Shown one piece after another: positions 1-40,122 of a stretch of 40,122 nucleotides of DNA (its first letter is position 1; each line of letters begins with the position of its first letter). The position numbers and the translations under genes are program-made. This DNA comes from Actinomycetota bacterium. GTDB lineage: Bacteria > Actinomycetota > Actinomycetes > Mycobacteriales > HKI-0501. The DNA lies in assembly GCA_030840805.1 (NCBI GenBank), contig JAVEDU010000088.1:1-40122 (forward strand), read 5' to 3'. Under the pieces are notes generated by a model that was not told the DNA's origin, ran no database searches, and saw only the letters and a program-made list of their open reading frames with translations.

Positions 1-189
1 GGCAAGACCCACCTGGCGATCGGGCTGGCGGTCCGCGCCTGCCAGGCCGGGCACCGCACCCTGTTCGCCACCGCCGCCGGGTGGGTCGCCCGCCTCGCCG
101 AGGCGCACGCCGCCGGCCGGCTGCAGAACCCGGGGGAGCCCGCTACGGGCCAGTTCGCGGCGGCCTTCCTGGCGGGGCGGCCTTCACGG
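1..189 (+). pseudogene. istB: IS21-family helper ATPase (IstB-like) fragment
   Basis: Reading frame 1 begins inside the gene with GKTHLAIGLAVRAC, the end of the Walker A region of IstB-type ATPases, and continues through FATAAGWVARLAEAH and AAGRLQ to about base 126. After that the similarity I recognise stops; the frame runs on with unrelated residues to a TGA at 187-189. IstB helps the IS21 transposase IstA by binding DNA and ATP. The intact family member is about 250 residues, so this copy is broken at its 3' end and would be inactive. Whether its 5' part is intact lies outside the window. The call rests on the motif pattern and is fairly firm for the family. Confidence 0.65.
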
Positions 190-718
190 CGTCCGGCGCG
201 TCGGTGACCACCTTGAGCGCCGGCGCGGTCAGCATGGCCTTCTCGTCCGGGCGTTTGAGCAACGGCGTCCACGGGTGGGGGCGTAGCCGCTTCCAGCCGG
301 CAATGAGGCAGATCGCGCTCTTGCCGACGGCAGCCTCCCCGCGGATCAGCGCACGGCGTCGGCGAAGACCTCCTCGTAGTGCGGCATGTCCCGGTCGTAG
401 CGCGCCGCAGCCCCGCCGAGTTGTCGGACTCGTTCGGCAGGGCATCGGCGTTGCTAGCGCGTAGGCATGGGTGTCCCTTCCCGCGGGATGATGCCGCTAT
501 TCAGCGGCAGCAGAAGGTGCGTCTACGTCGGTGTCGTCGAGCAGTCGATCTACGTAGACCCCGCCTGCCGCGGCGCCGACGTCGCGCAGCTCTCCACGGA
601 GCGCCTCTGGCCGAAGAGAGACGTTCCCTCGTCCGCTTGCATGGTTGAGTGACCCTCGTACCGGCATGCAGTAGCTCGTTCGCAACCCCACTTAGCATTC
701 GCCCTGGGCGCCCTCGCT
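127..718. other. Gene-poor degraded stretch between IS21 fragment and methyltransferase gene
   Basis: No complete gene is supported here. On the minus strand, two fragments in different frames look like former coding DNA: about 340-400 ends with the residues MPHYEEVFADAVR and a stop, and about 183-345 reads through KSAICLIAGWKRLRPH and KRPDEKAMLTAPALKVV. They adjoin with a frame change, as expected for a decayed gene, and a stop lies in frame upstream of the first. I do not recognise the family. From about 470 to 718 I see nothing beyond short open frames. Confidence 0.4.
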
Positions 719-2527
719 ATGGTCACGGACATGACGGGCAACAGGCTGTTCTACGGTGACAACCTCGATGTGCTTCGTAGTGGCGACGTGTCCGCGGGAT
801 CCGTAGATCTGGTCTACCTAGACCCGCCCTTCAACTCGAACCGGATCTACAACGTGCTCTTCGGCGCCGCGGGCGACGCGCAGGCGCAGGTCCAGGCGTT
901 CGACGACACGTGGAAGTGGTCCAACCAGACGGAGCAAGCGTACGAACAACTGGTCGGCGGCGGACTTCCCCCCCAGGTGTCAGATGCTCTCGAAGCGATG
1001 CGTGGCCTTCTGCGCGAGAGCAACCTCATGGCGTATCTGATCAATATGACACCGAGATTGGTGGAATTGCATAAGGCACTCAAGTCTACCGGTTCGATGT
1101 ACGTTCATTGCGATCCGACAGCCAGTCACTACCTTAAGGTCATTCTCGATACAATCTTCGGACCCGCTCAATTCAAGAACGAGATCATCTGGCGACGGAC
1201 CGGTGCTCATGGGCCTCAATCAAGCTTCGGGCCGATCCACGACGTCATCCTATTCTACACAAAGACCCAGAACTACTACTTCAACGTGGTCCGGAGACCC
1301 TACACCTTGAAGCACGTTCGAACTCGTTACACCCAGCAGTCCGATGGCAGGTGGAAATTCACTAGCGGTGGCAACGTTCTGACCGGTGCGGGCGCGACTG
1401 AAGGGGAATCGGGTCGGACTTGGCGCGGCTTCAACCCTACGCTAAAGGGACGGCATTGGGCCGTACCCGGATTCGTTTCTGCACAGATGCCTCCCAACTT
1501 TGTTGAATTGGGGGTGCTCGACAAGCTTGAGGCGGCGTACCAAGCGGGCCTCATCGAGATCAAACCCGGCCGCGCTTGGCCTGAGCCTGTGCGTTATCTC
1601 GAACCCGGAGACGGAAGTCCGGTCGGGGACATCTGGGCTTACCAACCCGGCACGGAAGGTGTTGTTGCTGGAACCGGCGGTTGCATCGACGAGGATGTTG
1701 CGTACCTCGGACCGACCTCGCCGGAACGGCTTGGTTACCCGACGCAGAAGCCGGTCGGACTGTTGGAGAGGATCATCAATGCGTCGTGCCCGCCGGACGG
1801 CGTCGTCCTAGATCCCTTCTGCGGCTGTGGTACGACCCTCGATGCAGCTGTGAATTTGAACCGAACCTGGATCGGTATCGATATCACCTACCTTTCCATC
1901 GACCTGATCAGAAATCGTTTACGGACCACTCACGGGGAGTCGATCGACTCTACGTACGAGGTTCTCGGCGTACCGGCCGACCTTGCGAGCGCCCATGACC
2001 TGTTCCATCGATCGCCGTTCGACTTTGAGCGGTGGGCGGTTTCCTTGGTCCGCGGGACGCCCAATACAAAGCAGGTCGGCGACAAGGGCAGCGACGGAGT
2101 AATCAGATTTGTCACCGGCAAGAAGGGACGGGCCAACGCCATCGTCTCTGTCAAAGGTGGGAAGCAGTTGACGCCTTCGATGGTCCGTGACCTGGAAGGT
2201 GTCGTAGCAAAGACCAAGAACGCCGAGATGGGCGTCTTGATCACGCTGCATCCGACGACAAAGGGTATGCGCGATGCTGCCGCTACCGGTGGCACCTACC
2301 GTGACTGGGTAGGGAATGTGTACTCCAAAATCCAGATGGTGTCGGTTGAAGAGCTTCTGGGCGGTGCCAAACTGTCTATGCCTCCCGTAGTTCCTCCGTA
2401 CACTGAGGCTCAAAAGAAGGTCGCCGTCGTGCAGCAGCTCGCTTTTGGCATCGACGAGGACGAGGACATGCCAGCCGAGGTCGGCGTCATGCCGGACGAG
2501 GCTGACGAGTCGGACGCAGAAGTTTGA
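719..2527 (+). CDS. DNA adenine/cytosine-N4 methyltransferase fused to restriction-endonuclease-like domain
   Basis: 602 residues. The N-terminal part is an amino-methyltransferase of the beta order: catalytic motif IV is DPPF (residues 35-38), a PTQKP box lies at 341-345, and the AdoMet-binding motif DPFCGCGTT at 365-373. Residues about 435-530 resemble the Mrr-like PD-(D/E)XK domain often attached to such enzymes: GDKGSDG with D459, then IVSVKGG with K479. The usual E or Q two residues before the lysine is a serine (S477), so cleavage activity is uncertain. The tail is acidic. The gene could be a one-protein restriction-modification enzyme or a methylase with a DNA-binding remnant. A second ATG at 731 is an alternative start; neither has a clear ribosome binding site. 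Base composition from about 1000 to 1500 is clearly AT-richer than the neighbours, which suggests recent acquisition. The target sequence cannot be read from the protein. Confidence 0.85.
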   Translation: MVTDMTGNRLFYGDNLDVLRSGDVSAGSVDLVYLDPPFNSNRIYNVLFGAAGDAQAQVQAFDDTWKWSNQTEQAYEQLVGGGLPPQVSDALEAMRGLLRESNLMAYLINMTPRLVELHKALKSTGSMYVHCDPTASHYLKVILDTIFGPAQFKNEIIWRRTGAHGPQSSFGPIHDVILFYTKTQNYYFNVVRRPYTLKHVRTRYTQQSDGRWKFTSGGNVLTGAGATEGESGRTWRGFNPTLKGRHWAVPGFVSAQMPPNFVELGVLDKLEAAYQAGLIEIKPGRAWPEPVRYLEPGDGSPVGDIWAYQPGTEGVVAGTGGCIDEDVAYLGPTSPERLGYPTQKPVGLLERIINASCPPDGVVLDPFCGCGTTLDAAVNLNRTWIGIDITYLSIDLIRNRLRTTHGESIDSTYEVLGVPADLASAHDLFHRSPFDFERWAVSLVRGTPNTKQVGDKGSDGVIRFVTGKKGRANAIVSVKGGKQLTPSMVRDLEGVVAKTKNAEMGVLITLHPTTKGMRDAAATGGTYRDWVGNVYSKIQMVSVEELLGGAKLSMPPVVPPYTEAQKKVAVVQQLAFGIDEDEDMPAEVGVMPDEADESDAEV

Positions 2528-2833
2528 TTGGCGCCCATCGAGGTCGGATTCGGCGAGAGCGGACCACAGACGATCATCGATTCGGCACCTTGGCGCGATG
2601 GCTCAAGGCGTTGGCTTGTTCTACTTCCTGCCAAGCTTCAGGGGGCCCATCATGACAGTGTTGGCGCCGCCTTGAACCGGGGTCGCCTTTAGTGGAGGCC
2701 GAGATTTGGTTGCCAGCGGCTGACACCTCGTGGGCATGAGGACTGCCTGTAAGGAGGCAAAAGAGCGTGGCTGATCTTGCCCACCACCACAGCGCACGGC
2801 GGATGGCGGTCTCTGGGATCCGCTCGCAGCAGG
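2528..2833. other. Intergenic stretch without a supported gene
   Basis: A good Shine-Dalgarno sequence (AAGGAGG, 2751-2757) precedes a GTG at 2767. The plus-strand frame from there loses coding character within about 40 codons and then runs antisense to the conserved small gene at 2834-3082, so I do not call it. It could be the 5' remnant of a truncated gene. On the minus strand a TTG overlapping the stop of that small gene opens a frame down to 2574, but I see no recognisable product. Confidence 0.35.
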
Positions 2834-3082
2834 TCAACGACGCACCTGGGTCGCGCCGTTGGAAGCTACGCCGCAGCGAGCGTGAACCCGACCGCCGCCG
2901 GCGGAGTGCACCACGATCGAGTACTCGGACAAGTCGAGCCGAAGGGTGCCTTGTCTGGCTTGGACCATCCGTTCCAGCGTCTGACGCAGGATCGCGTCGT
3001 CGCGGGGGTCCAGGTTGGTGTCCTCCTGCACTTGCATGCTCGACCGCCAGTACATGCGCACGGTGTAGCGCTTCGCCGTCAT
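2834..3082 (-). CDS. Small conserved element protein, paralogue of the 9767-10015 product
   Basis: 82 residues. The sequence starts MTAKRYTVRMYWRSS, contains EDTNLDP and TLERMVQARQGTL, and ends with a segment SEYSIVVHSAGGGRVHARC. It aligns along its whole length, without gaps that I can see, with the product encoded at 9767-10015, so the window carries two diverged copies on opposite strands. The start at 3082 is supported by GGAGGG six bases upstream. The function is unknown. The alternating charged and hydrophobic pattern suggests a small alpha/beta fold, but no catalytic motif is visible. It is transcribed away from the metallopeptidase gene that starts at 3236, and the 153 bases between them contain a perfect palindrome. 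Confidence 0.75.
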   Translation of the reverse strand: MTAKRYTVRMYWRSSMQVQEDTNLDPRDDAILRQTLERMVQARQGTLRLDLSEYSIVVHSAGGGRVHARCGVASNGATQVRR

Positions 3083-3186
3083 CACGACCCTCCGGAGATG
3101 ATCGTCGCGAGCTGAGACCGGTTCAGGATGCTCCACCGCCGGTCGTGAGTACCAGTGCGACCGGCTGTGCCGTGGCCGCCGCAGCC

Positions 3187-3223
3187 ATTGGCACGTACGT
3201 GCCAATTGACGGGTACGTGCCAA
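3187..3223. promoter_or_regulatory. Perfect 20-bp palindrome plus a third half-site; likely operator
   Basis: Bases 3187-3206 read ATTGGCACGTACGTGCCAAT, which is identical to its own reverse complement. A further copy of the right half, GTACGTGCCAA, follows at 3213-3223. The site lies between two divergently transcribed genes (starts at 3082 and 3236), where a dimeric repressor could control both. The cognate regulator is not known; the XRE protein encoded just downstream is a candidate by position only. Confidence 0.6.
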
Positions 3224-3235
3224 ATCTGCGTCAGG

Positions 3236-3982
3236 ATGTTCGCCGTGGCCGCCCCGGGAGGTCAGCGCAGCTCGCCGCTGGTCCGCGCGCTGGAGCTGAC
3301 CTGGGAAGCCATCCGGGCGCGTCACCGGGAGTTACCGGCCGTCGTGGTCGTCCTTGCGTCGGGGTCGATCGGCATCGCGCCCGGCACGCTGAACCTCGGC
3401 CACTACGCCGCGATGCGATGGAGCCACGGCGAGGACCGGCTGGCGGAGGTCTTCGTCGGCGGTGAGGGCCTCCGCCGCGGCCCTGTTGACGTTCTGGGCA
3501 CGCTCCTTCACGAGGCCGCACACGCTCCTGCGGACGTCCGCGGGATCAAGGACACCTCCAGGCAGGGGCGGTACCACAACCGCCGGTACGCTGGGGTCGC
3601 CCGCGAGGTGCTGCTCGATGTTGCCGAGATCGGCGACATCGGCTGGTCCGACACCCGTCCGACCCGGGAGGCCCACGCGGTTTACGCGGAGGTGCTCGAC
3701 GATCTCGGCGCCGCGCTCACGCTGTGGCGTCGCGCCGAGGGGGAGGCGTTCGTCGGCGCCGGTGGTGACGATCCGGATCATGGACCGACCGGCGGGGGAG
3801 TGGATCCAGGCGCCGGCGGCCGTGGCCGGCCCAACTCCAACAACCCTCTGGCTTGCGCGTGCTCCTGTCCGCGCCGGATTCGCGTTGCGCCGTCGGTCCT
3901 CGCACAGGGACCGATCCGCTGCCTCGTGTGCAGTGCGGACTTCGAACCTGTAGACCGATCCGGTGCTCTTCAGGCATCGTAG
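3236..3982 (+). CDS. SprT-like putative zinc metallopeptidase with C-terminal zinc ribbon
   Basis: 248 residues from the ATG at 3236. The central segment LLHEAAHAPADVRG gives an HExxH zinc site (H92, E93, H96), and GRYHNRRY about 18 residues on supplies a possible third ligand (H114). This spacing fits SprT/Wss1-type proteases that act on DNA-protein complexes. The C-terminal part has cysteines 207, 209, 211, 229 and 232 in a CxCxC ... CxxC pattern, a likely zinc ribbon, as in SprT proteins. An in-frame start at 3155 would place the palindromic operator inside the coding region, so I prefer 3236, although its ribosome binding site is weak. The substrate is unknown. A SprT-like enzyme on a conjugative element could process protein attached to DNA, but that is inference. 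The family call is based on motif geometry only. Confidence 0.6.
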   Translation: MFAVAAPGGQRSSPLVRALELTWEAIRARHRELPAVVVVLASGSIGIAPGTLNLGHYAAMRWSHGEDRLAEVFVGGEGLRRGPVDVLGTLLHEAAHAPADVRGIKDTSRQGRYHNRRYAGVAREVLLDVAEIGDIGWSDTRPTREAHAVYAEVLDDLGAALTLWRRAEGEAFVGAGGDDPDHGPTGGGVDPGAGGRGRPNSNNPLACACSCPRRIRVAPSVLAQGPIRCLVCSADFEPVDRSGALQAS

Positions 3983-3986
3983 AGCC

Positions 3987-4904
3987 GTGCATATCCACGA
4001 AGCGGGTTCCAGCCGCAGCGGACCGGAGCTGGCGACGGAACAGCGGCGGGTCGCAGCTCGGAGGGAGCTGGGCCAGCAGCTGCGTGCGTTGCGGGAGCTC
4101 AGTGGCCTCTCCGGACAGCGGGTGGCCCAGGCGCTTGGCTGGTCGCAGGCGAAGGTCAGCCGGATCGAGAAGGCCCGCACCCGGGCAGAAGCGGCTGATA
4201 TCGCCAAGCTGCTGGACGTGCTCAACGTCGAGCCGGGACGTCGGGATGCGCTGCTCCTCCTGGCCGAGCTTGCGGCAGGCCCACCGGAGACGTGGCGGAA
4301 CTCGTCGCGTACCGGCCTCACGCGGCGGCAGCAGGACTTCGTCGCCTTCGAGGCCGCCGCGACCCGGATCCGGCATTACCAGCCGCTGCTGATCCCCGGA
4401 TACCTGCAGACCACTGAGTACGCGAGGCGCGTGCTCGCGATGGCAGATGCCAACGACCTGGAACGACGCCTGGAATCGCGGCTCGCCCGGCGGCAGATTG
4501 TTATCGGCGACTCCGCACCCTCGTACGAGATCGTGCTCTTGGACTCCGCACTTCGATGGAGGCCCGGCCCCGCGACCGTGATGGCAGAGCAGCTCGATCT
4601 CCTGCGCAAGATGGTCCGGCGACCCAATGTCACCGTCCGGGTAGTTCCGCTCGATCGCGAGCAGAACAGCTTTGTGCAGCACCCGTTTGTGCTGTACGAC
4701 TTCGGTGAGGCGAGCCCAACCGAAGGATTGGTCGAGACGACAACCACCGACCTTCGGATCACGGACGAGGACGAGGTCGAGGCGTTGGGTCGGTTTTTCG
4801 GACGGCTGTCCTCGTCCGCGCTGTCTCAGCGGGACTCTCTCTCGCTCATCAGGCAGAAGCACCAGTCGTACATGGACCTCTCAAAGACCGAGGAGGGAAC
4901 ATGA
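3987..4904 (+). CDS. XRE-family transcriptional regulator with DUF5753 domain
   Basis: 305 residues from the GTG at 3987; a GTG at 3963 in the same frame would overlap the preceding gene by 20 bases. Residues about 27-67 form a helix-turn-helix with LRELSGLSGQRVAQALGWS and AKVSRIEKARTR. The remainder matches the DUF5753 ligand-binding-like region found in many actinobacterial regulators, including LLIPGYLQTTEYAR and FVLYDFGEASPTEGLVE. Such proteins are usually encoded next to a DUF397 protein, and here the stop overlaps the DUF397 start (ATGA, 4901-4904), so the two are translationally coupled. In Streptomyces, relatives act in development and antibiotic control, and some pairs have been described as toxin-antitoxin-like. 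The target promoters are unknown; the nearby palindrome at 3187 is a candidate. Confidence 0.9.
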   Translation: MHIHEAGSSRSGPELATEQRRVAARRELGQQLRALRELSGLSGQRVAQALGWSQAKVSRIEKARTRAEAADIAKLLDVLNVEPGRRDALLLLAELAAGPPETWRNSSRTGLTRRQQDFVAFEAAATRIRHYQPLLIPGYLQTTEYARRVLAMADANDLERRLESRLARRQIVIGDSAPSYEIVLLDSALRWRPGPATVMAEQLDLLRKMVRRPNVTVRVVPLDREQNSFVQHPFVLYDFGEASPTEGLVETTTTDLRITDEDEVEALGRFFGRLSSSALSQRDSLSLIRQKHQSYMDLSKTEEGT

Positions 4905-5107
4905 GCAACGACCACGACTTCGCCGGCGCTACGTGGCGGAAGTCGAACAACAGCGGTGACGGCGGCTGCGTGGAGGTGGCCGTCCTGGCGGACGCGGTCG
5001 GTGTCCGGGACAGCAAGGACCGAGGTGGCCCAGTGCTGATCTTCAACCAGCGTGAATGGGCAGCCTTTGTCGCAGGCGTCCGCGAAGGGGAGTTCGACCA
5101 GGAGTGA
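4901..5107 (+). CDS. DUF397 domain protein
   Basis: 68 residues. It shows the full family pattern: WRKSNNSGDGGCVEVAV near the N-terminus, VGVRDSKDRGGPVL in the middle and WAAFVAGVREGEFD at the end. DUF397 proteins are small actinobacterial partners of XRE/DUF5753 regulators, and this gene overlaps its regulator by four bases. The biochemical role is not settled; in described cases the pair works as a regulatory module. The family assignment is secure. Confidence 0.93.
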   Translation: MSNDHDFAGATWRKSNNSGDGGCVEVAVLADAVGVRDSKDRGGPVLIFNQREWAAFVAGVREGEFDQE

Positions 5108-5116
5108 CCTGATCCG

Positions 5117-5148
5117 GGGCCGGTTGCCTGATGACGTGTACCCGGCCC
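5117..5148 (+). terminator. Possible weak hairpin terminator after the XRE/DUF397 pair
   Basis: GGGCCGG (5117-5123) can pair with CCGGCCC (5142-5148) around an 18-base loop, ten bases after the DUF397 stop. There is no T-run, so termination is uncertain. Confidence 0.3.
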
Positions 5149-5176
5149 GGGCCGTCACCCGCGGCAGGGAGAGACC

Positions 5177-6412
5177 TTGGCATCGTTGGGCAAGCTCAGC
5201 GAGGGGGCGGAGTCCGCCAGCCCCCTCCGGAGCCGTGGATTCCACGCACTGTGGGGATCTGCGGGTGTTTCCAGCGTCGGTGACGGCGCGTTTTTGGTTG
5301 CCGCGCCCTTGCTGGCTGCCTTCATCACGCGGGATCCCGTGGGCGTGGCGATCGTCAGCGCAGCAACCGTGCTGCCATGGCTCATCGTCGGGCCATGGGC
5401 TGGCGCCGTCGTCGATCGCGTACCGCGGCGGCGGATCATGATCGCGGCCGACGTCGTTCGTGCGGCAACACTCGCGTTGCTGGTGGTGTTGGTTGTTTCC
5501 GGGTCCGCCTCGATCGCCGCGCTCGCCATCACGTCCTTCGTCATGGTGTCGGGCAAGGCATTCTTCGACGCGGCCGCACAGGCCAGCCTCCCCGCGATCG
5601 TGGGGCGCGAACCAAGCACCCTCACCCGTGCCAACGGCCGGCTGTACGCGGTGGAGACCGTCGGGCAGTCGGTAGCAGGACCGCCCCTCGGTGGGCTCAC
5701 GTTCGCCGTCGCGCCTTGGGCGCCGTTCGTCCTCGATGCGCTCTCCTTCGGCCTGTCGGGGACGCTCTTGTCGCGGATGCCGCGTGGCGAGGCCCCCCAG
5801 CATCAGGCCGGCCAGAGTGTCCGCGCGGCAATCCGCGAGGGCTTTGTGTACGTGTTGCGACACCGAGAGCTGCTGGCGCTCTCGCTCGCCGTGGCCGGCT
5901 ACAACGTCGCCTACAACATGGGATTCGCGACGCTGGTGCTCTTCGTGCTGGAGCGGCTCGGGACCGGCGGGGTCGGCTTTGGCCTGCTCGTCGCAACCTC
6001 TGCGCTCGGTGCCGTGGTCGTCGGGTGGAAGGCGTCATCGCTAGTGCGGATGCTGGGAGCTCGCGGTGCCGTGCTGGCCGCTGGGGGAGCGCAGGCCTTG
6101 GGGTGGGTTGGGCTGTCGATGCTGTCCTCACCGTGGCTTGCTGCGCCGGCCTTTGCCGTTCTGGGTGGGGCCACGACGCTAGTGACGGTCGCGGTGGTGT
6201 CGGAGCGCCAGGCCGTTGTGCCCGACCACATGCTAGGTCGTGTGGTATCTGCCTTCCGGCTTGTCGGCAACGGCCTCGCACCGGTCGGATCGGTGATCGG
6301 GGGCCTGATCGCGGCCGGCGCAGGCCTGCGCGCGCCGCTCCTCGCCGCTGCCGCCTTCATGGTGGTGACACTGTGTGGGTTTCAGCTGTGGCGGGTGGGC
6401 CACCATGAGTGA
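5177..6412 (+). CDS. MFS transporter
   Basis: 411 residues with 10 to 12 hydrophobic membrane segments. The start of the fold is seen in FHALWGSAGVSSVGDGAF, and the first cytoplasmic loop carries the MFS motif A-like segment AGAVVDRVPRRRIMIAAD. This matches the MFS_3 group, which includes drug and siderophore exporters. The TTG start at 5177 follows GGGAGAG at 5167-5173. It is in the same direction as the XRE/DUF397 pair but 69 bases away with a hairpin between. The substrate cannot be predicted from sequence. On a mobile element it is most simply read as export cargo that might give resistance, but this is inference. Confidence 0.85.
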   Translation: MASLGKLSEGAESASPLRSRGFHALWGSAGVSSVGDGAFLVAAPLLAAFITRDPVGVAIVSAATVLPWLIVGPWAGAVVDRVPRRRIMIAADVVRAATLALLVVLVVSGSASIAALAITSFVMVSGKAFFDAAAQASLPAIVGREPSTLTRANGRLYAVETVGQSVAGPPLGGLTFAVAPWAPFVLDALSFGLSGTLLSRMPRGEAPQHQAGQSVRAAIREGFVYVLRHRELLALSLAVAGYNVAYNMGFATLVLFVLERLGTGGVGFGLLVATSALGAVVVGWKASSLVRMLGARGAVLAAGGAQALGWVGLSMLSSPWLAAPAFAVLGGATTLVTVAVVSERQAVVPDHMLGRVVSAFRLVGNGLAPVGSVIGGLIAAGAGLRAPLLAAAAFMVVTLCGFQLWRVGHHE

Positions 6413-6425
6413 CACCTAGGAGGGG

Positions 6426-7082
6426 CTACTTCCTCGCGGACGCCTTGCCCTCGAAGATCGACGCTTCGTAGTCGAACGCGGGTGCCACCTCGATATTGAC
6501 CAGAGGGAGGTTCCCCTTTGGCACGGCGAAGCCGAAAGTCGCGGTCGCCTTGCGCCCAGGAGCGACGCGACTGTTGAACCCGTCGCCGGCTACGTCGTCG
6601 AAGACCCGCTCCGCCTCCAGGCCGTCTGCGCCCGCCTTGAGCGTCACGATGCATTCGTTCAGTTCGACAAGCTCGAGGCCGCCGTTGGTGATTCTCACGG
6701 TTACCAGCACGCCGACATCGCCTGGCTGCGCTCCCGCGTTGATCACCGGAATCGTGTACCGCTTGGCGGACAGCACCTGGACCTTGAGGTCGTCCTCGTA
6801 GGTGATCCCCTCGTCACCGATACGCGCGAGCAGCGGTGCTGTGGTGGCGGTGTCCTCGGCGAACACGTCTGGAGACGTCGATGAGGCGTTCGAGGAATCG
6901 TCACGGGTCGCTGAGCCGGTGGTGAACATTGCGACGGCGACAACCAGCGTCAGGATCAGTGCGACGCCTACCGCTCCGAGGGCCCACCACTCCCAGGAGG
7001 ACTTCGTCCGTGCACCCCGTCGGCCGCTCGGCTCGGCGGACTGTGGACGTGCCGGATCCGGTGGGGCTGGTGGCTGAGACAC
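6426..7082 (-). CDS. Membrane-anchored extracytoplasmic protein, DUF4352-like
   Basis: 218 residues from the GTG at 7082, chosen because GGGAGGA ends five bases before it. A proline-rich cytoplasmic N-terminus is followed by one membrane helix (residues about 32-53, WWALGAVGVALILTLVVAVA). An outer domain follows with ITYEDDLKVQVLSAKRY, GVLVTVRITNGG and FGFAVPKG, the beta-sandwich pattern of DUF4352/Ig-like proteins that sit outside the membrane. It is convergent with the MFS gene (14 bases apart) and divergent from the WhiB-like gene. The function is unknown; such proteins are often linked to cell-envelope or transfer functions. Confidence 0.65.
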   Translation of the reverse strand: MSQPPAPPDPARPQSAEPSGRRGARTKSSWEWWALGAVGVALILTLVVAVAMFTTGSATRDDSSNASSTSPDVFAEDTATTAPLLARIGDEGITYEDDLKVQVLSAKRYTIPVINAGAQPGDVGVLVTVRITNGGLELVELNECIVTLKAGADGLEAERVFDDVAGDGFNSRVAPGRKATATFGFAVPKGNLPLVNIEVAPAFDYEASIFEGKASARK

Positions 7083-7258
7083 GGCGTTCCTCCCTTGCCG
7101 TGGCGTGAGCGCGGCATGACAATCTGTCGCCGGTTGCGACGGTAGTGCACGGACGTCTGTGAGCTGCGCCCCCATGCTTCATTCGAGGTGGCCGCCAACG
7201 TCGCTGGACGACGGTTCCCCTCCCGACTTCCGCAGTCGTACTCCGTACAGTGGTCTTG

Positions 7259-7294
7259 CACCGTGCATAATCATGGTGTAGACACCGTGCATAA
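7259..7294. promoter_or_regulatory. Two direct repeats CACCGTGCATAA ahead of the WhiB-like gene
   Basis: The 12-mer occurs at 7259-7270 and 7283-7294, exactly 24 bases apart, so a protein could bind the same face of the helix after just over two turns. The stretch 7259-7278 is also an imperfect palindrome (CACC at one end, GGTG at the other). It lies in the 241-base divergent region between the membrane-protein gene and the WhiB-like gene, 30 bases before the latter's start. A regulator-binding role is inferred. Confidence 0.5.
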
Positions 7295-7323
7295 CCACGA
7301 CAGCACCCGGAGGAGGGGGCACC

Positions 7324-7653
7324 GTGGCACGAGGACAGAGCACTGAGAACGTCGCCGAGCTGAGTACACGCCGGCTCGACGAGATCGTCGGAGATCAGGG
7401 CCAGTGCCGCGGTATGGACACGGACGCCTGGTACCCGCTGGTGAGCCATCCGGTCGGCGGCGTCGCAGCCAAGACCGCGGAGGCCGAGCGGGAGTACGCG
7501 CAGTCGCAGTGTGCCGGGTGCCCGGTGACGCGCGAGTGCCTGGAACTGGCGCTGCGCATCCCGGCCGGGGTCTACGGCATCTGGGGCGCCACCAGTGAAC
7601 GTGACCGGCTGGTGCTGCGGAAGCGCCGGGCAGACGAGGGAGCGGTGGCATGA
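7324..7653 (+). CDS. WhiB-like iron-sulfur transcription factor
   Basis: 109 residues. It has the four cysteines of the Wbl family (C28, C63, C66, C72; spacing CxxC then five residues to the last) that bind a 4Fe-4S cluster. The family turn motif follows as GVYGIWGAT (82-90), and then a basic tail RDRLVLRKRRAD for DNA or sigma-factor contact. The GTG start follows GGAGGAGG. It is the first gene of the long rightward operon of the element and overlaps the next gene by ATGA. Wbl proteins occur on many actinobacterial phages and plasmids and often control element or host genes with the principal sigma factor. Here it probably controls transfer functions, which is inference. Confidence 0.92.
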   Translation: MARGQSTENVAELSTRRLDEIVGDQGQCRGMDTDAWYPLVSHPVGGVAAKTAEAEREYAQSQCAGCPVTRECLELALRIPAGVYGIWGATSERDRLVLRKRRADEGAVA

Positions 7654-7931
7654 GCCGTCGCCGGTCGCCGGCCTGGGTGGGACAGCCCGTGGTGGTGTGC
7701 GTCGGCGGTCCGCTCGACGGGCGCTGGTACCTGCTGGCTGACCTGGACGCGATGCGCACCGCAGCGCAGCTCACGGGCTACACCGCGGACCACCCGAGCG
7801 GAGCGGCGCTGGGATACGACGCCACCGCCGGGACTCGGGTCCACCCCTACGAGGACGTGCTAGGTCAGGTGTACCGGCACGCCGACTCGGCCGCGGGCCG
7901 GGCCAGGCACCACATACCGGCGGTGGCCTGA
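7650..7931 (+). CDS. Small hypothetical element protein
   Basis: 93 residues, starting at an ATGA overlap with the WhiB-like gene. It contains VVVCVGGPLDGRWYLLADLD near the N-terminus and TRVHPYEDVLGQVYRH near the C-terminus, and has no membrane segment. The motif GGPLDGRWY resembles small proteins seen in actinobacterial elements and phages, but I cannot name a function. High GC in third positions and tight coupling on both sides support a real gene. Confidence 0.7.
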   Translation: MSRRRSPAWVGQPVVVCVGGPLDGRWYLLADLDAMRTAAQLTGYTADHPSGAALGYDATAGTRVHPYEDVLGQVYRHADSAAGRARHHIPAVA

Positions 7932-8248
7932 TGCGCGCCGGCCGACAGACGCCCGGATGGGCTCGGCGCGCTCGCGGGCCCTTCACCGAGCACGCGTACG
8001 TCATCACCACCGCCCGGCCGCTGGCGGTCCACCAGCTCATCCATCCGCCGGCCCTGATCGCGATCTTCGACAGCCATCGCTGCCGCGCCGTGCTGCTCGA
8101 TGCACCGCTGTGGCGCGGGCTCCACCACGTCTACGCGCTGATCTCGCTCGTCGCGATCGCGGCCGCGTACCTCTTCGCATGGGTCTTCGCGACACCGCTC
8201 CGGCTCGCCATCGCCCTCGCGGCCGCGCTCGTCGCCGTCCTGCTCTGA
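7931..8248 (+). CDS. Small hypothetical protein with C-terminal membrane segment
   Basis: 105 residues; its ATG overlaps the preceding stop (TGATG). The first 65 residues are soluble and basic, with RARGPFTEHAYVITTARP. Residues about 67-105 are strongly hydrophobic, enough for one long or two short membrane helices, and reach the C-terminus. It lies between a small soluble protein and the SpdB-like membrane protein, so a role at the membrane in transfer is possible. No family is recognised. Confidence 0.65.
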   Translation: MRAGRQTPGWARRARGPFTEHAYVITTARPLAVHQLIHPPALIAIFDSHRCRAVLLDAPLWRGLHHVYALISLVAIAAAYLFAWVFATPLRLAIALAAALVAVLL

Positions 8249-8275
8249 CCGCACTCCCACGAAGGGGATACCGCT

Positions 8276-9076
8276 GTGAGCCAGGTTCCACCGCTTGCCG
8301 GAGCCCCCGCCAGGCCACCGGCGCGCCTGTCGTGGGAAGGCGCGATCTGTACCGGCATCGCGATGGTGCTCGGCGCCGCGGCGGGGGCTGGCAGCTTCGC
8401 GCACATCCGCGACGTGGCGGCCGGACGCGGTCAGGGCGGCTGGATCGCCTACGCGATCGCCGGCTCGGTGGACCTGATGGCGGTCGGCTCGGGACTGGAG
8501 ATCCGCCGTCGCAGGCGGCTCGGCCATCCGGCGCGCTGGCCCGTGTTCACCCTCTTGCTGGGCGTCGCGATGACCTTGGCCGCAAACCTGGCCACCGCGG
8601 CGCCGAGCTGGTGGGGACGCGTGATGGCGGTATGGCCTGCGGTGGCCTTCCTCGCCGTGGTGGGTCTCTTCGAGACCCGTGTCCGCCGAAACCGCGTCGG
8701 GACCGGTCCCGCTATGGCGGGAAACCTCGACTCCGGGACCGCGGCGGATGCGCCGTCGAGCCCTGCCACGGCCCCGGAACCCACGACCGTCCCGGCCGTC
8801 GCGGCGAACGGACGTTCCGCCGGAGGTACCGGGACGGGCGGGACCGCGGCAGTGGCCCGGATGCGGGCCCACTGGGCAGCCCGCCGCGCAGCCGGCCAGA
8901 CGCCGACCGGCGCGGAGCTGGCCCGGGTGACCGGGACCGATCCGAGCCTCGGACGCCGCGTTCGTCGGCAGCTCTTGAAGGACGACGCGCGTGCCGCCCG
9001 GCACGGACTCGTGGTCGTTCCGGGGGACCAGCACCCGGAACGTCAGGACCCGGAGGAGGTCGGCGGTGCTACCTGA
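8276..9076 (+). CDS. DUF2637 (SpdB-like) membrane protein with C-terminal helix-turn-helix
   Basis: 266 residues from a GTG preceded by GAAGGGG. Four membrane helices lie within residues 20-135: near AICTGIAMVLGAAAGAG, IAYAIAGSVDLMAVGSG, FTLLLGVAMTLAANLATA and VWPAVAFLAVVGLF. This is the DUF2637 pattern of proteins encoded beside conjugation genes in actinomycete plasmids, thought to act in spread of DNA along mycelium (Spd proteins). A variable linker follows, and residues about 195-250 (PTGAELARVTGTDPSLGRR) look like a winged helix, as in relatives that combine membrane and DNA-binding parts. It probably helps intramycelial spread or recruits element DNA to the membrane; this is family knowledge plus inference. 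Confidence 0.8.
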   Translation: MSQVPPLAGAPARPPARLSWEGAICTGIAMVLGAAAGAGSFAHIRDVAAGRGQGGWIAYAIAGSVDLMAVGSGLEIRRRRRLGHPARWPVFTLLLGVAMTLAANLATAAPSWWGRVMAVWPAVAFLAVVGLFETRVRRNRVGTGPAMAGNLDSGTAADAPSSPATAPEPTTVPAVAANGRSAGGTGTGGTAAVARMRAHWAARRAAGQTPTGAELARVTGTDPSLGRRVRRQLLKDDARAARHGLVVVPGDQHPERQDPEEVGGAT

Positions 9077-9275
9077 TCCCGAGCACACGCGCGGCTGGCT
9101 TGTGGCTGTGTACGCCGACGGTCGCCGCATCTGTGACTACCCGCCGACGCCGTTCCTGAGCGCCCTGTCCCTCTGGCGCGCGGTACGCCGGTGCTGGCCG
9201 CAGTGGCAGGCACGTCTGAGCCCCCCAACGGGATCGAGGTTGGCCGCCCTGTGGCCCGCGCGGTGGTCGGCATGA
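9066..9275 (+). CDS. Small hypothetical element protein
   Basis: 69 residues starting at a GTG inside the end of the DUF2637 gene, preceded by a strong GGAGGAGG. The first half reads RGWLVAVYADGRRICDYPPTP and the second is rich in Trp and Arg. The next gene overlaps its stop by ATGA. No family is recognised; the ribosome binding site and coupling are the main support. Confidence 0.55.
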   Translation: MLPDPEHTRGWLVAVYADGRRICDYPPTPFLSALSLWRAVRRCWPQWQARLSPPTGSRLAALWPARWSA

Positions 9276-9409
9276 AGCGACTCTGCCGTCGTCGGGTTCA
9301 CCACTGCCGCGGTTGCGGCGGCCGAGTGCCCGCACCGCGAGAGGCCTGTCGTGCCTGCCGCCTTCACTCCGTCGAAGCGTTGCCCGTCCGGAGAAGGAGC
9401 CAACGATGA
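9272..9409 (+). CDS. 45-residue Cys4 zinc-finger-like protein
   Basis: Starts at ATGA overlapping the previous stop and ends overlapping the next ATG. It has HHCRGCGG, then EACRACRLH: two CxxC pairs separated by 11 residues, the geometry of a zinc ribbon or knuckle, in an arginine-rich sequence. It probably binds nucleic acid or a protein partner. It is too short for a firm family call, but codon bias and overlap on both sides argue for a gene. Confidence 0.55.
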   Translation: MKRLCRRRVHHCRGCGGRVPAPREACRACRLHSVEALPVRRRSQR

Positions 9410-9504
9410 CCGCGCGCCAACCGGCAACCGCCTCGTCCCGCCGGTCCCGCCCCGGGTGCATTTGTCGCCCCGGGCGCAGTCCCGCCTGCTTGGCGCTCTG
9501 GTGA
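9406..9504 (+). CDS. Possible 32-residue peptide
   Basis: Opens at an ATG overlapping the previous stop, with GGAG eight bases upstream, and closes with TGA twelve bases before the next ATG. The sequence includes SRPGCICRPGRSPACLALW with three cysteines. It may be a true micro-gene of the operon or simply a leader that couples translation to the gene at 9516. No similarity is recognised. Confidence 0.3.
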   Translation: MTARQPATASSRRSRPGCICRPGRSPACLALW

Positions 9505-9515
9505 GGGGCGCGGTG

Positions 9516-9767
9516 ATGACGGCACCGGAGAGCACCAAGGAACGTGTCGAGCTGGTGTGGAAGCTCCTGGACGAGCGCTACCCGGGCGGTCAGCCGCCGC
9601 TCGCCTATGAGGTCGACGACTTCGACGGGCGTTGTCTGTACCGCGGGACCGATCTTGAGCTCGCCTGCGAGATCCACGACCAGGACTCCGGGGCGCACCT
9701 GTCCCGCTGTGTCCCGGTCGCTCGCATCGACTGGAGCGGGACCCCGGGGGAGGGAGGGTCGCGGTGA
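9516..9767 (+). CDS. Small acidic hypothetical element protein
   Basis: 83 residues from an ATG with GAGGGG about seven bases upstream; an upstream GTG at 9501 is possible. It begins MTAPESTKERVELVWKLLDER and continues with AYEVDDFDGRCLYRGTDLELACEIHD. It is a soluble, acidic mixed alpha/beta sequence. The stop overlaps the start of the next gene (TGATG at 9765-9769). No family is recognised. Confidence 0.6.
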   Translation: MTAPESTKERVELVWKLLDERYPGGQPPLAYEVDDFDGRCLYRGTDLELACEIHDQDSGAHLSRCVPVARIDWSGTPGEGGSR

Positions 9768-10015
9768 TGCGGGCCAGGCGGTACACCGTGCGGCTGTACT
9801 GGCGGTCGAGCCGCGAGGCCGAGGAGGAGACCAACCTCGATCCGCGCAGCCGCGCCGCGTTGCGGGCGACGCTGGAGCGGATGGTGGAGACGCACCACGG
9901 CACGCTCGACCTTGATCTGGCGCAGTACTCCATCGTCGTGCACTCCCGCGGCGGCGGCCGTGTCCATGCGCGATGCCGGGTCGGGGTCAACGGGGTCACG
10001 GAGGTCGAACTATGA
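9767..10015 (+). CDS. Small conserved element protein, paralogue of the 2834-3082 product
   Basis: 82 residues from the ATG at 9767; the GTG three bases upstream is an alternative. It aligns end to end with the product of the minus-strand gene at 2834-3082. Both have RRYTVR or KRYTVR at the start, WRSS, TNLDP, ATLERMV or QTLERMV, YSIVVHS and GGGRVHARC. The stop overlaps the next start by ATGA. The function is unknown. Two copies in one element, one alone on the opposite strand, point to a duplication or to merging of two related elements. Confidence 0.75.
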   Translation: MRARRYTVRLYWRSSREAEEETNLDPRSRAALRATLERMVETHHGTLDLDLAQYSIVVHSRGGGRVHARCRVGVNGVTEVEL

Positions 10016-10236
10016 CCTCCCGGCGACAGAGGGCACGCGCTCAGCGTGAGGCCGAGTTCTGGGGTGCCCGGCTGGCGGCATGCCGGACGGCCTCGGCGCG
10101 GGTGGCGGTTGTCTTCGACCGGCTCCGCGCCCGTATCTCGCGCCAGCCCGCCACAGCACGCGAGCAGGCGTGGGCCGAGGTCGAGTCCGCGATCGACGCG
10201 CTCATCTCTGGCTTTCCGATCCGAGGGGAGGACTGA
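10012..10236 (+). CDS. Small hypothetical helical protein
   Basis: 74 residues, starting at an ATGA overlap. It is basic at the N-terminus (SRRQRARAQREAEFWGARL) and then helical and amphipathic through to DALISGFPIRGED. It lies between the conserved 82-residue protein and a membrane protein. It may be a small DNA- or protein-binding factor; no family is recognised. Confidence 0.6.
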   Translation: MTSRRQRARAQREAEFWGARLAACRTASARVAVVFDRLRARISRQPATAREQAWAEVESAIDALISGFPIRGED

Positions 10237-10239
10237 TCC

Positions 10240-10680
10240 ATGACGCCCACAGGAGGAGTTACCGCGGCGGTCGGCCTCGTGTGCCTGGTAGCCGCGTGCC
10301 TGATCTGGACGGTGGGCCGCGGACACACGCCTCGACTTGTCGTGGCACTCGTGATCGCCGGCAGTGTGGGAATCGTCGGTAGCCCGCTCGGCGGCTGGAT
10401 CCGGCGTGCGGTGCTCTACCTCGACCAGCTCGCCGGTACGGCCACGGGTCGGCTCACCGGTGTCGTCGTCACCGGCTTGATCGGTCTCATCGCCCTCTAC
10501 GTGCTGGCGGTGCATCTCTGGCACAACTCGGTGGACATCAAGACCCTCGCGGCCGCGCTCATCGCTCCCGTTGCGATGACTTCGGTACCCGGTGTCGTCG
10601 GCACCGTGGGCGCCAGCGTCCTGGGTGCCATCGCATCCGCCGTCGGGATGGCCGTCGGCGCTGCCTTCGGAATCCACTAA
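10240..10680 (+). CDS. Integral membrane protein of the transfer region
   Basis: 146 residues with hydrophobic segments at about 8-24, 30-50, 68-90 and 105-143, and short charged loops (WTVGRGHTP, LGGWIRRAVLYLDQ). The start lies three bases after the previous stop, but the ribosome binding site GAGGGGAGG inside that gene's end is strong. Genes for multispanning membrane proteins between SpdB-like and TraB-like genes are common in actinomycete elements, where they are thought to help form the DNA-transfer channel. No named family is recognised. Confidence 0.7.
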   Translation: MTPTGGVTAAVGLVCLVAACLIWTVGRGHTPRLVVALVIAGSVGIVGSPLGGWIRRAVLYLDQLAGTATGRLTGVVVTGLIGLIALYVLAVHLWHNSVDIKTLAAALIAPVAMTSVPGVVGTVGASVLGAIASAVGMAVGAAFGIH

Positions 10681-10695
10681 GGACGGTGAAGTGAC

Positions 10696-11577
10696 GTGGA
10701 GTTCATCTTCGGCATCGCTCTGGTCTACGGGCTGGCCTTCGCCCTCGTACGCGGCACCGAGCACGCCGGTCGCGCCCTGCAGAGCGCCTATCGCACCAAC
10801 GCCATGGGTCGGCAGGGTCGGCGTCAGGGTGGGAAGCCCTACGCCACGGGCCGGTCCTCGACCGCGGGGGCGAAGCTCGGTGCGGTCGTCGCCACCGGCG
10901 CGACCGGTCTGGTGATGGCCGGTCGCGGATTCGCCGAAGGCTGGCGGACCGGGTGGCCGGAGGGCCGCCGGCGCGCACACGAACGATGGGGGCGCCCGCC
11001 TGAGCCCGCTCCCGAGCCCGCCGAGCCAGCCGACCGAGCCCCCGCGGACTCCACAAAGGACGACCCGCCTGCCGGTACCGACCGGCGCAGCTTGCGGCTG
11101 GTCCCCGAACCCGACTCGGCGGCCGCCGGGACGGAGCCCGACCCCGCACCGCGCGGGGATGCGACAAGCACGGAGGACACGGACATGGCGATCACGACGA
11201 CGACCGGCGGCGAGGTCCTGACGATGGACCAGCTCCTCGCCGAACTGGGAACGATCATCGAGGAGGCCGCGGCCGATCTGGAGGACGCGCAGGCGGATGC
11301 TCAGCGCGCCACCGAGGACGCGCAGCGGGTCGAAACGATGGTCGCGTCCCTGCGGTCGATGGACCTCGACGAGCAGACGCTCGGCGAGGTGGGCGCGCTG
11401 GGTGATTCCGCAACGGCCCGACAGGCCGCAGCGGACCAGCGCGCCGCAGCGGCGGAAGCCCGCCACGCGCAGGCAACCGCCGCCCGTGACGGCGTGCAGG
11501 CTCGGCACCAGCTCATGGCCGAGGCCCACGCCGCCACCCCGCACGCCGCTGACAAGCAGTTCTACGTCGGCGGCTGA
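10696..11577 (+). CDS. Membrane-anchored coiled-coil protein preceding the DNA translocase
   Basis: 293 residues from a GTG. Residues 1-20 form an N-terminal membrane segment, a second hydrophobic stretch AVVATGATGLVMAGRGFAEG follows at about 63-82, then a Pro/Ala/Glu/Asp-rich linker. From about 175 to 275 the sequence is a long Ala/Glu/Gln/Arg helix with heptad character, such as QLLAELGTIIEEAAADLEDA and TARQAAADQRAAAAEARHAQ, very likely a coiled coil. It sits directly before the FtsK-like gene and may act as a membrane scaffold or partner of the translocase. That role is inferred from order and domain layout; no family is recognised. Confidence 0.65.
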   Translation: MEFIFGIALVYGLAFALVRGTEHAGRALQSAYRTNAMGRQGRRQGGKPYATGRSSTAGAKLGAVVATGATGLVMAGRGFAEGWRTGWPEGRRRAHERWGRPPEPAPEPAEPADRAPADSTKDDPPAGTDRRSLRLVPEPDSAAAGTEPDPAPRGDATSTEDTDMAITTTTGGEVLTMDQLLAELGTIIEEAAADLEDAQADAQRATEDAQRVETMVASLRSMDLDEQTLGEVGALGDSATARQAAADQRAAAAEARHAQATAARDGVQARHQLMAEAHAATPHAADKQFYVGG

Positions 11578-11588
11578 CCCTGCCCACC

Positions 11589-11632
11589 GAGGTCTCCCGG
11601 CGGGGCCGCTGCCGTCCACGCCGGGAGGCCTC
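11589..11632 (+). terminator. 14-bp stem hairpin between the coiled-coil and translocase genes
   Basis: GAGGTCTCCCGGCG (11589-11602) pairs with CGCCGGGAGGCCTC (11619-11632); the single mismatch becomes a G-U pair in RNA. The loop is 16 bases. It lies in the only sizeable gap (88 bases) inside the operon, 34 bases before the translocase start. There is no T-run, so it may be a partial terminator, an attenuator or an RNA-processing site that sets lower expression of the translocase. Confidence 0.5.
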
Positions 11633-11665
11633 CCGAACCTCACACGTCATCGACAGGAGCCCGCT

Positions 11666-13690
11666 GTGTCCCGCCGCTACCGCCAGCCGTACCGAATGCC
11701 TTCGGGGAGACACGGTGCACGGCGACTGGGTGGGCTGGAGCCGTGGGAGACCGCTGCGTACTTCCACGGCCTCCACATGCGGTACCGGCGCCGTTGGTGG
11801 CTGCGCCAGGCGTGGCGGGTCGTGCGGTGGTGGCTCCGCTTCTGCTGGACCCGCCGCCGGCCACTCGCGCCGCTCTACCTCGCCCTCGTGCTCCAGGTGC
11901 TCGGCCTCGTTCTCGCGTCCGCGGCGGGCGGTGTTCGTACCACCGTCGTACTGGCGGCGCTCTGCGCGGCCTGGCTCGGCTGGCGCCTGCACGGCCGGGT
12001 ACCGGTTCGCGGAGCCCGGCCTCTGATGTGGACCCGCCGAGCCACGCCGGATCGGAACCGGCTGCTCTACGCCTGGGGCGTCTACGCAGCGGCCACCGCC
12101 TGGCTCGTCACCGCCGCGGCGATCGGCGGAGGGCCACCGATGCCCGGGTTCCTCGTCCTTGCCGTGCTCGCCGGTGGAGTTCCGTGGTGGTGGCATCACC
12201 GCATCCGCCAGGCTCCCGCTCTCGGAGACTGGGCCGCGATCTGGCGCGAGCGGGTCGCGGCGGACAGCGCGGCATTGCCCGGGTCGCAGCTCACCGAGTA
12301 CGCGCCGATGAAGGCCGGCTGGTCGGCCACCATCGAGCTGCCGCCGGGCAAGTCCACGACCTCGACTGCGGTCGCGGCCACCGAGCGGATCGCGTCTGCG
12401 TATGGCAAGCCCGTCACGTCTGTCGTCATCGAGCCCACCGCCTCCGGTGATGCGTCCCGCGCCCGCCTCATGGTGCTGACCACCAATCCGCTCCAGGGCG
12501 TGCACCCCTGGCCCGGGCCGCAGTTGCTCGACGCGACGACGGGGACGGCGCCGGTGGGGGTGTACCCGGATGCCGAGCAGGCCGCGTACCGGTTCTGGCA
12601 GCCGGGTTCCGGCGCGGTCCACGGTCTGGTCGCCGGGACGACGGGTGCCGGCAAGTCACAGTTCGTCGGGATGCTGCTGGCCTATGAACGCCACTCCGGC
12701 CGGCTGATCGTGTCGTGGGTCTGCGACCCCCAGCACGGGCAGTCCCTGCCGGACTGGATGGACCACGTCGACTTCGCGGCGCGCTCGGCCGAAGAGGGCG
12801 TGCAGATGCTCCACATGGCGCGAGCGGTGATGTACGCACGCAACCGGTATCTGGCCGACGTCGAGTGGACCGACGAACAAGGACGCCGCCGGAAGGGTAG
12901 GGCGTCGTTCGAGCCCACCCCCGAGATGCCGCTGCTCTCGGTGACGGTCGAAGAGGCGCATGCGGTGTTCGTCTACGACGAAGCCGTGAAGCTCGCCGAG
13001 GAGATCGGCAAGATGGGCCGCAAGTGCGGGGTGTCGCTACGACTGATCACTCAGGTGCCGCTCCTGTCGCAGCTCGGCAACTCGATGACCCTCCGCGACG
13101 CGGTGGCCGGCGGGAACGTCATCGTGCTGCGCACCGCCAACCGGCTGTCCGGCCAGGTGGCCTTCAACGGCACCCTGCCGGTCGACCCGGCTCAGCTCCC
13201 GCGGCGATTCCCCGACGGCTCGTCGACGTCGGGGCTCGGATTCATGATCGGTGCGACCGACCGCCAGGCTCCGATGCGCGGGTTCTTTGATGTAGACCCG
13301 TTCGGTTGGGCAACGGCGGGGGAGACCAACACCCTCGATCCGTACTCTTCCCGCGCCGCGGAGCTGGCGGCCCGCAAGGCCGGCACGGGCTACCGCAACC
13401 GCCCCGAGCCGGTCAGCTGCCCAGCCGGTACCGAGGAAGCCGCAGAGGTTGCCTCCACTGCTGACGCGCCGTGGCGCGATGCCTATCCGACTGCCCGCGA
13501 GGCAATCCTCGGCTACCTCCAGGGCCGCAGGCGGGCCACGACCGGCGTCATCGCCCGTGACCTCGACGTTCCGCTGCCGACGGTCTCGAAGACCCTCGGC
13601 AGGCTCGCCGCAGCAGGGCTGGTCAGCCCCGTCCGGCGCGGTGTGTGGGCCGTTGCTGGCGACGATCGCGACGTGGAGGCCTCCGCATGA
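11666..13690 (+). CDS. FtsK/SpoIIIE-type DNA translocase, TraB-like conjugative transfer protein
   Basis: 674 residues from a GTG with AGGAG six bases upstream. Membrane helices lie at about 66-105 and 137-177, as in FtsK-type pumps anchored in the membrane. The motor follows: Walker A GTTGAGKS (324-331), a region WVCDPQHGQSLPDW, Walker B-like LLSVTVEEAH (423-432) and LITQVPLLSQLG as sensor region. Residues about 600-660 (TARE ... IARDLDVPLPTVSKTLGRLA) form a C-terminal winged helix that should recognise short DNA repeats. In actinomycete elements one such hexameric ATPase moves double-stranded plasmid DNA between mycelia. The conserved core and neighbours support this role. It overlaps the next start by ATGA, and repeats that could be its binding site lie just downstream. 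Confidence 0.9.
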   Translation: MSRRYRQPYRMPSGRHGARRLGGLEPWETAAYFHGLHMRYRRRWWLRQAWRVVRWWLRFCWTRRRPLAPLYLALVLQVLGLVLASAAGGVRTTVVLAALCAAWLGWRLHGRVPVRGARPLMWTRRATPDRNRLLYAWGVYAAATAWLVTAAAIGGGPPMPGFLVLAVLAGGVPWWWHHRIRQAPALGDWAAIWRERVAADSAALPGSQLTEYAPMKAGWSATIELPPGKSTTSTAVAATERIASAYGKPVTSVVIEPTASGDASRARLMVLTTNPLQGVHPWPGPQLLDATTGTAPVGVYPDAEQAAYRFWQPGSGAVHGLVAGTTGAGKSQFVGMLLAYERHSGRLIVSWVCDPQHGQSLPDWMDHVDFAARSAEEGVQMLHMARAVMYARNRYLADVEWTDEQGRRRKGRASFEPTPEMPLLSVTVEEAHAVFVYDEAVKLAEEIGKMGRKCGVSLRLITQVPLLSQLGNSMTLRDAVAGGNVIVLRTANRLSGQVAFNGTLPVDPAQLPRRFPDGSSTSGLGFMIGATDRQAPMRGFFDVDPFGWATAGETNTLDPYSSRAAELAARKAGTGYRNRPEPVSCPAGTEEAAEVASTADAPWRDAYPTAREAILGYLQGRRRATTGVIARDLDVPLPTVSKTLGRLAAAGLVSPVRRGVWAVAGDDRDVEASA

Positions 13691-13887
13691 ACAACGGTTC
13701 GCAGCCACTCACCGTGACCTCCTCGCGCGTGCCTGCGCGGGAGCGCGCGCCTGGGCGCGTAGGCCTCGTCCGCGTGTCAACCCGGCTGTCAACTCGTCGC
13801 TGTCAACTTCACGCACCGCGACGTTCGCATTCACCACGGCGATCCCATCGCGGTCCCCACTACTCGACCTTGGAGGGAGCTGTATGA
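13687..13887 (+). CDS. Possible 66-residue basic protein
   Basis: The frame starts at ATGA overlapping the translocase stop and ends overlapping the ATG at 13884. It is rich in Arg, Ser and His, with no recognised motif. Third-position GC is good in the first third and weak in the second half, and the stretch contains three TGTCAAC repeats. The DNA may therefore serve as a cis-acting site rather than, or as well as, a gene. Confidence 0.35.
   Translation: MNNGSQPLTVTSSRVPARERAPGRVGLVRVSTRLSTRRCQLHAPRRSHSPRRSHRGPHYSTLEGAV
13775..13807. repeat. Three TGTCAAC repeats just after the translocase gene; candidate transfer site
   Basis: TGTCAAC occurs at 13775-13781, 13787-13793 and 13801-13807, start spacing 12 and 14 bases; the second and third share GCTGTCAACT or CTGTCAACT. 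In Streptomyces plasmids the TraB translocase binds short direct repeats in the clt locus, often next to or overlapping traB. Position and repeat size fit such a site. The sequence itself differs from the published repeats that I recall, so this is a hypothesis. Confidence 0.4.
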
Positions 13888-14544
13888 CCACGCGAGACGA
13901 TTCCCCGGCTGCCCTGGTGCGCGAGACGAAGCCGGATTCACCGGGGCTGCTGGGTCGGTGGGCAGCGGACTGCGACCCGTGCACTGTCGCCGGTGAACCG
14001 CGACCGCGCGTCGACGAGGCGGACCAGGTCGCCGGTGCTCACGACGACCGGCACCACGGCGGGGAGCCGACCGCCGTGACACGTGCCGTTCCGCCGGATC
14101 GCGACCGTAGGGCAGCGCGTGCGGTGCTGCTGACCACACGGGTGCCGGGCTACCGGCCTGCTCGCATTCCCGCGCTCATTACCGGCACTCCGGGGCTGTT
14201 TTTGGTCCGTCGGCGGCGCACTGCCTGTGCTGAGCAAACGCTGTGCGGCTCCTGGCGGTGGGGCGTGATCGCCGCCCGTGGTGTGTACGTCGTCAAGCCG
14301 GTGGAGCATGCCGGCCTGCCCCGCTACGCGGCCTCCGTTCTCGCCGCCGCCCTCGGCGGCACGGGTGTCCGCTGGACCGACCGGGAGGTGCTGTACCTGC
14401 TGGCCGAGCTCACCGGCGACCGCCTGGTCGAGGGTGACCACGGTGCTGCGCTCGTTCGGGGTGTGGACCCCATCCGATCCCGTCGCGGCGCTGGCGCGGG
14501 CCCGGGACCGCTACCTCGTCGCGCTCTTGGAGGGATCCGCATGA
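13884..14544 (+). CDS. Hypothetical element protein with apparent +1 frame break
   Basis: The reading frame starts MTTRDDSPAALVRETKPD and continues with VPGYRPARIPALITGTPG and WTDREVLYLLAELTGDRLVE to about 14432. After this point the codon pattern with G or C in third position moves to the next frame, which reads VTTVLRSFGVWTPSDP and then ARARDRYLVALLEGSA to the TGA at 14542-14544, overlapping the next ATG. Without the shift the first frame stays open into the following gene but with poor codon bias for about 105 bases. Removing one G from the GGG at 14432-14434 would join the two parts. This may be an indel mutation, an assembly error, or less likely programmed frameshifting; overlapping separate genes are also possible through the GTG at 14434. 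No family is recognised. Confidence 0.5.
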
Positions 14545-14801
14545 CCACGCAGGACCAGTCACTGACCGCCCTCGGTCGACAGGCACACCGGGTCGCCGGA
14601 GAGATCCGGCTGCTGGCTGAGCGGGGCGAAACCGTGGGGATGCAGCCGGACGGCCATTCATGGGAGGAGATTCGCCTCTTCGCCGACACCTTGCACGGCA
14701 TGGCGTTCGGGTGCGCGTTCGAGGCCGACGACATGGAGCTGCTCTTCGAACTCACCGGCCGCCGCTGGCGCCGCCTCGACCCACCGGGAGGTGCCGGATG
14801 A
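14541..14801 (+). CDS. Small hypothetical element protein
   Basis: 86 residues from an ATGA overlap with the preceding frame, with GGAGGGA eight or so bases upstream. It is helical at first (LTALGRQAHRVAGEIRLLAE), followed by SWEEIRLFADTLHGMAF and ELTGRRWRRLDPP. It is soluble and acidic, and no family is recognised. Its start MTTQD resembles MTTRD of the previous gene, and both contain an ELTG segment, which may hint at distant duplication. Confidence 0.6.
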   Translation: MTTQDQSLTALGRQAHRVAGEIRLLAERGETVGMQPDGHSWEEIRLFADTLHGMAFGCAFEADDMELLFELTGRRWRRLDPPGGAG

Positions 14802-15300
14802 GCCCCGCGACCGTCACCGTGCCAATCCCGCCGACCTGCGCGAGCTGGCGGTGCGGGTCGAGGCGCTGGCCGCCGAGATGACGGCGATCCGCGACCGGAT
14901 GGTCGCCGGCGGGGACAGCCCCACCCAGCGGGTGAGCTTCCGGCTCGACGAGGGTGCCTCCGGCGTCCGTAGCGGCGCGACGGCCCTCACCGAGACGGCC
15001 GCCGACCTCGCCCGGGTCCTCGGCCGCTCCGACTGCGCCGCGAACTGGGGCGCCTGCCCGGAGCACGGAGGCACACTGCGGGCCTCCGGTGGTGTCGCCT
15101 GGTGTCAGGCGCGGAGATGCCGCCGGGCGTGGAACTACAACCGCCTCGGACTGCCGTGCAGCGAGCCGGCGGCCTACATCGCGCGCGACCCCGCCGGTGA
15201 CGAACTGCGGTGGTGCGCCGGCCACACCCTCCAGGCTCGCGCCGTCCTGGCGGGCGACCACACCTACATCACGATCACCGGACGAGGAGATCGGCCATGA
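14791..15300 (+). CDS. Cysteine-rich hypothetical element protein
   Basis: 169 residues from a GTG at 14791, eleven bases inside the preceding gene. This start is chosen because it is the only in-frame one before the well-coded segment LRELAVRVEALAAEMTAIRD. The first 75 residues are helical with RVSFRLDEGASGVRSGA. From about residue 83 there are seven cysteines plus histidines (CAANWGACPEHGG, WCQARRCRRAW, LPCSEPAAY, WCAGH), probably one or two zinc sites. The following ATG overlaps its stop. It could bind DNA or act as an adaptor; nothing more specific is supported. A competing ATG at 14798 in another frame closes at 14881 and has poorer codon bias. Confidence 0.6.
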   Translation: MPDEPRDRHRANPADLRELAVRVEALAAEMTAIRDRMVAGGDSPTQRVSFRLDEGASGVRSGATALTETAADLARVLGRSDCAANWGACPEHGGTLRASGGVAWCQARRCRRAWNYNRLGLPCSEPAAYIARDPAGDELRWCAGHTLQARAVLAGDHTYITITGRGDRP

Positions 15301-15488
15301 CCCGGCTACCCACCTTCCAGGACACGCGCCGAGCGGCGTTCGCGATGCTCGGTGACGTCGAGGACATCCTGCGCTCGGACTGGCGTTCCGGGACGGGCCC
15401 CACGACGGAACAGGCCGACGCCGCGATGCAGGCCCGGCGGCACATCGCCGAGGCGAAGGCCGCGCTCGATGAGGCGGCGCGCTCATGA
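15297..15488 (+). CDS. Small helical hypothetical protein
   Basis: 63 residues from an ATGA overlap. The sequence TRRAAFAMLGDVEDILRSDW and ADAAMQARRHIAEAKAALDE suggests two long helices. It overlaps the excisionase start by ATGA. It has the size and position of small accessory factors for recombination directionality, but no family is recognised. Confidence 0.6.
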   Translation: MTRLPTFQDTRRAAFAMLGDVEDILRSDWRSGTGPTTEQADAAMQARRHIAEAKAALDEAARS

Positions 15489-15697
15489 CGGCCGCCGTGC
15501 GGAGCGTCCACGAGACCCGGGCGGCCATCCGTCGCCTGTGGAGCGTCGAGGACCTGTCCGCGTACCTCGGCGTACCTGTCCGGACTCTCTACCAGTGGCG
15601 GACCAAGCGGTGCGGCCCACCGGGGAGGCGGGTCGGGCGGTACGTCCGCTACCGCCCGGAGGATGTCGAAGCCTGGCTCGACTCCGAGACGCGGTAG
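15485..15697 (+). CDS. xis: Excisionase / helix-turn-helix DNA-binding protein
   Basis: 70 residues with the MerR-like helix-turn-helix used by many excisionases: LWSVEDLSAYLGVPVRTLYQWR, then GPPGRRVGRYVRYRPEDVEAWL. The final ...VEAWLD helix is the typical end of this family. It lies nine bases before the integrase start, as expected for a recombination directionality factor that helps the integrase cut the element out. A role also as transcription regulator of int cannot be excluded. Confidence 0.87.
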   Translation: MTAAVRSVHETRAAIRRLWSVEDLSAYLGVPVRTLYQWRTKRCGPPGRRVGRYVRYRPEDVEAWLDSETR

Positions 15698-15705
15698 GGC
15701 ACTGG

Positions 15706-16896
15706 ATGGCACGACCACCGATGGCGCTGGGGACGTGGGGAGAGATCCGCGTGCACGTCTCCCACGTCAACGTCAGGGGCCGGCCCGACCGGTTCCGAGC
15801 CGTGGCCGGCTATCGCGATTTCGACGGGAAGACCCGCCAGGTCGAGCGCTACGACCGGACCAAGGCGGGCGCGGTCAACCGGCTCCGGATCGCGCTGAAG
15901 GAGCGATCCACCCTGGGTCGGCGCGGTGAGCTGACCGCGGCGCACCGCTTCGGTGACGCCGCCGCGATGTGGCTGGCGAAGATCGAGGCCATGGCCGCCG
16001 AGGATCGGCGCTCCCCGGGCACGGTGGAGACCTACCGCCGGGTGTTCGAGCGGCACGTCAAGCCGGCCCTGGAGGAGCTGCGGCTCGCCGAGGTGCTGAC
16101 TCCCGTCGTGGACCGCTTCATCGCGACCGTGAAGGAGGACGTGGGCGCGCCGACCGCGCGGACGTGCAAGACCATCGTCTCCGGGGTCATGGGGCTGGCC
16201 GTCCGCTACGGCGCGGTGACTACCAATCCGGTCCGTGAGGTCGAACGCGTCGAGGGTCTGCCGAAGAAGGAGCCACGGTCCCTCACCGAGGAGGAGCGCG
16301 TGGCGTGGGTCGTCCAGCTCGCCGGCGACGAGGACGCGGTGCGGAAGGATCTTCCGGACCTCACGGCCTTCATGCTCGCGACGGGAGCCCGCATCGGGGA
16401 GACGCTGGCGGTCCTGTGGTCCGAGGTGGACCTCGAACGCGAGACCGTCGAGATCACGTCCACGGTGATCCGGGTCAAGGGCGTCGGGCTGCTCCGCAAG
16501 CGGACGAAGTCCCGGGCCGGCCAGCGGGTGCTGCCGCTGCCGAGCTGGGCGGTCGCCATGCTGCGCCGGCGGTTCGTGGAGAACCCGCGGCTGGACGAAC
16601 CGGTGTTCCCCGACGACCGGGGAGGGTTTCGAGACCGGAGCAACGTGCAGCGGGACCTCCGCGAGGCGCGAGGGACCAAGGACCTCGCGTGGGTGACGTC
16701 GCACAGCTTCCGCAAGACGACCGCCACGATCCTCGACGAGGCCGGCCTCAGCTCCCGCCTGGTGGCGGACCAGCTGGGTCACGCGCGGCCGTCGATGACG
16801 CAGGACGTGTACCTCGGGCGCAAGCAGGTGAGCCAGCGTGCGGCCGCCGCTCTGGAGGCTGCGTTGGGCACTCCGGAAGAGCAAAACCATGGGTAA
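15706..16896 (+). CDS. int: Tyrosine site-specific integrase
   Basis: 396 residues. An N-terminal arm-binding region (FRAVAGYRDFDGKTRQVERY) is followed by a core-binding SAM-like domain near 80-170. The catalytic domain has R229 (LATGARIGETL), a lysine near 266-268 (RKRTKSR), H333 and R336 (TSHSFRKTTAT), H359 (LGHARPSM) and the nucleophile Y369 (DVYLGR). All residues for phage-type recombination are present, so the enzyme is likely active. The gene points at the tRNA-Lys gene 54 bases away, which it probably uses as attachment site. The ATG at 15706 is chosen; an ATG at 15721 is an alternative. Confidence 0.95.
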   Translation: MARPPMALGTWGEIRVHVSHVNVRGRPDRFRAVAGYRDFDGKTRQVERYDRTKAGAVNRLRIALKERSTLGRRGELTAAHRFGDAAAMWLAKIEAMAAEDRRSPGTVETYRRVFERHVKPALEELRLAEVLTPVVDRFIATVKEDVGAPTARTCKTIVSGVMGLAVRYGAVTTNPVREVERVEGLPKKEPRSLTEEERVAWVVQLAGDEDAVRKDLPDLTAFMLATGARIGETLAVLWSEVDLERETVEITSTVIRVKGVGLLRKRTKSRAGQRVLPLPSWAVAMLRRRFVENPRLDEPVFPDDRGGFRDRSNVQRDLREARGTKDLAWVTSHSFRKTTATILDEAGLSSRLVADQLGHARPSMTQDVYLGRKQVSQRAAAALEAALGTPEEQNHG

Positions 16897-16950
16897 ACCA
16901 TGGGCCGCCGGGTGCGGGGGAGACGGGGCTACTGCCCTGACCTGGGATTG

Positions 16951-17026
<76 letters not shown>

Positions 17027-17213
17027 GCGTTGCCGGAGCAACGGGATAGAACGATAGCAGGGGACTCGACCCCCTCCGCACCGGGGCGGTCGGAGGGCTG
17101 CGTCACACCCCGCGCGTGCTGTCGGGGCGGGATCTCAACCCCGGGAACCGTTAGGACGATGCCCCCTCGTGAGGCAACATGTCTTGGTACGTCATCGAAG
17201 AACGGAGCGTTAC

Positions 17214-18404
17214 ATGCGGGGCCCCCTCCGTCATGCCACCGCGGCCTGCTGTCTTGCCGGACTGTTCCTGCTCTCCGCGTGCACGGGCTCGGCCGAGGGC
17301 GGGGAGACCGCGCCGTCGCCCTCCGTGGCACCTGAAGCCCCCGCGACGGTCTCCCTGCGGCCCGCCCACGGCACCACGGGCGTCTTGACCAGCACCGAGC
17401 TCGCGGTCGCCACCGACGGCACCCTCGACGGGCTGCGCGTCGTGGACGCCGAGGGCAAGACGGTCCCCGGCGCGTTCCGGGCGGGCAGCCGGCGCTGGCT
17501 CCCCGCGCGCCAGCTCGACTACTCCACCCGGTACACGGTCACGGCGACGGCCACCAAGGGCGACGCGGCGCCCCGCACCATCACCTCCACGTTCACGACG
17601 ATGTCGCGGCCGGGGCAGCTCACCGGCGCGGATCCGTACGTCTTCGACGGCGACACGGTCGGGGTCGGCATGCCGGTCGTCATCGAGTTCAGCAAGGACA
17701 TCCCGAAGGCGCGGCACGCCGCGGTGGAGCGCCGGCTGTTCGTGAAGTCCACCCCGGCGGTCACGGGCTCCTGGTACTGGTGGAGCGACTCCGAGGTCCA
17801 CTACCGCCCCAAGGCGTACTGGAAGCCCGGCACCGAGGTGACGCTCCGCGCCGCGATCGGCGGCCTGCCGATGGGCTACGGCAACTACGGCAAGCGGGAC
17901 CGGTTCGTCGACTTCCGGATCGGCGACCACGTCGTCACCGAGGTCGACGCGTCCACGCACGTCGCGCGGGTGTACCGGAACGGCGCGCTGATCCGCACCA
18001 TGCCGGCGAGCCTCGGCAAGGCGAGCACGCCGACGTCCGCCGGCACGATGGTCGTGATGGACAAGAAGTCGGAGATGACGTTCGACTCGGGCACCTTCGG
18101 TGTCCCGGCGAACACACCCGGTGGGTACCGCCAGAAGGTGAAGTGGGATGTCCGCTTCACCTGGGGCGGCGAGTTCTTCCACTCGGCACCGTGGTCGGTG
18201 GGGGACCAGGGCTACCGGAACGTCTCCCACGGTTGCGTGAACCTCAGCCCCTCGAACGCGCGGTGGTTCTTCGACCTCGCCAAGAAGGGCGACGTCGTCC
18301 GGATCGTGAACACCGGCCGTACGGTGGCGCCGGGCAACGGGTGGACCGACTGGAACGTCCCGTGGAACCGGTACGTCGAGGGCAGCGCGCTGCACAGCGC
18401 CTGA
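17214..18404 (+). CDS. L,D-transpeptidase, lipoprotein with Ig-like domains
   Basis: 396 residues from the ATG at 17214, preceded by GGAG. A lipoprotein signal ends LAGLFLLSAC, with C23 as the lipidated residue, so the protein is anchored outside the membrane. Two Ig-like domains follow (about 45-130 and 133-235), then the YkuD catalytic domain with H323 (FFHSAPWS) and the active-site motif SHGCVNLS (H339, C341). This is the layout of mycobacterial LdtMt2-type enzymes that form 3-3 peptidoglycan crosslinks and resist most beta-lactams except carbapenems. It is the first chromosomal gene after tRNA-Lys and appears to be transcribed alone, with a strong hairpin after it. Confidence 0.93.
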   Translation: MRGPLRHATAACCLAGLFLLSACTGSAEGGETAPSPSVAPEAPATVSLRPAHGTTGVLTSTELAVATDGTLDGLRVVDAEGKTVPGAFRAGSRRWLPARQLDYSTRYTVTATATKGDAAPRTITSTFTTMSRPGQLTGADPYVFDGDTVGVGMPVVIEFSKDIPKARHAAVERRLFVKSTPAVTGSWYWWSDSEVHYRPKAYWKPGTEVTLRAAIGGLPMGYGNYGKRDRFVDFRIGDHVVTEVDASTHVARVYRNGALIRTMPASLGKASTPTSAGTMVVMDKKSEMTFDSGTFGVPANTPGGYRQKVKWDVRFTWGGEFFHSAPWSVGDQGYRNVSHGCVNLSPSNARWFFDLAKKGDVVRIVNTGRTVAPGNGWTDWNVPWNRYVEGSALHSA

Positions 18405-18410
18405 CACACA

Positions 18411-18448
18411 CGAAGAAGGGCCGGTCCGCGAGGACCGGCCCTTCTTCG
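18411..18448. terminator. Strong hairpin terminator, 17-bp perfect stem
   Basis: CGAAGAAGGGCCGGTCC (18411-18427) pairs perfectly with 18432-18448 around a GCGA loop. It stands between the transpeptidase gene and the opposing tRNA-His gene, so it can serve both directions. There is no long T-run, as is common in actinobacteria. Confidence 0.85.
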
Positions 18449-18451
18449 TAC

Positions 18452-18528
18452 TGGGGTGACTGACGGGGCTCGAACCCGCGACCTCCGGGACCACAACCAG
18501 GCGCTCTGCCAGCTGAGCTACAGTCACC
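18452..18528 (-). tRNA. tRNA-His(GTG)
   Basis: 77 bases including the extra G at position -1 and encoded CCA. The acceptor is GTGACTG/CAGTCAC, the anticodon loop is TTGTGGT with anticodon GTG, and the T-loop is TTCGAGC. The anticodon stem CCTGG/CCCGG has a T-C mismatch at its middle pair (29-41), unusual for an otherwise normal gene. Confidence 0.93.
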
Positions 18529-18609
18529 ACACCCCGGCGAACCGGGACGACCCATGATAGCGGCTCTGATCGGGCCGCCAGTACCGGGTTGGGCATCGGG
18601 GGACCGGGA

Positions 18610-19251
18610 TCACATGCCGACGGCGTTTCCGTCGCCCGCGGCCGGCGGAGCGCTCGGCGCGGACAGCTCCGCGGCCACCGCCTTCGCCTGGTCCACGTCG
18701 GGTCCGGGCAGCGGTACGAACACGGTCCGCCGGTAGTACTCCAGCTCGCGGATGCTCTCCTGGATGTCGGCGAGCGCCCGGTGGGCGAGGCCCTTCTGCG
18801 GCTGCCCGAAGTACACGCGCGGGTACCAGCGCCGCGCGAGCTCCTTCACCGACGACACGTCGACCATCCGGTAGTGCAGGTAGTCGTCCAGCGCCGGCAT
18901 GTCCCGGGTGAGGAAGCCCCGGTCGGTCGCGATCGAGTTCCCGCACAGGGGAGCGGTGCGCGGTTCCGGGACGTACTGCCGGACGTAGTCCAGGACCATC
19001 CGCTCGGCCTCGGCCACCGTGACGGTGGAACGCCGGACCTCCTCGGTCAGGCCGGACTTGGCGTGCATGTCGCGCACCACGTCGATCATCCCGTCGAGGA
19101 GGCTGTCGTCGGCGCGGATCACCACGTCGACGCCCTCCCCGAGGACGTTCAGGTCGGAGTCGGTGACCAGGGCCGCCACCTCGATCAGCGCATCGCGCCC
19201 GAGGTCGAGCCCGGTCATCTCACAGTCGATCCACACCAAGCGGTCATTCAC
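18610..19251 (-). CDS. orn: Oligoribonuclease
   Basis: 213 residues from a GTG at 19251. It starts [17 protein letters not shown] with the DEDD residues D9 and E11; further motifs are [30 protein letters not shown] and [18 protein letters not shown], the HxAxxD end of the DEDDh exonucleases. Orn degrades two- to five-base RNAs, including the pGpG left from cyclic di-GMP breakdown, and is essential in several bacteria. The C-terminus is about 20 to 30 residues longer than usual, rich in Ala and Pro. The start is only 17 bases after the egtD stop, so it is probably read as the last gene of the egt operon. Confidence 0.95.
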
Positions 19252-19268
19252 GAGACGTGAGCCTACGG

Positions 19269-20291
19269 CTACTCGAGGTCCGGCGCGGCGGGACCCGGGC
19301 TTTCGCCGGTCGCCGTCGCGAGGGACAGGGCGTACCGGCCCGCCGAGTCGGACCACCATTCGTCGAGGCGGAACCCGGCCTCGGCCAGCTCGGCGGTGAC
19401 CCGGCCGCGGTGGAACTTCGCCGAGATCTCGGTCCGCATCTCCTCGCCCGCGGCGAACTCGACGCTCAGGCGCAGCGCCGGGATCTCGATCCGCTGCGCA
19501 GACCGGGCGCGCAGGCGCATCTCGATCCACTGGTTCTCGGGGTCCCACACGGCCACGTGCGCGAACTCGTCCGGGTCGAGCGTGGCGCCCAGCTCGCGGC
19601 GCAGGACGTGGAGCACGTTGAGGTTGAACTGGGCCGTCACCCCGGCCGCGTCGTCGTACGCGCGCACGAGGACGTCCGGGTCGGTCACCAGGCCGGTACC
19701 GAGCAGCAGCGAGTCGCCGGGCGCGAGCCCCCGCCGCAGGTCCGCCAGGAACTCCCGGCGCGCCGAGGGCAGCAGGTTCCCGATCGTCCCGCCGAGGAAC
19801 GCGACCATGCGCCGGCCGCCCTCCGGCAGCCGGTCGAGGTGGTGCTCGAAGTCGGCGAGGACCGCGTGGACCTCGAGGTCCGGGTAGTCCTCGAGCAGTG
19901 CCTCGCCCGCGCCGATCAGCGCGCTCTCGCTCACGTCGACCGGGACGTACCGGCGCAGCGATCCGGCGGCCAGCATCGCGTCGAGCAGGATGCGGGTCTT
20001 CTCCGAGGAACCCGACCCCAGCTCGACCAGCGTGTCGGCCGCCGACCGGGCCGCGATGTCCGCGGCGTGCGCCCGGAGGATCTCCGCCTCCGCGCGGGTC
20101 GGGTAGTACTCCGGCAGCCGGGTGATCTCCTCGAACAGCTCGCTGCCCCGCTCGTCGTAGAACCACTTCGGCGGCAGGTGTTTGGGTGTCGAGGTCAGTC
20201 CACCGCGGACATCGGCGGCGAGCGTGGTCGCCAGGAAGTCCTCGGAGAGGTGGCGGTCCACCCGGACCCGGCTGGTGGGGACGTGGGTCAT
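19269..20291 (-). CDS. egtD: L-histidine N-alpha-methyltransferase
   Basis: 340 residues from an ATG with GGAGGA four bases upstream; the start overlaps the egtC stop (ATGA). EgtD adds three methyl groups from AdoMet to histidine, giving hercynine, the first compound of the ergothioneine route. Family features are [19 protein letters not shown], the AdoMet loop [11 protein letters not shown] (residues 89-99), [11 protein letters not shown] and the late segment [15 protein letters not shown]. The length matches the mycobacterial enzyme. It is the fourth gene of egtABCD. Confidence 0.97.
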
Positions 20292-21034
20292 CGTTCCTCC
20301 AGTGCGGTGAGCGAGATTCCGGAGCGGTCGGCGGTGACGAGGGTGTGGTCGGGGACCTCGGTCCACCCCGGGCCGTCGTCGTCGGGTTCGGAGGCCACGG
20401 TCAGGCCGTGTCGGTCCTGCCGGTGGTACAGCGAGTCGCCCCAGGTCGTGGCCGCGATCGACGTGCCGTCGGTGAGCAGCAGGTTCAGCCGGCCGGGTGC
20501 CGCAGCGCCGACCGCGCCGACGACGTCGGCGAGCGCCTTGCCCGTCGACAGGCCGTCCCGCAGCCGCGCCCGGACCAGCGCCCAGAGCAGCGCCGAGTCG
20601 GTCGGGGCGTCGAGCGTCAGCAGGTCACGGACCGGGAGCGCCGACGCGAGCGCCGCCACGCTGTCCGGCCAGCCGCCGACGGCTCCGTTGTGGCTGAAGA
20701 GCCACGGGCCCTCCCCGAACGGCGCGGACGCGCCCTCCGCCACCGGCATGCCGGTCGTCGCGGACCGGACCGCCGCGAGCACCGCGCCGGTGCGCGTCGC
20801 GGCGGCCAGTCCCGGCAGCGAGGAGTCACCCCAGATCGGCACCGCGCGCCGGTAGCGGACCGGCTCCGCGAGGTCCGAGACGTACCAGCCGATGCCGAAC
20901 CCGTCGGCGTTGACCGTCCCGGTGCCGCGCATGTACCGCGGGGCCCAGGACTGCCGGTACAGCCCGTACGGCGGGTCGATCAGCAGCTCCCGGAGGGTCC
21001 GCGGGGCGCCGAGGTACGCGAGGTGGCGGCACAC
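20288..21034 (-). CDS. egtC: Gamma-glutamyl-hercynylcysteine sulfoxide hydrolase
   Basis: 248 residues from a GTG at 21034, four bases after the egtB stop. After loss of the initiator the protein begins with C2 (VCRHLAYLG), the nucleophile of class II glutamine-amidotransferase-type Ntn hydrolases. Other family segments are [22 protein letters not shown] and [10 protein letters not shown]. EgtC removes glutamate from gamma-glutamyl-hercynylcysteine sulfoxide. The position between egtB and egtD makes the assignment firm. Confidence 0.96.
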
Positions 21035-21038
21035 GCCG

Positions 21039-22376
21039 TCAGCCCGCGTCGCCGGGACGGGCGTCGCGGGCACACCGGAACCCGGCGAAGATCTGCCGCC
21101 GGATCGGGTGGTCCCAGTTCCGGAACGTGGCCCGCGCCGCCGCCCCGTCCGTCGCCCACGAGCCCCCGCGCAGCACCCGGTAGTCGCCGCCGAAGAACAC
21201 CTCGGAGTACTCGCGGTACGGGAACGCGCCGAACCCCGGGTACGGGCGGAACCCGCTCGACGTCCACTCCCAGACGTCGCCGATGAGCTGCCGGACGCCG
21301 TACGCCGAGGCGCCGGCGGGGTAGGAACCGGCCGGTGCGGGCTGGAGGTGGCGCTGCCCGAGGTTCGCGTGCGCGGGCGTCGGGTCCTCGTCGCCCCAGG
21401 GGAACCGGCGGGACCGGTCCGCGGCCGGGTCGTGCCGAGCGGCCTTCTCCCACTCCGCCTCGGTCGGCAGCCGCCGACCCAGCCAGCGGGCGTAGGCGTC
21501 GGCCTCGTACCAGCACACGTGCTGGACGGGCTCGTCCGCCGGAATCGGCTCGACCACGCCGAAGCGCCGCCGCAGCCACCGGCCGCCGTCCCGCAGCCAG
21601 AACTGCGGCGCGACAAGTCCGGCCTCCCGGTTGTGCGCCCAGCCCTCGGGCGTCCACCAGCGGGGGTCGTCGTATCCGCCCCCGTCGAGGAAGGCCGTGT
21701 ACGCCCCGTTGGTGACCGGCGTCGTGTCGATCCAGAACGCCTCGGTGTGGACCCGGTACGCCGGCCGCTCGTTGTCCAGCGCCCAGGGTTCGGTGTCCGT
21801 CCCCATGCTGAACGCCCCGGCCGGGATCAGGACCTCCGCCGGGAGACCGGCGACCTGCGCGGGCCGGGGCGGCGGCGGCGCGTGCAGCACCGGCGTGCCG
21901 TCCCGGAGCTGGTGCGTGGCGGCCATCGTCTCGTCGTGCTGCTGCTCGTGCTGGAGGATCATCCCGAAGGCGAAGCCACGGTCGACGAGCCGGCGGCCCT
22001 CCAGCGGCGTGGTCGCGAGGATGTCCAGCACCTTCTCGCGGACCTGGCCGACATACGTCCGCGCCTCGGCGGGCGGGAGCAACGGCAGCGCCACCCGGTC
22101 CCGCCGGGCGTGCATGAACGCGTCGTAGAGGTTGTCGATGTCCTGCCGGACCGGTTCGCGGCCCCCGACGTCCCGGACGAGCCACAGCTCCTCCTGGTTG
22201 CCGATGTGCGCGAGGTCCCAGACCAGCGGCGACATGATCGGCGAGTGCTGTGCCGTCAGGTCGTCGTCGTCCACGGCCTCGGTCAGCAGCCGGCTGCGCT
22301 CCCGGGTCCGCGCCAGCTCCCCGGCCAGCCGCGCGCGCAGCGCCTCGCCGTCGAGCTGTGCGATCGACGCGGTCAC
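21039..22376 (-). CDS. egtB: Hercynine oxygenase (sulfoxide synthase)
   Basis: 445 residues from the GTG at 22376, which overlaps the egtA stop (GTGA). The N-terminal DinB-like domain carries the iron ligands H57 (AHIGNQEE) and H143/H147 in HEQQHDE. The C-terminal formylglycine-generating-enzyme-like domain runs from IPAGAFSMGTDTEP to GDVWEWTSSGFRPYPGF and LRGGSWA. EgtB joins hercynine and gamma-glutamylcysteine with oxygen to form the sulfoxide. The gene order and the use of gamma-glutamylcysteine fit the actinobacterial type I EgtB. All metal residues are present. Confidence 0.97.
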   Translation of the reverse strand: MTASIAQLDGEALRARLAGELARTRERSRLLTEAVDDDDLTAQHSPIMSPLVWDLAHIGNQEELWLVRDVGGREPVRQDIDNLYDAFMHARRDRVALPLLPPAEARTYVGQVREKVLDILATTPLEGRRLVDRGFAFGMILQHEQQHDETMAATHQLRDGTPVLHAPPPPRPAQVAGLPAEVLIPAGAFSMGTDTEPWALDNERPAYRVHTEAFWIDTTPVTNGAYTAFLDGGGYDDPRWWTPEGWAHNREAGLVAPQFWLRDGGRWLRRRFGVVEPIPADEPVQHVCWYEADAYARWLGRRLPTEAEWEKAARHDPAADRSRRFPWGDEDPTPAHANLGQRHLQPAPAGSYPAGASAYGVRQLIGDVWEWTSSGFRPYPGFGAFPYREYSEVFFGGDYRVLRGGSWATDGAAARATFRNWDHPIRRQIFAGFRCARDARPGDAG

Positions 22377-23620
22377 TTCCGCCCCCTGTCCCGGACGCTG
22401 CGCGCGTCGAGATCGTCGTCGGCCGGGCATCGACCCTGATCGGTGTACGTCTCGAAGAACCGGTCCACGGTGTCCAGCAGCTCCGGCTGTGCGCCGAGCC
22501 GCGCCAGCGCGGAGCCGGTGACGTCGGCGACCGAACGCGCCGCCCGGTCGAGTACCGGATCGGCCACCGCGCAGCGCGCCGCCTGCTCCCAGCGTCCCTC
22601 CGCGGGCTCGGCCGCCGCCAGGGCGAGGTCGGCCGCCTGCGCGTCGCCGACGAGGGCGGCGACCACGGCGGTGGCGACCTGCCACGCGTCACCGGACTGC
22701 TGGTCGAGGTAGCGGACCTCCAGATGACCCTGCGCCCGGACCGGGGGGAACAGGGTGGTCAGGTGGTACGCCAGGTCGTCGTACGTCGGCGGCGGCCCGA
22801 ACGCGCCGTCCAACCACTCGCGGAACGTCGTACCGGCCGGGGCGTCCCAGCAGTCCGGGGAACGTCGGCAGCACAGCAACTCGGCGTCGAGCGCGAAGCG
22901 GGCGTACGCCTCCCGCGGGTCGCCGGTCGTCTCCGGCGGTCGCGTCCGGGACGGGTCGAGCCGGGCCCAGATCGACTGCCGGGTGGACCGCCAGCCGGTG
23001 AACTGTCCCGCCTGCACCGCGGAGTCCGCGAACATCGCGACCAGGACGGGGCCCAGCTTGTGGAGAAGGCTCCAGCGCTCGGCCGGGTCGACCCCGGTGT
23101 CGACGCTGACCTGCACGGAGGCGGTGGTGCACATCATCTCGCGGCCGGCGTCTCCGGTGCGGTCGAAATGGGCCTCCATCGCCGCGTAACGCGGGTGCCG
23201 GAGGATCCGGTGCGGCTGGCGGTACCGGTCGACGCCGCTGCCGTGCAGCGCCAGGTGCTCGGCGCGGAACCGCGCGGCGAGCACCTGGAGGTCGGTCGAG
23301 GTGATGCGCAGGCACTCGGTCAGGGTCGGCGCCGGCGGGCTGCTGATCTCTACCTGGCCGCCGGGCTCCACGGTGACGACGGAGCCGCACGGGAGCGGGG
23401 AGGAGGGCCGGTCCCCGAGTGTCGCGGGGAGATGTGGCCCGAGCGCGGCCGCGAGGCGGCCGGCGGAGAGCTCGGTTCGGGGATTGCGGGTGTCGTGCAC
23501 GAACCATTCGAGTTCGACGCCGAGCAGTCTCGGCGGTCCGGTCTTGAAGCACGTCGAGGCGACGTATGCCTCGGCGTCCTCCGCGCCCGCCACGCGGGCC
23601 GACGTCTCCTGCACCACCAT
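22373..23620 (-). CDS. egtA: Ergothioneine pathway glutamate-cysteine ligase
   Basis: 415 residues from the ATG at 23620; a GTG at 23632 is an equally possible start, and neither has a clear ribosome binding site. EgtA makes gamma-glutamylcysteine from glutamate, cysteine and ATP for EgtB. Features of this ligase family are LLGVELEWFVHDTRN, GGQVEISSPPAPTLTEC, TTASVQVSVDTGVDP and LEVRYLDQQSGDAW. It is the first gene of the leftward operon; the 185 bases before it are shared with the divergent gene at 23806. Confidence 0.93.
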   Translation of the reverse strand: MVVQETSARVAGAEDAEAYVASTCFKTGPPRLLGVELEWFVHDTRNPRTELSAGRLAAALGPHLPATLGDRPSSPLPCGSVVTVEPGGQVEISSPPAPTLTECLRITSTDLQVLAARFRAEHLALHGSGVDRYRQPHRILRHPRYAAMEAHFDRTGDAGREMMCTTASVQVSVDTGVDPAERWSLLHKLGPVLVAMFADSAVQAGQFTGWRSTRQSIWARLDPSRTRPPETTGDPREAYARFALDAELLCCRRSPDCWDAPAGTTFREWLDGAFGPPPTYDDLAYHLTTLFPPVRAQGHLEVRYLDQQSGDAWQVATAVVAALVGDAQAADLALAAAEPAEGRWEQAARCAVADPVLDRAARSVADVTGSALARLGAQPELLDTVDRFFETYTDQGRCPADDDLDARSVRDRGRK

Positions 23621-23735
23621 GCCGGTCACTGCAAACACCTCTGGTCTTGGGTCGGGCACCTCATCGGCTGAAACACCCTCGCACACGGGTCCGACAGTCG
23701 CACCCGATGCGACGTGACGAATGCGCTACGTGTTG

Positions 23736-23750
23736 GTAACCAGACGTTAC
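23736..23750. promoter_or_regulatory. Inverted repeat GTAAC-N5-GTTAC in the egtA upstream region
   Basis: A short perfect dyad lies about 116 bases before the egtA start and 56 bases before the divergent gene. It could be an operator for either; the arms are short, so chance is possible. Confidence 0.25.
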
Positions 23751-23805
23751 GCCTACGCCATGCTCGGGAAGCCGGTCCGAAACGGCCCCGGCCGACACTC
23801 GCAGT

Positions 23806-24645
23806 ATGCGAAATGGACGCTCGCCCGCGCCACACCCGGACCACGCCCACCGCTCCTGGACCCACGAACTGACCGAGCTCGCCGCCCTCTTCCTCACCGT
23901 CGGGGCCGCCCATCTGCTGGCGAACCTCCTCGGGCATCAGCAGCACGGCCCGTACCTCCTCGTCGGCGCCGGGATCTCGCTCGTGACCGTCTCCGCTGCC
24001 GTGCGTCTCGGCCACCACCGTCGTCGCGTGCGCCGGCGCGCCGCCACCGCCGCGGCGCAGCTCGCCACCGGGAAGGTGGCGCGGCGGGGAACCGGCGAGG
24101 GCTCGGGACTGTGGCGGATCCGCACGACCGTCCGGGACGACCCCGGTGCGCTGGCCCGACTGTCCACCGTTCTCGGGGAGCGGGGCGTGAACATCCTCGG
24201 CGTCCAGCTGTACCCGCTGGCGGACGGCGTCGCCGACGAGTTCATCGTCGAGGCACCGCCGTGGCTCGGGGACGAGGCGCTCGCCGAGGCGGTGCTGGCC
24301 GGCCACGGCGCCCATCCGGAGGTGACCTGCGCCCACGTCCGCGACCTCGCCGATCTGCCCACCCGGGCGCTGCGGCTCGCGATCCGGGTCGCCGCCGATC
24401 CCGACGCGCTGGCCGAGGCGCTGGCGGAGCTGTGCGGGCACTGCGCTGTCGCCGTCCAGCCGTCGGCGGCCGGGCGCGGGCCGGAGTTCGACGGCACCAC
24501 GCTGCGCCTGAGCGACGGGACGGGCCGCGACCTCGTGGTGACGCGGCCGATGTCGCCGTTCACCCCCGCCGAGTACGCCCGGGCCCAGGTGCTCGTCGCA
24601 CTGGCCCGCGACCGGCGGGCCGTCCGGCAGCCCGATCCGGGCTGA
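23806..24645 (+). CDS. ACT-domain protein with membrane segments
   Basis: 279 residues. Hydrophobic stretches at about 22-42 and 48-66 (ELAALFLTVGAAHLLANLL, PYLLVGAGISLVTVSAAV) look like two membrane helices followed by a basic loop. From about 102 the sequence LWRIRTTVRDDPGALARLS and LGERGVNILGVQLYPL is a clear ACT domain, a small-molecule sensing fold; a second, weaker one may lie at 184-260. The protein is probably a membrane-linked sensor of an amino acid or related ligand. It is divergent from the egt operon. The ribosome binding site is weak. Confidence 0.7.
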   Translation: MRNGRSPAPHPDHAHRSWTHELTELAALFLTVGAAHLLANLLGHQQHGPYLLVGAGISLVTVSAAVRLGHHRRRVRRRAATAAAQLATGKVARRGTGEGSGLWRIRTTVRDDPGALARLSTVLGERGVNILGVQLYPLADGVADEFIVEAPPWLGDEALAEAVLAGHGAHPEVTCAHVRDLADLPTRALRLAIRVAADPDALAEALAELCGHCAVAVQPSAAGRGPEFDGTTLRLSDGTGRDLVVTRPMSPFTPAEYARAQVLVALARDRRAVRQPDPG

Positions 24646-24706
24646 ATACCCGCCCCCGCTGTGCCGACGGGCCCCCGGCCGGGCCTCCCGCGTGTGAATA
24701 TCTGCA

Positions 24707-26563
24707 GTGTCGGGGCAGCATCTGCGGGCGGTGGGCAACTTGCGACGTACGCGCGTCTCCCTGGCGGTCCTCACCGCCGGGCTCGGCACGGTGCTGGTCA
24801 GCCTGTGCGCGGACCGCGCCGCGGACCTCGCTCCCGGGTGGTGGCGGTGGGGTCTCGGCGCCGCGATGTCCGTGGTCGCCACGGTCACGCTCACGTGGCG
24901 GCTGGGCCGCCAGCCCGGTCCGGCGCGGATGCAGCTGCGCCTCGCCGACCACGAGGGCAGGCCCCGCCGGCTCGCCGAGGTGAGCGTCGCCGACCTCGGC
25001 GTACACCCGTCCCGGCTGGTGCGGACCGGCGAGACCGCGACCCCGTACCTCCCCAGGGACGCGGACGCCGCCGTCGCCGCGGCCGTGACCGGTGCGGCGC
25101 GGCTGGTCCTCCTGAGCGGTCCTCGCCTCGCCGGGTGCACCCGCATCCTGGCCGAGGCGGCGACCCGGCTGCTGCCGCAGGTGACCGTCGTCGTCCCGGT
25201 CGAGGACCCCGCGGTCGGGGTGGGCCAGTTGATCCGCGAGGCCCGGCGCTGGGTCGGACGCGGCGAGCAGGTCGTGCTGTGGCTGGACGGGATGAGCGCG
25301 GACCGGTTCCGGGAGCTCGACCCCGGGATGCTCGCGTGGGCGGGGCCGGGCGTACGGGTGTTCGCCACCGTCGACGCCGAGACGCTCCGCGGCCGCCGAC
25401 CGGTGCCCGGGAACGCGGCGTGGATCGCGTTGGACGTGCTGTCCGAGCCCGAGCGGCGCCGCCTCGCGGGCCACGAGCGGTACCGCCATCTCGCCGGCCG
25501 CGCCGAGGGGCGCCCACTCGGCGAGATGCTCGTGACGAGGAGCGAGCTGAACCGTGTCCTGCGGCGCATCGACGACGCGTCGGTGGACCGGGTCGCGTTG
25601 CTGAGGGCCGCCGCCGACTGGTACCGCATCGGCGCGTACGGCCGGTTGGGCGAGAGCACGCTGCGGATGCTGTACCGCGCGTACCGCGAGGAGCTCCACG
25701 GCGGGAACGGGTCCCCGGCGGCGGGCTGGCGGACGGCGCTGGCGTCGGTGTCCGGGTACCTGACCGAGCACGGCCAGGACGGGGAGCGCTGGTACGTCCC
25801 GCATCCGCTGATGTCCCTTGTGGACCGGCCGATCGCCGAACCGCTGTGGGCCCACCTGGCCGCGACCCTGGACGACGAGCGGCGGCTGGACCTGGGAATC
25901 CGGTGCCTCGCCGGGCGGGACCACCGGCATGCGGCCGCCCTGCTCGACCCGCGGCGCGCGGGCGGCGTCGACCCCGGCGACCTGCTGTTCCTGGCGTACG
26001 GGCTGCATCGCGACGGCCGGCTCGTCGAGGCGCGGCAGTGGTACGGGCGGGTGATCGCGTCCGGTCATCCCGACCACGCGCCGACGGCGATGCTCGACCT
26101 CGGCGTACTCGAACGCGAGGACGGGCAACCCGACGAGGCGCGCCGCTGGTTCGGCCGGGCCATCGCCACCGGTCATGTCGGCGAGGCGCCGCGCGGGATG
26201 GTGAACCTCGGGGTGCTCGACCGGGAGGTCGGCCGGGTCGAGGAGGCGCGGCGGTGGTACGCGGAGGCGATCGGCGGCGGCCACCCCGACCAGGCACCGC
26301 GGGCGATGGTCAATCTCGGCATCCTCGAACGCAAGGAGGGCCAGGTGGCGGAGGCGCGGCGCTGGTTCCGCGCCGCGGTGGAGAGCGGGCACCCGGACCA
26401 GGCGCCCGCCGCGATGGTGAACCTCGGGCTGCTGGAGGGGCAGGAGGGACGGCTGCCCGAGGCGCGCCGCTGGTACGTCGAGGCGGTCGGCACCGCGCAT
26501 CTGGTGTGGGCCGGGCGGGCCACGTGTGCCCTCGCGGCGCTGGCCGAGGCGCGCTGCTCCTGA
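24707..26563 (+). CDS. Membrane protein with degenerate P-loop and C-terminal TPR repeats
   Basis: 618 residues from a GTG. Two membrane helices lie near 16-35 and 47-65. Next comes a region resembling STAND-type ATPases of actinobacteria, but the P-loop reads LLSGPRLAGCTRIL, with C144 where lysine is expected. A Walker B-like QVVLWLDGM follows. Residues 425-604 are five tandem 36-residue repeats of the Sel1/TPR kind, with EARRWY and SGHPDQAP as recurring parts. Loss of the lysine should abolish normal ATP hydrolysis, so this may be a regulatory relative. The repeats would bind a protein partner, not identified. Confidence 0.75.
   Translation: MSGQHLRAVGNLRRTRVSLAVLTAGLGTVLVSLCADRAADLAPGWWRWGLGAAMSVVATVTLTWRLGRQPGPARMQLRLADHEGRPRRLAEVSVADLGVHPSRLVRTGETATPYLPRDADAAVAAAVTGAARLVLLSGPRLAGCTRILAEAATRLLPQVTVVVPVEDPAVGVGQLIREARRWVGRGEQVVLWLDGMSADRFRELDPGMLAWAGPGVRVFATVDAETLRGRRPVPGNAAWIALDVLSEPERRRLAGHERYRHLAGRAEGRPLGEMLVTRSELNRVLRRIDDASVDRVALLRAAADWYRIGAYGRLGESTLRMLYRAYREELHGGNGSPAAGWRTALASVSGYLTEHGQDGERWYVPHPLMSLVDRPIAEPLWAHLAATLDDERRLDLGIRCLAGRDHRHAAALLDPRRAGGVDPGDLLFLAYGLHRDGRLVEARQWYGRVIASGHPDHAPTAMLDLGVLEREDGQPDEARRWFGRAIATGHVGEAPRGMVNLGVLDREVGRVEEARRWYAEAIGGGHPDQAPRAMVNLGILERKEGQVAEARRWFRAAVESGHPDQAPAAMVNLGLLEGQEGRLPEARRWYVEAVGTAHLVWAGRATCALAALAEARCS
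25979..26518 (+). repeat. Five in-frame 108-bp repeats coding TPR-like units
   Basis: Units start at about 25979, 26087, 26195, 26303 and 26411. Units 3 to 5 share most residues of the pattern MVNLG-L-(E/D), EARRWY or EARRWF and GHPDQAP, so they probably arose by recent duplication or are kept alike by recombination. Confidence 0.8.
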
Positions 26564-26728
26564 CCCCGGCCCGGAGGTCTCGCGGTCCCCGCCGGGGTCG
26601 TCCGGCCGTTCGATGAGCCGGCGTAGCCCGCCGCGCCAGGTGGACATCGGCGGAGGTATCGCGTGGGTCAGCACCCCCGGATGGGGGATTCGTGACGGTG
26701 TGGTGGCTGGAAAGCTGCTGGTCAGAGC

Positions 26729-26804
26729 TGGTGCGCCCGGCAGGGATCGAACCTGCGGCCAAGTGCTTAGAAGGCACCTGCTCTATCCGCTGAGCTACGG
26801 GCGC
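26729..26804 (-). tRNA. tRNA-Arg(TCT)
   Basis: 76 bases with encoded CCA. The acceptor is GCGCCCG/CGGGCGC, the anticodon stem GTGC/GCAC with loop CTTCTAA gives anticodon TCT, which reads AGA, and the T-loop is TTCGATC. AGA is a rare codon in such GC-rich genomes. Confidence 0.95.
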
Positions 26805-27068
26805 TCGGAAAGGAGAATAGAGCCGCGGACCGTGTCCCGTCGCGGGACGCCCCGACTCCGGCCAGGGGCATCCGCCGGAGGGAATGAAGTCCGCGCACTC
26901 CCGTACCGGAGGAATGCCGCCCCGACCGGCGCGGCGGCGCAGGCAGTCACGTCTCGGTCCATCCCCGCCGTCAGATGACCGGCAATCGACCCGAACCGGT
27001 CACCGACGCGTAGCCGCGTCGAAACACTTTCCCCGCAGTCTTCTAGGGGAACCCAGGAGGTGCAGGAC

Positions 27069-27680
27069 ATGACCCACTCCGTGGTACACGTCGCGGCTCC
27101 CGTGCAGCCCGTCTATGTCGCACTGCCCAAGGGCCGCGTGGTCGTCGTCCGCCCGGCCGAGCCGTCCGACTCCGCCGCCGTCGCGGTGCTGCACAGCCGG
27201 TGCGGCCCTCGGACCCTCCACGACCGGTACCTCTGCCCGCCGCCGCGGGTCACGTCCACCACGCTCCGCGCGCTCGTCTCCCCGGACGGCGGCTGTGCCC
27301 TCGCGGCCGTGACGAAGTCCGGTGACATCGTCGGTCTCGTCCAGGTCGAGGCGGCCCGGGAGCCGGGTACGGCCGACATGGCTCTGCTGGTCCGAGACGA
27401 CTACCAGCGGGTGGGCCTCGGCTCGCTGCTCGCCCGGCACGGGATCCGGACGGCGCTGGCGATGGGGTTCACCGACCTGACCTCCCGCGGAACCGCGTCC
27501 AACGCCCGGCTGGTGCGGATGCTGGTAAGGCTCGGGCTGGGGCCGTACCTGCGGACCGACGAGCGGTACGTGCAGTTGCGCGTACCGCTCGCGGACGCGG
27601 CCGTCGCCGCGGGGCTGGACCGCACCCTCGACCTGACCGACTCGGCCCGCGAGCCCGTGGGGGCAGAGCCGGCGGCCTGA
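27069..27680 (+). CDS. GNAT-family N-acetyltransferase
   Basis: 203 residues. The ATG at 27069 is chosen because AGGAGGT ends about nine bases before it. RPAEPSDSAAVAVLHSRC is the first helix of the fold, followed by VGLVQVEAA and the acetyl-CoA loop DDYQRVGLGSLLARHG, then GTASNARLVRMLVRLG. The N-terminal 30 residues are variable. The group resembles GNAT domains of actinobacterial regulators and protein lysine acetyltransferases, but the substrate is unknown. The gene stands alone and is followed by a hairpin. Confidence 0.88.
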   Translation: MTHSVVHVAAPVQPVYVALPKGRVVVVRPAEPSDSAAVAVLHSRCGPRTLHDRYLCPPPRVTSTTLRALVSPDGGCALAAVTKSGDIVGLVQVEAAREPGTADMALLVRDDYQRVGLGSLLARHGIRTALAMGFTDLTSRGTASNARLVRMLVRLGLGPYLRTDERYVQLRVPLADAAVAAGLDRTLDLTDSAREPVGAEPAA

Positions 27681-27724
27681 ACAGCGCGCGCCCGCGGCGC
27701 ATCCGGGCACGCGAAGGCCGCCAC

Positions 27725-27768
27725 GCGGGGCGCCGCGCAGCACCGTGGGGACGGGTGCGGCGCCCCGC
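27725..27768 (+). terminator. 12-bp perfect hairpin after the acetyltransferase gene
   Basis: GCGGGGCGCCGC (27725-27736) pairs with GCGGCGCCCCGC (27757-27768), loop of 20 bases, 45 bases after the stop. It is GC-only, with no T-run. Confidence 0.6.
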
Positions 27769-27835
27769 TACCACGTTCCGGGTCGCCGTCGGCCGGCTTC
27801 GTTCCTAGGCTGGTCGTGGGACCTGGAGGTGCGTC

Positions 27836-29068
27836 ATCGACGGCACCGGCGATCGCAGAGTTGTCGTGACGGGCATGGGCGCGGTCAGCCCGCTTGGCGT
27901 GGGAGTTCAGCCCACCTGGGAGGCGCTCGTCGCGGGGAAGTCCGGGATCGGTCCGGTCACCGGCATCGACGTCTCGGACCTGCCGGTACGGATCGCCGCG
28001 CAGGCCTCCGACTTCAACGCCCCCGAGCTGCTGGGCGCGAAGCCGGCGCGGCAGCTGGACCGGTTCGCCCAGATGGCGCTGCACGCCGCACGCGAGGCGC
28101 GGGCCCAGGCGGGGCTGGAGGGTGCGCCGGACCGGCCGGATCGCTGGGCGACCGTGGTGTCGACCGGGATCGGCGGGGTGTCGACCGAGGAACGCGCCGT
28201 CGCCGCGACCTCGGGCGAGGGGCGGGTGAGCCCGTTCACGATTCCGGCGTACATCGCCAATGCCGCCGTCGCCGCGGTTGCCCAGGATGCGGGGGCGCGG
28301 GGGCAGGCACTGGCCCCGGTGACCGCCTGTGCGGCGGGCAGCGACGCGGTCGGCATCGGGGCGGACATGATCCGGCTCGGCCGGGCGGACGTCGTCCTGG
28401 TCGGCGGCGCGGAGGCACCGGTGACGCGGTCGATGCTGGCCGGGTTCGCCGCGATGAAGGCGGCCAGCACGCGTAACGACGAGCCCGAAGCGGCGTCCCG
28501 TCCCTTCGACGTGAACCGCGGTGGCCTCGTCGTCGGCGAGGGCGCGGCGATCCTCGTACTCGAGTCCGCGGAGCACGCCGCCGCCCGCGGAGCCGAGGTG
28601 CTCGCCGAGGTGGCGGGGTACGCCGCGACGAACGACGCGTACAACATCACCGCACCGCGCCCGGACGGCCTCGCCGCGTCCGCCGCCCTGCGCAACGCGC
28701 TCGCCGACGCCGGTGTCGAACCGTCCGCGGTGGACTACGTCAATGCGCACGGCACTGGTACCAAGCTGAACGACGAGGTCGAGGCCCGCGTCCTGTCGTC
28801 GGTGCTGGGCGAGGTGCCCACGTCCTCCACCAAGTCCATGACCGGCCACCTGATGGGCGCGGCGGGGGCGCTGGAGGCCGTCATCGCGATCCAGGCCCTT
28901 CGCACCGGGCTGCTGCCACCGACGGTGAACCTGGACGAGATCGACCAGGCCGCGGCGGGTCTCGACCACGTCCGGGGCTCGGCCCGGCGGTCCGACCCGC
29001 GGGTGGCGGTCAGTACGAGCTTCGGCTTCGGCGGGCACAACGCGGTGCTGGTATTCCGGAAGGTGTGA
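27836..29068 (+). CDS. FabF-like beta-ketoacyl-ACP synthase (start uncertain)
   Basis: The product is a complete type II ketosynthase: counted from the GTG at 27866, C155 (VTACAAGS), H295 (NAHGTGTK) and H328 (KSMTGHLMGAAG) form the catalytic triad, and SFGFGGHNAVLVF closes the fold. It extends acyl-ACP by two carbons in fatty-acid or polyketide synthesis. A start at 27866 would lose the conserved first strand, whose residues RRVVVTGMG are encoded just upstream in frame. The ribosome binding site GGAGGT (27825-27830) is correctly spaced for an ATC codon at 27836, and no in-frame ATG, GTG or TTG lies between. I therefore give 27836 as likely start, with 27866 (400 residues) as the fallback. There are no acyl-carrier or other FAS genes next to it, so the chain substrate is unknown. 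Confidence 0.85.
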   Translation: MDGTGDRRVVVTGMGAVSPLGVGVQPTWEALVAGKSGIGPVTGIDVSDLPVRIAAQASDFNAPELLGAKPARQLDRFAQMALHAAREARAQAGLEGAPDRPDRWATVVSTGIGGVSTEERAVAATSGEGRVSPFTIPAYIANAAVAAVAQDAGARGQALAPVTACAAGSDAVGIGADMIRLGRADVVLVGGAEAPVTRSMLAGFAAMKAASTRNDEPEAASRPFDVNRGGLVVGEGAAILVLESAEHAAARGAEVLAEVAGYAATNDAYNITAPRPDGLAASAALRNALADAGVEPSAVDYVNAHGTGTKLNDEVEARVLSSVLGEVPTSSTKSMTGHLMGAAGALEAVIAIQALRTGLLPPTVNLDEIDQAAAGLDHVRGSARRSDPRVAVSTSFGFGGHNAVLVFRKV

Positions 29069-29071
29069 TCG

Positions 29072-29350
29072 TCACTCGTAGTCGCTCGCCATGACCAACA
29101 GCTCGGCAACGGTCCGCCAGGTCGGTTGATCCGGAAGTCGTTCGCCGCGCGCCGTGTAGGCGGCGTCGAGGTCGGTGATCGACGCGGCGAGGGCCTCGAG
29201 GAACCGTTCCAGCGTCGGGTTCTCCCAGGCGCCCGGATGCTTCTGCAGATCGGCGAGCATCGCCCGGACCGTCCGGGCCGCGTCCTCGCGGGTCTCGACA
29301 TCGGCGAAGTGTGCGTCGGCGGGCCGACCGATCTCGTCAGGACTCGACAT
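29072..29350 (-). CDS. Small conserved hypothetical protein, DUF7660-like
   Basis: 92 residues. The segment HFADVETREDAARTVRAMLADL, then HPGAWENPTLERFLEALAA and DQPTWRTVAELLVMASDYE match the general pattern (dL..p..WeN.tLe.FLeAla) of small soluble proteins of the DUF7660 kind, some of which accompany toxins as immunity-like proteins; no toxin gene is adjacent here. It is convergent with the ketosynthase gene, three bases apart. The ribosome binding site is weak. Confidence 0.6.
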   Translation of the reverse strand: MSSPDEIGRPADAHFADVETREDAARTVRAMLADLQKHPGAWENPTLERFLEALAASITDLDAAYTARGERLPDQPTWRTVAELLVMASDYE

Positions 29351-29424
29351 GCCCGCATCATCGCCGGTTTACGGCACCGGGTCGAGGCGGCGATCGCACA
29401 GCACATTTCCCGGCTGCTTTTCCG

Positions 29425-29453
29425 CTGTCCACAGGCCCGCTCGCTGTCCACAG
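29425..29453. promoter_or_regulatory. Two CGCTGTCCACAG copies upstream of the ssb-like gene
   Basis: CTGTCCACAG occurs at 29425-29434 and 29444-29453, each preceded by CG or GC. The core CTGTCCACA differs by one base from the actinobacterial DnaA box TTGTCCACA. Two sites 19 bases apart about 100 bases before a single-strand-binding-protein gene could be a DnaA-controlled promoter. Confidence 0.4.
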
Positions 29454-29544
29454 ATTTGGGCCGGGCTCGCCCGTAGGTACCGCTCCGGCGTCACCGTGAA
29501 GTCGCGCGGTCGCCTGACCGTGGCGGACGAGATGGGGAGCGCAG

Positions 29545-30024
29545 ATGAACGACACGTACGTGACGGTGGTGGGTAACGCGGTCGACGCACCCAACCCCCG
29601 CCGGCTGGAGAACGGTACGACGGTCTGCAACTTCCGGGTCGCGTCCACGGCCCGGCGCTTCGACCGTGAGGCCGGTCGGTGGGCCGACGGTGACTCGCTG
29701 TTCCTCAAGGTGACGTGCTGGCGCCAGCTCGCGGACAACGCCGCACAGAGCATCTTCAAGGGCGACCCGGTGGTCGTCGTGGGCCGCCTGTTCACCCGGG
29801 CCTACGAGGTCGAGGGGCAGCGGCGTTCCTCGTACGAGATGGAGGCGGTCAGCGTGGGTCACGACCTCTCGCGGGGCGTGTCGGAGTTCCAGCGCACCGC
29901 GCGGAGCCAGCCGACCTACGAGGTCACGACGGACGTCGACCCGGGTGCCCCCGCCGGCGGGGGCGAGGACGACCTCGACGAGCCGGACTTCACGATGACG
30001 CCGCTGAGCGCGCGGGTGGCGTGA
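29545..30024 (+). CDS. ssb: Single-stranded DNA-binding protein paralogue
   Basis: 159 residues, with GGGGAG upstream. The OB-fold covers residues 1-110: TYVTVVGNAVDAPNPRRLENG, CNFRVASTARRFD, DSLFLKVTCWRQLADNAAQS and GDPVVVVGRLFTRAYEVEGQ. Actinobacteria often carry a housekeeping SsbA with an acidic tip and a second SsbB. Here the end has an acidic DDLDEPDF, but ten more residues (TMTPLSARVA) follow, so the classical partner-binding tip is not at the C-terminus; this suits SsbB. It is not next to rpsF or rpsR, unlike the usual ssbA. Confidence 0.9.
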   Translation: MNDTYVTVVGNAVDAPNPRRLENGTTVCNFRVASTARRFDREAGRWADGDSLFLKVTCWRQLADNAAQSIFKGDPVVVVGRLFTRAYEVEGQRRSSYEMEAVSVGHDLSRGVSEFQRTARSQPTYEVTTDVDPGAPAGGGEDDLDEPDFTMTPLSARVA

Positions 30025-30389
30025 CCGGCGGTCCTCGACGGTGGTCGACGTGGTGGCCGTGCCGCCCGCCGCCGACCCTGGCGTGCGGGGTGGTGGCGGG
30101 CGGCACGGAGAGGAGGAGGTGAGGACGGACGCCGGCGGGATCTGAACCGGTGAGGACGGACGTCGGTGGACCCGACCCGGTGGCGGCCTGCCGTGGCTTC
30201 GTGGTGGGACGTGCGGCGGGTCGGTGGCGGGTCGGTGGCGGCGCCGAGCTGGCGGCGCGGCGGGTCGGTGGCGGGTCGGTGGCGGGCTGGCAGTGGCCCC
30301 TGTGCTGCGTCAACCCCGGTCGGCGGCGAACCAGCCGTGGTCCTGAGCTGGCGGCGAACGGCGCCCGCGCCCGTGCGAGGATCGGCGCC
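30025..30389. other. Intergenic region with direct repeats before cobD
   Basis: No gene is supported. It holds two 21-base copies of GGTGAGGACGGACG(C/T)CGG(C/T)GG starting at about 30118 and 30149. A 29-base block made of GGGTCGGTGGC units occurs twice (30213-30241 and 30257-30285). I see no cobalamin riboswitch here, unlike upstream of cobN. Confidence 0.6.
30213..30285. repeat. 29-bp block repeated twice, built of GGGTCGGTGGC units
   Basis: Copies at 30213-30241 and 30257-30285 are identical; each contains two GGGTCGGTGGC units. The second begins 44 bases after the first. Copy number is likely to vary between strains through slippage. Confidence 0.75.
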
Positions 30390-31460
30390 ATGCGCTTCCA
30401 CCTGCCCGCGACCGGTCGAGGCAGTGGCTCCGGGAGCGGGGCGATCGCCGCCGGGATGCTGCTGGGCGCCGCGCTCGACGCGGTCGTCGGGGACCCCCGG
30501 CGGGCGCACCCCGTCGCGGCGTACGGGCGGGCCGTCGGGGCGGTGGAGCGCCGGATGCACCGCGATGCCCGCGGCGCCGGGGTCGTCTTCACTGCCGTGT
30601 GCGTCGGCGCGCCGGTGCTCGGCGGGGTGGCGCTCCAGCGCGCGAGCCGGGGGAGGCCCGTCGCCCGGACGGTGCTGACCGCGGCGGCGACGTGGGCGGT
30701 CCTCGGCGGCACCACCCTGCGCCGGGAGGCGGCCGCGATGGGCGCCTCGCTCGAGCGCGGTGACCTGACCGCGGCGCGGGCCCGGCTCCCGCACCTCGCC
30801 GGACGGGACCCGTCGGTGCTCGACGCCGCCGGGCTCGCGCGGGCCACCGTGGAGTCCGTCGCGGAGAACACCTCCGACGCCGTCGTCGCCCCGCTCGTCT
30901 GGGGAGCGCTCGGGGGCGTGCCCGGCCTGCTCGGGTACCGCGCGGTGAACACGCTCGACGCGATGGTGGGCCACCGGTCGCCGCGGCACCGGCGCTTCGG
31001 GTGGGCGTCGGCACGTCTCGACGACGTGGCGAACCTGGTCCCGGCCCGGGTCACGGCCGTGCTCACGGTCGCCGCGGCGCCGATCGTGGGCGGGAGCCGC
31101 CGCGAGTCGTGGCGGATCTGGCGCCGCGACGGCCGCGCGCACCCGAGCCCCAACTCGGGCCACTGCGAGGCCTCGGCCGCCGGCGCGATGGGTGTGCGGC
31201 TCGGCGGGCGGAACGTCTACGCCGGCCGGACCGAGGACCGGCCGGGCCTCGGCGACGGCCCGCCGCCGTCCGTGGCCGACGTCGCGCGGGGCGCGCGGCT
31301 GTCCGCCGCCGTCGCGGTCGGGGCCCTGGTGCTGACGGCCGGGCACGTCGCGGCCCGGCCGATGCGGCGGCGCCTGTACGCGGCCGCGCGGGACCGCCTC
31401 GCCGCGCGGTCCGGCGGCGCGGTCCCGTCCCGCCGGGGTGGCACCGGCGGGGCCCGGTGA
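30390..31460 (+). CDS. cobD: Adenosylcobinamide-phosphate synthase
   Basis: 356 residues from the ATG at 30390 (GAGG upstream). This integral membrane enzyme, CobD or CbiB, attaches the aminopropanol arm to adenosylcobyric acid. Family segments are [22 protein letters not shown] at the start, [52 protein letters not shown] and [23 protein letters not shown]. The stop overlaps the cobQ start (GTGA), so the two are coupled. Order in the pathway fits: CobQ makes cobyric acid, CobD uses it. Confidence 0.95.
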
Positions 31461-32983
31461 GCGGCGGTCTCCTCGTCGCCGGCACCACCTCCGACGCGGG
31501 CAAGAGCGTGCTGACTGCGGGAATCTGCCGCTGGCTGCACCGGCGGGGCGTGCGGGTCGCGCCCTTCAAGGCTCAGAACATGTCCAACAACTCCTACGTC
31601 ACCCTCGACGGCGGGGAGATCGGCCGGGCGCAGGCCTTCCAGGCGGCGGCGTGCGGTCTGCCACCGAGCGTCCGCTTCAACCCCGTCCTGCTCAAGCCCG
31701 GCAGTGACCGCCAGTCGCAGGTGGTGGTGCTCGGGCAGGCCGTCGGCACCGTCTCGGCGATGTCGTACCGGGAACGCAAGACGGTCCTGATGGAGGTCGT
31801 CCTGGACACCCTCGCCGGGCTGCGCGTCGACCACGACGTGGTGATCTGCGAGGGGGCCGGCAGCCCCACCGAGATCAACCTCCGGGCCACCGACATCGCC
31901 AACATGGGCCTCGCCCGCGCGGCCGGGCTCGGGGTCATCGTGGTCGGGGACATCGACCGCGGCGGGGTGTTCGCCTCGATGTTCGGCACCCTCGCGCTGC
32001 TCTCCCCGGAGGACCAGGCGTTGGTGGCCGGCTTCGTCGTGAACAAGTTCCGCGGCGACCCCGCCCTGCTGACCCCGGGCCTGGACATGCTCACCGCGCT
32101 CACCGGCCGCCCTGTGCTCGGCACCGTGCCCTATGTGGACGGTCTCTGGCTCGACGCGGAGGACTCCCTGTCGTACGGCGCGGACGGGATCGTCGGACGT
32201 CCGGCCGGGCCCCGCGGCGCCGAGTGGCTCCGCGTCGCGGTGGCGCGGCTGCCCCGGATGAGCAACGTGACCGATGTGGAGGCGCTCGCCGCCGAGCCGG
32301 GCGTGCGGGTGCGCCTCGTCACGGACCCGTCCGGGCTGGTCGACGCGGACCTCGTCGTCCTGCCCGGCAGCAAGTCCACAGTGGAGGACCTGTGCTGGCT
32401 CCGGGACACGGGACTGGCCGACGGGGTGCACGCGCACGCTGCCGCGGGACGTCCGGTCCTGGGGATCTGCGGGGGCTACCAGATGCTCGGTGAGCACATC
32501 GTCGACGACGTGGAGAGCGGCGCGGGCTCGGTGCGGGGGCTCGGGCTGTTGCCGGTGACGGTGACGTTCGCACCACGGAAGACGCTCGGCCGTCCGGCGG
32601 GGACGTCCACCGGCGGGCAGCCGGTCACCGGCTACGAGATCCACCACGGCCGGGCGCGGGTGTCCGGCGGCGAGCCCCTGTTCCGCACCGACGGCGGCGA
32701 GCCGGAGGGCTGCCGCGTCGGGGCGGTGTGGGGCACGCACTGGCACGGCGCGTTCGAGTCGGACGGGTTCCGGCGGGCATTCCTCGCCGAGGTGGCCGGC
32801 GCGGCGGGGCGGCGCGGGTTCGTGCCGGCTCCGGACATCTCCGTCACGGAGCTCCGGGAGCGCACGCTCGACCTGCTCGGGGACCTCGTCGAGGACCATC
32901 TCGACACCGATGCGCTGCTCCGCGTGATCGAGCAGGGACCGCCGACCGGGCTGCCGTTCGTCCCGCCGGGCGCCCCGGCCTGA
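31457..32983 (+). CDS. cobQ: Cobyric acid synthase
   Basis: 508 residues from the GTG at 31457. It has an N-terminal ATPase domain with [34 protein letters not shown] and [14 protein letters not shown], then a class I glutaminase domain with the nucleophile C338 ([11 protein letters not shown]) and H430 ([10 protein letters not shown]). CobQ amidates four side chains of adenosylcobyrinic acid a,c-diamide using glutamine and ATP. It is translationally coupled to cobD. Confidence 0.97.
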
Positions 32984-33058
32984 CCCGTGCGGGCGGTCCT
33001 ACGCCGACAGAGCCGACGTGGTCTCCGGCCACCCGGACCCGGGACCTACGCTCCGGGC

Positions 33059-34405
33059 ATGACCACCGATGCCGACGCCGCCGTCCGGGCGGCCGTCACC
33101 CGTGTCCTGCCCTCCGTCCGCGCCGACCTCGAGGCGCTCGTACGCATCCCGAGCGTCAGCGTGCCGGAGTTCGACCAGGCGGACGTGACCGCCTCGGCCG
33201 AGGCGACCGCGCGGCTGTTCCGCGACGCGGGTCTGCCGGACGTCCGGATCGTCGCCGTCGAGGGCGGCCGGCCCGCCGTGATCGCGCGCCGCCCGGCTCC
33301 CGAGGGGGCGCCGACCGTGCTCCTGTACGCCCACCACGACGTCCAGCCCCCGGGTGACCCGGCGCTGTGGGACACCCCGCCGTTCGAGCCGACCGAACGC
33401 GACGGCCGCCTGTTCGGCCGGGGCGCCGCGGACGACAAGGCGGGGATCGCGGCCCACCTGGCCGCGGTCCGGGCGTTCGACGGCGCGCCGCCGGTGGGCG
33501 TCACGGTGTTCGTCGAGGGCGAGGAGGAGATCGGTTCGCCGACGCTCGGCGCCTTCCTCGCGGAGCACAAGGAGCTGCTGCGCGCGGACGTCATCGTGCT
33601 CGCGGACTCGACCAACTGGGCCATCGGCACCCCGGCGCTGACCACGAGCCTGCGCGGCATGCTCGACTGCACGGTGGAGGTCCGGACGCTGAAGCACGGT
33701 GTCCACAGCGGGATGTACGGCGGTGCGGCGCCCGACGCGCTCACGAGCCTCTGTCGCCTGCTCGCCACGCTCCACGACGAGAAGGGCGACGTCGCGATCG
33801 CGGGTCTCACCTCCGGCCCGGCCGACCCCCTCGACCTCACCGAGGCACGGTTCCGGGAGGAGTCCGGGCTCCTCGACGGTGTGGAGCTGATCGGCTCCGG
33901 CGCGATCACCGAGCGGCTCTGGACCCGGCCGGCCGTGACCGTGATCGGCCTCGACGCCCCTCGGGTCGCGGCGGCGTCCAACACGCTCCTCCCGTCCGCC
34001 CGCGCCAAGATCAGCCTCCGGGTCGCGCCGGGGGACGACGCCGAGGCGGCGTACACGGCGCTGGAGCGGCACCTCCTCGCGAACGCACCCTGGGGCGCCC
34101 GGGTCACCGTCACCAAGGGCGAGATCGGCGCGGCGTACCGGATCGACGCCACCGGCCCGCGGTACGACGCGGCGCGGGCCGCGTTCGCCGCCGCCTGGGG
34201 CACCGACCCGGTGCACATCGGCGTGGGTGGGTCGATCCCCTTCGTGGCGGAGTTCGCCGAGGCGTTCCCCGACGCGGCGATCCTGGTGACCGGCGTCGAG
34301 GACCCCGACAGCCGGGCGCACGGGGCGAACGAGAGCCTGCACCTCGGGGAGTTCGAGAAGGTGTGCCTCGCGGAGGCGCTCCTGCTCGCGTCGCTGTCGC
34401 GTTGA
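33059..34405 (+). CDS. M20-family metallopeptidase (dipeptidase)
   Basis: 448 residues. The metal site is complete: YAHHDVQP (H92, D94), FGRGAADDKAG (D125/D126), VEGEEEIGSP (E155-E157), LADSTNWAIG (D183) and HGANESLHLGEF near the end. The lid domain carries LKHGVHSGMYGGAAPDA. These are the residues of M20 dinuclear zinc amino- and dipeptidases of the CNDP/PepV-like kind. It is in the same direction as cobQ but 75 bases away, and probably unrelated to cobalamin. An upstream in-frame start at 32987 is less likely. Confidence 0.93.
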   Translation: MTTDADAAVRAAVTRVLPSVRADLEALVRIPSVSVPEFDQADVTASAEATARLFRDAGLPDVRIVAVEGGRPAVIARRPAPEGAPTVLLYAHHDVQPPGDPALWDTPPFEPTERDGRLFGRGAADDKAGIAAHLAAVRAFDGAPPVGVTVFVEGEEEIGSPTLGAFLAEHKELLRADVIVLADSTNWAIGTPALTTSLRGMLDCTVEVRTLKHGVHSGMYGGAAPDALTSLCRLLATLHDEKGDVAIAGLTSGPADPLDLTEARFREESGLLDGVELIGSGAITERLWTRPAVTVIGLDAPRVAAASNTLLPSARAKISLRVAPGDDAEAAYTALERHLLANAPWGARVTVTKGEIGAAYRIDATGPRYDAARAAFAAAWGTDPVHIGVGGSIPFVAEFAEAFPDAAILVTGVEDPDSRAHGANESLHLGEFEKVCLAEALLLASLSR

Positions 34406-34457
34406 TCATGGGGAAGTCGGCGTGACACGCCGGTGTGTCTGACGAAAACCCCATGAT
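34405..34457. repeat. Inverted repeat with ATCATGGGG arms after the M20 peptidase gene
   Basis: ATCATGGGG (34405-34413) is mirrored by CCCCATGAT (34449-34457), and an inner dyad around GACACGCCGGTGTGTC makes a long hairpin. It begins at the last base of the peptidase stop codon. It may be a terminator or one copy of a dispersed intergenic repeat; the clean arms and AT-rich edges are unlike the surrounding DNA. Confidence 0.65.
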
Positions 34458-34515
34458 AAACGGGGAGCCTTCGGCCCCGCTCGCGGCCGTCGTACCCCCG
34501 CGGTAGGACTGCGGC

Positions 34516-36039
34516 GTGCTCCTCGCCGATCTCGTCGCCACCTCCGCCGCGGTGGCCGCCACCTCGCGGCGGCTGGCGAAGGTTGCCCTCCTCGCGGGCG
34601 CCCTCCGCCTGCTGGCGGCCGACGAGGTCGTGCCCGCCGTGGCGTACCTGTCCGGCGAGCTGCGCCAGCGCCAGATCGGCGTCGGCTGGGCGAGCCTGCG
34701 TGACCACCCGCCGCCCGCGGCCGAGCCGACGCTGACCGTCCGGGACGTCGACGCCGCGCTGGAGCGGATCGGGGCGACGGCCGGCGCCGGGTCGCAGGCG
34801 GAGCGCAGGCGGCAGATCGCGGACCTGTTCGGGCGCGCGGTGGCGGCCGAACAGGAGTTCCTGGTCCGGTTGCTCCTCGGCGACCTGCGGCAGGGCGCGC
34901 TCGCCGGCGTGATGACCGACGCGGTCGCCGAGGCGGCGGAGCTCCCGGCCCAGGCGGTACGGCGGGCCGTACTGCTCCGCGGCGATCTGCGCGAGGTCGC
35001 GGTCACCGCGCTGGCCGAGGGCGCGGCCGGGCTGGCCCGGTTCCGGCTGGAGGTCGGCCGCCCGCTGGCCCCGATGCTGGCCCAGACCGCCCCGAGCGTC
35101 GACGCCGCACTCGCCACCGTCTGCCCGGCCGCCGTCGAGTGGAAGCTCGACGGCATCCGCGTGCAGGTCCACCGCAGCGGTGCCGACCTCGCGGTGTTCA
35201 CGCGGAGCCTCGACGAGGTGACCGGTCGGCTGCCCGAGGTCGTCGAGGCGGTCCGCGCCCTGCCCGTCGACTCGGTGGTGCTCGACGGGGAGGTGCTCGC
35301 GCTGGACGGGGCGGGCCGCCCACGACCCTTCCAGGTGACCGCGAGCCGGACCGGCCGCCGCGGCGACCCCACCCGGCTGCGCGCGGAGACACCGCTGAGC
35401 ACGGCATTCTTCGACCTCCTGCACCGCGACGGGGAGGACCTTCTGGACGCGCCCGGGGCCCACCGCGTCGAGGCGCTGTCCCAGGTGACCCCCGGTGAGC
35501 TGCGCGTCCGGCGCACCGTGACCGGCGACGTGGCGACCGCCGAGGCGGTGTACGCCGAGGCGATCGCCGCGGGCCACGAGGGCGTCGTGGTCAAGTCGCT
35601 CGACACCCCGTACGAGGCCGGTCGCCGCGGCGGCGGCTGGCTCAAGGTCAAGCCGAGGCACACTCTCGACCTCGTGGTGCTCGCCGTCGAACGGGGCCAC
35701 GGCCGGCGCAGCGGCTGGTTGTCCAACCTGCACCTCGGCGCGCGGGACCCGGAGACGGGCGGGTTCGTGATGCTGGGCAAGACGTTCAAGGGGCTCACCG
35801 ACGAGCTGCTCCGGTGGCAGACCGAGCGCTTCCACGAGCTGGCGGTCTCCGACGACGGCTGGGTGGTCCGGGTCCGGCCGGAGGTGGTGGTCGAGATCGC
35901 GTTCGACGGGGTGCAGACCAGTTCGCGGTATCCCGGGGGCATGGCGCTGCGGTTCGCCCGCGTCCTCCGGTACCGCGAGGACAAGACGGCCGCGGAGGCG
36001 GACACCGTCCACACGGTGCGCGCCCTCCACCTCGGGTAG
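34516..36039 (+). CDS. ligB: ATP-dependent DNA ligase (LigB-type)
   Basis: 507 residues from a GTG. An N-terminal DNA-binding domain (1-180) contains [23 protein letters not shown] and LRQGALAG. The nucleotidyltransferase domain follows with K210 in [13 protein letters not shown] as AMP acceptor, then [35 protein letters not shown] and [12 protein letters not shown], and finally an OB-fold ending [13 protein letters not shown]. The layout fits the stand-alone actinobacterial LigB, a secondary ligase beside the NAD-dependent LigA. Confidence 0.95.
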
Positions 36040-36071
36040 CGCCGGCGGCGCGGACCGTGATCACCGCGCGT

Positions 36072-36220
36072 GGGAGGATGCCCGCGACGGTACGGACAGG
36101 AAGCCGGTGTGACTCCGGCACGGTCCCGCCACTGTGACCGGGGAGTGACCTCCCCCCGCGCGCCACCGGGTTCGCCCGGGAAGGCCGGGAGGGAACGACG
36201 ATCCGGGAGTCAGGACATTG
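36072..36220 (+). promoter_or_regulatory. Cobalamin riboswitch upstream of cobN
   Basis: The core GACAGGAAGCCGGTGTGA at 36095, followed by CTCCGGCACGGTCCCGCCAC and TGTGACCGGGGAG, is the conserved centre of the adenosylcobalamin riboswitch, and GAGTCAGGACA near 36207-36217 gives the 3' part (B12-box). It ends about 60 bases before the cobN start, so it most likely lowers cobN and thrB expression when B12 is plentiful. Confidence 0.93.
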
Positions 36221-36281
36221 CCGCGCCGTCGCGCAACCGCAATCCGATCGGGGCGAGGCACCCCGAGGGAGGAATTCCGCC

Positions 36282-40122
<3,841 letters not shown>

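Follow-up and report, generated by a model that had tools for sequence, protein, structure and literature searches.

The 40,122-nucleotide contig analyzed here, an Actinomycetota sequence that we call the window, probably carries an integrated mosaic AICE-like element at a tRNA-Lys gene that is non-autonomous, perhaps decaying, and has the replication gene of neither parent. Directly observed are the anatomy of the locus, its two homologies and the absence of known replication families from the window. Judged by sequence comparison, the locus is a mosaic in which the SpdB-TraB block and the Xis-Int block resemble different elements. We propose that an SpdB-TraB block of the Prim-Pol/DUF3987 and DnaB_N-DUF3987 element type was joined to a RepSA-type xis-int block. 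Int and Xis would integrate and excise the element at tRNA-Lys, TraB would carry the excised dsDNA circle, or neighboring chromosomal DNA, from cell to cell, and the SpdB-like proteins would spread the transferred DNA. With its own Rep absent, the element would be non-autonomous and inherited with the chromosome; any movement would be unreplicated or would depend on replication from a co-resident element.

Operon layout and boundaries

The operon runs from whiB (7324) to int, whose stop at 16896 is 55 bp from a tRNA-Lys gene on the minus strand. The features of the locus are as follows (coordinates in the window, strand).

1..127, +: truncated gene that we take to be an IS21-type istB; its 127 bp recur unchanged at the start of contig C87; assembly-repeat end
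2834..3085, -: left-flank paralogue (69%) of the gene at 9764
3236..3982, +: left-flank protein with a counterpart (50% identity) in the RepSA element L084
7324..7653, +: WhiB-family regulator that opens the operon (PF02467, 1.8e-13)
7650..7931, +: 93-aa operon protein resembling a gene of the L012/L045 element (48% over 67 aa)
7931..8248, +: 105-aa operon protein, no Pfam family above cut-off
8276..9076, +: DUF2637/SpdB-like membrane protein (PF10935, 2e-9), matching the sibling element L011 at 63% over 114 aa
9513..9767, +: 84-aa operon protein with a partial homologue in L011 (58% over 45 aa)
9764..10015, +: 83-aa operon protein, 69% paralogue at 2834-3085 (-), relatives in phage contigs
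10012..10236, +: 74-aa transfer-operon protein, 49% to L041
10240..10680, +: 146-aa protein conserved ahead of traB, 48% to L041 and 27% to L011
10696..11577, +: 293-aa protein conserved ahead of traB, 38% to L041 and 30% over 142 aa to L011
11666..13690 (start possibly upstream), +: TraB, FtsK/HerA-like translocase with C-terminal winged helix (NF041214, 8.3e-23; weak PF01580)
13687..13887, +: 66-aa ORF coupled to the traB stop, no Pfam family above cut-off
13884..14544, +: gene with an apparent frameshift between its start and its coupled end
14541..14801, +: 86-aa protein, 77% homologue in L011, more relatives on contig C87
14791..15300, +: 169-aa Cys-containing protein, relatives on plasmids
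15297..15488, +: 63-aa protein, no Pfam match
15485..15697, +: excisionase-like HTH protein, Xis (HTH_17, 3.3e-11; phrog_66 excisionase), matching xis of the RepSA element at 67% over 55 aa
15706..16896 (start 15706 or 15721), +: tyrosine integrase (PF00589, 4.7e-19), matching Int of the RepSA element at 63% over 387 aa
16951..17026, -: tRNA-Lys(CTT), presumed integration target, 3' end toward the element

The initial annotation described nearly every gene from whiB to int as overlapping or abutting the next. This holds at 17 of the 19 junctions between the 20 genes laid out (gap or overlap no larger than 15 bp), and 4-bp start-stop couplings occur at 10 of the 19; neither count is independent of gene choice, because the very small ORFs 9066, 9272, 9406 and 13687 were chosen in part for their fit within the operon. 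The looser junctions are 27 bp ahead of spdB and 88 bp ahead of traB, if traB starts at 11666. The xis-int junction was rejected as an eleventh coupling, as 15694 reads GTA, and the possible Int starts are 15706 and 15721. The SpdB-like, TraB-like, Xis and Int functions previously assigned to the operon were borne out by matches to PF10935, NF041214, HTH_17/phrog_66 and PF00589. Reading frames are intact for WhiB, DUF2637, TraB, Xis and Int.

AICEs are usually flanked by direct repeats, attL and attR. When up to 3 mismatches are allowed, the assembly still has a single copy of the 3' part of the tRNA-Lys gene. No second copy was detected with a 40-mer and a 26-mer across the whole assembly (≤3 mismatches) or with 22-mers in 1-15800 (≤4 mismatches), and a repeat search for an att site returned none. 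Because a second att site was not found, it is position alone that suggests integration into tRNA-Lys. In two genomes of the same family a tRNA-Lys gene lies near an L,D-transpeptidase-like gene (L039, L040); no tested window gene, left flank included, matches these stretches, so they give no left boundary. The contig opens in the truncated istB, an assembly-repeat end, and the left boundary therefore lies beyond it. Contig C87 was considered as the left neighbor, and adjacency was not supported: only the 127-bp istB end is in common, after which C87 continues istB.

The lack of an att duplicate, the IS-truncated edge and the apparent frameshift would suit an immobile, chromosomally fixed operon, with its TraB and SpdB now working for the host or mobilizing chromosomal markers alone. 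However, Xis and Int are intact and adjoin the tRNA, and the coupled gene starts are preserved, and we regard this explanation as quite improbable. Under the preferred reading of an integrated mosaic element, the signs of decay (the apparent frameshift at 13884-14544, the truncated istB at the edge and the lack of an att duplicate) indicate that the element may be in decay; the compactness of the operon, nearly all of it intact, argues against advanced decay.

Relatives of the two gene blocks

The SpdB-TraB block matches a Prim-Pol/DUF3987 sibling in the same genome (L011, contig C81, ~190-207 kb) and Streptomyces elements, with operon homology to L011, L041-L043 and L063. The likeness to the sibling consists of DUF2637/SpdB (63% over 114 aa), TraB (46%) and genes like those at 10240, 10696, 9513 and 14541. 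The sibling differs in having Prim-Pol and DUF3987 and in its integrase (~29%), which adjoins tRNA-Met. The Streptomyces-type elements (L041-L044 and L063) have TraB proteins 49-54% identical to that of the window, and L041-L043 and L063 share its 10240-10696-TraB block; the L044 sequence begins near traB. Unlike the window, these elements carry a DnaB_N-DUF3987 fusion helicase after traB, and their integrases are ~25% identical to that of the window or were not matched.

The Xis-Int block resembles a pSAM2-type RepSA element of the same genome (L084, C81, ~161.7-170 kb), with identities of 67% for Xis and 63% for Int. One gene of L084 is 50% identical to that at 3236, so the left flank of the window also carries element-type DNA. 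L084 differs by its RepSA, another FtsK-type Tra and tRNA-Asn as neighbor. Its gene order is RepSA, xis, int, tRNA-Asn, whereas the window has no RepSA directly before xis.

We compared TraB relatives at 28 loci, including only 2 of 192 plasmid records. Left out were L046 (with the sequence length and match of L014) and L047, contigs of 3.5-4.9 kb, and L012 (the same Fodinicola stretch as L045). The seven closest relatives by percent identity among the 28 (L011, L041-L045 and L063, 46-58%) all have a DUF3987 helicase, positioned anywhere from directly after traB to ~7 kb downstream. Because 17 of the 28 loci match none of the helicase queries, absence of a helicase near such a TraB does not by itself point to loss. 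In the TraB tree the position of the window is not firm, and an open fork separates it from the sibling L011.

A related SpdB-TraB cassette occurs beside an integrase in contigs of tailed temperate phages (IMG/VR; L064 and L065). It is conceivable, if doubtful, that DUF2637-10240-10696-TraB is a portable dsDNA transfer cassette that needs no linked Rep and can ride on any integrative backbone, be it the rep-less tRNA-Lys element or tailed temperate phages. If so, the cassette would make such a prophage conjugative between mycelial cells. A functional phage-borne cassette would also mean that the mixing of transfer modules with viral ones in actinobacteria is freer than has been assumed.

Replication genes

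No Rep, primase or rolling-circle family was detected in Pfam scans of the operon genes or in NCBIfam and PHROGs scans (10 proteins each), and no recognizable replication protein was found among the scanned genes between 719 and 16896. The host assembly (95% complete, 111 contigs) contains one Prim-Pol, one RepSA (C81:163214-164551) and one DUF3987 match (PF13148, C81:205699-206796), all on contig C81 and none near the window. Together, the profile scans and assembly searches agree with the earlier description of an AICE-like operon without a recognizable replication initiator, and specifically without a RepSA-, RepAM- or primase-polymerase-type protein. A rep gene is absent from both expected places, near traB and before xis. 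Downstream of traB, no 8-bp repeat array of the clt/TRS type was seen.

The suggestion that a protein encoded in 13884-15300 replaces Rep was not upheld, as relatives of 14541 and 14791 co-occur with Prim-Pol and 13884 is frameshifted and lacks a convincing relative. We rejected 14541 because its 77% homologue sits in the sibling L011, which has its own Prim-Pol and DUF3987. Homologues of the 14791 protein occur on plasmids, and since all three Streptomyces plasmids examined (5 matched) carry a separate Prim-Pol, we rejected it as an unlikely Rep. On the one Pseudonocardia plasmid examined, there was no Prim-Pol within 8 kb of the 14791 relative. Neither protein has a confirmed relative in viral contigs. 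A solved-structure search gave two weak matches for 14791 with no bearing on replication, and no match for TraB.

The earlier listing of a gene at 13884 needs correction: its start and its coupled end at 14544 differ in frame, hence the apparent frameshift. It had no Pfam, PHROGs, plasmid or solved-structure match. The stretch 13690-14265 was considered as debris and rejected, as it holds the coupled ORFs 13687 and 13884. In favor of a RepSA remnant, 13884 aligns with the RepSA encoded in this genome at 29% identity across 75 aa (E 0.95), a score equaled by 2 of 200 shuffles. The match is nonetheless at chance level, and we rejected this reading: RepSA matches unrelated window ORFs no worse (25.0 bits for 34506-36039, 21.9 bits for 24697-26563), and other proteins match 13884 equally well (22.3 bits). 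A second RepSA gave no alignment at the 13884 stretch matched by the first. The genes of 13687-15488 do fill the slot where relatives carry rep, and none has a family assignment, but the proteins at 13687 and 15297 have only 66 and 63 aa, and it is very improbable that one of the set is an initiator of an undescribed family or that 13884 is the remnant of one.

The IS repeat at the contig end, common to C87, leaves some probability that the element is complete and that its replication gene sits past the IS21 copy, to the left of base 1. The lack of an att copy and the two left-flank genes that resemble element genes would fit. We consider it unlikely, however, as the only Prim-Pol, DUF3987 and RepSA genes of the assembly lie inside other elements on C81. 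DUF3631 had 0 matches in the assembly, in a search that was silent in control genomes too and had no positive control. Moreover, the closest relatives have their helicase after traB, and L084 has RepSA directly before xis.

The preferred reading, a mosaic element with neither parental replication gene, suggests that AICE-type elements within one genome swap transfer, integration and replication modules freely. Such swapping may leave an apparently transfer-competent element without a replication gene.

Comparison with known AICEs

By the criteria of PMC3218068, AICEs are recognized by a tyrosine or serine integrase (PF00589/PF07508), a Tra protein with an FtsK/SpoIIIE domain (PF01580), and RepSA, RepAM (DUF3631) or Prim-Pol. 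The integrase of the window scores 69 bits against PF00589 (cut-off 27). TraB reaches 18 bits against PF01580 (cut-off 24), and none of the genome's PF01580 sites falls within the window; the TraB match to NF041214 (8.3e-23) is far under the 800-bit cut-off. Replication proteins were found neither in 719-16896 nor by genome-search matches at the locus, and the search for attL and attR found no duplicate of the tRNA-Lys 3' part. Criteria resting on rep and PF01580 would miss such an element.

Incomplete elements of this kind are already known. PMC3218068 describes Frankia Fean1457, Fcci0407, Fcci1144 and Feul5809 as AICE-related without tra or rep, and its authors term them remnants or mobilizable elements; we liken them to the window by description. 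PMC3218068 and PMC9513070 give published precedent for elements without tra or rep and for AICE decay. Apart from the unexpected carriers of its transfer-gene relatives, the locus is mostly ordinary.

The tRNA-Lys operon and the search for a replication gene

The stretch probably holds an AICE-like mosaic that is integrated at tRNA-Lys and has no replication gene of its own; it may be decaying, and would move only with help, if at all. The tightly packed operon from whiB (7324) to int (16896) described in the initial annotation is real, and a tRNA-Lys gene lies 55 bp past int on the opposite strand. At 17 of the 19 assigned gene junctions the gap or overlap does not exceed 15 bp, and 4-bp start-stop couplings account for 10 of the 19; a further apparent coupling, between xis and int, was an artefact. 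Profile searches of the operon proteins support WhiB, DUF2637 (SpdB-like), TraB, Xis, and Int. TraB matches the plasmid TraB model NF041214 (8.3e-23), yet falls under that model's own cut-off, and it also scores under the Pfam FtsK_SpoIIIE cut-off. Its C-terminus is a winged helix, a fold typical of the C-terminal end of TraB proteins. The operon also encodes an 83-aa protein (9764-10015) with an equally long paralogue (69% identity) in opposite orientation about 7 kb away (2834-3085, minus strand), and the phage contigs described below encode relatives at 47-48%.

The proposed lack of a recognisable replication initiator was borne out. Pfam matched no Rep, primase, or rolling-circle family among the recognised genes between 719 and 16896, nor did NCBIfam or PHROGs in the 10 proteins scanned with each. 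In the host assembly (4.46 Mb, 111 contigs, 95% complete), RepSA, Prim-Pol, and DUF3987 are each present as a single copy, all on contig C81 (163214-164551, 204596-205105, and 205699-206796, respectively). DUF3631 had zero matches in this assembly, and control genomes gave no match in the same search either.

The initial annotation also suggested, as one of three options, that a protein of the 13884-15300 region replaces the initiator, but 14541, 14791, and 13884 are not good candidates. Relatives of 14791 occur in nine records of the plasmid collection; in the four neighbourhoods read, a separate Prim-Pol is present on all three Streptomyces plasmids, and none lies within 8 kb of the relative on the one Pseudonocardia plasmid. 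L011, a sibling element in the same genome, has a homologue of 14541 together with Prim-Pol and DUF3987. The start and coupled end of 13884 are in different frames, an apparent frameshift, and it had no match in the plasmid collection, Pfam, PHROGs, or solved structures. It aligns to the resident RepSA (29% over 75 aa, E 0.95; equalled by 2 of 200 shuffles of 13884), which counts slightly for a small protein being Rep, or 13884 a Rep remnant, and slightly against the rep-less mosaic. RepSA aligns as well or better to unrelated window ORFs, unrelated proteins match 13884 equally, and a second RepSA (from L078, a distant TraB locus) does not align there; we take the likeness as chance and consider this alternative very improbable.

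Two further relatives of 14541 lie on contig C87 of the host assembly (stretch L093, 9521-9748 and 3256-3462; 64% over 50 aa and 37% over 60 aa), where no transfer operon was seen. They may be element debris.

Putative replication modules and phage contigs among TraB relatives

TraB relatives were found in 192 of 72,556 plasmid records, all below 60% identity. At the order level they were present in 14 of 298 genomes searched (1e-20), and at the class level in 5 of 394 (1e-60), both counts including the host. For the TraB alignment, pattern-seeded scans found 8 loci in the genome collection and 7 in the viral collection. Twenty-eight TraB-bearing loci besides the window were compared by tblastn. 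All seven loci closest by percent identity (L011, L041-L045, and L063; TraB 46-58%) encode a DUF3987 helicase, beside Prim-Pol in L011 and, in the remaining six, as a fusion with the N-terminal domain of DnaB. The fusion was identified by Pfam in L041, L042, L044, L063, and L012 (second copy of the L045 stretch), and by 96% identity in L043; the L045 contig ends inside the gene.

DnaB_N-DUF3987 fusions directly 3' of traB in Streptomyces-type elements
L041:11935-13959
L042:11906-13951
L043:11933-13972
L044:1973-4009
L063:11942-13963

The L011 Prim-Pol, used as a tblastn query, found nothing in these five loci, so the fusion looks like their sole replication protein and may constitute a Prim-Pol-free replication module. 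In DnaB the N-terminal domain contacts the host primase, and we infer that here it substitutes for the absent Prim-Pol.

Four distant TraB relatives from one genus (L075-L078) gave matches of just 117-150 aa to DnaB-containing queries, with a DnaB-like gene (L078:5156-6529) or match lying a few kb 3' of traB. L078 has an additional RepSA match and, nearby, an Int 42% identical to that of the window. Helicase queries had no match in the other 17 of the 28 loci; L048 is cut off just past traB, and some of the rest belong to large plasmids or viral contigs, for which absence within 10 kb says little.

Two IMG/VR contigs (56,247 and 57,168 bp), with names from different metagenomes, carry DUF2637, 10240-like, 10696-like, and TraB (44%) genes.

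Tailed temperate phage contigs with a DUF2637-TraB cassette (L064, L065, L095, L096)
IMGVR_UViG_3300049433_000067
IMGVR_UViG_3300021976_000017

Their TraB proteins are nearly identical, pointing to one phage lineage. A tyrosine integrase adjoins the cassette in L064 and is one gene away in L065. The L065 contig encodes terminase, portal, head protease, major head, tail terminator, major tail, tape-measure, RecT, and exonuclease proteins, and the L064 contig an endolysin and tail proteins. Instead of a phage-borne cassette, the arrangement may reflect the insertion of an AICE-like element next to a prophage whose own integrase had been lost. Among 50,697 phage records there was no close match to these contigs, and TraB hit a single phage, Streptomyces phage Gilgamesh, present in two records (25% over 34%). 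Literature searches of open-licence PMC listed no paper on phage-borne TraB.

Mosaic structure, boundaries, and published parallels

Contig C81 carries two further elements. In L011 (about 190-207 kb), int adjoins tRNA-Met, and the transfer operon is followed by Prim-Pol and DUF3987; TraB (46%), DUF2637 (63% over 114 aa), and the 14541 homologue (77%) resemble those of the window. In L084, a pSAM2-type element, RepSA, xis, int, and tRNA-Asn are consecutive; Xis (67%) and Int (63%) resemble those of the window, and one more gene is 50% identical to 3236-3982. On these homologies, the window combines an L011-kind transfer block with an L084-kind integration block, with the rep genes of both kinds missing. 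L011 and L084 themselves are not put forward as the actual donors.

The 3' part of tRNA-Lys was found once in the assembly, with no near copy in 1-15800. Bases 1-127 are identical to the start of C87 and then diverge, so the window edge is the end of an assembly repeat. It lies inside an IS21-type gene truncated here (istB continues in C87 and not in the window), and the left end of the element probably lies beyond the available sequence. Near this edge, 719-2527 encodes a DNA methyltransferase (N6_N4_Mtase) that ends in an Mrr-type domain, possibly single-chain restriction-modification cargo.

By the criteria of PMC3218068 the element falls short of a full AICE: it fails on rep, and flanking repeats were not found. 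Related situations are already in print. Ghinet et al. 2011 describe four Frankia elements in which tra or rep is missing and count them as remnants or mobilizable elements (PMC3218068). In a study of a Streptomyces population, one section bears the title 'AICEs are prone to decay' (PMC9513070).
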